Shown here: positions 1 through 64,000 of the stretch, piece by piece
Layout of the letters: the number at the start of each line of letters is the position of its first letter
How positions within the stretch are numbered: the stretch's first letter is position 1
Assembly (NCBI RefSeq): GCF_011397635.1
Contig: NC_064769.1
Span: 20,229,207-20,293,206 of the forward strand
Direction of reading: 5' to 3'
Length of the DNA stretch: 64,000 nt
Origin: Epinephelus fuscoguttatus
Lineage: Eukaryota; Chordata; Actinopteri; Perciformes; Serranidae
Position numbers and translations under genes: made by a program
Notes under the pieces: generated by a model
Told to the model about the DNA's origin: nothing
The model's input: the letters and a program-made list of their open reading frames with translations, nothing else
Database searches by the model: none

Positions 1-643
1 GACGACAGATGAAAACTAGCCTTCTGGGTGATTCTGGAATATTAACAGTCATGTTTTTAACACCCTGAGAAAAATATAATAACTATAAAATGTACAGATA
101 TAACTATGCATAAAAAGGTATATCACAGTGGAGTGTTTAAAGCAGTAGGAGAGTAATGGAGATGGTGCTGGAGTAAACATGGGATAATTGCTGCTGCATA
201 TAGCCTACATTTAGTAGGTATTACGTCATTATAAGGGCCATGAGCCAAACAGACTGATAACCACTGTCCGGGTAAACACAATACTGTATGTAATACTGTT
301 GGGATGGTAGCCTGGAGTTACTCATGTAGTACTGTTAGCTCAGGGACTGTTGTTTGCTAATTAGCTCACGCCCATTTGCACCACGTGGTCTGTGCCCAAC
401 AACAACATTGGCTACGGAGAAATCACTTGAAGGGTCTGAGGAAGTTGTTCAGTCAGATAAATACAGCCGTCTGGACCACGCTACACTACACCCGGTGAGC
501 TGAGCCCTCAAACAGCGTGGTCACCCTTTGCGTGTGTGAGCAGGAGATACAGGTAACAGCTGTGGAAACACCCACCCGGCTCCTTCTAACTACAGTATCT
601 GAGCAGCTAGCTTGTTAGCTAACAGTGTGTTTATTGGCTCAAA
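1..643 (+). promoter_or_regulatory. mat2a: mat2a upstream region and 5'UTR
   Basis: This is non-coding DNA ahead of the mat2a start codon. A CACGTG E-box core lies near 381-388 (CCACGTGG) and a TATA-like GATAAATAC lies near 455-465. The start codon at 644 sits in the context AAAATGAACG. The transcription start is not visible from sequence; the TATA-like box would place it around 485-495. I saw no other gene in 1-600. Confidence 0.35.
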
Positions 644-3600
644 ATGAACGGCCACCAGAACGGTTTCCATAACAACTGCGATGAAAACGGCTTCCTCTTC
701 ACTTCTGAATCTGTCGGAGAGGGACACCCCGGTAAGTTTCTCATTTATATCTCTGCTAACATGACAATTAGCCTGATAGCATAGCCTCTCACACAAGGTC
801 AGGTTACTATGTTACTGTTAGCGTGTTGTTGTATGTCAGCTGTCCACTAAGTACCCCGGTCATCCTCTCTGTAACGTTAACTAAGTTACCCATGTCACAC
901 TTATTTTTTTTAAAGTGGGACCTCGTGGTGTTAAAGTGGCTTAGATACATGTAACCCAGACAAACAACAAAATGAAGAGAACAAAAGACTGTTAAGGAGG
1001 TTACGTTAATTTAAGTTAACTTAGAGCGCCCCGGCTACATGCTAACAACACGGCGGCTAGCTGTTAAGCTAACATGTCAGTTGGGACTGTTGGTGCCCGT
1101 CACTCACATGAAGCTCCACGCTGCCTTCTTACATGAATGTACAACATGAGCTGGGGTGTTTTTGTCGGCAAAAGCTAACACCACAAAACCACAAACACAG
1201 CTAAAGCTTCTTGTGTTAAGTTTTCACTTTTAATCAGACAGTATAGCTAGCTAGCATACGTTGTTGCATCATTTCAGTATCACATTACTGGATGGGACAT
1301 GTGCTCTGTAACTGTTCACTGGAAGTACCTATACCTTCCTATAAGTTATTGCGTCACAGATTTTAACCTTAAAAACTGCACTTCAACAGAGAAAATACCA
1401 GTCAGCTGTAATATTCACTTAATTGCCCGGTTATTAGCTGCACCTTCCCAAAAATGAATGAGATCTGATAGGACAACAACCCCTCCACATATCCTAATTT
1501 CACACAATGTTCATTTTGTGTTGCAGCTGTTTTTAGAAAGACCACATTCCACTTTAAAGTCGTTTTTGAGCCTGTAGAAAATGGTGTTATGCTGTTAATG
1601 TCAGCAAGGGTAGAGGAGATGTTACACTGCACCATTCAGCCTCCAAAATGTCTAGAAACACCTCTCAAAAATAAAACAAAAAACAACTCTTCTGATGGTA
1701 GGATTTTTTTCACAGCTGGTTTAATTGACTTAGTTTTAGCCATGTGTACCTAATAAACTGCCAAACGCGCATGCATCTGCAGCATACAACATTTTTAATT
1801 GCAGAATTTCTCAGCAGCTTATCGCACAATACGGTGCAGTTTTCAATCTTCCATCGGGGCAGTGGGGGCAGCTTCATTGTAACAGATAATAGGCTTACCA
1901 GTAGTCCTAAATATAGGTACTGCAGGGGCTGCTGCTCAACTGTGGGTGTAACGCAGCCACATACACACTTTATTGTTTAAGAGAACGCAATGCAATGATG
2001 TGCCTCAGAGTGCCCCTTTGCATTTGCATTTGGGATATGTCTGAACAGCTTCAGTCGTCCTTGACATGCTGTCACACCGATCCAGAATTGTGGGAATTTT
2101 TACTGCACAGTTCACGTAGGAAAAGCCTCTGGGTGAAGGAGGTTGAGCTACTTAACATTGTAAACTCTTGACCCAAGAGAGAAAAGGTCAGAAGTTATTG
2201 TCAGTATACAGTGAGGTTGAAATCATTGCTTTTTGGTTCACTCATGTCCAAAAATGTATTTAGACCATCTTCCTTCTAATGCTAAACCCTAACTAAGGGA
2301 TCACTAGTGTAAATAATTGCATCTAGTAGTAATTCATTTATAAAACCCTTTTGCCTGTGACGTATTTGTTTGTCCCTAAATTTTAACTCGACACTTTCTT
2401 CATGACAGCTGTATGTAGACTATTAAATCAATTCGGAAACATAGCTGAATCATGAAACAGTTGCAAGTATAGTACCACATCTTAAACACCTGTGATTAAA
2501 ACCCGTTAAGTTAGCTCTGCAGATCAGATCTGGACGCCATTGCTGCTGGAGTGAAACCAGTCTAACACTATTATGTTTTCATCTGTCTTGCGTGGTAACA
2601 GAACCTCCAGATAAACAAGCTGGATTTATTTGATGAAATTTGTCATTTTTAAGAATTATTTAATCTCTCTTTGCACCAATTTACAATGTTTGTATTTTTA
2701 GTGGCGTGAAATTTAGCTTGGTGGATAATCCATTTGCTTTATTTCAGTATGTAATGTACAAAGTGTTTTCATTTGTGTTGATAAGTGTTTTAAAAAAATA
2801 TTTCTGTGTTGTTTTACAGATAAGATTTGCGACCAGATCAGTGATGCTGTGTTGGATGCTCATCTCTCACAAGACCCTGATGCCAAAGTAGCATGTGGTA
2901 AGTCAAGAAAGCAAAGCAGGTCGACCCTAAAGGCTGACATTTACTGCACATTCATTGTTGAAACCTGCATGTGCAAGCTAAAGCATTTCCCAAAACAAAG
3001 GTGTGGTCCATGCAGTCATGGTACTTGTTGCATCTTTTAGTTGCACTATTGAGATTTTGTTTCTCGTGTATGCTATAGTTTTCTTTGAGGTAAAGGCCCA
3101 GAGAGATGTAGGTGATGAAAGCTTGAAAATTCTCCAATGGGTTTTATTTCAACCGTAGACTTAGGGCAGCTTTCCTGTGGCTATGACAACCTTCCCCTCC
3201 TTGTTTCTAAAGATCTATTACACTTAGTCTTACTCTCATCCCTCACACTGCATTTCATTGTGTCCACAGAGACTGCTGCTAAGACGGGGATGATCCTGCT
3301 GGCGGGGGAGATCACCTCCAGGGCCAACGTTGACTACCAGAAGATTGTCAGGGACGCAATCAAACACATAGGCTATGATGACTCCTCCAAAGGTACAGTG
3401 CCTAACGTTGGGACAATTAAGATTCACAATAGGACTGCATCAGTACTATAGAAGTAGCAGTGGTAGCCATATTGTCAGAATATCAAATGAGAAGTATACT
3501 GTATTGCTGACTCAAATTATCCCACATTGCACTATGAGAAGTAGTGAGCAATATTTAGCAACCAAGGGCTAACTATCAGTACGCACTGTGAAGACTGAAA

Positions 3601-6600
3601 AGAGGTAAATGTAGTAGCCTTTGGCGTGTGAGTGACCTGAGTAATGTCTGAACATGTTTTTGAGTGAGTAAGTGAATGATTTCCGACACAGTCAAAGTAG
3701 CCGGTGGCCTCAAACCAGTAAGGTTACTGGAGGCACTCAAAGTTACGTAACCAATGTACTGCGTTATTTGGGAGATGCCTCCAGCTTTTTAACTACAGTC
3801 AAGCGGATGGTTTCCATTCTACCTGACATTACACTATTGTGAAGGAGAAGAATCTGCACAAATCTGCTCCATACGTGTTGACATGCAATGTGACAAATGT
3901 CACAAAGTTCACATGTAAAACTGCGAGAGAGTTTTATAATTGAAGTGCATATTTGCTGGAGGCTTGGTGAAGATTGATATGCACAGTGAAACAGTTTACT
4001 GAGGTTCAGTTGTCGTGTTTCACAGGCTTTGACTACAAGACCTGCAATGTGCTGGTGGCCTTGGAACAGCAGTCCCCCGACATTGCTCAGGGTGTCCACC
4101 TGGATCGCAAAGAAGAAGACGTTGGAGCCGGTGACCAGGTTGGAGGCTTTATACATTCATGTTTGTGGCTAACTGTAGCAGGAAATGTGGTGGTTGTGAT
4201 GTTATTTTTGACCTCCCGTCTGATCTGCGCCTCTCACAGGGTCTGATGTTTGGATATGCCACTGATGAGACTGAAGAGTGCATGCCCCTCACTATTGTCC
4301 TGGCTCACAAGCTCAACGCCAAGATGGCTGAATTGCGCCGTAATGGAACTCTGCCATGGCTCCGACCTGATTCCAAAACTCAGGTACGGCAAGGAAGCAG
4401 TTCCTCCACTTCTCCTTAGTCCATCTGCATCGCTTAGAAAATAAAACACTGTATTTTTTCTGCCTCCTGTAATATTTGATTTCTATGCGCTTTCTTTCCA
4501 CATATACATTTTCAAAGACGGGGTGCAGAGATATACATCTGAGTTGCATAAATAATTTTGTCAGTTTATATTTTTTAAGCTCATTGTGCAGTCTATAAGA
4601 TGTCAAGAAATGGTAAATACCAATTTGCTCTGAGAGCCCAGAGCAATGTCTAGAAAATGTCTTGTTTAAGTCCCAAAACCAAAGCTGCTCAGTGTACAAA
4701 GGCAGAAACGGAGGCTAAAACAGATGCGATGATGACCTCACATCAAATACGATACAGCTCTTAGGCTTTGGGGCATTTTAGAATCCCTTTGGGAAAAAAC
4801 ACACATAATTTACAATTCCATATTTACATTACTAAAGGCAAATGTTTGTTTCTACAAGCTGTTTTACATATATTTGTTAAAACCTGGAAGGCTCTTTCCC
4901 CAAACAAATGTAAACAACAGTAGACCGTTACATCCTATTTACATTTTTTAAATATTTATTTTTCATTGTTCAATGTTTTCTTTTTTTCCAGGTGACTGTT
5001 CAGTACAAACAGGATAGAGGCGCCACCGTGCCACTGCGTGTCCACACCATTGTAATCTCTGTGCAGCATGACGAGCATATAACTTTGGAGGAGATGCGCA
5101 AATGTCTGAAGGAGCAGGTGGTGAAAGCAGTGGTTCCCAGTGGCTACCTGGATGATGAAACCGTATACCACCTGCAGCCCAGTGGCCGCTTTGTCATTGG
5201 AGGACCACAGGTGAGATAAAAACTTCTTTTAAACTGTTTACCTCATTGATTCTCCTGCACAGTCACATCAAGACACCTGAAATTAACAGACACATTAAAG
5301 GAATCTGGATTTCTTGTCACTACATTATGGTCCATCCATCCCCATGTACCATAATGTATTACTGAAATAGCTGTTCTTGCATGCTTCACTCACAGTAAAC
5401 AAAGTGTTACATGTACACAAAACTCAAAGTCCCGTGTTTCTTCTCGCAGGGTGATGCTGGTCTGACTGGCCGTAAGATCATTGTTGATACCTATGGTGGT
5501 TGGGGTGCCCATGGAGGCGGAGCCTTTTCTGGGAAGGACTACACAAAGGTGGATCGCTCTGCTGCCTATGCAGCCCGCTGGGTGGCCAAATCTCTGGTGA
5601 AAGCCGGGCTCTGCAGGCGTGTGTTGGTCCAGGTGAGCGTAAAATATATCACAGTGCTAAAGTGAAACCTTGCCCGAAACTATATATGATACAGCATCAT
5701 AGACTCAACCACCTGTAGGCTTAAAGATGGCTGTTAAAAGTTGGTAGTTTTTGGGGCGTTGGTGGCTGAGTGGTAGAGCACGCGCCTCATGTGCAAGGCT
5801 GTTGCCACAGCGGCTCGGGTTCGACTCCAGCCTTTGGCCCTTTGCTGCATGTCACTCCCTCTCTCTCTCTCCCCCTTTCACACTTGTCCATCCTATTGAT
5901 TAAAGGCTTAAAAATGACCCAAAAATATTTTTCAAAAAAAAAAAAAAAAGTTGGTAGTTTCCCACTTGCACAGAGCAGAGACCACAGTCGGCTTGAATTA
6001 TTCACTCAAACACCGTTGTGTTGTCTGTCACATTCTGCTAGAGTGATTTGTAAAGTTTTTGTGGATGTTTTGATGCCCTTTTCCTGCTCTGAAATCAGTT
6101 CTTCTTCACTGCTCTAAAACAGCAGTTGCCACACGCTGCAACTATTTGTGTAGAGTACTGTTTCAGAGCAGTGGAGAAGAAAAAATGTCCAGAAACACTG
6201 CAGTTTTATCTGGGTGTGAATGTACTTTGAAATTTATTAATAAATTACGTGGTATCAGATCAGTACATACACTCACGTACCCACCGATACCCGGTATTGT
6301 GGTTTAGGAATGGCAGCACTTGCAGATAATTTTTTTTCACAGTCCTTTTCAGTGAGTTTCTGTTCATACTTAATTTCAGATGGAAATTAAAATAATGAGG
6401 AAAAAAACTTAGTGAAGAATATGCTGAGCGCTCTCTGTTTTTTTTTTTTGTTTGTTTGTTTTTTAATTGTCCCTTCTTTCTCTGCAAAACTCTTAATGTA
6501 ATCTTTGAAAACTGTTTTAGGTATCCTATGCTATTGGAATCGCCCATCCACTCTCCATCTCCATCTTCACCTACGGGACCTCCCAGAAGAGCGAGAGGGA

Positions 6601-6856
6601 GCTGCTGGAAATTGTGAAGAAGAACTTTGACCTCCGTCCAGGAGTTATCGTGAGGTATGTCGTGGTGTTTAATTTCAGATTTCAGCCAACAAACATGCAG
6701 TTAACACCCCCGCTATGAGGTTTCTATAAATCATTGTTTTATCTCTGTCTTAGGGATCTTGACCTGAAGAGGCCCATCTACCAGCGCACAGCAGCCTATG
6801 GTCACTTCGGTCGTGACATCTTCCCATGGGAGGTTCCCAAGCCAATGAAGTTCTGA
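644..6856 (+). CDS. mat2a: S-adenosylmethionine synthase, catalytic alpha subunit (MAT2A type)
   Basis: Methionine adenosyltransferase makes S-adenosylmethionine from ATP and methionine in cytosol and nucleus; it is the general methyl-donor enzyme outside liver. Nine coding exons: 644-731, 2820-2897, 3270-3392, 4026-4138, 4240-4383, 4992-5210, 5450-5632, 6521-6654 and 6754-6856. All have GT-AG borders and consistent phases, giving 394 residues (human MAT2A has 395). Visible signatures are [17 protein letters not shown] at about residues 19-35, containing the catalytic His28, GAGDQG around 130-135, and the glycine-rich GGGAFSGKD at 277-285. The protein ends [11 protein letters not shown]. The first ATG is used because it opens the family N-terminus MNGHQNGF. 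All expected motifs are intact. It could be either teleost mat2a paralogue (aa or ab); I cannot tell which. Confidence 0.97.
732..2819 (+). other. mat2a intron 1
   Basis: A 2.1-kb first intron. I found no coding exon, RNA gene or clear repeat. Two minus-strand and three plus-strand short open frames here lack any recognisable composition. Confidence 0.6.
5751..5945 (+). mobile_element. tRNA-derived SINE in mat2a intron 7
   Basis: The 5' part is tRNA-like: an A box (TGGCTGAGTGGTAGAGC) and an intact B box (GGTTCGACTCC). A teleost-type tail follows with TTTGCTGCATGTCACTCCC, a CT run, and an A-rich end. It is flanked by a 15-bp direct repeat (AAAAGTTGGTAGTTT at 5736-5750 and 5946-5960), a perfect target-site duplication, so the insertion looks young and complete. 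A 5'-truncated minus-strand relative lies at 25655-25772. Confidence 0.9.
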
Positions 6857-7603
6857 ACCCCCTCCAACCCCCTCTCTTATCTCCAGGCGGGCCTTAGGTG
6901 TACTACAGATGAACCTTTGTGTCTGTCTACCTTTCTCCTCCTCCTCCTCCCTCTATTTCCTCCTCACACACACAGCCACATCACCACAGCCTCTACTTCA
7001 TGAAAAGATGCCCACTCTCCACAATATTGCACACATCTCTGTGAGATTATGATAGTATTTCAGTTGCAGATATTAAGTTGAACAAACGTGTTGGATAAAT
7101 TGTGCGTACAAATTTGAGCAGAGCTGCCAGCTTTTATTCATCTTCTGGCAGCTCACCTCATGTTTTTTTGTATGATTAGTGGTCATCTAGTTTTCTGACA
7201 ATGCTCATCAGGAGTGATTAATTTAATCTGTGCAGTATATATTTAAACCATATTTATAGCAGATTTCCACAAAGACCATATGGGTATTTGCCATTGCTGA
7301 TGATGTTTTGTGAGATGATTCTGGTATTCATCAGATTTTAAACTCAGAATCTCACTGCAGTTTAGTTGACATGAACAGTGGTTGGCATCCTCTGTTGCCT
7401 TGTCTTTAATGGCAACATGTCATTTCCCATTTTACCCAACTCTGTTGGGTTAATGGCAGTTGAGAATTGCAAAACCATCAGCTGTGTTCCCCTCACATCC
7501 AGTGTTCTTGACATTTTGTTGGCACATACAGGGTCAAATACTTGTCCAGTGAACTAAAATCTGCTCCTTTTCTTATTTGTGCTGACCCTTCAGACCACTT
7601 ATT

Positions 7604-7630
7604 TTCTGACGTTTTACAGAGAAGTCAGAA
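7604..7630 (+). promoter_or_regulatory. METTL16-type hairpin 1 in mat2a 3'UTR
   Basis: Arms TTCTGAC (7604-7610) and GTCAGAA (7624-7630) are perfectly complementary. The 13-nt loop contains the exact nonamer UACAGAGAA at 7615-7623. In mammals METTL16 methylates the sixth-position adenosine-containing nonamer in MAT2A 3'UTR hairpins, tying mRNA splicing and stability to SAM level. Function here is inferred from motif, structure and location. Confidence 0.8.
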
Positions 7631-7797
7631 GCTGCTAATGACCTAGTGGTTATGTTGGGCTGCGCCATGACATCACTCCATTTTTTTGTATTTATTTTGT
7701 TAGTTTATATGTCATGTGAATATTACAAATGATGTTCAATGTGTCAACTGACCAAGATAAAGGCATGTTTAAGTACTCATCCCTCCTGGGACTGACT

Positions 7798-7823
7798 CTG
7801 GGTGTAGCTACAGAGAAACCCAG
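7798..7823 (+). promoter_or_regulatory. METTL16-type hairpin 2 in mat2a 3'UTR
   Basis: Arms CTGGGT (7798-7803) and ACCCAG (7818-7823) pair perfectly around a 14-nt loop holding UACAGAGAA at 7809-7817. It has the same architecture as the hairpin at 7604. Confidence 0.8.
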
Positions 7824-8861
7824 CACAGTCACCTCTGGGCAGGGACTGCCTTCATCCCATGGCAACATCCTACTTGAAATAATTTATACAACTACACTAC
7901 TGTGGGACCTAACAGTTTGACCAGCAAGGAAAGACAGTTTAGCAATGTGTGCCACAAGTTTTTTTTTTTTATTTATTTATCTAAAGATAGTTTTCCACTC
8001 AGTCACACATGTTTAGGGTACTGACACCTTCAGTCTCACATACGCACAATATGAAAGGTTGAATGGCACGGAAGAAACAAAAGAGCAGAGCCACAGACAG
8101 ACCAAGACGTAAGAGGCAGCACACAGTCGCCGTAATGAATGTAAGACATGGTGATACTGTTCTTGTCTTCTCGGCAGAGTTAGTTTAGTACACATGAGGA
8201 CGTGGGATCAGAATATGATATGGTTACATTTGTGGATTTTCAATCATCCACTGGAGTTGCACAGCATGTTGGTTCTTGAGTTACCAGAAGTGGAAAGGCC
8301 TCTATTTCTAATGTTGTATATACAGTAGTCCCAAAATGCTTGCTGAGCTTGCAGCTGAAGCTTTTGTTTTTAATTTATTTATGTGTTTTTAAAGAAAACA
8401 TTCTTGACACCATACCCCATGGGTCGTGGATGGCACAAGTCCAAATTTTCCTGATTAGTACACTTGAAACGATCTTGGTTAGTCAAGGTTGCTCCTCTCC
8501 TTGTTCTTTTTTAAGACTGTTTTGTTGAGATTTAAGTGAGTAAATTAAAAGATAATGATGCATGCCAGAGACTCTGGCCAGATTTGAATATACAGTATAT
8601 GCCTTTGAATGCTTTCCTGGTTGCCCCTCTCTTAGTTAAAGCTAAGCCAAATGTAAACCTGTGTGAGGTTGTTATTAAATCACCACAGTTGGTACTTAGT
8701 GTGAACTGTGTGTGCAGTTAGTCAAAGTGTCCTCATCGTGTAGCTAGGTGGCACTGTGTCCTTATATACATATACAACTGAAGTTAAGATTGTTTTCTAC
8801 TTTCAGAGCACTGATGTGTGTCTGTCTTTAGCTTGGCTCCTCTGCCACCACCATGTGGCTC

Positions 8862-8889
8862 TTTGAGTGCACTGCAGAGAAACCTCAGA
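8862..8889 (+). promoter_or_regulatory. Degenerate METTL16-like hairpin in mat2a 3'UTR
   Basis: TTTGAG (8862-8867) can pair with CTCAGA (8884-8889), with one G-U pair. The loop contains UGCAGAGAA, one base away from the METTL16 nonamer. This may be a decayed or weak site. Confidence 0.35.
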
Positions 8890-9019
8890 CAGGAGCCATA
8901 CATTGTTGCTGAGAACATTTTAGACTGTCTGTTTGATTATTTATCCGGTGAAATGATCCACCTCCCAAAGACGTTTTACAATATGTTTGCATCTCATCTA
9001 CAGAAGAGACAAAATGATT

Positions 9020-9046
9020 GGTTGGTGTTGTACAGAGAAACCAGCC
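9020..9046 (+). promoter_or_regulatory. METTL16-type hairpin 3 in mat2a 3'UTR
   Basis: Arms GGTTGGT (9020-9026) and ACCAGCC (9040-9046) pair with one G-U wobble. The loop contains UACAGAGAA at 9031-9039. It lies about 245 bases before the AATAAA signal. Confidence 0.8.
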
Positions 9047-9315
9047 TGTTTACATGGTCTCCTGTGGGGGGATGTTGACGAGCATTTTTTTCTATGTTGA
9101 TTAGAAGTTAGTCTGTCATTGTGGTTGCTGAATGTGTAAAAGTGCCTTTTCTCATTTTTTTGCAATGCCCCTATCCTTATATATCTGACTCCCTACCCTG
9201 TTTCTACCCTGAGGTTGCAAAATCTCCCTCTTCAATAATTCATGCTGAGGAGTTTGATTTGTTGTTGAGTTTCTCTTTCAAACCCTTCAAATAAACTGCA
9301 CCATTCCCTGTGCTC

Positions 9316-10262
9316 ACTGGCTGTGCTGTTGGTTATTTATTTTGTGTTGTGAAGCAGATTCATGTGATTCAATTATGACCCATAACAGTTACTTAAATGA
9401 TTATTTGTATATAGAGGTTCTTGCCAACAGCAATTACAATGTTGTTGATGGAGATAAAAATGATAAAACATGAAGGCAGAAGTAGGTATCAGAATCAAGA
9501 GGTTGAAAACATGATCACTTCCTCTGACAGAATATAAGTACCTTGATTTAATCCCATGAGAGAAGTTTCATTTCTGGCTTTCATACTCCTACTGTGTGAA
9601 CGTTAACAGCAGTGATATACCTATACAAACCCTTACACTCGGTGATAGACTTTTGATTGAACAAAGACTCATTCACTTCACTTTAAAAATGCAAATACAA
9701 AGTTCAAGTTCAGAAAACATTACCACTAAAGTTAGACTTAAAAGGTTTTGTATGTGAAATTCAGAGCATGAATATAGAAGCAAACACCTATTAGCTATGT
9801 GAAGAATGAAGTCATGCTACCTCTGTGTATTGTAAATATGAGCTTCTCTTAGGTTTGTTGCAGTAAACTGGTTTGGCAGCACATGAATGGTAGGGCATGT
9901 GTGTATCTCACTGACTAGATCATCGCCACTGTGCTTGTGCAGCAGTTACAGCTGATATTAGGTCGTCCCAGAGACGTAGCACCCATCTTCTGGTTCCCCC
10001 TTGTTAACACCATTAGCTCTGCCAACACTGTTGCCTAGCACTGTTTATGGAGTTAGCTTCGTTAGCTGCTAGCTGCTGACTCAGCCACCTTCATGTTAAG
10101 AACCGTGTGCAGACAAATCATGCTCTGAATTTCTCATAGAGCTGCTTTAACTACTTCACCAGGGTAGGGATAAAGACCTGTAAAAAAAGAACTGCCTACA
10201 AAATACAGAGTGCTGAATGGTATAAGCATTTGAACACGTAATAGCCGAAGAGAAGTCAGACC
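9316..10262. other. Intergenic DNA between mat2a and sftpb, convergent 3' ends
   Basis: No gene is seen. GAAATTCAGAGCATGA at about 9748-9763 recurs inverted as TCATGCTCTGAATTTC at about 10117-10132, so about 9722-10160 may be an old miniature transposon with imperfect inverted ends. Confidence 0.4.
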
Positions 10263-10879
10263 CAGTGATGGTTTTTTTATCATTTATTCAGATAATTCTC
10301 CTGAAATCATCTGACTGTATGTGAAAGATTACAAGAAGAAACTTAAAAGCAGATGGAGCCATAAAACTTTATATGTAGAGGACAGTACACACATCTAAAA
10401 AAAAAAAAAAAAAGTGAAAAACATAAAGTTCTTATCAAGTCGACAGAATATTTGTGAAAATTCTTCCTTTTGTACGAATCATTCAACTTTCTGATCCTAC
10501 AGTTGAGTCTTCATATCTGCTCCACATTCCTTTTACTCCTGAACTTCAAATAATGCCTTTGTCATGATAGTTTGTCCGGCTAAGACCTGGCTTTCTTCAC
10601 TCAGTGCAGACAGTATGTACAATGCAAAATCAAAAAAAATGCACTCAGATACCATATCAGTATCTGAAATGCTATCAGACAGAATGCCACAGGTGTCAAG
10701 CAGTTAGAGAAATATTTGCAGTTTGATGTTGAAAGATCTGGGTCGTCTTTGGGGCCTTCGACTCTGACTCATATTTTTGGTCCCACACTGAAAAGAGAAA
10801 TTTGGACATATTTTGTAGGGTTCTGTGCGTTCTATTAGGATTCAAGTTCTCACAAAATTGTCTTAAAATTCCACCTACC
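10263..10879 (-). other. sftpb: sftpb 3'UTR with polyadenylation signal
   Basis: The region after the TAA stop (10882-10880) holds no further coding exon. A minus-strand AATAAA (plus-strand 10283-10288) is the likely polyadenylation signal. Confidence 0.5.
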
Positions 10880-13800
10880 TTAATATTTTAAGGTGTTGAG
10901 AGGCTTCCAGGCATATTTCTGACAGTAAAACATCGTCTGCACGGAGTAGACAAAGCGGAAATGTGATCACTGCTGAGCATTCAGACATTGAACAAGTTTA
11001 CAGCTTGATAGTCATTTACTTACTCCACACTTGAGGGCAGTCCTCATGTCTCTACACCTGTATGCTGACAAAGTGCACGGGTCTGAGAGTAAAAGGAAAA
11101 AAGGGACATTTGAATTTAGTCGTTGATAGACAGAAAATGAACTCATCTGGATAACTGATCATTCTTTATGTAAACATTTGCCGGTTCCAGCTTTTTAAAA
11201 AAGTGTTTTATAAGAGCTTTCTCACTTCAGCCATTTTAAATTGTCAGGTTTAACTAATAATATAAAAGATGGCTACATTAAATGTACCAATACTGTAGCG
11301 AGGTGGCACTTTTAATATATTTGTTATATTGTAATTGTATTTGTTAATAGCTATTTTTTAATTTCATGGTTCAAGTTTACAGATAAAAAAGCCACCATCT
11401 TGTGTATTGTTATAGAGGGATGGGGTGGAGTGAGGGGGGCTAGATGGGCTTCTTCACCAGGGGCCCCCCAGAATCTAGGATCACCACTGTTAGGCAATGA
11501 AGCCCTGCACAAATCACTGATGGAGAAGCAGACTGACCTACAAGTGGAGCCTCCTGCCCTTTACACAGGCGGATTAGGGCGCAGATGGCCTGAGGGGTGG
11601 CGTAGCCCAGGATGGCGTCTATGACCGTCTTGCTAAATTTGCCAACCATGGCCTCGCACTGGACTCGGTAGGAGGGGGGCAAAATCTGACAAAGCTCCTC
11701 CAGCAGCTGGACCACAGCACCCTGCAAAAGTAATAAAGAGGAAGGCGCAGTGTGTCCCAAAGAAGTCGTCAGTACTGTCTGGAGGCATGTAGGCGTCTAC
11801 TTACATGTGTGGGTGTGCAGGACAAAGAGATATTGTGTTTGTACATGTGCATGTGTGTTCCTCCACTGCAGGAGCGTGACTCACCTCAGTCATTTCTCTG
11901 GGCAGCAAGTCCTCCAGGGTCTTCATGAGAAAAATGCAGAAGGTGCATTGTGTTGTGGGATCCACCTGATTGACACAAACAGCAGAGGGAGTTCAGCACA
12001 AAGAGCCTTTCAACATAAAATGATTCTTGTGTCTCTCTGTGTTGTACTTTACTGACATTCTCACTTGTCACAGCAACCTGAAGGGCCTCCCTGACAAAAT
12101 AATGGAGCATCTTCTCTCGCTTGTGACAAGAGCCACAGAGCCCAAGGATTTTGCAGACATCTGCTGGTTTCTACAGAGAAAAAGATGTGTTAAGAATAGA
12201 CCTCACCATGACACACCATTACTATTCTACCACTGCTAACATGTATGCAACTTACCACAACACCAGTAAGGAACTGGATGGCCATTGGAAGCATCTTCTC
12301 CACCTGGTCTTTGCACAGTTTGGCAGCAGCTGGCCCTGGCAGGTGGTCGCACAGATTTTCAATGCCATCCATGATCTTTTTCTGAAATAAATCACCAAAT
12401 TAGGTTTGTGGTCTTTAAACCTGGTCATATTACGAGTATAAATCTAAAAATTATCATTGATTTTAGAAAAAAAGCAACAGTGTTCATCCTGCCAGCCACA
12501 ATCAAAGGTCAGAAGACTGAGTGGTTGATTTCCTGCCAAAATTAAATGTATTGTGCCCGTGTTTTTAATGTCCTTCACCAAGGCATTTCTCTTTCTCTTA
12601 AATGTTCATGACAAGATAAAACAAACAATAACACAGGGATAAAAAAGGGGTAATCTTTGAGCAGATGCAGTGCAAAGCCAGTTGCATTGTGGCTGGTCAA
12701 GGTTTAGCTTTTATCATTGAAGCAAACATACAGTCAGGTCCATAATTATTTGGACAATGATACAGTTGTCATCATTTTGGCTCTGTACACCACCACAATG
12801 GGTTTTAAATGAAACAATGAATACCTGCTTAAAGTGCAGACTCTCAGCTTTCATTTAAGGCTTTTTTTTTTTCAAAAATGTAGTATGAACCGTGTAGGAA
12901 TTACAACCATTTCTTCACACAGTCCCCCGACTTTAAGGGCTCATAAGTATTTGGACAAACTAACATAATCATCAATTAAACAGTCAGTTTTAATACTTGG
13001 TTGCAAATCCTTTGCAGTCAATGACTGCCTGAAGTGTTGGACACATAGACATCACCAGATGCTGGGTTTCTTCCCTGGTGATGCTCTGCCAGCCCTTTCC
13101 TGCAGCCGTCTGCACTTCCTGCTTGTGTTTTGGGTGTTTTGCCCTCAGTTTTGGCTTCAGCAAGAGAAACGCATGCTCAATTGGATTCAGGTCAGATGAT
13201 ATGACTTGGCCATTGCAGAACATTCCACTTCTTTGCCTTAAAAATGTCTTTGGTTGCTTTTGCAGTATGCTTCAGGTCAATGTCCATCTGCACTGTGAAG
13301 CATCGTCCAGTGAGTTTTGAAGCATTTAGTTGAATCTGAGCAGATAATGGTGCCCCAAACACTTCAGCTTTCATCCTGCTGCTCTTGTAAGCAAGACAAG
13401 ACTTCACTAGAATAAATACAGAGGGTTTATCACAAGATGCAAACCATTGGTTAGCCTTAGAAATGGAAGGCCAGATTAGAGTTTGTCAAAAACCGTCTAA
13501 AAAGCCTGTACAGTTGTGGAACAGCATACTATGGACAGATAAAACAAAGATCAACTACCAGAATGATGGGAAGACAAGAGAAGGAAGAAGGGAAGGAACT
13601 GCTCATGATCCAAAGCACACCACCTCATCAGTGAAGCATGGTGGAGGTACTGTTATGTCATGGCCATGCATGGCTGCCAGTGGAACTGGTTCTCTTGTAT
13701 TTATTGATGATGTGACTGCTGACAAGAGCAGCAGGATGAAAGCTGAAGTGTTTTCATTGTTTCATTTAAAACCCATTGTGGTGGTGTACAGAGCCAAAAT

Positions 13801-16800
13801 GATGACAACTGTATCATTGTCCAAATAATTATGGACCTGACTGTACACTGAGTAATACATAAATAGTTATAATTAAATAATTTATTAAAACAGATTCTAT
13901 GACAAATTTGTTTATTTTTATTTGATTTTACTTGTCTTTTAATTATTTTATTTAAATCATTTAAATTTTACGTTACGTTTTTTTCACAACAGTGAAGCAG
14001 TCACTACCCCCTCACCTGTCAACCAATCACGTGCCTCCAAACGGCTCATTAACGGCTAGTTAGCTAGCTAGCTCCGAAGCAATAAAAAAGATAAAAGCCT
14101 CTTTTTGCTGTTTACAAAGCAGTTTCTTTCTCCAAGGGACATCCTCCGAGTCACAAAGCTGCCGAGGTAATTGAATTTAAAAGCCAGCCTCTGTCATTAA
14201 CACCAACTTTCACTTAAATGCCAAATAAAAGAGGCTAAATAGCGGGCTAGCTAGATAGCGTCTGTGGCCTTGTCAAGCCAGGTAAGGCATTGTTTTGGCA
14301 GTAGCTAACAAGAGCTAGCTGGCAAAATGTGGTAGTAGCTAAGTGATGAATCTAGACGTTGGGTATTTTAAAACAGTAATTTCTGTAATTAACATTATAT
14401 GTAAATACTCTACAACCCTGCTGACCTTACAATGAAAAAAAGTGAATTATAATGAGGCAAGTTTGTATTATTATTCAAGCTATTTCCCCATTTATTGGTT
14501 CCGCTATGTATTGGTTCATTAGGCTATCTGTTTAATCATGTCTCATTTATACTTTTATTTGATAACTTGTGGTATCCAGCCTTGCAAATATGGTAGTTTC
14601 AGTTTTACCTAATGATCATTTTAAGATAACTAAGATTTTTGCTGCCAGCCAGACACAATGGAGTTTGCATCTGTTTGTGGTGCTTGTAGCAAAATTAAAT
14701 TTAACAAACCTCTGGCCTCTTTGGGCAGACTTTTGTTTACTGCAGGGGTGTCCAACTCATTTTAACTTGGGGGCCACATGCAGCAGTTTGACTCCAAGTG
14801 GGCCTGGCCAATACACCATTGCATAATAACCTATAAATATCAACACAGCCAAGTTTTTCTCTTTCTTGTAGTGTAAAGAAGTACAGTGATATTCTGAAAA
14901 CATTCACAAAACAGATGATGACCAGCCAGAGAAAAATAAGGTTAATGTTAAAAAAAACATATCTCAGTTTTTCCTCCTTCGGTCAGTCTGCTATTTTTCC
15001 ATAAATCACCACACCAAACTTCAGTGGAAGCTATTGAGGAAGAAGATGAAGTCATCACCTGCCTCACAAATCATTTACAAATCTAAAGCTTTGACAGTGC
15101 CATAGAAATACGACTCCTCCAATACTGTTTTAAGATAGAAGTCTGATACTGATTTTTTTTTTTTTTTTTTTTTACTGAAGCTGCTAAATGACAATATTTT
15201 TGCACAAAGTTCAATATTTTTAAATAAAGCATGATGAGCATGCATTGGTTTTTTTTTCTTCAGAGAGCTGGAGTCTGGTCAGTGTGGAAAAGCCTCTGAA
15301 GTAGCATTTTACATGAGGTAGTTACTCCCTGTTGAACTTGCTCCTGAAACCTGGCACCTCATAGAAAGAGCATCAAAATAAGGTGTCGAAAGTCATCCTG
15401 TGAGCCAAGTGGACCCTTTGGCGAGCAGGTTCTGGCCCACGGGCTGTATGTTTAACACCTGTGGTTTGCAACAGAGTCTGAAACTGTTTGACTACTTTTT
15501 CAATGCTTTTAAGGTGATACTTCTTATTGTGTCAAACTATCAGCGTCATTTACAGGGATGTGTTCTACATACTAGGTGGCAGTGGTTTTGTTGTAACCAC
15601 ACTTTTTGTTGTTGCATCTTTACATTTTGCCTTGTGTAGCAATCAGAAATTTATAACATCAGTGAATTAAATGTTATGTATATACTGAGACAACTCTATC
15701 ATTTTTTTTTATTCACAGCTACTCAGTTTTCCAACCCATGGTTTTCACCAAAAAAGAGGCAAAGGTGAGGTGTGAAATCTCTTGAAGTCTGACCCCAAAT
15801 AGTTAATAGAAATCATAGAAAGTAACCAGTTTTACTTTTCTTTCTTAGATGGGACTCTCCACAGACCAAAAGCTCAGAGAAAAGAGGAACTTTAAGGTCA
15901 GGTGAGAAACGATAACTGCCTGTGAAATTTCATTTCAGCTTTCATTAAACATAGAAAAACAGGAAGTGGCTTAGCACCAAAAAGAAAAGGAGACCTTTAC
16001 TGTGCATGTGTGAATTTTCACTGTATGCACGACTGATTATAAATGATTTGCATCTCTGAATGTGAAGAATGTGCTTCACCTGACAAAAGACCAGGTGGAA
16101 TTTAAAGTGTTTTTTTATATTTATTCAATAAAACTATTCAACCACAGATCGTAGCAAGCACTTGAGATAGCACATTGTGTATTTTAATCTGGACTTATGA
16201 ATATGGACACACAGTATCAATGATAATATCAGTGAGCAAATATTAATCCTCTAGAATGTGTTTGCTGCGACTTTTGTACTCACCTGGAGGTCCGCATTGG
16301 AAAACATGTCAGCGAGGAGTGTAAATATTTGGGTGCAGTCCTGGCAGACATCCCCAGTCTGAACAAAAAGTCAAAGTCACATAAAGAAAATAAATGAAGG
16401 CCTTGAACTGATTCACTCACTTCCACAAACCACGTGCCTCATTCAACATTGTTGCATGCATAAGATGGATGTGTGAATGTTACTTCTTGTTGTCAAAAGA
16501 CTGCTGTGTTTAATGTTACTCCCCCTATTTCATCAGGAAAAATTTCCGTGGCTGCATCAGTTGTGCTAGATTCAAAAGGGAAACATTAAAAAAAGTGAAA
16601 GTTGTATACATTAAATCAGTGTTTCCCAACCAGGGGTCCCTGAGGGAGTTCTAGAGGGCCCTTAGAAAATGTGAATTTATATTTTGACTTTTTACTTCAC
16701 AATAGAAGTGGGCCCAATGTGAGTAAGTGTGCTTTTCATTGCACTAACTTATGCTTCCTCATATCCTCGTATCCTCTCTCCTCCTGTGACCCAGAAATCC

Positions 16801-18550
16801 ATCCCCCTCCACCATCGTGGAGGATCTACAAATCCCTTAAATTTACATCAAGGACATGAGGAGAGAGGAGACTTCAGGAGGAGCTTTTTCTTGCATGCAA
16901 GAAACACATCCTCGCTGGGAGTAGCCAAGACGTGAAGAAGAAATGTGAGTGAGGGAAGCGAGGAGACACATTAGAATAATGAATCTGAGTGACTATTGAG
17001 CTTGTAGGTTTCACTTCCTCCGAGGTTATCCACTCAACTGTAGTTAACAACTACAACAGTTGTTGACAGTAGCTGACAAAATTCTGCTCCTAATCATAGC
17101 TAACAACAAAAATCTTTTCAGATGGAGGTCCCTGAAGTGAAATCATATTCGTGACCTAATGTGTATCAGTTAAGGGGTCCATGTCACCAAAAATGTTGAG
17201 AACCACTGCTTTGAATCCTCTAGGAGTGGAAGTGTGTCAGGTTAAAAAGACTTCCTGATTTTGAAGAAATGCAAATATCAGTTTTCTTAGTGAGAGGTCA
17301 ACACTATTGCTTTAAAATGTCACAACCCTTTTTATTTCATTAAATACAGTTTCACTATTTGTAGGGTTTCTCTTAAAGAGTGGAACAGTGGTGTTGAAGT
17401 TTTATATTGTCCTGTGGTGCTATTATTATACCTCTAAACTCTACTGAACTTAACTACAATTTTAGGTACTTGTACTTTCCTTGATTATGTAAATTTCATG
17501 CTATTTATACTTCCACTCCACTACAATCCTTCTGACTCTTTTGAATTGACTGCATTTATTTGTTAGATAAAGATACTAATCACTTTAAAGATTAAGATTT
17601 TACGTTAAAAAAAACCCTTATTATCAGTTTATAAAACACAATACATTGTTTTAAATCAGTGGTTTCCAACCATTCTGCTTGTGATCCAAAATGATAAAAC
17701 AGTATCAAGTTGGGTGGGGCCCTATTGGGATGTTTCAGATGTCAAGAGTTACTTCCACTCTGAACTCCTGACATGATTGAACCACCTGATTGTAAAGTAG
17801 TTCAAACTAGCTCAACCTACAGCAGCTATGACAGTAAATGCTAAGTGCTAAATCTGTATTAACAATCTGAAGACGTCCTATGTAATAATTGCTCAATCAC
17901 AGGGGCAAAACATGTACTTTAACTTTGATACTATAACTGTGACTTGCCGATAATAGTTCTGTATTTTTACTCAAGCAGGATTTTAAATGATTTACTTGTA
18001 ACGGAGTAATTTCATTTTAAGTAAAGGATGTGAATACTTCCCCCACTACTGCAAGAAGGTGTTAAATGCATTGTAACATACAATTTTATTACGCAGATGC
18101 GTTAATAAACACTAAATGTGTTCATAAACAATATCTACAAATTCATAGGAGATCCTTAATTTCTTATATTTACATGTGTTTGTCTCAAGTTGATATTTGT
18201 TATTTGATAGTAAGCTCTAATCTCTAGGATATCTAACAGACATGATATTGCAAACCTGCACATTATAGTCAAAATGTGTGTTTTGTTATTTGTTTGAAAT
18301 GCAAAATGTAATTTTGTTACAGGTTATCAAAAATCATAAACTTACTGCTCTAAGGTCATCTGGGACGGTTTGCAAACCATCAACCTTGAAAGCTGAAGTC
18401 AGAGCTGCAGAGGGAAATAATCATTAATACTTGACGCTTGTCTTTTTGGCTATTCGCTTTGTAAGTCATCATCCTAGTAAAATTTATTATAATCTCACCG
18501 CTGCCTTCCAGACAAATGAAGAGAAGCAAAGCAGTCTTGAACAAGGCCAT
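10880..18550 (-). CDS. sftpb: Surfactant protein B-like saposin-domain protein
   Basis: A secreted lipid-interacting saposin-family protein. Minus-strand exons: 18550-18499, 18404-18346, 16358-16284, 12381-12256, 12170-12078, 11965-11885, 11721-11538, 11082-11024 and 10936-10880. All phases join, giving 261 residues. Order: signal peptide (MALFKTALLLFICLEGS); short propeptide; saposin-B domain 1 from DVCQDCTQIF to CKILGLC; saposin-B domain 2 from CTFCIFLMKTL to CALIRLC; C-terminal saposin-A domain (CTLSAYRCRDMRTALKCG, then FYCQKYAW). Each saposin-B domain keeps six cysteines. Human SFTPB is longer (381 residues, three saposin-B domains). The exon 5 donor after CAG at 12078 is weak (GTTGCT); the phase-compatible alternative lies six bases further. 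Adjacency to mat2a matches human MAT2A-SFTPB linkage. Both saposin-B domains are slightly acidic, unlike cationic mammalian SP-B. Confidence 0.88.
12732..13843. mobile_element. Tc1/mariner element, internally rearranged, in sftpb intron
   Basis: Bounded by TA duplications (12730-12731 and 13844-13845) and long inverted repeats beginning CAGTCAGGTCCATAATTATT. Transposase coding lies on both strands. The right half (about 13430-13752, +) encodes the N-terminal and first-Asp part (LWNSILWTDKTKIN, SSVKHGGGTVMSW). The left half (about 13400-12990, -) encodes the C-terminal part with the second Asp (FTVQMDIDLKHTAKAT) and the Glu (LNPIEHAFLLLK). A 28-bp stretch encoding SSRMKAEVF is present twice in inverted orientation (13360-13387 and 13723-13750). 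The DDE triad is split across strands, so the element cannot make a transposase. Confidence 0.9.
14090..16150 (+). other. Possible tiny spliced gene nested antisense in the sftpb intron
   Basis: I do not recognise this gene. A CCAAT/CACGTG- and TATA-like region (about 14025-14095) precedes a candidate exon ending at 14166 (GCCGAG, then gtaatt). A second exon at 15719-15764 has a polypyrimidine acceptor and a GTGAGG donor. A third starts at 15849 after TTTCTTTCTTAG and could run to an AATAAA at 16127-16132. The first ATG (15738) opens a 27-residue frame across exons 2-3, starting MVFTKKEAKMGLSTD and ending EKRNFKVR with TGA at 15903-15905. It is highly basic and has no signal peptide. It may be a micropeptide gene, a non-coding RNA, or a relic of a larger gene. 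Confidence 0.3.
14743..15461. mobile_element. Non-autonomous hAT-like DNA transposon
   Basis: Left end CAGGGGTGTCCAACTC and right end GTTTAACACCTG form imperfect inverted repeats typical of fish hAT elements; GGGGGCCACATG and GGCCCACGGGC occupy the usual subterminal places. The target-site duplication is not clear. It includes a poly-T run near 15152-15173 and has no transposase. Confidence 0.65.
16617..17208. mobile_element. Non-autonomous hAT-like element in sftpb intron
   Basis: Ends CAGTGTTTCCCAACCAGGGG and AATGTTGAGAACCACTG form an imperfect inverted repeat. The flanking 8-mers CATTAAAT and CTTTGAAT match at 6 of 8 bases. The related duplicated segment at 20414-20990 lacks this insertion, so it entered after, or only in, the functional copy. 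Confidence 0.7.
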
Positions 18551-18640
18551 CCTGTCTTATCTTCAGGCTTTTATTTGAACGTCTTCCCTCCTGAGGTCTG
18601 TACAGGGAACTGTGATCGCAGCTTATATCTGATAGGGCCC
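18551..18640 (-). promoter_or_regulatory. sftpb: sftpb core promoter and 5'UTR
   Basis: On the minus strand a TATAAG box lies at about 18627-18622, roughly 75 bases before the start codon at 18550. This would place transcription initiation near 18595. A second AT-rich AAATAAAAG lies near 18572-18565. Confidence 0.45.
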
Positions 18641-20413
18641 ACCTGCGACCTATAGCCCCCACCAACCAGAGTTTGAGGGGGGAAAAACAACCTCATGCTA
18701 GTGTGATAAAAAAATATTTTCAGTGTAGCGGAACAATTTTTTTTTCTCTGTCCCTCAGTAAGCTAATATTAGTCAAGTTTCAGATTCAGTTCCTCACATC
18801 AAGGTGCAAAAACCTGCTACTGTTTATTTTAAAGATTCAGATGTGTTTGCAGAAGTACTGTAATTATTTTTGAAATATACAGTGGCTTCTTCGTGTCACC
18901 TACAGTTTGGTTCATTTTTGCTGTGAACACTGAAATATATTTTGCAGTTTTGTCTGCATCAGCCACTCCACCATAAACGTTCACTGAAGTGCATCGTAGG
19001 ATAATCAAAGTTGGAGTTATGGTGAAAGAAGCTTTGTTGCCTCAGCTCTTTTGTGGTGAAACACAGAAGTCCTCATTTCTCCTAGTACTACTGAAAACTA
19101 TAGCTTATGTACGTTAACCTGTGCCCACACTAAAGCTAACAGACCCACTTGTTTCACACCGTAGACTGATTTCTAATTTCAGTTTTGATCAGATAAACTC
19201 TGACGATACATGTAATCCCCATGCTTCAAAATGGCCCTCTCAACTTCAGAGATTGTAAGGCATCAACAAGTAATTAAACATGTTAGGCAGTCAGTATCAC
19301 CTCAAATCTCATCTTCAGATGTCTTCCAAACACACCCATCATACGGAATCTTAGGTTTACGCTTTGACAACGGTTTACCTCTGATTATAGGTTACTCCTA
19401 TAAAGTTAATTTGTGCATTTAAAGCCCATACAATGTATAGAGGTTTAGGTTTGAAGGTTTCATCCTGTTTTGCTTAAAAGCTATGTGTTTTATTAACTGC
19501 TGATCCCCACTGTCTCGGCCATGTTACTCTGGCAACTCCTAGTGGTGGCTTTAAATTAGACACAAGAGACATGTTTTTAGGGAGGCAATGCTTGTCTGCC
19601 TCTCTGCTGGTCCTCCACCTCTTCGGTGTAGACTGAAATATCTCAACAACTGCTTGATGGATTACCAAACAGTTTTGGTCAGACATTCATGTTCCCCAGA
19701 GGATTAGTCCCACATATTGTACTTTGGTTATCATCTGAATTTTCCCCTAGCGCCACCAGCAGGAATTAATTCAAACAAAATTTTGTACAGACATTAGTGA
19801 TCCCAAAATGGTACACCCTAATGACTATGCTGATTTCCTGACTTAGTGCCACCATGAGGTTTACATTTGTGGTTCTAAGTGAAATGTCTCAACAATTTTT
19901 GGATGGATTCCCATGAAATTTGCTTTGGACATTCATGTCCCCATCAGCATGAATTATAATAGCTTTTGTGATCCCTGAATTTTCACATGATGCCATCATC
20001 AGGCCAAAATTTAAATTTTAGTTTGGTTAATGACCAAATGCCTGAACAACTAATTCAGGGCTGCAGAAGGCCGGAGTGTGTCCCAGCAGGCTTAGGGTTA
20101 GAGGCATGGTGAGCCCTAGGTGGGTCAGCAGTCTATCACAGACTTCAGATTTTCTGTAATCTTGACAGCCATAGTTTTAAATGTTTTATTTCGCCCTTGT
20201 CTGTATCACGTCTGCCTCAAGTGCTCTGCCATAAAACAGCTTAGCTAGATTCTTAAATGTTCAGTCTCAACCCTCAGTTTTCAACCAAAATGCTGTGGAG
20301 GTCAACGTTAGTGGGAAAAAATCTTGCCATTATGACGTGTCACTGAAAGTTGTTGCTTACGGTAATTTAAGTGTCTTTAAAATAAAAACTAGGTAAGCAC
20401 ATATCTTAGTGAG
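18641..20413. other. Gene-poor flank upstream of sftpb
   Basis: No gene is recognised. About 19490-20050 is an interspersed teleost repeat with an internal reiterated motif: TCTCAACAACT or TCTCAACAATT, then GGATGGATT, CAGACATT or GGACATTCATG, then GCCACCA, recurring about three times. Confidence 0.45.
19490..20050. repeat. Teleost interspersed repeat with internal reiterations
   Basis: Three diverged copies of a roughly 170-base unit can be traced by AATATCTCAACAACTGCTTG (about 19637) and AATGTCTCAACAATTTTTGG (about 19882), each followed by GACATTCATGT and then a CACCA-containing segment. No inverted ends or coding capacity are seen. Family not named with certainty. Confidence 0.4.
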
Positions 20414-20990
20414 CACTTCACATAGCACAGTTGTATTTCAGTTTTGACTAAATAGTAATCCTTGGGAATGTTAAGTTGTAATCACCTGGAGGTCTGCACT
20501 GGAAAGCAGGTCAACAATGAGTTCAAATATTTGGGTACAGTCTTGGCAGATGTTAGATTACAAAAATCAAAGCCAACACCTTAAACTCATTTTTTAACTT
20601 ACACACACCAGGCGCCTCATTCTACATTGTTGCATGCATGAGATATGTGTGTGATCGTTACTTCATGTGGTCAAAAATCTGTAATGTTTAATGTTCCTCT
20701 AAAGCTTATTTCATGAGGAAGAAATTAATATCTGTGGCTGCATCAGTTCTGCAGGACTCAAAAGGGAAACATTTGAAAAACATGTGCAAGTGAAAACTGG
20801 TGCTCTCTATGTGTTGATTTCATGTGTAAGTTGAACTTTAAATCTTCTAGGAGCGTAAGAGTGCCAAGTTGAAAAGACTTCCTGATTCTGAAGAAATGCA
20901 AACCTCAGTTGTCTCTGTTCAATAAGTGCAGAGTTTCTCTTAAAGATGAAAGAGTGATGTTGAAGTTTCACACTTTCCTCTGGTTTAGGT
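20414..20990 (-). pseudogene. Duplicated, decayed copy of sftpb exon 3 and flanks
   Basis: Plus-strand 20480-20555 mirrors sftpb exon 3. On the minus strand it still reads ICQDCTQIFELIVDLLSSA then DLQ, followed by a GTGATT donor. Homology extends through flanking intron: about 16160-16616 and 17209-17410 align with 20414-20990. The acceptor is degraded: the true exon has TTGTTCAG before it, while here the sequence reads TAATCTAAC. No other sftpb exon was found nearby, so this is an isolated exon-level duplication about 2 kb upstream of exon 1. Confidence 0.75.
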
Positions 20991-23900
20991 CGGGGTTGGA
21001 GAATGCTGTCGCTTGTCACTGGGCCCAGTAGATTCATGATCGCACAGCCTGACACCCACAGCAGTGTCCCTAATGACAGGTAAAAACATTATTTAACATG
21101 AATCCCAGGCTCCACAGGTATGCTCATTCAACTTGCAACATTTCATCAAAAGAACTGATAAATGTGTGGTAGCTCATGATGATGCACTGTCCTCTGCAAA
21201 CTCTATTCATACACTTTTATTACCTCACTCAATGATGCACTCTAGTGTTATTGTTTTAAAATAATTCCTGTAGGGTAGGCTTATTATTACATAACCACCT
21301 AATGTTTTTTACTGTCATTTTCACAGATAATTATCTCAGGTATTGCCATTATAGTGTTGGAAGTGATTGTAAAACCCTGGCTGCGATCCAACTGTCACTC
21401 TCATCTCGTAAATCGTGTTCCCCTTGACTGACTCTATTGTTAATTTATGTTCCTAAAAGCTTTTGGTTTACTCTCATCTGCTGCTTGTTGAATGTGTTCA
21501 GACTCAGAGCCGTGTCATGCGATAGAGGCCCATTAACCTTCTGCTTCTCAGATCACAGCTCATCAAAAGTATCTGTTGGAGGACACGCCTCTGTAAATGA
21601 AAGCTGTATGAGCTGATCTATCCAACTCCTTAAGGATATACTGAAAATTTAATTTTACCCAAGGGCCAACCTCCACAGCTGAAGAGTGAAGCCAGTGCGG
21701 AGGTGTCAGAGCCTGCAGTTCCTTGAATGGCCACTTGAGGGCGGCTCTAGATGTGAGACAATCCCCACAAACCCCCAAATGTTAAATTGCCCAACCTTAC
21801 AGCATGTTTAAAGCCTGGTACAGAAAAAGAAGTTTTGGTCTCTGCAGCTAGTTTAGCTAACGGTGGTGTTGGGCCGTCTGCAAGGTGTTGCTACAGTCTC
21901 TGAGTCTGATCCACCCCTCACTCCTCCACAGCTCCACCCTCTCAGCCAAATATGGTCACTTCTTGCTCCAAAAAACCCCCAATGGGTAATGTCACTGTGG
22001 CTACATCCATTTTCTTTTTACAGTCTATGGCTTTACCATATGTTTTGCACTCAACTAAAATTCTGTCAACATTATAAAAATTAGCATTAGCATTCCCACA
22101 TGCCAACAGTAACCTGCTAAAATGTCAGCATGGTAACATATTTATTATGTTAATGGTAGGCATGCTAAGATGCTAAGCTTAGACATATCACTTAGCCTCA
22201 GAGTGCAGCTGAGTATATAGCTCATACTAAAGGTTATAGTTCAGCTTGTATTGTTGAAAGCGCCGTAAAGTCTGACAGTATACAGTAACACAAGTTGAGT
22301 TGGAGTTGTCCTGAAATGGTCACTGAAGCAAATATAAACATTTTTGATGTGCAGTGTGATGTGTGACATTTCTCTCAGAATACCAAAGCTGTCTCCATTT
22401 TTTTTCCATTCCTCTTCGTAATGAGCATTACAGTCAGTCAGTCAGACATATTTGCTGTCTGACCGTAGTCTTTTAATGTAGGAAATTCTGACATACAAAT
22501 ATATTTTCTAAAACTGTCTGAAACACAGAGAGCACTTACTACTTGCTGAAAAAGAGTCTTTCCACTGCCATGTTGTCCACTGTGTATTGTGTCACTTAGA
22601 TAGTTTAATATGGTTTCCATACCTAACATAACACATCATGATATAAAAAAGTTTTCTAGTTGTGGTGACTGTGGCTCAGAGGTAGAGCGGGTCATACACT
22701 AATGAGAAGATCAGAAGTACGATCCACGGCTCCTCCAGGTGTGTGAGTGTGTTTGAATGGTTACTGAGAAGCACGTTGCACCTTGCATGGTAGCCTTGGC
22801 CACCAGAGCATGACTGTGTGTGTGTGAATGGGTGAATGTGATATAGTGTAAAAGCGCTTTGAGTAGTTGGAAGACTTAAAAAGAGCTATTTAAGTGTAGT
22901 CCATTCACCATTTAAAATATCAGAAGAATATTATGAGTCTCACTGTTTTCCTCAATAAGCCCGATAGTCCCAGAGTCAGTTATAGCTGGAGTGATTCAGT
23001 ATCTCTGACATGTTTAGCTGTTTACAATCAGTTGTTAAAGGATTCGTTGTTGCCCTAGTGCCCTCCAGTGACTTTGTGTGTGGATGTCCAATTGCTGCCT
23101 TGGTGCCTTTAAGGTTTCTCAAACGTATCTCGTGGCTTATATTTATAACCAGTAGTTTATGGTAGCACAAGTGTTTCATTCCAGTAATTCAAAACTCTGC
23201 AGCAGGTCTCAGATAAGTGTGTCTTTCTGGAATTGTGTACAGTAATACAAACCAGCTCGAGGTGGAAAAAGAGATTTATGTTTGTGTTGCTACTATGTTG
23301 GTTATCTGAGCAGTTTCACAGCATACAGTTTTACTTCCTGCTAAGCATATAGTGAGGTTAGCAGCCTGTCACACATTTTTAGGGGAAGTAAAAACAATAG
23401 GCGCCGAAGGAGACTGATAATAGTTTTAGCATTGTCTTCATGTGCTGCTGAGTGATCCAAGTACCTGGCGTCACAATAGTTGTTGGGGAATAATAGTGGG
23501 CAGGATTCCATGACAGCATTGCAACACGTTGTTCCTCTTGTTGTTTCTTCCTTCTAACTTTCCAAGTTGGTATTTTTTCCTTGTGTCACCTCAGCTTGTG
23601 AAATCGCTTTGACATTTTGCACCTGGCTGCTTCCTCCAGGCTCTGAATATGCACCAGAATCTGCAAATTTAAGAACTAGTCCCAGGTGAATTAAGGACTT
23701 TTCTTCAAATATAATTCATCTACATAAAGGAGATGCTGAAGCCTTTTTTGCATGTGCTGTCAGTCACCACAAAATATTAAGCAAGTATTATAAATTACAG
23801 CTGCAGTTTACTACTGTATGGATACAGTTTTATACTGCATGTGTTTATTCACATAACCAGAATGTTTCTGAGGTTCGACCAAATGTTAGTTAGGTAATTA

Positions 23901-24308
23901 GTTAGTGGTCATTTATTTTGGTCCTTGTTAACAACTGTCCAAAAGGAATGCACATAATAAAGAATAAATAAAATCAAGACATTGAATTAAAAGAAGAAAA
24001 AGTACACAGAAGGAAAACCAAAAAATGTAGACTGAAAAGGTGAAGGCTGAAGCTTATTATGCCTACTTTTTTACTAAGCACATTCTCATAAGTAACTCAT
24101 TTATTACTAGGTTTAACATCTATGTTTCCAGATGTTAAGAGGCCTAGAGGTGAAAAGGTAACCTCATTGAAACCACTAGCAAAGAAAAGATGTAAGATGT
24201 TTGGACAAGATTAGTGGAGCAGCTGCTCTGTCATTAAGAGTACAATAGGGTGGAGGCCTTAAAAAATAAAGTGTTTCCCATGATTTAAGGCACAAGTATC
24301 AAGGCAAT
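20991..24308. other. Gene-poor DNA with repeats
   Basis: No coding exon is recognised. It holds a SINE (22662-22913), a GCTAGCAT/GCTAAGATGCTAAG-type teleost repeat fragment around 22080-22260, and probable repeat-derived DNA at about 21600-22070. Confidence 0.5.
22662..22913 (+). mobile_element. tRNA-derived SINE
   Basis: It starts with a tRNA-like A box (TGGCTCAGAGGTAGAGC) and a degenerate B box (GTACGATCC). The tail contains GTGTGTGTGAATGGGTGAATG and AAAGCGCTTTGAGTAGTTGG, ending GTAGTCCATTCACCATTT, a widespread teleost SINE 3' end. A partial relative lies at about 48350-48560. Confidence 0.75.
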
Positions 24309-25264
24309 GGGCTCTAGTTTCACAGACCGGGTGAGGCGGGGGCGCAGCGCACCTGCGGTTTGCCAACTGGGTGTGGCCAGGCGGATTTTGCAAGTTTGGC
24401 ACACCGTGCGCCTGGCGCAGCTACTCCTTTTTCCCACCTCCGTCCCTCCTACCTGCGCAAGTCGGAAAGAGGGAGGAGAGAAAGCGTGGAGTGGGTTTTA
24501 CACACATCACACCAATCAAATGAGCCCCTCTCCTCGCCCTTAAATGCGCCGTGCGAAGGCGTAATGAGAGTTTACTCAATTCACCATGGCAGAAGAGCAA
24601 ACACTGCAAAAAGTCTCACTCTGTTTCTTTTCTTTTGACTTTTCTAAGATGACAGATGCTGAATATATACTCCCTATCTGATGCTGTGGCTGTTTGTGGT
24701 TGGCTGAGAGGGCTGTGAACTCATTAGTTTGTAGCTGTGTTAATCAAATCAGGTTGGGTTTCCATTACCCATGCCAAACGTGCCAAATGGTGCCAATCCC
24801 CTTTGATCTGACATCAGATGTGACGGGACAGTCGATATAGAGATACATTTATGTGCTGATTGCAGATAGTTGCATTGAATAGTGTTTTGTGGGTATTTAT
24901 TGCATTATTATTAATGTGCCTGATATTCTGGAAACCTGCCTGTGAGGTTTTGGTGACGTGTGCGCACTGTCCGCTGGTCAGCCAAACTTCCACTTACATC
25001 GGCTGCGCTCCGCCTGCGCTGACAGTAGACCTGGTTTCAGCTGGCGAGCTTTTAGCGCACCTTCGGCGAAGCCTTTTGGCACGAAACTGTCACTGCGCCA
25101 ATCTGTTGACACCTCCCCCTGCTGCGCCGCCACACCCATCTCAGTGCACCTTGGTCTGCCAAACTACCAAACTGAGCGCGCCTCGGGTTGCGCTGCTTGA
25201 AACTAGCTCTGCGCGGGGTGCGCCACCCTGCGCCACCCTGTGCTGCGCCGGGAAACTAGAGCCC
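24309..25264. mobile_element. GC-rich non-autonomous DNA transposon
   Basis: Perfect 13-bp terminal inverted repeats GGGCTCTAGTTTC (24309-24321) and GAAACTAGAGCCC (25252-25264). Both subterminal zones are GC-rich with reiterated TGCGCC/GGCGCA motifs. Interior open frames (for example 24860-25357) have no recognisable transposase. A PIF/Harbinger or related family is possible, but the target-site duplication is not clear, so the family is left open. Confidence 0.65.
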
Positions 25265-26045
25265 TATGTGTCTATGAAGATTCTCAGTCATCCAGGTCAT
25301 GGTCATCATAAGTGCTGTGTCGTAGGCAACTGGACTTGCTTGTGTTTCTTGAAATGACTGGTACAAAGTTGTAGGCTTTAAACCTCGAGTGGGTGTGAAG
25401 GGGTCACAGGTGAGCTCTTAGACCCCAGACACCCAGACATAAGCAGAGTAATGTTGTGTATGCAGTTCAGTGCAGCCAGGAATGCACAGATTTATACATT
25501 GGGAAAACTAAACAAACACTCCACAGCACAGCTCCTCAGGTCAAGACTCAGCTGTCCACCTACATCTACAGCAGAAGGGACACTCCTTTGAGGACAGCAA
25601 TGTGGACATCTTGGCCCAGGAAGAAAGATGGTTTGAAGAGGAGTAAAAGAAGCCTCTTTTAAATATTTTTTGGGCTTTTGCCTTTAATTGACAGGAGAGA
25701 GTGAAATGGGGGAGTGAGAGAGAGTGGGGGGATGACATGCAGCAAATGGTCGCGAGCCGGAGTCGACACCCCAAAAGAAGCCATCTATGTCAAACTGGAA
25801 TGACCATTGTTAAAGAGCGGGGGTGGCCACCGTCACGACTTATCACCCACCTACAATGCAGTCTTGGGACTGAAACTGAGAGCCCACATGTAACCCCTAC
25901 GACTCTGCAAGGGTTCACTCCCACACAGGGTTTAAAGCCTGCAACTCCGTACCAGTCATTTAGAACTGAAGAAGCCTCTTGGATGAGAGGCGAAACGTCT
26001 ACAAGAAACGCAAGCAAGTCCAGTTGCCTACGATATAGCACTTCA
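25265..26045 (+). mobile_element. Penelope-like retroelement remnant (GIY-YIG end)
   Basis: A fossil with an endonuclease-like segment resembling the GIY-YIG nuclease of Penelope-like elements (QCSQECTDLYIGKTKQTL at about 25466-25519). An inverted terminal segment is also typical: GTAGGCAACTGGACTTGCTT near 25323 recurs inverted near 26010-26030. It is short, broken and old, and is interrupted by a SINE at 25655-25772. Confidence 0.7.
25655..25772 (-). mobile_element. 5'-truncated tRNA-SINE inserted in the Penelope-like remnant
   Basis: On the minus strand it reads B box (GGTGTCGACTCC), TTTGCTGCATGTCATCCCCC, a CT-rich tract and an AATTAAAGGC tail, the same family as the SINE at 5751. The A box is missing. 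A perfect 10-bp target-site duplication AAAAGAAGCC lies at 25645-25654 and 25773-25782. Confidence 0.85.
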
Positions 26046-29000
26046 AGGCTGTAGTTACAATAGTCCTTAATATTTTTAAAAATGAAAAACACCTGTAGAA
26101 GTAACATAGAACAAATGCACTAATACAAATATAGGGAAGAGCCCACCCAAACAAAACCTGCTATTACAACCTGTTCATGATGCACACTTGCAAACCAATT
26201 GTGTATTATATATGAGGCTGTATATACACTCTGTCTGGGCTATAATTATCTGTGCACAAACATCTCTATAATATTTAATGATAATATTTGTACATACACT
26301 ACTCTTATTGTTGCAACAAAAGTCATGACCAGGACCTAAAGATACTGAGGCACAACTGTGAAGTGGGTCTGGGGGAAGTTTGAGTCGAGGTGTGCTCTTC
26401 TTTTCTGGTGTAATTTAGTATTTTATTGAAAATGAATCTAATTTAATGAAACATTCTATACACATACATACACCCTAGGCCTATTGGTCTCTGAACTGAA
26501 TTTGTCTTTGTGTGGGAAAAAAAAGGAAATACATATGAAAAAAAAACTAGATGTGACTTTGCGTTCCTCAAACTGGCTTTGAGTTTAGCAAGACACCACA
26601 AAACTAAAATGACGCAGCTGTTGAGGTCCCACTCAGGTCAAATGTAAATACATTTAATAAAATAAATATATGCACTGACTTTATTTAGTGGCATTGAAGG
26701 CCTAACTTTTTCTTAATGCTTTGGTAAACTTTTCAGATGTCGTGCAGAATGATAAACCTGTTTAACAGTTATGAGAGTTGCCTATTGTTTAAACGAGTAT
26801 TTGTTCTTGTTGTGGAAACGAAAGCATTCCCTGGCTTTTCGTGCAAGCCGATGCTCACATTTACTAACCTCAGTAATTTTGTCTGTCTCGGTGGTGAGAC
26901 AAGATGTCGATCATTTTTGCCTGCCTCTTATTGTCAAGTGAGTCTTGTTCATGGATGTTTGGCTGCAGGACTGATGTTGTTTAGTACCATTTCATATTGT
27001 GTGTTCATAAGGCGCTTTGTTTTGTACATGCTGGACACAGAAGTTCCTGCTTGGGGGGCTTAAAATATGATTTCAGTCTAATCAGTAATAGGGTAAGATT
27101 TACTGCATGCTGGAAACTCCTTGTAGCATAATCAGTCTGGGATAAGGCGCCTTGAATTTATTGTCTCCATTATCCAGTGCTCTGCTTCCTTATCATTTTC
27201 ATAGTAAAGGTGAGGTCAGTATGAACAACTTTGTATACTAAGATATTGTTACTGTAAAGGGCATAAATGACTCATGCACTGTCCAAAACAGCTCTGTTTC
27301 CTGGACCACGGGGAATTACACTCACCACCAAGTGAACTATGAGGCATTGTTGAAGCTCCCTCTCACTAAATGGTCATTTACAAAGTGATTTTTTAATTTA
27401 CATCTATTAGTAGTTATGAAAGTCTTGCTCCTCTGATGGTGCAGAATAGCTGCTTGATTTTTAAAGCAGAATTTCTCATTTCCATCGAAAACACAAGAAA
27501 CGGCCCACTAACCAACCCACTGGAGAAATATGATTTGTTGCAAAACCCTGAGGTTGACTAACAATGTTTCAGCCATCACTGTTAATTTCTGCTTTTTCAA
27601 CTTCCTTCAAAGAAGGAACCTCGCGTGATTAGTGCAACTCTCCTGTGGATGTTGCAAACACAGTGAAGTGCTGACAGAAATGTCACCCTGCACTTTGTTA
27701 GCGAGCAGATGAACTGAACTCTCATTGACATGAAAAAGGTGATTTAAAATATTCTTTGTCCTGCATCATGTCAGTTCATTTCACATATTCTCCTTCATGT
27801 GTTAAACTAATAAAGAAAGCCACAAGCTCTCAATCACCTGTACTCACTGATGCTCGCTCACGATGGGAAAGAACATTTTTTGTAAACCTGAAGTATGATG
27901 TGCAACCTGTTCCTCAACTTTTCAACAATGTTTGCTGCAGTGAATGAAGCCATATGAGTTAAAAATGGTCTTTAGATAATTCTTATGCAAAGAAGGGGGG
28001 TAGTGTGCACATCCTGCCCCCCGTAGTTGGACACAGGTACAGGACAAAAAAAGAGAGGTTGTCCACATTTAAATTTGCAGTGTTTGCTTGGTGAAGACCT
28101 TGTAGGCTAAAGCATTGCATTAATACATTTTTTTGGTGTTCAGATATATGTTTTTTCTTTTGAGTAAATTATTTTCTCACCTGTCTTGGTGGAAACAAAG
28201 GCCAAAGATTCATATCTCTCACCTCCTGATAGAAAACATGAAGTCGCAGGAGTTATATTTAACGCCAACATCAAAAAAAGGTCCTGTAGCCCGTGCTGTG
28301 TGTGTTTGTCCATAGCTGTAATCTGTCGTTAAATATGTGATGCTGTTTTCCTCATAGACATTTACCATTTTAAGGTCTTTTAGACTGTCTTGGAGTCAAA
28401 TAGTATATTATATAATGCTCTGGAAAACATGTCATTCATTATATCAGTGACATGTAAGGCTTTTCATGGCCGATGTACTTTCCTTAAACGCCTGTCCTTT
28501 GTTCTGTTGTCAGTGACAGTTTTGCAAGACAACTAGGAAAAAGCCTTTGTATTAACAGCAGCCTCAGGGCTCCCCACCCAAACACAGTTACAAGGTAAAC
28601 TTGTGTTGACCGTATATCTGTCTTTCTTTTTCCTCATTGCACAACCATGTTACTTATTTACCCGGGATGCCCCGTGGTTAACACAATAAGTTAATACAAT
28701 GAGAGTAATACAGTGGTGTGAATTCCACACCTTGACCTGCCAAAAAAAAAAAAAAGGTGAGGAGGATGTGATAAGTGATGATATATTTATATTATTTTAG
28801 TGTGCAGCAGTATTTGATTTTTATTAGTGAATTCCTTCCTCTTTTAAAAAACTTTCTCAAGTTGATCAGTTTGTGTGTGGAAACACTATGGCAACATCAG
28901 TAAACAACAGGAGAGAAAAAAAAGAAAGAAAAACACACAAAAAAATCCAAATCCTGTCATCTCTCTGCTAATCTTATAAAAACTGTTGTTAAAAACTATT

Positions 29001-29400
29001 TCTCCAGTTAGAAAAGTCTCGATCAAGTTATGTCAAATAACATGAAAAAGGAAAGTTTGTACACAAAGGAGAAGAACATCAAAAATAGACAAAAGTATTT
29101 CTAAAATTTGCCAGAAATGCTTCTTAAACACATCAATATTATAATAATGAATTAAAAATAATGTATTCAAATCTTTTCATACTACAATACTAAAAAAGAA
29201 AATAATAATTTAATAGCACCAGCATATTATGGCTGTTACCATGACAGCCACCATCACAACCACCATTGGTACTTATTATAGTTTTTCAACAACTTCAGCC
29301 CTATCAGTTGGCCTTCCTGTCAGAAACAATAACTGATAAGAGAAAAGGTTTTCCTTCAGCACAGAGAGAGGGAAGAAGGAAGTGCTCTTTACTGACAGTA
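26046..29400. other. Gene-poor DNA upstream of the peroxidase gene
   Basis: No gene, RNA or clear transposon was recognised. Open frames such as 26737-27063 lack family signatures. Short poly-A runs occur near 28741-28754 and 28916-28946. Confidence 0.5.
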
Positions 29401-29522
29401 GCTTCACCTGTACAACCCCTTGGGCGAGGCCTCGGTGCCTCGCACTCAATATAAAGAAGGTGACAGTACCGCTAACTCCACATTGGCAAGAGAAATCTTC
29501 AAGTCTATCTTCAAAGACGCAG
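29360..29522 (+). promoter_or_regulatory. Peroxidase gene core promoter and non-coding first exon
   Basis: A TATAAA box lies at 29450-29455. The first exon probably starts about 29480 and ends at 29522 (GACGCAG, then gtaaga). It contains no start codon and is spliced to 29632, two bases before the ATG. A purine-rich ETS/PU.1-like element (GGGAAGAAGGAAGTG) lies near 29370-29384, which fits myeloid expression, but this is inference. Confidence 0.5.
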
Positions 29523-29633
29523 GTAAGAAGATTTTGTTTTTTTGGTTTGGATGCTTGGATTGCTGGAGAAATAGTTTTTGTGCATACCTTTTGACAAATG
29601 CAAATAATTTAGTTTTTTTTGTGTATTTTAGAG

Positions 29634-32600
29634 ATGCTTTTCTCTGTCCTTCTTCTGCTGGGCGTCTGCCTGGTTCCTGCTCACTCCAAAGCAACAGGTA
29701 GGCTACGTTCTTCACTAACATTGAAGTCATTTTGTCACAACTGATGAACAGCTTGATAGATGTGTTGTCTCTTTGCAGGAGAACATCTCGGCAGTCCTCT
29801 CCTTCAACAATGTTTTGAGGAGGCCAAGAAAGTTGTGGATGATGCCTACAAGTACTCCAGAGAAGAGTGAGTTCACCTCATGGAGTTTTTCATCTCACAG
29901 AGTGAAATAGTAGATCATCTTTCAAATTAATTCAAGTATGAATGTACATGTTTCTTTAACATGCAAGCCATTCGTTACATTAGCTCTGTAGCTCAGTACT
30001 TGCAAGAAAAGGTTACCGAAGCTCCAAATAATTTGCATTTCATTGTTCGCCTCTATGACTCTTCTCCTCCAGGAGTCTGAGACGAGTCCGCAGAGAGGTG
30101 GTGCGCCCTCATGATGCTCTTCGTCTCTTGAAGCAGCCCCGTGGTGACACACGCTCTGCTGTTAGATCTGCAGACTACATGGCACAAACCCTCAGTCTGT
30201 TGCAAGCGAGGGTGCATCACAGGAGCAGACGCTCACTCAATGCAACAGGTCAGACATGCAGCACGCAAACAAAGACAATACAAACAGTGCCTGCATTGTT
30301 TTTCTGACAACTTTTCCTGGTCTTGGTTTAGGGTCTGAGATTTTCTGTTTCCTAATGTGGGCATAGTGAATGCACTTCAAAACTGTCATGAAATACAAGA
30401 TATATGAAGTTGACATGCACGCACCCATTGTGACATCTGAAATATGTCTCTCACATTTTTCAGATCTGCTGTCTGAAGAAGATCTGCGGAGGCTCGCCAA
30501 CATAACTGGATGCGCAGCTCGAGTTGCTATTCCATCATGCCGCACCACACCAAACCTCAACAAGTATCGCACAGCCACCAGTGTCTGCAACAACCTGTAA
30601 GAGAGACACTCAAGTTCTTTTATAAATTCTTGCTTTTTTAAATGTAAGAAGCAGTTTGTATTTTGACGTCTGTGACATAACATAAAAAAACAGATGTAAT
30701 TCATATAATATCAGATCTCAAATTTAAGTCCTTTTCTCAAACAATTTAACCAGGCACATTTCAACATTAGCAAATGTCTTCATTGTCAACTTTGTTTCCT
30801 CTTGCTTGTCAGAGTAACAGTTTCCCCACATGCATACTATATTTAGTTAAAAAGCAATTGTAGCATTTCTTTTCAAAAAGCAATCTGTCTTGAATTAATG
30901 GAAACATGTCGGGTTAGTGAGATTGAATGTTGCTTACATTTAGAGGAAATGCTTGTGAAATAAACCTAAACATCTTAGGCCATACACCACAGAAGTTGTG
31001 TACACTTCCCCTCGATTTCTCAAGCAGCATTTCTAAACATGAATGTCTTCTCTTTGCTTGTAGAAAAAACCCTCGCCGTGGAGCCTCCAACACCCCCTTC
31101 GTCCGCTGGCTACCTGCCGAATATGAAGACGGCATTTCCCTACCGAAAGGGTGGAACAATCGAACAATCAACAACTTCTTCCTGCCACTGGTACGACATC
31201 GAAATCCCAGACACTTGTTTTGATTACATAAATGCTGATTTAAAATTTAACAATTCTCCTTGGCTCTCAGGTGCGACAGGTTTCAAACAACATCCTAAGC
31301 ACAACAGATGCAGGCGTGGTCAGCGACAGAGAGTTCACTCACATGGTGACCTTGTTTGGGCAGTGGAACGACCACGATCTCACCTTCACGCCCTTCTCCC
31401 CTAGCATCCGCTCCTTCAGCAATGGGATCAACTGTGATGAGAGCTGTGAGAGAACTGAGCCATGCATCCCCATCGCGGTTGGTGTGACAGCATAAATCCA
31501 AACATTGAGATGTTGTTTTCACTAAAAGCTTCTCTCCATAACCTTTGGTCTCTCTTTCCGACAAACAGATTCCCCCCAACGACCCCCGGTTGCCCACTGG
31601 CCCAGACAGCTGCATCCCTGCTTTCAGATCCGCCCCTGTTTGCGGAACTGGATTCTCGGCCTACAATTTTGGCGGAGAGCCTGAAAAGAGAGAGCAGATC
31701 AATGCCTTGACAGCCTTCCTGGACCTCGGCCAGGTGTACGGTTCTGAGGAGATGCTTGCCCGGGATCTTCGCAATCTCACCAGTGATGACGGCTTGCTGC
31801 GTGTGAATACAGAGTTCAGAGACAACGGCCGTGAGCTGCTGCCTTTCAGCCCTCTCCAAGCGAACATGTGTGCCACTCGCAAAAGAGTCACCAACGATAC
31901 CAACGCCAGAGAGGTGCCCTGTTTCCTTGCAGGTTAGTCATAATGCAAGTTTATTGTAACTACTAGCTTCATCAGTGGTTAATTAAAAATTTATTAATGC
32001 TCTATAGATCAGCAATAAGCCTTAGGAGTAGTAATAGGAAGTTTGGGTTATGAAAAAATCTTGTATATCATGTTTCAGCTGTCTGTTGAAATGATCTGGT
32101 AACACTTACTTAAAATTCCCCTATTTACCATTTACAAAAAATATGTAAACACCAGTTCAAACACATTGCCCTTTGCGGACAACAAAAGAAACCCACAAAT
32201 GTATTTTCTTTGTTAAGATTTTGAAATTATGATAATCATCATATTATCTTAGTTTAATTTCGTTTCAGTGTATTATGGTCCTTTTCCTGATAACAAGCTT
32301 AACAAAAGAAATTGCTAGTAGGCTATGCAGATGTCTCCGTAGCTAACTAGCTAGCTAGCCAACGCTGTACTTTGATTTTCTGATTTGAGTATGACAGCCC
32401 CACATTTTGAAATATTCACACGTTTTCCCCAGATATGTCCAGCTGTGAAGTTGCGGCACTTGTTACTGCTCCTCTAATTTCAGAGCAGACTGACAGGGTA
32501 GGAACATGGGTTGCTAGCGTTAGCCTACAGAGCGCTACTTGTAGCCTGGTAATGAAGCGGTATCCTTTTATATTTGATGACTTGTTTGATCGATTGATAG

Positions 32601-35600
32601 CGTTAAACTTAAGTTGTAAACACATTGCGAGTGTTCTGGCAACAACGTACACCAGCAGTGTTCTTATATGTATAAAGCATTAAGAAATAATGAAATAACC
32701 ATTAATAAAGTCATTATTTACAACTTATAAAGTCCTAATAGAAAGAGGTGCCAATCTAAAGAAGAAATGAACACTTCTGAACAACTATTTGTTGTGTACA
32801 TTTCTGTCTGTAAGGTGATGTCCGTGTGGACGAGAACATCGCTCTGACATCCATTCACACACTGTTTATGCGTGAGCATAACCGCCTGGCTCGTGAACTG
32901 AAGAGAATAAACCCCCACTGGGACAGTGAGACACTCTACCAAGAGGCCCGCAAGATCATGGGTGCCTACACACAGGTCGATAAACCTGAGAATCAGTCAG
33001 CATTCATGATTGTATATCTCCGTACACTCTTCTGTCTTTTACTCAACATAGATCTCTGTCTCTTGCAGGTGTTTGTGTTCAGGGACTATCTGCCTCACAT
33101 TGTTGGTGACGTTGAAATGCGTAGGCGGCTTGGCCGTTACCCTGGATATAATCCCAACGTTGACCCCAGCATCTCCAACGTCTTTGCCACAGCAGCTTAC
33201 CGCTTTGCCCACTTGGCCATCCAGCCAGTCTTATCCCGTCTGGATGCAAACTACAGGGAGGACAGTCGGTTCCCAAGTGTCCCCTTGTTCAAGGCCTTCT
33301 TCACCCCCTGGAGGATTGTCTTTGAGGGTGAGTTGTAAAGAGCGAATAGTAGTCACTAAGTCGCTCCGTCTGAAACTGTCGCCCTAACATCTATTTGATC
33401 TCTCAAGGTGGCATCGACTCTCTGCTCCGTGGTTTAGTCGGCCGTCCTGCTAAACTGAACACTCAGGATCACATGATGGTGGATGCTCTGAGGGAGAGGT
33501 TGTTCCAGTTTGTGATGCATCTGGCCTTGGATCTGGGCTCTCTCAACATGGAGAGGGGACGCGACCACGGCCTGCCTGGTACATCCCTCACTCTGATTTT
33601 CTTTTCTACGGTTTCATCTCTTTTTTAATTGTCGTCATCTGCTCTTTGCTCACTTGTTGTTTACTCTTCCAGGCTACAATGCCTGGCGCAGGTTCTGCGG
33701 CCTGTCTCAGCCCAGGAACCAGGCAGAGCTTGCTCGGGTCCTGAACAACACCAACCTGGCTCGCAGGCTGCTGCAGCTCTACGGCACACCCGACAACATT
33801 GACATCTGGCTGGGAGGTGTGGCAGAGCCGTTTGTCCGAGGTGGCCGTGTGGGGCCTCTGTTCGCCTGCCTCATTGCTCAACAGTTCCAGAAGATCCGCC
33901 AGGGTGACAGGTCAGTATGTGTGTGCAGACATACACTGATGCTAACATAGCCACACAAATAAATGCATTCCACAGTCTCTGTTGACAATCATCTCTTGTT
34001 TTAAAAATCAGGCTCTGGTACGAGAACCCAGGTGTCTTCACTCGGGCTCAGAGAGCCGCTCTGTCCACCGCCTCCATATCCAGAATCATCTGTGACAACA
34101 CCGGTGTTACGTCTGTCCCCACTGATGCCTTCGGTGTCATCTCAAACAGGAACCGGCTTGTCCGCTGCGGCAACATCCGCCGTTTGAACCTGTCAGCCTG
34201 GAGGGACCCACCCTGTTCAGGTGAAACACTACTGGGCTGAACTGCAGGGGAAGACTCTCAGCTCTGAATTCACAATCATTTGTCACCTACTGTATTTTTC
34301 ATTCTGATTTTAACCCGGTGTGTTTATCTCTTCGCTAATCACTTGCGTGAAAATCGGTCTTCACATGTGGTGTTTGATCTTGCAGGGCCGGGTCATAGCT
34401 GTAAGGAAGTCAGTGGAGAAGAGGTCGGTTTTAAGTACAGTACTAACAAGTAGTAGTAATATTTTAATGAAGCCAAACCTCCTTAAAAAAGTTCACATTC
34501 AGATCATGCAACACCTGTTGTCCCTAACTTTTTATCATGTTGGTGAAGGTGTTCCTCACTCCAAACCATTAAGTATCTATCTGTGCTAGTATCAGTAAAC
34601 CATTCATGGTTTACTGATACTAGCACATTTTGCAAGAATTCCTTAAATTATGAGGGAGAATAAGTTTAACTTCTAGATCTGCTGGATTTACAGACTGTGA
34701 ACGAACTGGATCCCCAGGACTTCGAGGACCTGCAGGACGACGAGGGCCTCCTGGACAACGAGGTAATCTATTCAGTTATCGTCTGTTTAGCCTTTTGTAC
34801 ATTTTATAGAATTCTCAATGCTACAGAGTCTTCAATCTTCATATTTATCAAGATGAAAACAAAACATTCACAGGTTTACCCCAGATATAAAATTAACAAG
34901 CCCAAACTCATTATTCTCGTATCTGGTCAACTTCAATGAAGCACATGAACTATAAATAAACATACGTCATATAGAAATCTTCAAATGCAGTTTATCTTTG
35001 TAAGGTACACCCATCTTTTATCTTTTTAGGCAACTTTACTTTTTGTCCACTTTATTATAGCATCTCTATGAGGGTGATTTCTTTAACTAAACAATGCATC
35101 ATGTTTTAGAAAAGTGGTTGTCAAACTTTATTAAATAACATACTCCCTGCAAAAAAGTGTACGTGTCCAGCACAAAAAAATGTTTTTGTTAGAAACACAC
35201 AAAAGTAAAGGTGAACGTGATTGCGTTTGTTGTGGCTGGATAGTTAACAGTCGTTAAAATATAAAATGTGGTTTATCGATTTCACATTTACATTTTTGAT
35301 TTAACTTATTCTAGCATAGTTATTTTAGGCGGTATGTATCACAGATGACTCACATACCCCCCTGCAGTACTCCAGAGTACCCCTAGGGGTACCTGCACCT
35401 GTGAGAAACACTGATGTAGAAGATGATCAAATATTTTGTATGGAAAATTGTCTTTAAAATAAATAATAACTATGTAGTGGAGTACAATATGTCATCCAGA
35501 ATATAGTGGAGTAGAAGTATTAAGTATTAGCAAAAGGAAATACTCAAGCACAACCATCTCAAAGGCGTACTCAGGGCCCTGACGCACAAAGCTGACAGTT

Positions 35601-36822
35601 GGCCATCAGTCAATGTCGGGTCGTCGATGAGCATCTGTCGCCTTTGTGGTGTGTCCCACTCAGTTGGCATTAGTCAGCCCTTGTTGGCTTTTCTACGGTC
35701 GATTTAGTAGATTGAATTGGTGTCGGAGATGGTGGAGCCTGTCAGTGTGTGAAATCACTGTGACTGACAGTTCAACTCTGCGCACGATAAGACAAATGGA
35801 AGCAAGTAAATCAGCCAAACAGCTAAAGTCAAGAGGAAGTGAGATCAAAGCAAACATGTTATATTAGGTGAAATTATTTTTTTAGCCACTGAGCTTTTAA
35901 GCAAAATCAGTTCATTATTGTGTCTGCTATTGTTCACCTGCGTACAGTATCATTTGTCCTTTCAATATCAAGGTGCGTTGTTAATGTGCAAACTGGCTAA
36001 CTACAGTAGCATCTTGAATCTGTTCTGTCAGTCCTCTGACTTCTCTTTTTTAATCACTAATGACTACCACTGCCTGCTGGTGTGGAGAGTTATTTCCTGT
36101 CATGCAAGTGCAGAACATACATGCTGGTTGGCCGTTGGCTGTAGTTTTTGTGGTGTGTATAAGTGCAACGTTTTTGTTGAGACACAAGCAGCTTGAGACA
36201 ACACAGTCAGCTTTGTCGCCACAACTTCTTTGATGACAGTTTGTTGTGTCAATTGAGTAAATGTACAAAGTTACTTTCCACTTGTAGATAATTCATAACA
36301 TAGCAGCAGATCAGAGTGTTTTATCAAACCAGATTCAAAGCCTTTTGAAATAATCTATACCTTTGTTCCTCTGCAGGTCCAGTAGGACCCCCTGGCCCGA
36401 GAGGCCCTCCTGGACCACCAGCACATGACATCAATGCTACACAGTCTCAATCTGCCTTCGCCGTCCGCCTGGGCGAGTACAACCCATCCTCAGAGAAAAT
36501 AATTCATTTCCATCAGGTCATCTACAACAAACAAAACCATTACAGCACAAAGACAGGCATGTTTACATGTGTCATCCCCGGTGTCTATGAGTTCAGCTTC
36601 CTTTGCACGTCCTTCATCAGTGGGGGAAATATCAACCTGCATCGTAATGACGAGATGGTGCTGCACAGTGTAAAGGTTTATCAGGGAGGTTACCACTTGT
36701 CATCAGGAGACACGGTGCTCCAGCTGGAGGCGGGAGACACAGTGTGGCTTGAGGCCAGTGACGGGACCTCTGGCCTGAGCACCAAGAGCTTCTTCTCTGG
36801 ACACCTGCTCTTCCCTGTGTGA
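29634..36822 (+). CDS. Secreted haem peroxidase (MPO/EPX family) with C-terminal collagen repeat and C1q domain
   Basis: Fifteen coding exons: 29634-29697, 29779-29866, 30073-30248, 30464-30596, 31064-31190, 31271-31477, 31569-31932, 32815-32975, 33069-33327, 33408-33578, 33673-33910, 34012-34220, 34386-34400, 34694-34762 and 36377-36822. Phases all join, giving 908 residues. Order: signal peptide (1-18), propeptide ([13 protein letters not shown]), animal haem peroxidase domain (about 130-728), eleven Gly-X-Y triplets (743-775), C1q domain (about 780-908). Active-site residues by alignment to MPO: Gln227, Asp230 and distal His231 ([10 protein letters not shown]), Arg390 and Glu393 (GDVRVDEN), proximal His488 (YRFAH). 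MPO's haem-linking Met is Asn394, so an MPO-type sulphonium bond is not expected. Family members oxidise halides or thiocyanate with hydrogen peroxide. Closest relatives are teleost mpx/epx-like peroxidases; exact orthology is not resolved. Confidence 0.9.
31933..32814 (+). other. Peroxidase intron after coding exon 7
   Basis: An 882-base intron. An open frame at 32435-32683 and GCTAGC-rich DNA near 32340-32360 may be repeat-derived. No peroxidase coding sequence is missing here: the flanking exons join PCFLAG to GDVRVDEN as in relatives. Confidence 0.5.
34582..34627. repeat. Perfect 46-base palindrome in peroxidase intron
   Basis: Two 22-base arms (34582-34603 and 34606-34627) are exact reverse complements with a TC spacer; the arms begin TGTGCTAGTATCAG. 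It lies in the 293-base intron between the micro-exon and the collagen exon. Confidence 0.9.
34763..36376 (+). other. Peroxidase last intron
   Basis: A 1.6-kb intron with a non-autonomous hAT-like element at about 35112-35413: left AGTGGTTGTCAAACTT, right GGTACCTGCACCTGTGAGAA then ACACTG. A GCTGACAGTTGGCCATCAGT-type repeat lies near 35590-35720. No coding exon or promoter-like element was identified. Confidence 0.5.
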
Positions 36823-37310
36823 CACAAGCACTCTCCAGACTGAACCACCACCCTTAAATATGCCAGTGGTCTGTCTGCTTCAGGATGTTATTCTTTACTC
36901 AGCCTTTCTGCACTGATTTTCTCTTTCCATTAATCACATCGTCATAATATTCTATCAAATTTTGGGCCAATGGACCAGACAAGGGCACATCATGCAGCTG
37001 TTTTATATTTCTCTGAGTAATTAAATATATATAGTTTAAGCAAGCAGCCAAATGAACAAATCAAAATGAAATTTACTGCAGCAAATTTACTCAGCTCTGT
37101 TACAGCATGCAGTTTATTGGATTGGAAGTTAGTCTGTAGCCAATTTTGATGGCGGGACCAGTATTATTATGAATATTATGTGCACTGAAGAAATTTAAGC
37201 ATGCCATGAAAATATTGTGTCTTGTGCTTTGTCTGTGAGGCTTGTTTTACTGTAACTTTATCTGTTATATTTTCAGTTCTATGAATAAACAAAAGAAAGT
37301 GAGCCACTTT
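36823..37310 (+). other. Peroxidase 3'UTR
   Basis: The TGA at 36820-36822 is followed by about 460 bases of AT-rich DNA and an AATAAA at 37284-37289, the probable transcript end. Confidence 0.6.
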
Positions 37311-38101
37311 TAATGTTGTGTTCATGTTTTCATATTTCTGAGACATTAGAAATCAATTCAGGCATCTTATGTGAGTCACAAAAAGAGAAAAGACTAACTA
37401 AAAGGTAATTTAAATGCTGTTAAATTGGGCTTATTTAGACGGTATGAAAGCACAGGACAAACACACAACATTATGGCATAAGCGCAATTTGTGAATTAAA
37501 GGAAAAATGCATCATTTTAATATACAGTATGCCTCCTGTAGATGGAGCCATTGTTCTTTAAACAAAATAAATGTACACTTCATGTGGTGGCAGAACTGCT
37601 TTATCCTGTCAACTAGGACTTGAAAGCAGTGCATCTGAAAAAAAAAATGTTCCCATCAAAGTCACAGTTGTCCTATTTACATCTCATAAGTTAATCCTTA
37701 AGTGACCGTCCTCTGTGAAAGCACAACACAAAGTTATAAGTCAAGAGACAGTTTTGCAAAAATCCCCTTCTTTCATACTTAACCTACATCTTCAAAATGT
37801 TACATCTCATTCATAAGATATAGAGAAATGCACCCCAGTTTACTTGCTATTCACTGTCCCCACCATTTTTAAACATGCTGAAGTTATTAAGGGTCACTGG
37901 TGTCAGAATGTACCCGCGGTGACCTGGATACGGGGGAAGGATAGACAAACTAACACACTAACATTTGCAACTGCGGTTAGCTCACTGAATATTCTCCAGC
38001 CCACCTGGGCTGCATGTGTTCACAATGTGAAAGGAAAGTGGAGCGTCAAGATGAAACAGGTAATGCAAACTTACTGTATACAGGAAGGGTCAGTGCTGAG
38101 A

Positions 38102-39310
38102 TTTAAAGGGACAGTTCCCCCCAAAATCTCAATCTGGATTGTTGGTGTGAATTACTGATGTTGGAGATATCGTCAGTCGAGGTGTCTGCCTTCTCTTGAG
38201 TATAATAGAACTAGATGTCACTTGGCTTGTAATGCTCAAGGAGCCTGTTTATACCTGATATTAACATGCGTCTTGGGTGATCCAATCACAAGTTGGCAGC
38301 TCTACATACATGTGTAAACAACCACGAAGACACATTGTGACTCAGTATAACCACTTGTAGTGGTGGTCTTGCAGCGTAAATACTAATGCAACCCCTACAA
38401 GGACTATGTTATTACTCACTCATGTTATCTCCACCTGTACCAACACAACCACTAGCATGACTAACAAGCAGCTAGCAAGAATGGAGGTGTTATGCTGCTA
38501 TGCTAAACCTGGCTTTTAAAACGTCATCAGCCAAGGCTAGCGAGCCTGTAACTCAGTGCCTCTCCCTACGTGTTGCATTAGACGTGAGTCTCCCTCGTGG
38601 CATGCTGCTCAGCTCAAAGGCCCCTTGTGGTCTCCCTCCAGGTGCAAATAATAGTGGCTAATGAGTCATTACCACCAACCGTCAAGTGTGAGGTCAGTGC
38701 TGACCATGCCTCCTACCACCTGCCTAAACCACACCCCCAAGACACTAATTATACTACCAATTAAGCTACCATAACAGGATGTAATAATCTTGTGTGGGGC
38801 CTTTTGACCCTCTAGCGTAAGTGACACAGGCAGTAATGGAATCCGAACACAAGTCATTAGCTGTAGACACATGATATACACAGGTGTTACAACGGTGATG
38901 TGTCTTGACTGTCTGCTTGTGTTCGTGTCACTCAAACAAATGTTAATACCAGGTGAAAAGAGGCTGAAAGATACAACTGAAAAACTCAACAACAGTGTAG
39001 ATTTAGTGTGGCAGAAAGGAATGAGTTCCTACATTAAACTGCATCACAGGGTCTGTGGATTATATTGAACGAGCAGGTCGTAGTTTCTGGAAAGAGACGT
39101 TGCTGTTGAATCTTTCGAACATTATTTTTTGGCACTTTCAGCATCACAGGCTGAGTGCCATCTCGTTCCATTATATTGAAAAGAAGACAGACATCTCTTC
39201 AGCCAATATCTCCAATACTTGACAACTCACATCGAAAAACAACCTAGACTGATACTACAGATAAGAGGAAAGAAAATATCTTTGATTTTGGGATGGACTG
39301 TCTCTTTAAA
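38102..39310. mobile_element. TTAA-ended miniature transposon interrupted by another element
   Basis: Ends TTTAAAGGGACAGTTCCCCC (38102) and GATGGACTGTCTCTTTAAA (right, to 39310) form an imperfect inverted repeat of about 26 bases. GGAGATATCGTCAGTCGAGG and the inverted CAGCCAATATCTCCAATAC extend the symmetry. It matches a common teleost non-autonomous family by eye. A second element occupies about 38243-38964. Confidence 0.6.
38243..38964. mobile_element. Second miniature DNA transposon nested in the first
   Basis: Left end GCCTGTTTATACCTGATATT and right end TGTTAATACCAGGTGAAAAG then AGGC are imperfect inverted repeats. The surrounding element's sequence resumes on both sides. No transposase is seen. 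Confidence 0.6.
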
Positions 39311-40059
39311 CTTGGGACCTTGCGATGATTGATAATACGCTCATGAAGCTTCAGCTTGCAGCCGGTTAGCTCTGACTGTACCCAGCTAGCCTCTCTCCAA
39401 TCTGCAAAGTACCTCTAGTGTTCACTACAAACAAAAAAGTTGGCAATAAATTGTGAGCTGTTTTTACGGGTTCTTTGTGCTTGGCTAATTCTTGCCTCTT
39501 AGAATTCTGTTACTGTGACCGATCAAGACATAGTCTAAGTAAGAAGATGCAACATTTTTAACCTCCTATCATTCACAGCTTGTTTCAGCTGCCACCAAGT
39601 GGCCAAAAAAAATTGCAGGTTTGAGTCTGACTGACAGTCGTCATCGTTTCATTTTACCTAAAGACACAGCAGCGACATCCCAGTTCAGTCAACAGTGAAG
39701 TTTCAGTGCTTCCACCAAAGAACGCTGACTTCCAGTGTGATCTATGTTTTGTGTTACCCCCAGTGTTTAGTCTGTTATTGTCTTGGCAAATAGAGACACA
39801 TAAATCACTGCTGAAAGTCCAAAAAGAGCAAATAAATCTCTTTATCGCTGGATTAACTGGAATTTCTCCCTGCATCTCTGTGGTTGTGGGATGTGAGGAC
39901 ATACTGGGAGTGAAAAAAAAGAAAGTACATCTGCATGAATCATTACACAATGTAAAGTTTTCTGGGCTGTTTCTTGATAAAGCGCTCCTCCTCCTGGTTG
40001 CAGAGTCTACAGTGTATGTGCAGAGTGCCACGTAGTCCACCAGACTGTGTGTGTGGTGA

Positions 40060-40060
<1 letters not shown>

Positions 40061-40088
<28 letters not shown>
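40061..40088. repeat. TG dinucleotide microsatellite
   Basis: An uninterrupted (TG)14 run, with a shorter interrupted TG tract just before it. Confidence 0.95.
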
Positions 40089-40090
<2 letters not shown>

Positions 40091-43000
40091 AACCCTAACT
40101 TGGTGCTCCAAGAGTAATGGAAACCCAGTATTTATGAAGGAGGAGAAAATACTTGAATTGTCTGTTACTCCTTTTGAGCCGAGATGAACCTGAGTTTATT
40201 CGAATAGGATGTGTTTTGCAAATGGGTAGAGGGAAAGTCAACAACCGGAGGGGAATGTAGGAGAGTAAAAAGCTGTAAAGGACTTTAACAAAAGCAGAGA
40301 TGTCAGGGGATAGAAGTTGTGAGGTTTAAGTAAAGAGATGTGATTGGAGAGTCTTGGGAGTAGACCAGAGGAAGTGGTCCTTGCGGTGGATGTTTTGAGA
40401 TATGTGTGCGGTCTGGTTTCGCTGTGATGAGATCATAATGATGACATGAAAATGAATAATTGAATGCAAATGGAGAAAAAGAAATTGAACCAGAGAAAAT
40501 TATACTTATTTTCAAACTGATGCTGGATTCGAGGAAGCCGCCAAAGTTGCAGCCATGTGGGTTTTACATCATATGAGGAGCACATTTAATAAGATTCACC
40601 TTATATGTAGACACCGGCTGCTGTAAATGCTTAAATGTAGGCTACACGTCTCAGGCGAAGTGGCAAATGTCTGCCAGATGTTGACTCAGTGATGGCACTG
40701 AATAATTGCTGTTGGTTTTATGGTAAATTTAGCATCATGAAAGGACGGAGATCTTTTTTCCCCCCTCTGTACTCAATGACGTGTCTCATGCAGGAGGCCC
40801 TGTCACTATTTTTCTTCCGTATTCTGCGACTCAGACGTGAATTTATTCAAATTCTTTCAGCACAGCCGAGTGCCCAGAAAGTCAGGAATGGGGGTGAATT
40901 CCAGCAACGTGGACAAAAGAACTCGGCTAATTCCTTGCAGATGTGTTTCTTGAGTTGTGCGGGGGAACACTGTGCTGCCCTCGCTGGAGAGAAGTGGGAC
41001 TCTGCATGGAGAAAGTTCAATGAATTACGAGTGAAAAAAATCAGCGACCCGGTACAGCTGGTTCTGGCTGTCTGTCTGGTGTTCCAGGAGGGAGAAAGGA
41101 GGAAACCTAGGAACACATGCACATAGTTTTCACTCCCTGTATGCAGAATAAAAGGCGTGTGTTTTAGTCATCCCCAAACAAAAACACAATCACATATTGG
41201 TTAACAAAAAAGTAAAAGTGTTTAATACTGCAAACAAACACTACATGTTTAAAGGACAAAAAAAATGCTCGAGGGCATCTCTGAAGACAAAACAGGAAAG
41301 ATTTAAAAAAAGATCAGCCAGATTCATTTCTGCTGTTGCTGTGATTCAGTTTGGAAATATGTCTGTATGACTCTTCACTTTTTAATCCTCAGAAACTGGA
41401 TATTGTGAAACCAAGTCTGGGTTTCACAAAAGCATCTCCCAGTTTATCTTCCAGTGAGCTGCTGGAATCCTGTTTCAGTATCAGACATTTCCCACTTATC
41501 TTTAACTCTTGAACAGCTCACATAAGTCTGCAGGGAGGATACATTTCCAGGAGCTCATATAACACCACTTGGCTCTGATTGGCCCTTGCAGCTTACACAA
41601 GCTGCAATGTAACATCACGTGACTGAGATGATGTGCGCCTTCCGTTATCCAAGAACAATACGACCAGTTTAACTGTAATTTACAGCATGACTTAATCAGC
41701 ATACTCTACTATTAAACAGGAGCCATTCTCAGGCTGTGAAGTATTTTTAGTCCGCTCGTGGTTCTTGCTCTCTTTCTCAGCTACTGTTTGGGCAGAATAG
41801 ATGTTCGATGGAATTGTAAATGTTCATGGTGATTTATAAGTCACCATCACACTGTATTTTTACAGCTCCTGGAAAGTTGGTTTCATCAGTATTTCTCTGT
41901 AATGTTAAATATGCAACAATCAAAGTTAAAGGAGTTTTTTTAAGCGCAAGTAGCTTTTATGAGTGGGCCCCTATTTTGCTTGTTATAATAATGATGATAA
42001 TAATAAACTTAATTTACACAGAACCTTTCAAAACAGTTACAAAGTGCTTTACAATAAAGCTAAATACATTTGAAATACAGGTAGAGTGAAACAAACTCAA
42101 GTGTCACAAAGTAAAAACATAAAATACAAGAAGACCGAGACTAAAATCAAAATAATACACAAGAAATTAAAATTTATAGCAAGCTTAGATAAAATCAGGA
42201 TATGATTTTCAGTAAAAGTAACCCAAGTTTTTAGGAGAGACTTAAACGAAGACCCTGACTCAGACAGTCTTCATTCCTTGGGAAGGTTTTTCCAGAGCCT
42301 ATGGGTCCTGACTGCAAAGCTCTGTCCCCTTTTAGTTGTCAGCCAGGACTCTGATTGCTCACGTACACTCACGTGAGAATGCAGATGTAGTTGCATCAAC
42401 AAGCAGGTGACATGATACACATTTCTGATGTAGGGGATCTATAGGTGATGGAACTGCACCTAGAAATGCAGCAATGTGCCTAATAAAGGCAGGCAGGAAG
42501 AAGACTGCTTGGCTTGTTACTCAGCCAGTTTGTTAGACCTCAAGGATATAAACATTCTGGTAAGAAATGTTGAGTATAAACATAACATTGTATACAAGAA
42601 AATCCACACAGCACCTTTTAGATTTTATAAAAACAACTGTAATTATTATTTATTAAGAATGTAACAATCAAAACTCAGATTATCTGGATCTTTGGCACTG
42701 TATGGAAACAGATTCACACCTGTCATTTGATTTTGCTTCAATATTGCTTAACTGTGGTACGTGGAGCCATGTGACATCACCTCTTTCCAGTTTAGTCCCG
42801 CCCACTGTTCTTGTTGGACACCAGCAGTCATAATAAAAAGCTGATCGAGGAAATGTGTTTTCCGCACCTTTAAATGTGGCTGTGATGGTCAAACGGCAGG
42901 GCAGTGTCTAAATAAAGTTTATAGGACGTGTCAACTGAACACGTCTTAAGGAAAAGTGTTTAAAGGAATACTTCACCTGCAAAATGATCATTGGTAGTAA

Positions 43001-43435
43001 AGCAGTATAATCCAAGTCTCATTTATCCAGTCGCATTCTCAGCACTTCTAAAACAGATGCATTTTCACTAAAACCTCACTATTACGAGTAGCGTGCCAGG
43101 GCAAGCTCGTGCATTTAATCTCTGCTCATGCATTTCATTGGGTTGTAGAGGCACTCTACTCGTCAGTGAGAGACTGCTTATGCAGAAGTGTTTTTAATGT
43201 TGGTTTTAGCAAAAATGCATGAGTTTGGGAAGTACCGATCATACTTATATTGCACAAGTTGTGTGAAAGTGTGTAAAAGTATGCCTTTAAATAGTTGCTG
43301 TTGCTAAAGGCAGCTCCCTTTACTCCATCAAGATTCTTTCCAGTTTTTGGATTCTTCGTTCACTGCAATAGCATGTGAGAAAAACATGTTTTCTGTATGA
43401 ATTCAATCTAACAATTGGTAAGTAATTGATATTCG

Positions 43436-43692
43436 TTCATTTTCCAGATCCGCTTATCCTCTTGAGGGTAGCACGGGGGCTGGAGCCTATCCCAGCTGAC
43501 ATTGGGCGGGAAGCAAGGTACACCCTGGACAGGTTGCCAGACTATCACAGGGCTGACACACAGAGACAGACAACCATTCACACTCACATTCACACCTACA
43601 GACAATTTAGAGTCACCAATTAACCTGCATGTCATTGGACTGTGGGAGGAAGCTGGAGGAAACCCTCGCTGACATGGGGAGAACATGCAAAT
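43436..43692 (+). repeat. High-copy teleost interspersed repeat
   Basis: Contains the hallmark segments GGGGCTGGAGCCTATCCCAG, GTACACCCTGGACAGGTTGC, ACAACCATTCACACTCACAT, CAATTTAGAGTCACCAATTA and GGGGAGAACATGCAAA, in the order known from a very abundant fish repeat. No inverted ends are visible. I leave the class open. Confidence 0.6.
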
Positions 43693-45869
43693 ACAGCACA
43701 TGTGGAAAGTGACAATAGTTGAGTGAAGAAATAAAAAAAGAAAGCTTGACGGAGAAGTTTAAATGCCGATGACAATCATAGCCTGATTGGGTGGGCGTGA
43801 TTGTCAGATTGTTGATTGGGAAAAGTTAAAGAAGTCTGATTCAAACATTGACAAGGTGTGGGTGGGCGGGGGTTTCAGACACTACTCCATCATTTGACAG
43901 CTGAAGCACTGACACGTTTAAGGAATAGTTTGATGCTTATTCACCTTACGGTGTAGAGTTGGATGAGAAGATCGATACCAGCTGTCTGATAAATATGAAA
44001 CTACAGCCAGCAGTCAGTGATCATAGCTTAGCCTCCTAGCTTGAGCAAGGCCCTAAACCCACAGCTGCTCCAGTGTTGCTCTGCGGCAAACAGATCAGTC
44101 CATTGTTGTACTACAGGCCATTTCCAGATGTAAATGTGGGTGACTGTTTGAGTGGGAACATGATGTTCCTAAAAATGAAAACACTGTTCTCAGTATTTCT
44201 ATTCTGGATTAATAACAGTTTATTAAATTACTCCATATGACCTACTTTTCCCCATGTTAGAGCCACTTGCCTCTATACTGTCTCTATAGGTGCTATCAGC
44301 TAATACTTTCAGTTGTAGCACTATTTGTGTCCGTATGTGATTCTTATACTGGCTCATTCGCAGACATAAGAACAAAATCTGAAGAAATAAGAATGTAGAG
44401 TTCGTCTAAGGAAATATCATAAGCCCCCACTTCCCCAAACAACTCCCGCAGGAACTGTTAAGAAAATGGCATGCAGCACTCCAATATTATTTGCAGTCAT
44501 ATGCCCCGAGTGTCTGGATATGGGACACTGATGATTGATCTGTTATGAGGTCACAAGGGATCTGATTTGTTGTCTATAGACTTCTAGTACTTTGTTTTTA
44601 AAGATGCATAATAGCTCACTCTGGTAATAAATCTCTTGTATGTTATGGACAAAAGTCTTCCCATGTAAACCAAATTTTTGGCTTTGAAATCACTCGCTGT
44701 TGTAAAACTTTGTGATTTGAGAAACTGTAAAGTCTTTGTAAGCACTTGCTGTGGTTTAGCAGCCATGATGTGGTCAATTGTGTAGATGCTTGAAAGAATT
44801 TCCTGGTTTGCTCGACTGAGGAAAACGCAAAACCTTGGATTAAGTTTCCCCAAGCTATGCATTATATCTGGTGTTCATGGCAGGGCGGTGATTTGACTGG
44901 GCTGCTGCAGAGGACTTAGATTTATCAGGAGAGGAGCGTGGGGTCACCAGCCTGCCACCACATGCAGTAATGCAGATATCAGGTATCACCACAGCCTCAT
45001 CTTGTTTGTTGCTCAGAGCAGACTAATTATGACCTTATAGAAAATGACTGTGAGATGCATGTGATGAGTGTTGCACGTTGTCAGCAAGGCTCCAACACAG
45101 ACAGGACAGGGTGGAGGGGGGTTTGCAGGAGATGGTTTCCCAGAAAAAAAATTAAACTGTTGCAGGGCCATCAAAGAGTCATGTTTAGGTTTCTGAGATC
45201 CTCCTATGAGAAAGTGGAGTGCAGAGACTTCTGGCAGAGTGTGTTGCAATTTAGTTGGGAGTTCATCCAACAGTCAGGGAAAAAAGCTATTTATCATGTC
45301 ATTCTGTTGATCTGGCAAAGAAAGAAGAAATGAGGACAATATACAGTAGTTTCTAGGGAATTGGTTGTGGTATTCATGTGAAATTCATCCTGACTGAGAA
45401 GGAAGAAAGTCTGCATCTGTCTGTTTTCATCTGCTATGGTTTGAAAAGTGCATCTGTTTGTGAGGAGGAAAAAAACTTTCACTTCTTGTTAGTGACACAC
45501 GTTAACTGGTAATAACCACTTCTCACTGGGCCAGACTGAGCAGTTATCAAACACACTTGGCTGGGCATGATCACACATCACGTATCCATCCAGTGGTTAT
45601 ATGAGCAGCAGCACCAGACTTGTATAACAGATTCAGAAACTCCAAATGCTGAACTCCTCCTCCTCATCATCTCACTGGGCGCATCTGCAGGCTGCAGGAG
45701 CAGAGCGATATGAGTTTACACGGATACATTTAAACTAAGCTTTTCCTCTCTGCTCACTGAATATCCCTCAAAAAGAGATGAGGGATTTTTGAATTAAAGG
45801 CGAGTAGCAACTCCGGCTCAGTTGAAATACTCGCTTTGTCACATTCAATCTAATTGAATTGAGATCACA

Positions 45870-48800
45870 ATGGGATTACGCATATTTGGCACGCCACTTT
45901 ACGCATATGCGTGCGTCTATTTTTTTGTTTTCATCCTGCAAGCTGTCCGGTCTCAAACCAATCCGGGGACTCAGCAAGGAGACAACCAAAGAGCGGCTCT
46001 CCGACAGACGCTACAGTGGTCTCACAACGGCAAGGTCTTTAGCATATTGAGCCAGGGGTCGGAGTACCAGCCACCGAGGCGGAGGGGCGCACCTCAGGAG
46101 CAAGTGCAGGCGCGACCTGTCACCATCATTCGTGATGCGAGCGTGAGACAACCGGACACTCCGAGCCAGCCGGCGGCCCAGCAGCAGCAGCCTCCCCGGC
46201 CAGCATCCAACCCTCACAGCCCCCGCGGGCTCCCGCCTCCGCTCCAGAGGCTCCTGAGAGGGCAAGAGAACCGCCAGCATCCCCATGACCGCCCCGCTGA
46301 GCGCACGGAGACGCAGAGGAGAAGCAATGACACCGAGCAGAAGCTCACTGTCAGCCCACCTCCGCCCCGGAGAGAAGACATGATGGTCGGTGATGACCCC
46401 TACGACCCCTACAAGTCCATCGACAGCGATAATCCGTATTACAATCATTATGACGTCTACGAGAGGCCGAGGTCGAGATCAAGATCGAGGCCCGGATATG
46501 GAACAAGCTATCATCAGTACGGTAAGAGTGGAGAAAGTGTTCTCAAGACTACACTAACCAGATAGATATGACCCTTTAAGTGGAGTTGTTTCAACTCTGG
46601 GGGGACACACATATTTGAGTGAAATTTTTGAGTATCAAACACTTAATTTCCTGCGTTCTGTTAACTTTTACGCACCAATTTGTGTCTTTTCTGCACCAAT
46701 TTATGGTGTCTAATTTGGTCAAAATAAAAGTCCTCTGCTACTTTAATGTTCATGCACTAAATAGTGAGGTGAGGACATGCCCCCCGTGCCCCCCCTGAAA
46801 TATACACCTATGCTAAAATGCTTCCAGTGTGTCAGTCAGTTAGTGTTGTCTCATTTTAATTTTCTGCATCTATTTGGCATCTGTTAAAGTATTAGTTTGA
46901 GAATGACCCATATTCATTTACTGACCTGGTTTATGTACCACATATTTATTATAATGCTGTATTGTTGTTATAGGTCTGCCCGATCTCGTACCTGATCCCT
47001 ACTATATTCAAGCCTCTGCTTATGCCCAGAGAGTCCCAATGTACAACCTGAGATGTGCTGCTGAGGAGAACTGTTTGTCAAGGTAGACTCACGTCAGAAC
47101 TTATCCACAGTGAAAGAGAGAAAAAAAAAAGATGGGGTTTACATCCAAGTCTGAGTGTGATTCAGAGAGCTTTGAGCCATAACAACCACCTAAAGTGTTT
47201 GTGGGTGAGGGCTGCCCAGTGGAACCATCAGATGAGGTCAAATTAACCGAATCCTGCCACTGATGGTGGAGACGGGGTGGAGTGGAAGTTTAATCATAGT
47301 TTGCCCCGAGGAGAGAAAGCCCGAATGGTAAACACATTATCGAAAACTAACCCAAACAACCACGTGCCTCCAAACTATTTTTCCAGCCTCCATATACACA
47401 TAGACTGCCTTCACTCAGACACAGAGAATCTGCTCCACTCAGACGGGGGGGGGGATCGAGCAGGAAAAACAATCTTAGTGATGTAATTGTGTCCACATAT
47501 GACCTGTGTCTTTTTTTCCTGCTAACTTATGCTCTTCCTTTTCTTCATGTCGTCAGCTCGGCTTATTCAGCCAGAGACTATGACACCCGTATGCTGCTGA
47601 GGTTTCCTCAGAGAGTCAAGAACCAGGGGACGGCGGACTTCCTCCCCAGCAGGCCACGTTACTCCTGGGAGTGGCACAGCTGTCATCAGTGAGTATAATG
47701 TCATGTCAGTGCTTTCCACCTCATCATCACACACAGAAAGAGAAAGTCTCTGAGACTTGTGGCTGCTCTCATGTGTCATTTGTTCTCATTGGCCAACATG
47801 CTGACATCAATTGTCTGAATCAGATACAGATCAAAAACATTCAAATGTTACCTTACTCATTTGTTTTTAAAGGTCCAGTGTGTAGGATTTAGTAGCATCT
47901 AGTGGTGAGGTTGTAGAATGTAAACCTCTCCCACATGCCAAGCGTGTAGGACAGGAGAATGCAACCTGCGGCTACAGCTCTTAAGCTCTTCTCCAGTGGC
48001 TTTGACAAAAATACATGGAAATGAATCAGTTCAACATTTTAATTTTCATTTATCATTGTTGTAAGCCTAAAGTGATTCTTACATTCTTCAAGTGTAAAAA
48101 TGTGTAGTCTTTACACCAAATAAACAAACACTTGTAACATTTTGTAAACTAAAACATGTGTCGTAAATCAATGGCCTGGCACTTTAACCTCTCCATTTCT
48201 GGGCTAGCTATGGATTCCAAAAAGTCTCGCCATAGCTGCAAAGCTGAGGTACCAAATAATCATAAATTGTCCAGTGGCCCAGTCTACCATGTGGTAAAAT
48301 AAATTAATGAATGCTCATTTAGACCTATCAATAATGTTTATAGGCTAAGTTAGATTGGCAGTTCAATCCCCGGCTCTTCCAGACTGCATTTCGAAGTATC
48401 CTTGAGGAATATACTGAACCCAAAATCGCTGTTCCTTCGGTGTGTGTGTGTTAAAACAAACTGAGTAGCAGGTGGCACCCTGCCTCAGCCACTAGTGCAA
48501 AAAAAAAAAAAAAAAAAAAGCACCTTGAGTGGTTGGAAGACATTTACCATTTACCAGGTTGCTGACCGTGGTGTAGAAGAACCACAGTGGCCGACCTGAA
48601 AATGTAAATGGCCCTGTCTAGAACCAGCGCTTCATTTTTTCGTTCTGGGCTATTGTAAAACAACATGGTGGACTCCGTGGCAGAGGCAGGCCCCAGGAAG
48701 TGCACCAGACCTTCAAGCTAATTTGGCATAGTAGCCAAACTGTGTAATTACAACCTCCAGGTCCATCACATGATGCCATTGGAACTTTTCCCTATAGACT

Positions 48801-51800
48801 TACATAGGGAAAGGGATGTTTGTAAATCAGTAGTTAATTCTTTCTGAGCATCGTAACCCCCACGAGATGACTCGTTTCTCTATTGGGATTTGATTCATTC
48901 TGTCTGTAAACATTTTAAAGGTTTAGAAGAGCTGCAAGATTTAATCATTTTATCCCTATTCAAGTAAGCAGGGCGCTAAACCGGAAGTAGCTAGTTAACT
49001 ACTCGGCTGGCGAATTCTCTTGATGCAGGAGATCCGGGTAATTGTACACTTAAGAAGTGAAACTTTTTTGGCTTCATTCACTACTGAGCAGCTTCCATAG
49101 CCCTGCCTCCAACAGCTTATTCAAAGGTTAGAAAAACACGATTCTTATTTTCAGGTGTTTATGCACTAATGAAAGCATAGGTATGAATATTATATACCAT
49201 TTCTCCCCCTAAACCCCACACACTGGACCTTTAAGAGTTTAAATTGCAGATGGAATATTTTCTTCACACATTGTCACTCTGTAGTTGTTTTGTACATCAT
49301 TTACAAATATAAGCAACCACTTCTTTCTAGCAGTTTTCTTCACTACATCATTTGTCTTCTCCAGCCTGTAGTTGTGGTATGGCACCCCCTGTTGAACCAC
49401 AGTTGTGTTACTTTTGGCTGTTTTATAGTTTTGTTGGCTCTTTTATTGCGTTGCAGGGATTTGGGTATCAGGAATGACATCTTAAAATGAGTTTTAATTG
49501 CATCGTCAGGCTTTTAAATATGTCATTTTCTACTTTTGCAAACTCGACATAAAGGCAGTGAAATGGGCTGTGACTGTGACTGAACTGTGTGTGACCTTTG
49601 CATTCAGTTAATTTATAGCTGCGAAGCCAGACGTTGTAAAAGAAAGTTCTGTGATGGAGATAATGAGCCAAAAAGGAAAACTGCTGGTATGGTTGTCCCT
49701 TTATTGAGCACATGGAAAAGTGCCTAGTTTTCCTTGATTCTGCAGAAACTACCTCAGTCCATAGTTATGTTGTGAAACAACCAGTTCACTGTGCAAATCC
49801 TCAAGATGGAGCACACATGGCAGAGATCCAATAAACTGTTGATGTAGACTGTATAGAAATTTTGTCAGTGTTTTTAAAGTCGACTTATGTTAAAATCCAG
49901 ACTGTTTTTCTCTCATTAAACAAACTAAGATAATGGAGTTACAGCAGAATCAGATCCACTGTTGCTCTACATGAACATGATGAATTAAATTAACACCTGA
50001 GATGTTTGCAGTCACAGCAACTTGTAGCCTGGAACTTGTCAACATTTAAAAATTAATCTGTAATTATGTAAATGTGGCTCAGGAGCAAAAATGGTCCCTG
50101 GTGAGACTGAACGTGACAAACAGCACATGGTTGTTTTACTGATGTTGAACTCACTCAGTTCAGTTTATAAACGCCTGCAGCTGTTGAACACTGTCGCTGC
50201 TGATCCACAGGCACTTCCACAGCATGGATGAGTTCAGCCACTACGAGCTGCTGGATGCCTCCACTCACCACTCGGTGGCCGAGGGCCACAAGGTCAGCTT
50301 CTGCCTGGAGGACACTTCCTGTGACTACGGCTACTACAGGCGATATGCCTGCACCTCACATACACAGGTCTCAAACATACCTATTTAAAATATAACTGTT
50401 GAAATGTTATTATTAACTTTAAAAGAGCTATAATGGACATTCAGAGTGTTTCTGTGACTTAGAGTCTGGGCTGGGATTGTCTTCACACGGCTCTAAAGAT
50501 TGATGATGCCTCTCCACTTCCTCCCAGTGTACAAAAATGAAGCCAAAATACCTCAGATGCGAGCGCTGCCATCTTGCACTTTTGGAGCCAGAGTCTGCAC
50601 AGTAGAAAGCTGGAGCTGTAGTATCGAGTTTCTATACACCAGCGCCATTGATCACGAGCACACCAGTGACACACACGGCTGTCAATCATGATGTCGAATT
50701 CCTTTTTATAGCATCAAATAACTTATTAAAACCAAACATATCAGAAAAAACACCTGGCCTGCCTTCAGTGACAAAAACCATCTTCTGGAAAAAAAGTTCT
50801 TTGATGTGTATTTTGATTTTTTATTTCAGCTCATGTCCCATCCGATAACACTGAGGGGGCGGGTTTTACGATCTATACTGCAGTCAGCCACGAGGAGAGA
50901 ATGAGAGGTTTTAGCATCACTTTTGGGGAACTTTCATGCCGTCCATCTTTATATACAGTCACAGTCAAGGCAGCAATACATGTGCAGCTCCTGAGTCCAA
51001 GACAGATTTCCCCACAGGGACGTATCGCATCATACAACAAAGTACAGAGAAGCGCGGATTACAACACACACAGAGGAAGCATGACTTCATTCTTTTCACA
51101 GGACGCCATCACTCCACTATACCTTTAAATTGCAAATAGTAGTTTGCTACTGTATTAATGCTCTGAATGTCATGTGGAGCTCCTTTAAAGCTGCTCTTAT
51201 CAACAGCTAAAACCTCGGATAAACCAATTGTACACTTCCTGCTCAGCACCAAACGGCAGACAGACAACACCAGCGATTACCTTGTGGACACAGTGAAGAA
51301 TATAGCAGCTAAGGAGATGGATATTTTCCTCAGGAGTTGGTGGAGACCAAATACAGAGCTAAAAGAGAGCGCACATTTTTATTATATTTATCATGTGGCC
51401 AGAGACATAACTCCAAATGAACAATAATGCTGCTTTGTGTCAGCTGGATGTGTAAATAAGCAACTTTTTGCTAGCAAGACTGCCACATCAACTATATAAA
51501 GTTATCATACGTCAGTCTGCTGTTTACAGGTTGCTTTGGGCTGCCCCCAAGTGGCCAAAGGAAGGAAGCTCAACAGGCAATTAGCTGCTGTAAATAAACA
51601 TGATGCACAGAAACATCGAAATAACACAGTGACATAACCCAAACGATGGCTCTGCTCTCGTCAGCTGTCACAATAGTGGGATAGTGAGCCAGCATGCACA
51701 ATACAAGGACCATTTCATTATTTATATGTGTGCTTTTCCTATCGTGACATGTCAAATTGTCTTCAGTAAAAAAGATCTATTTGAATTATTGTGGTTGCAA

Positions 51801-52858
51801 AATAAAAGCCAGTTCACATCAAGACATATAGCTATAACAATACTAAAAACTGCAGTGATACCCTGCTGCGCATTCACACTTTAATGGTTTAGTGTCATTT
51901 GGGTTTAGATCAGATTAGAGGGTAATGACTTCTAATGACTCGTTTCTCATTAAATGACTTGGTTGTAGGATTTTGCTTTATACATTCCTTAAAATGGAAA
52001 AGAGAGTAACTTAGAAAAACAAGCACTCTATTTGTGAAGCAGCCGCCCTTTAGAGAACAACTTCAGTATTTCCTTTTTGCACAAGCCAGTGGTGATTAAA
52101 TGATTTCCTGTAAGATGATCCCACCTGTCTGGACGTCTGTGATCAGTTCTGCTGCACATGATTTATTTTTTCCATCCTGTTCTTTTCTTTATTTTGACTG
52201 GCTGATTTCTGTCTTTCTTCGTCTCTGTTTGTCTCATTTTTTTTTATCACAAGTGTTATATACTTACCGTTAGATATCAGACTGTACTACTTTGTTACAG
52301 ATACTGCTCTGTATGTTAAAGGGAATTATTTGTTTGTTTATATAATATGTTCATGTGGATGGTGTCCAATGTGCAGGGTCTGAGCCCAGGATGTTATGAT
52401 ACCTACAACGCAGACATCGACTGCCAGTGGATCGACATCACAGATGTGAAACCTGGAAACTATATCCTCAAGGTCTGTCCAAAAAACCAGATGACATTTA
52501 TCTCCCTCGTGAGACACTAAACCCCTTTAAAGAATTGCACCTGGTGTGGAGTCACCTTGTATCCATGAGTGTATGTTGTTTATTTATCTTTGCTGCAATG
52601 TTATTGATTCTTATATATCAGCCACATATATTTTTGTTCTCACAGGTCAGTGTAAATCCACACTATCACGTCCCAGAGTCAGACTACAGCAACAACAACG
52701 TGCGCTGTGACGTTCGCTACACTGGCAACTACGCCTACGTGTCAGGATGTCACATGTCATCGTGAGTGTCATGTCTCCAGTGACAAATATCTCTTTGATA
52801 TTTCTTGCATCCTCCGTAAATCATCATGATATTTTTATTCTCTTTTTTCAGGTATTAA
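45870..52858 (+). CDS. lox: Protein-lysine 6-oxidase (lysyl oxidase)
   Basis: A secreted copper amine oxidase that deaminates lysines in collagen and elastin to start cross-linking of extracellular matrix. Seven coding exons: 45870-46521, 46974-47082, 47557-47688, 50211-50367, 52377-52472, 52646-52761 and 52852-52858; 422 residues (human 417). Order: signal peptide (about 1-28), arginine/glutamine/proline-rich propeptide with [23 protein letters not shown]1-type cleavage site MVGD at Gly174-Asp175, tyrosine-rich DPYDPYK, and the catalytic domain. Copper-binding histidines are in [13 protein letters not shown]. The LTQ cofactor residues are Lys in [11 protein letters not shown] and Tyr in [13 protein letters not shown]. 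The final exon adds only Ser-Tyr-stop, as in human LOX. The propeptide and catalytic domain are intact; the class is LOX itself rather than LOXL1-4. The paralogue (loxa/loxb) is not assigned. Confidence 0.95.
47867..49234. mobile_element. piggyBac-like miniature transposon in lox intron 3
   Basis: TTAA stands at both ends (47867-47870, 49231-49234), followed by inverted repeats AGGTCCAGTGTGTAGGATTT (left) and AAACCCCACACACTGGACCT (right). A TTAA duplication is the piggyBac signature, though the family is not proven. A partial SINE (about 48350-48560) with an A19 tract lies inside. No transposase. Confidence 0.6.
48350..48560 (+). mobile_element. Degenerate SINE fragment inside the lox intron element
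   Basis: CAGTTCAATCCCCGGCTCTT resembles a SINE B-box region. The tail AAGCACCTTGAGTGGTTGGA then AGAC, ending TTTACCATTTACC, matches the family at 22662. Separated by a poly-A run at about 48500-48519. Confidence 0.5.
50368..52376 (+). other. lox intron 4
   Basis: A 2-kb intron. Part of it (about 50480-51560) looks repeat-derived, but I could not delimit ends or family. No coding exon: exons 4 and 5 join CTSHTQ to GLSPGCYD as in human LOX. Confidence 0.45.
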
Positions 52859-53240
52859 GAGATAACGGTCATTCGCAGCAGCTCAGTGGAGATGCTCTGT
52901 AAATGACAATGCAGAGGACTGCATACAAAAGCATATAAACCACCATGAAATAAATGTTAGACGTTCATTTTATTATTTAAAATACTCCCAATTTAGAAAG
53001 AAAAAGACAAGAAAGAACAAAAAAAGACTCATCTGACGTCATAGTGCCAGATAATGTTGAATTCTTCTTTGCTTGTGTTGTAAAGCAGCTTTCCTCCTTT
53101 CTGATAAATATATTCTTATCTCATCTTTTCTTACAAGCATTTTTCATTTCTGAGTTTTTTCTATTGCGTTGTACTGTATGCTTGCATTTAATACCACTTG
53201 TAAGATAGTTAAAGAATAAAATCCTTGAAATTTAGAAGCT
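52859..53240 (+). other. lox: lox 3'UTR
   Basis: AT-rich DNA after the stop with AATAAA at 53215-53220 as the likely polyadenylation signal. Confidence 0.6.
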
Positions 53241-54500
53241 TAGAATACCAAGCTACAAAGGATAACAATTCAATATCGATTATATCACGATTTTAAAATG
53301 AAAAAGCTGTAAAGGAAAATGTATTTGTTATATTTATATACAATGAAAGAAACTCTTTTTACTTCAAAGTTTTTGTTGAAACTGAGTTGAATAAAACTTT
53401 GTGAAAGTGTATCACCTTTTTAGACTGAGCCGTTTGAAGTGACTTCCCCATCTTCCCTTTGTTTCTGACCTTTATAACACACACACTGAGAATCACAAAC
53501 AGACAAACATGGTGTAAAAGAAAGGTAAACACAAAAGGTTGAACGTAGGGCTGCAAACTAATGATTTTCTTTACAGTTTTGGATTTTTTTCATGAATCCA
53601 TTAATTGTTTGGTCGATAAAATGTTATAATGATAAAGTGTTTTAATTCTACATACTTGATTTAATTTTATTTTATTTTATTTTGGGGAAAGAATGACCTG
53701 ATTCCTGTAAAATGTATACATAATATTCCAAAGATACATGCTGATTTTTAAAGATTATTCCATAAGTAAGTACTGCAGTGATTTCCATAGACTATTTTGT
53801 TTAAATTAAGTCATTGAACTTGTGAAGAGAACAGAGACAGAAATATTCTGCTCAATGGTGTGATCCTTTGTTAGAGTAAAAATAATAATAATAGAGGCAG
53901 CGGGCATATGACTGACTGGTGACATTAACAGTGTCATTAAACGTAACATTATAAAATAAAAAAAGGACATTTTGAAATAAATGATATTCAGCTTCAGCAA
54001 AAATATTTTATTATGAAGGAATGATGATGTAATATGTTATTATAATTAATAAGTGGAATATTTTATTTTTTTTAATTGTATGCTTATATTTTACGCATTT
54101 AATTAATTAAATTAATTATTATCTGATTTATTTTGTTACTCAATATTCAACACTTTTGTGCTGAATGCTCCATGATTTGGAGAATTATTATCATTATTAT
54201 TAATAATGATGTAGTAGTAGAAGTAATAATAATCATTATTATTATTAGAAATAATTGATTAATATTTATTCATTTATTTTTATTTATGTTTTATTATTAC
54301 CTGGTGACGTGCAGCACACTCCGGTCCAGCAGGGGGCGCCACTGAGTCTTTGTCCATGTTGTTTAAATTCAGTGATTTTATCAGGTTGTTGGGAGAAACT
54401 GGAGTCCACCACCACCACCAGCAGTGTGTGTGTCTATGAGAGTGTGTGTGAGCCTCAGGACCAGATATTACTGACTAACCTGTGTGTTTGTCACGTTAAC
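53241..54500. other. Intergenic DNA, lox to snx24
   Basis: Very AT-rich. A fragment of the fish repeat GGGCTGCAAACTAATGATTT lies near 53549-53640. A TTTTA pentamer run is near 53665-53685 and ATT/AAT triplet-rich DNA near 54180-54250. The snx24 first exon and 5'UTR start somewhere near 54300-54500. Confidence 0.5.
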
Positions 54501-57500
54501 ATGCATCACCCGGTCCGAGTGTCGATCCCGTCGTTTCGGTCAGAAAACAACTCGATCGAGAAAGGATACACGGTAAGCTGCTCCATAATAACCTCTGTGT
54601 GTCGGTGTGAGTCAGTGTGTGTGTACCTGTGTGTGTCGTCTGCTCTGCTGCTGTTAGCAGTTTCTCATTTTAACTCCCATATCATTTATGGAGCCTTAAA
54701 ATTATAAAGTATCTTCCGTTTAACATCAAACTGCGTTAGTGTCGCTGTTATTCACAGCACTGAATTCACCCTGTGTTGGAAACACTGGAAACACCTCACT
54801 GATCAAAACTACTTATTAAAAACAATTTAAAGAGTAAAACATGTTATACATGAGTCTAATCAGAGCCACAGGGTAAACCAGCCCACACAGGATCCTCAGC
54901 TGTCTGACAGAAATAGGCTTGGATTTAAATGAAGCTGTCTGACATCAGACACCTAATATCAAGTCTTAATGAACCCTTTAAACTCATTTTACCTCCATAA
55001 ATTCACCATAAAGGAGCACACTAGATGTTTATAGTTTTAGTGAGGCAAAAAAATAAGACCGTTCACAATCAGAGCAGCACAAGCTGAGATATATTGACTT
55101 TACTTCTTAGTGTAAGTCAGCCTCCACACACACATGGGAGTTTACACTGCACACAGTCTGTAGGTTAGGCTCCAAAACTCCAGGTTTCAATGCAAACTTT
55201 CTGTCAATTACAAATCTTATACAACCTCTTTTCCCCCTTTATTTAAAGCACATATGTAGCATATATTGTATATAATTCTTACTCTTATTTCTACTTATGA
55301 ATATATTGTGTTGTACATTGTAGCATCATACACATAGTTTTATATTTCTAAATTTTCATACTAGTTTTATACATTTTAATGTGGCATGAGGCTCGTATTT
55401 TTATATCTTTACACTCTTTACATACTCAGCACATTAAACATATTCTATATTTTTAAATATTTTACATCCTAGTGTTAACATTGTAGCATACATACTTAAT
55501 ACTTTATACTTCTTATTTCTGCTTCTACATGAAAGCGACTGTAACGTATTACAATTTCCACTGGGGATCAATTAAGTGTTTCTGATTCTGCTTAGATGTC
55601 ATATAGGCTATACCATGAAGACATGACTGTGATGTTAATCCTCTCATCTAACTCCTGGTAAGACAGCCAATGACCGTATTTGCCAAAATGTCAAACTGTT
55701 CATTTAAATCTGTATTCCTTACATAAAAACTGCTTTGATTGAATGATAATGAAAACACTGAATATTTATACTGACACTGACAAAGAAATTTTTAATGCGA
55801 TTCGGTCGTTTCATGGATGATAACTGATCTACATGAGAGCAATAGCACGTTTATTTCTATAGCATATTTCATACACGGCGGCAGTTCAGTGAGCTTTACA
55901 TAAAGTAGAATAAAAACATAGTGCAAGTAACCTCAACTATGTTATATCTTATTCTGGAGCACCATATTGAGATAGGTGAGGCCAGTATTGACTCTAATAC
56001 TGACCTAGTGTGACTGGTGACTGGTGCATCCTTAACTTTTAGCGTCCCTGAGAGGTCAAACTGTCCAGTATTTGACAAGAAGAAAGCAACAAACACCAGG
56101 TTACCTTGTTCTGACCTCCAGGTGTGGAACCAGTGTTTTATATTAGAGTGTATTATGACTTAGTGGCAGCAGTTTGGAGAAGGTCCTGTCCTGTTTCAAC
56201 ATGACAGTGCCCCCCATGCACAAAACCAGCTCCATAAAGAACTTGGCGTCTGCTACAGAGTCGCCTTAAACTAGATTATGTCATAAGCATGGGAGATTGT
56301 AAAAACAAGATTAAGGACAGTTTGACCCCTGAATGAACACATCTGCTCACTGAATGCTGGTTATTCAGTAATGAAGCTGTAAATTGTTTGTTTGTACTAA
56401 GTGCGTTGCTCGTTTCTTGCATGTTCATGTAAAATAAAGGATCTCATATGAGTTTAATGTATGAATATATACATTTTTACAGTGATAAACCACTGGGATT
56501 TTTATAGCATTATGAAAACAGTGAATATATTTGATGTCATCAGTGTCTTTTGGACATTTTTCACCTTTTTTTTGCAGTTTCTTTCCACATTGATGAAAAC
56601 GTTTTATTGCTGAGTTGTTCCAGAATTTGTCAATAACACTGGCTCTTGGGCGATGCAGTATGCGTTAATGTTGCCAGGACAGAATTGCAGTAACCACTGC
56701 CGTCATTCAAGAGCGAATTTCCTCATTTACCTAACATTGGTGAGAAGAGCGTTGTTTTACAGAAGAATCCAGAGTGACGGAAGCAGAAGTCTCTTTAGGG
56801 ATGTGAACAGTAATCCTGACAGATCACATTTTTTTTTTACAGCAGCCAGATGTTTCCTCTTGGTAACTAGCTGACACAGGCTGTAACTGACAGCTCTGCA
56901 GTCAGCTGGTCAGTCCGCTACACGCCATGCACGGATGTACTGGGAGGGGCCGTTGTTGGCTGATGGGCTGTGGTGATAAATCATGTTTTCCTCAACTGAC
57001 TCTCAACAACAGAAGTCACCCTTTTTGCAAAGAGTAGTACCAACATTTTCCTTCTTTCCTTTCTGTCTTTCAGGTCTTCAGAATTGACGTGCTGATGAAC
57101 GGCAGACAACATTCTGTTGAGAAACGTTACAGTGAATTCCACGCTTTGCATAAAATGGTGAGCTCCAGTGAATCCCCAGAGTGCAGACAAAGTCCTCCTT
57201 ATCATGAGTCCAAATTTAATGTTCAAGTCCTTAACCTTAGCATTTAATAAGTGAAAACCTTATGATATTACAGGGTTCCCACAGTCATTAAAAAACCTGG
57301 AAAAGCCATGGAATTTCACATTAATTTTTTCCAGGCCTGGAAAAGTCATGAAATTAGTAAAAACCTTTAAACGTTTTGGTAAACTCCTGGAATTTTGTTG
57401 TGTATAATGAAATTGTTACAGTAATCTACTATACTGTAACATAACAGCACATTTATTTCCATGTCAACCTAAAATAATATGGATCGATGTGTGACAATGT

Positions 57501-60500
57501 TTTATTTACCATCCTGTATGTGTCTTCATTTTCTCCTCGCCTTCATCTCTCTTTTCCTGTATGCCAGCTGGCCGAAATTATGTCTGAATAGAGTTTGAAA
57601 AACATCAGGCAAGTGGGGCAAAAAGGGAGTTATTATGGGTCCTTGATAAGTCATGGAAACGTTTAAAAGTCTGTAAAAATGTGTGGGAACCCTGATGTTA
57701 ACATATTCACCACTACAGTTGATTATGTATTTTTCACTGATATTTAAGATGGAACAGAGTTTCAGTGTCTTTGCTGTACTGCATAAAGTACAAATGATGA
57801 CTTTATTAGGGATACAGAGAACGGTCCATAGCATACCACAAAAAAAAAACATTAGTCTATGTACAAAAATACTATATATATCTATGAAAAGACAAGAAAT
57901 ACCCAACACTACATTATATAAGTTCTTAAAAATGGACAAAATTCAATAAACTGCACCTACAAACAAGCTGGAGAGCCAGTCTAGATGAAAACCTGACTGA
58001 GCTCAGCTCAGGTTTGGACAAGGCCTGAATGATATGGTACTATTCTCTGAGACAGAGAGCCTGCACATATATCGATAAATAAGATTTCACATTATAGCAG
58101 GGCAAGTAGGCACACCAACATTTACAAACATGCGGCTGGCTCTACACCACCATGGAAGTTTAAGAAGTAGTCTCATGCCATCTTTATAGGCCACATTAAG
58201 TCTTTGCGTATTGCTCTTGCTACAGGAGCGCCACAGGGCAGTATGCAGCAGGGTGCAAAATGCTCTAAAAAGAGCGATCTTCACATTAACTGAATACATG
58301 CTGAATTTGTGAGCAAGCATATTAGCTGGCACATACAACTTGTGACACTGTCTGTGGATGTCTTTATCATCAGTTAATCACTGACAATATAATGGCTGAG
58401 ATATTTAATCTCATTACACACTTTGAGAGCAACACCAGATAAAAAGAATTCAGGAAATACTAATTTTCTTCAATAGCTTTTGTAGGCCGGCACTATATGG
58501 GCAGAAGATTACCAAGTCGTCTGCTAACAGAAGATGATTATCAATTGCTCAGACTACTAAAAATGTATTGACAACCGTTTAAATTATTGGTTATCATTTT
58601 ATGTAAATTATCAAACAGAAATTGCCAGATATGTGTAGGTTGCAGTTTCATCAGAAGGGCTTTTCTCATATTATTAATAATTCATTTTGTCTGTTGCCCT
58701 GTCAAATAATTGGAGTGTATGATCACTATCCGAACTTCTCCAATCAAACAATACTTGCGTTTGATCGTTTTTGTATACAGATCTAGAGAAAAAGTCTATT
58801 TGTATGGTTTTGCTTGCAGCAAATCACAGCCGGTGTTCTTAGATATATTTATGTGACATGTGATTGGCGCTCCACTGCAACAGGTACAACTGAGTCTGGG
58901 GTGTGGTGAAGTCAAGCGCAGTGTCTTGGCACACTGTAAAGACACTGCGCTTGTCTGGGGTGTGGTGAAGTCAAGCGCAGTGTCTTTACAGTGTGCCAAG
59001 ATGCCACCAAAACATTCAAAATGGCATCTGCTGGCATTTTACACAGCTGAATGCTTCCATTCACATAATGGGCATCAAATGAAGAAGAAGAAGAAAAAAG
59101 GAACCAAATGAAGCACTGTTTTGGTATCAGTATCACTTTAAGGGTACTGGTTTTGTAATTTTTTTAAATGATACCTAGCCCTAAAGATGACACGTTGTGC
59201 TCTATCTTCCACCTTCAGTGTCTGAGATTTTACAAAGTAAACCATTAATTCAGTGATCACAAAAGTAGGTACAACATAATTTATGTAGCCCATTTCAAAG
59301 ACATAACATTGGCTTTATTTACTAGTACAACATCCAGAAGTGTGTACTGTAAGCATGCTCAGGAAATCACTACAGCAGATAAATAAATGATTAATGTCCT
59401 CTGGTGGTGAACCACGTTCACCATACCATTTTGTTTGAGGTTATTTACAGATGAATCCCTCTTCCTGTTCTGCTCAGTAGTCGAGCAGACTTGCAGTGGA
59501 GCTTTGCTTTTCACACCTTTATACACTGAAAACACTTTGGCATGTCACAGTATTAAATGCACAGGCAGTTGCTCACTAAATGATTAAATGATTGATGGCA
59601 GAGTTCCATTTAGCTGCTTCATTTTCAGGGTCCTAATATTGTACATGCTGCCTCACTGCTATGACTTACATTATGACAAAGTCAAAATGTCTGCAGCCTG
59701 TGGAAACTGCCAATTATGGTGAACACATGGTGGGTTATCACTGATGTCAGTAGGAGTGTAGTATAGTAGTTTAGTGCTAATTAGGAAACGTGGGCATGTT
59801 AGCATTTAGCTCTAAGCACCACTCTGCCTACAGCTTCCAGGCCCCCAGGAATGTCACTCAGCCCTGCCTCCAATTGTTCCCAGTGGCCACTTGCAGTATT
59901 GCAGCAAAAAATCCCTGGTGGGCCAGAAAGCATTTTCCCACAACACTGTAAAACTGTGGACAGGACATCTCAGACTGCAGACTGTCAATTATGACTTTCT
60001 ATTATGAATTTTTGACTTTCTTCAAGCTGAGCGCCACTACAATGTAAAGTTTTTGAGCCAAGCTGGAACCTGCATTTTGAACCAACGAGCGTAACACTAT
60101 TAGGCGCCATCTCGGCATCTGGTATCTAGGTATTATGACAGATCTATGACAGCTTCAAAGAGCTGCTAGATGGCTTTTGACCAGGGATACTCAACTTGCT
60201 TTGCTCTGGGGGCCGCCTCTGCAAAATGACAGGACTCTAGCAGCCAGTCGCAGCAGCTCCACACAGGTCAGGTGTACGTAGGGACGTTTCTAGGATTTGA
60301 GGACATTCAGGGATGAACCCATGCCTCTGTTCGAGTGTCCTGGGGTTCCTCCATGGCACTTTTTTTTTTTAGGTTTTTTGATGCTTTTTATAGACTTTGG
60401 CGCCTTAAATACATCAAAAGTACAAAAAAATCCCACTGTGAATCAATTCATTTTCATCATGAATTAGACAATGTTCTGGGACCAACCAGCAACCTATCAC

Positions 60501-62922
60501 AAGGCAGATCTGGCCCTCTGACTTTAAGTTGAGTATGACTGCTGGTTTGTCCTGTATTTTTTAATATGATGTTTTCAAATCCCTCCAGCTAAAGAAGAGC
60601 ATAAAGCCACCTGAGATCCCCTCCAAACATGTTAGAAACTGGGTTCCCAAAGTCCTGGAGCAGAGGAGACATGGTCTGGAGCTCTACCTGCAGGTACTTC
60701 GACACACTGCCACTCCACCTACTGTTTGCTGAAAATAAAGAACAAAAAGTTCCTTTATGCAGATGAAGTCAGAATCATGAATGCAGCTTTTCTTTTACCA
60801 AATCCAGATTGTGTCTAGCGCAGAGTAAACACACAGAGATACGGTACAGATGTAGGGAGATTAAACAAAGCCAGAATATCACCAGAGAGTTCATGCAGGT
60901 CACTCCAGTTGTGTACCGCCGCCGCTTCATGTGCACATTGCAATTTGCTTTTGTTTTGTCTGTTTTGCCAGACTATAATTATGGAAAATGGAGTTCTCCC
61001 AAAGATATTCCTGGATTTCCTGAATATCCGCCATTTTCCTTCAGTGCCAAAAACAGAAAGCTGTGGGTGAGTTGAATCTATGAAATGAAAGACCAGGTTT
61101 GTGGCAGTTTTTAAAAAATCTGTGTGAGAGGATGCTGCCAGGCCTGTGGACAAGTATGTGGCTTAACTTTCATTCTTTTTCTTTAAGGTCATTTGATACA
61201 GAATCAGAGGAATCAAGGTGAGTCTACCACATAAAATGCTTCAGTAAATACCCCACTTGTGAATATTGAAGCTTTTACATGTCATACATACAAAAGACAG
61301 TTGCTAACAAGTGGCTAAATGAGACTACAAAGGTTGTCCGCAGGCCCACCCACAGAGATCCAAAAGGTCCAATAAATGGGTCGGTCCTTTAGATCAGTGG
61401 TTTTCAAACTTTTTGTGCCCAAGACACACCAGAGGGAAGCCAAAATCTTAGGCAGACCTATATTTATATCTGTGCACAATAGCTTCTACAACATGTTTTA
61501 TAACTCTTGTTACGACTTAAGACAATGAAAATAAGAAAAAATAAGCTTTCATGATACTGTCTACTGACAGTTTTTTTTCTTTTCATGGTAGGTCGTCTTC
61601 ACTGGTGCTTTGTTGTAATTTGCTCCGTACAATAAAGCGATCCATTGTCCCACTCACAGCTTTCTCCTCTTAATTGTTATCATCCCTCACACTGGCTGCC
61701 AATCAGGGCTTTGAATGTGTCATACTCTACAATTCCTATGCGTAAACGGCGACTGCTACTACTCCGCCTTTACAGCCTTGTTGTGTTTCTACTTGCGCTC
61801 TTGCAAACTATTCTGACTCAAACTGTCCAACTCATAGATTTATTAGTTTATAGTATTTTCCAGTTGTAGTTAAGTTGGAAGTTTAGTGGTGGAGATGCTG
61901 AAGTCCTGCAACTACAGAGTCATTTGTTTATAGCTTAATGTTAGCTTATTACTTCTGGCAATTGCATTAATGCTACAAAAATCACTGAAGCGGTGTTAAT
62001 TTGTGAAGATTATCTCACTAAACAAAACTCATATCATAAACTTTTGTTTGCCTCTGATCTTATTTTCTGCAATAATCCAAAATCCAATGGAAAAACCCCA
62101 CTGGATTTTGGAGAAAGCAACCAGGGCGACATTAACTTCCAGGTTCGCCCACAAAATAATATTATCGCTCCACCACTTTATACTGCTTTTATGAGTCACG
62201 TTTAATTCAGGCTAGTGTGCGAGAACTTTGTCATTGACACAGATGATAATGGGTTGCCAGATCTGGTAGAATTTGTCTTCACACCCTCTCAATAAGAATT
62301 TAATTCTTTACCAGATGCAGGTACTGCGTTACATCTTTCATAAGAGCAGAGAAGGTTGGAGCTTGTTCGCTTCCAGTTTAGTAGTGTCAGTCTCTGTGCT
62401 AGAAGGGTTACAGATGTTTTATGTTATATTGAAAGGTGGCTAGCACAAGATCAGATCATTTGACTCCAGAGGATTTTAGAGTTTTGCACCATTTTAACTG
62501 GTGAAAACTTTGTTAGTCACTATTTGCTCTGCACTTGAACTTTACTCGGCATGTCAGTGACACCACCTACATTTCTTCATCCTGTTGATTCATATGCAGC
62601 ATGTAACCGCCCACAGACCCTCTGACTTCTCCTTTTTGGGCTTTTCTTAGTAAACTTTCACATCAGCCGGTCTTGCTGTTTCTGAGAGACCCCTACCTGC
62701 TGCCGTCTGCTCACGGTGAGTTCAGGCTGCCTATGCCTAATATCATCTTACCCCTGTGCTTAATCATTCCAGATATTAATTATTTATGGTAAATAAACTA
62801 TAAAACTATTGTACCCTCTTCTTGCTCATCTTACCTTTTCTTACCTTTCAGATTCATTCTCAAACGTTGTGATCGAAGGTGTGGTACATGGAGTTTTCTA
62901 CCCAGATCTTCAACCAAGGTAG
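54501..62922 (+). CDS. snx24: Sorting nexin 24 (PX-domain protein)
   Basis: A small, almost PX-only sorting nexin expected to bind phosphoinositides on endosomal membranes. Seven coding exons: 54501-54572, 57074-57157, 60589-60693, 60972-61066, 61188-61217, 62651-62715 and 62852-62922. Phases join to 173 residues (human SNX24 has 169). The PX core is clear: GYTVFRIDVLMNGRQHSVEK, RYSEFHALHKM (the Arg-Tyr-Ser phosphoinositide motif), PPEIPSKHVRNWVPKVLEQR and LDFLNIRHFPSVP. The tail SFDTESEES, LSHQPVLLFLRDPYLLP and VIEGVVHGVFYPDLQPR is characteristic of SNX24. The N-terminus MHHPVRVSIPSFRSE is about four residues longer than human and the start is chosen as the first ATG. Human LOX and SNX24 are also linked (5q23). 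Confidence 0.95.
54573..57073 (+). other. snx24 intron 1
   Basis: A 2.5-kb intron. About 56100-56290 contains a fragment related to Tc1-type fish elements (CAGTTTGGAGAAGGTCCTGT then TTCAACATGACAGTGCCCC). Around 55840-55920 is a short repeat fragment. No exon is seen. Confidence 0.5.
57271..57694. mobile_element. Non-autonomous hAT-like element in snx24 intron 2
   Basis: Ends CAGGGTTCCCACAGTC and GTGTGGGAACCCTG are inverted repeats. Inside are teleost-typical AAACCTGGAAAAGCCATGGA and AAGTCATGGAAACG stretches. The target-site duplication is unclear. Confidence 0.65.
58894..59001. repeat. Compound direct and inverted repeat in snx24 intron 2
   Basis: A 34-base segment beginning GTCTGGGGTGTGGTGAAGTC occurs at 58894-58927 and again at 58953-58986. 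Overlapping it, 58924-58953 and 58972-59001 are perfect 30-base reverse complements with an 18-base spacer. Confidence 0.9.
60182..60541. mobile_element. Non-autonomous hAT-like element in snx24 intron 2
   Basis: Left CAGGGATACTCAACTTGC and right AAGTTGAGTATGACTG are near-perfect inverted repeats, with the subterminal CTGGGGGCCGC typical of fish hAT elements. It ends 47 bases before coding exon 3. Confidence 0.65.
61218..62650 (+). other. snx24 intron 5
   Basis: A 1.4-kb intron. CAGTGGTTTTCAAACTTTTT at 61395 is an hAT-like left end; its right end was not identified. No exon is recognised elsewhere in the intron. Confidence 0.5.
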
Positions 62923-64000
62923 AGCTGCTGACACGGATCTGAGGGCACGTCATTGCAAAAAGATGCTCCGTGTTTTCACACCATTTTTCGGTGTGCGTCA
63001 GGAGGGACATGACATGTTTAGATACGCTGAGCCTCATTTACATTCTCCAAAGCATAAAACAAAAATCCATACATTTCTTTTCTTCTTTCAATAAATCACT
63101 GGTATTTCTTTTAAAACCCTTACACCCACTAACGTCTGCACCATCACTATCGGTTGTTTTTTTTAAATAATCAAAACTGATTTCAGTGGATTTGAATCCT
63201 AACAAAATAGTTTTAGGAAGCAACTTCTGTCAGCTATAAAATATAACTATATGTGACACAGTTTGGCAGGTTAACATAGATGTTTTTTAGGCATTAGAAT
63301 CAAAATAATGAATGACTATAAAGATTTTTTTCAGATTACAGCAAATAACTGCAGAGAAAGCAGGATCCACTGGAAGTAGAGATAAGAGGCAGATCAAAGT
63401 AGGGGAAGTGCTCTTTTTTGAGGGCTTTTACTAAGTAAATACCAGAAGTTGAAACCCTGGGGAACCAGAGAGGAAATGCTGATGCCAGCTGGACTGAAGG
63501 TTAATTTACCAGACACAGAGGAGGCCTGTAAAGGACAAAGCACAGGGCTGGAGTGTGGAGCTGGAGCCTGGCCTGCACACAGGGAGGTGCCACTCCCTTT
63601 GTAGCACCAGCGCTGTGGTTTTTGAATTTGCTCTGAGCTGCCAAATGGAGCCGTGCGAGGGAGTGCAGTGGGTCAGCGTGGAGCAATTTCGAGTGTGTTT
63701 GTGCATTCTCGGGGAGCTGACGGCTATGTGCCACATGTAAGGGTGGAAATGATTTGAGTTGTGATGTGGATCTTTTACTGAGCATCAGATGTTCGAGAAG
63801 GAGTGCTGCAGTGTTTGCTACTGAGCTCTGTGGGGCTTCTGGAGGAGCCGTTTGGTTAGGTGTTGAGCTTCAGGTTTTGGGCACGAAGCCATTTTGAAAT
63901 GTAACCATGACAGACAGAAATATGTGGCACAACCTGTGAGTTAGGAATGACATGTTAAAGGAATACTTCACCCCCCCAAATGATCGCTTGTATATCAGTT
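62923..64000. other. snx24 3'UTR and downstream flank
   Basis: No further gene is recognised. GGAATACTTCACCCCCCCAA at 63960 to the window edge resembles the start of the repeat at 42964 (GGAATACTTCACCTGCAAAA), so a repeat is probably cut by the window end. Confidence 0.45.

Follow-up and report, generated by a model that had tools for sequence, protein, structure and literature searches.

Fish MPO serves as a neutrophil marker, and human MPO and EPX are, to our knowledge, made without a collagen stretch or a C1q domain. In adiponectin, C1q, and collagens X and VIII, a collagen stretch precedes the C1q head. Peroxidasin carries added domains as well, which differ from collagen and C1q. Peroxidasin is reported to be a homotrimeric multidomain peroxidase that is secreted to the matrix (PMC5377774). 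A published relative of the gene analyzed here is the MPO of the flounder Paralichthys olivaceus, PoMPO (XM_020082562.1), whose 2313-bp ORF, encoding 770 aa, was amplified from cDNA. PoMPO is described there as a peroxidase domain with a signal peptide, a propeptide site at 98-104, and a calcium motif at 312-319, and the words "C1q" and "collagen" are absent from the main text (PMC9908613).

Here, we examine a peroxidase gene in a 64,000-nucleotide stretch of the Epinephelus fuscoguttatus genome (the window), on contig C18, in which a collagen stalk and a C1q head can be read in frame with the enzyme.

Results

The original prediction of 15 phase-compatible coding exons and a 908-residue frame at 29634-36822 was reproduced in its exons, its phases, and its 2727-nt CDS, with GT-AG borders (Table 1). 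Coding exon 1 was recovered by a signal-exon scan too, and further AATAAA motifs in 34221-37400 lie at 34955 and 35458. The 908-residue frame contains the propeptide site RSRR (residues 101-104), LTAFLDLG at residues 312-319 by hand count, and eight N-glycosylation motifs. Part of intron 14 (36050-36292) matches a stretch of locus L028 on contig C6 and is probably a repeat.

Table 1. Features of the C18 peroxidase gene (positions in the window)
Feature	Position	Strand	Remarks
TATA-like box tataaaga	29450..29457	+	by eye, upstream of the gene
Coding exon 1, start codon 29634, signal peptide	29632..29697	+	signal peptide judged by eye
Exons 2-12: propeptide and MPO/EPX-type peroxidase	29779..34220	+	
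Exons 2-5	29779-29866, 30073-30248, 30464-30596, 31064-31190	+	
Exons 6-9	31271-31477, 31569-31932, 32815-32975, 33069-33327	+	
Exons 10-12	33408-33578, 33673-33910, 34012-34220	+	
Exon 13, alternative	34386..34423	+	15 nt, 38 nt, or skipped; 23-nt donor too
Exon 14: encodes collagen triplets (fusion frame) or an acidic tail (other frame)	34694..34762	+	
Exon 15: end of the Gly-X-Y run, then the complete C1q domain	36377..36822	+	domain codons from 36454
AATAAA signal after exon 15	37284..37289	+	

In this frame, Pfam finds An_peroxidase at residues 144-703 (617 bits, model 1-530 of 530) and a complete C1q domain at residues 787-905 (91.5 bits, model 1-127 of 127). Between them lies an unbroken run of 11 Gly-X-Y triplets, counted by eye, and the Pfam Collagen model scores 24.3 bits at 743-775, below its cut-off of 27.2. 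Domains and triplet count agree with the earlier claim that an MPO/EPX-type peroxidase leads through 11 triplets into a full C1q domain in one frame. The peroxidase–collagen–C1q fusion is real in the genome; the in-frame genomic join that had been claimed stands, whereas the 15-nt exon 13 (34386-34400) proposed with it is one of several readings.

By alignment, the catalytic Gln, His, and Arg of MPO/EPX/LPO-type enzymes and the proximal His are kept, as are the Asp and Glu that link to haem. A Ser of the calcium site is Gly here. The roles of the distal Gln, His, and Arg, of the proximal His, and of the Asp and Glu haem links are given in PMC5437232, with PMC10679500 as a further source. The Met of the MPO sulfonium haem link, MPO specific and numbered Met-409 in PMC5437232, aligns with Asn in the C18 protein and in both C6 copies. 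Human MPO scores 680 bits as full chains, or 567 for the heavy and 93.9 for the light chain, and human EPX, compared as two chains, scores slightly above the MPO chains (581 and 96.6). Bit scores thus place the peroxidase domain no further from EPX than from MPO. Because the MPO-specific Met is Asn and the EPX and MPO scores are alike, an EPX- or LPO-like haem is expected.

Splicing at exon 13 probably decides which frame is read. A 15-nt exon (to 34400) gives the fused 908-aa protein, and skipping the exon gives a fused protein of 903 aa. With a 38-nt exon (to 34423), the frame is shifted, exon 14 encodes an acidic tail, and the second codon of exon 15 is followed by a stop, leaving exactly 770 residues, without C1q and ending LLDNEVQ; a 23-nt donor (34408) would lead to the unfused frame too. 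With a donor matrix, the 15-, 38-, and 23-nt donors score 0.65, 1.0, and 0.22 bits, respectively, which is not decisive since three accepted donors of the same gene (exons 6, 8, and 10) score below zero.

The flounder MPO bears on this choice. Its length of 770 aa (PMC9908613) is that of the 38-nt reading, and its propeptide end at 104 and calcium motif at 312-319 have the residue numbers of the C18 protein. Of the primers given there, the ORF-start primer matches the C18 gene at 17/22 bases and the internal primers at 18/21 and 17/18, while the qPCR forward primer reaches 13/20 at best, no better than chance. The qPCR reverse primer, which covers exon 13 bases beyond the 15-nt donor, matches 17/20 with the 38-nt exon vs. 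13/20 with the 15-nt form, and the ORF reverse primer, carrying the stop of the 770-aa frame, matches 18/21 across the exon 14/15 junction. Against the original prediction stood the possibility that transcripts always end before 34386; in flounder they do not, since the last of these primers spans exons 14 and 15. Given the length, the primer matches, and the co-linear motif positions, PoMPO would in this reading be the C1q-free product of the flounder counterpart of the C18 gene.

Family searches, run exon by exon over the whole genome (1.047 Gb, 26 contigs), gave at least 113 C1q rows, with 150 of 152 candidates scored, and at least 49 peroxidase rows. When the two lists were inspected, a peroxidase row was seen beside a C1q row at two places, the window gene on C18 and a locus on C6 (L019), where a second peroxidase continues in frame through 8 Gly-X-Y triplets into a C1q domain. 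Such a diverged second fusion elsewhere in the genome indicates that the C18 join is more than chance. Among internal exons 3-11 of L019, seven of nine are sized as in the C18 gene and two differ by 3 nt. In the hand model, which we use, a 51-nt collagen exon with phase-1 junctions on both sides is followed by the C1q exon; the automatic spliced model takes another acceptor and a 105-nt linker exon, which is also in frame. The collagen exon lies only 106 nt past the last peroxidase exon (exon 12), so a separate C1q gene on C6 is implausible. With no exon 13 in this layout, the fusion at C18 would most simply arise by skipping, a 15-nt exon being possible. An assembly chimera was considered as the source of the C18 fusion and is unlikely, because the C6 locus has the same peroxidase–C1q join.

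The tandem C6 peroxidase (L020) ends WRENSP-stop, without stalk or C1q head. Just past the stop, at about 5360-5410, there is a relic that shares 21 identical bases with the C1q end (E 3e-6 in 4700 bases); one of its frames reads GLTEDSYFSGHLI. A deletion of the stalk and most of the C1q head is the likely cause. On C4 (L021) there is a further MPO-like peroxidase, which clusters with that on C14 (87/89); no C1q match was found within its 10 kb.

The two fused C1q heads are 52% identical and are mutual best matches among the 42 domains compared. In a tree of these 42 domains, made up of the two fusion heads and 40 others chosen manually on coverage and spread (the remaining 71 of the 113 C1q rows being left out), they are sisters at 100/99. 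In a seven-row peroxidase tree, the C18 peroxidase and the two on C6 group at 100/100; human MPO joins this fish clade at 88/90 in the tree, which is without EPX and LPO, and a PXDN-like row from the same genome falls outside the fusion clade, so that no grouping with peroxidasin is seen.

The mat2a-like, saposin-like, and peroxidase genes have like order and relative orientation on C18 and C6, the Pfam names for the window neighbors being S-AdoMet synthetase and SapB_2, but the block is only partly shared, as the 120 kb of C6 that were searched gave no match to lysyl oxidase. The two loci fit duplicates of one block, presumably from the teleost whole-genome duplication as the simplest source. 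With sister C1q heads, one peroxidase group, and a shared block, a single fusion older than the C18/C6 duplication would explain both fused genes.

Other features of the window were noted along the way. The saposin-like gene (11440-16370, minus strand), surfactant protein B-type by eye, has a SapB_2 match of 32.9 bits on one exon and a paralogue on C6. The lysyl oxidase-type gene downstream (45858-52765) has a Pfam match on the exon near 52.7 kb, and its first exon, judged by eye, has none. Pieces resembling a Tc1-type transposase were seen by eye at 13033-13828, and one ORF scanned there had no Pfam match. Other window–C6 matches, near 5.7, 13, 21.7, 38-39, 43.5, and 62 kb, are probably repeats.

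Only the fusion frame is open through exon 15, over 147 codons, and the other two frames are cut by stops into 5 and 7 pieces. Between the C18 and C6 C1q exons, dN is 0.50 and dS 1.76 (NG86), giving a dN/dS of about 0.28 with dS near saturation, and differences by codon position are 48/43/67 (p 0.048, a weak test). The open frame, the full-length C1q match, and dN vs. dS against C6 argue well, though not conclusively, for translation of the fusion frame.

Discussion

The interpretation of the C18 gene as a fusion, as originally offered, gains from the C6 paralogue, the C1q tree, and the absence of a local C1q start in the region scanned; it had missed several readings of exon 13, and the published flounder relative uses a form ending before C1q. 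A separate C1q gene starting inside 34240-36377 is an explanation to which we give almost no credence. The 1.6-kb intron before the C1q exon could hold a start, but a sequence scan found none there: no Met lies in frame upstream of exon 14 or exon 15, and 34240-36376 holds zero candidate signal-peptide exons, a weak test since shuffled sequence averages 0.2. The short distance between the collagen exon and the last peroxidase exon on C6, as well as the flounder ORF primer across exons 14-15, speak against two genes.

The other alternatives concern what the C18 gene makes. It could mainly make the fused protein, by the 15-nt exon 13 or by skipping, with the 770-aa flounder form minor or species-specific. 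This is unlikely: although the C6 gene model is fused without a frame-shifting exon and the C1q exon is conserved, both flounder reverse primers, for the ORF and for qPCR, agree with the 38-nt form, whose reading matches the published 770-residue length exactly. Considerably less probable again is that the 38-nt exon is always used at C18, C1q being transcribed and untranslated there and the fusion made by the C6 copy only. The flounder form without C1q agrees with such a remnant, as does the tandem C6 copy, whose loss of C1q would make the head dispensable at that locus. They have to be set against a 147-codon open frame, a full-length domain match, an unbroken Gly-X-Y register, and a dN/dS of about 0.28 against the C6 copy, although this value averages both lineages and is still compatible with recent relaxation.

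The reading that we prefer, and consider probable, is an ancestral fusion in which splicing of exon 13 sets whether the product has a C1q head, with secretion, trimerization, and targeting as putative properties of the fused protein. As the counterpart of flounder MPO, the gene would encode a teleost peroxidase of MPO/EPX-like type and descend from an ancestral peroxidase–collagen–C1q fusion. Inclusion of the 38-nt exon 13 would shift the frame, so that a 770-residue enzyme ending in an acidic tail is made, as in flounder; if the exon is skipped or only 15 nt long, the product would have 903 or 908 residues, respectively, and bear the collagen stalk and C1q head. Stalk and head, carried on the heavy chain, would trimerize and bring together three catalytic units, and the C1q heads may keep this source of oxidants attached to microbes, matrix, or immune complexes. 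We are evenly divided on a more specific version, a conserved splice switch with a frame-shifting 38-nt exon and a dual-frame exon 14, by which one leukocyte gene would yield either a free or a trimeric C1q-guided peroxidase, the fusion predating the C18/C6 duplication and having gone unnoticed in the flounder MPO paper. The only transcript evidence comes from flounder and concerns the unfused product. Further points against the preferred reading are the short collagen stretch with its sub-threshold Pfam score, the low and closely grouped donor scores around exon 13, the loss of C1q from one C6 copy, the lack of a lysyl oxidase match in the C6 region covered, and the chance-level fit of the flounder qPCR forward primer.

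In the flounder study, the gene was treated as a plain peroxidase in both description and tests. If the C1q-headed form is also made, enzyme and recognition module would be united in a single polypeptide in fish granulocytes, and studies of the 770-residue form would capture only part of the gene. The head could turn a free antimicrobial enzyme into a target-anchored one.

Among the matches listed from the open-licence literature, judged by titles and the starts of abstracts, no report of a peroxidase–C1q fusion was found, and the available parts of PMC11788884, PMC11312191, PMC7588623, PMC8147184, PMC10679500, and PMC5437232 mention none. Human MPO and EPX have the peroxidase domain and the catalytic and ester-link residues in common with the C18 protein. 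The best solved-structure matches of its C1q head are adiponectin, C1q, and collagen X, yet in the C1q/TNF superfamily (adiponectin, C1q, collagen X/VIII) no enzyme is attached, and the C18 stalk has only 11 triplets. With peroxidasin as the other case, the locus would allow a test of whether targeted peroxidases that form trimers had more than one origin.
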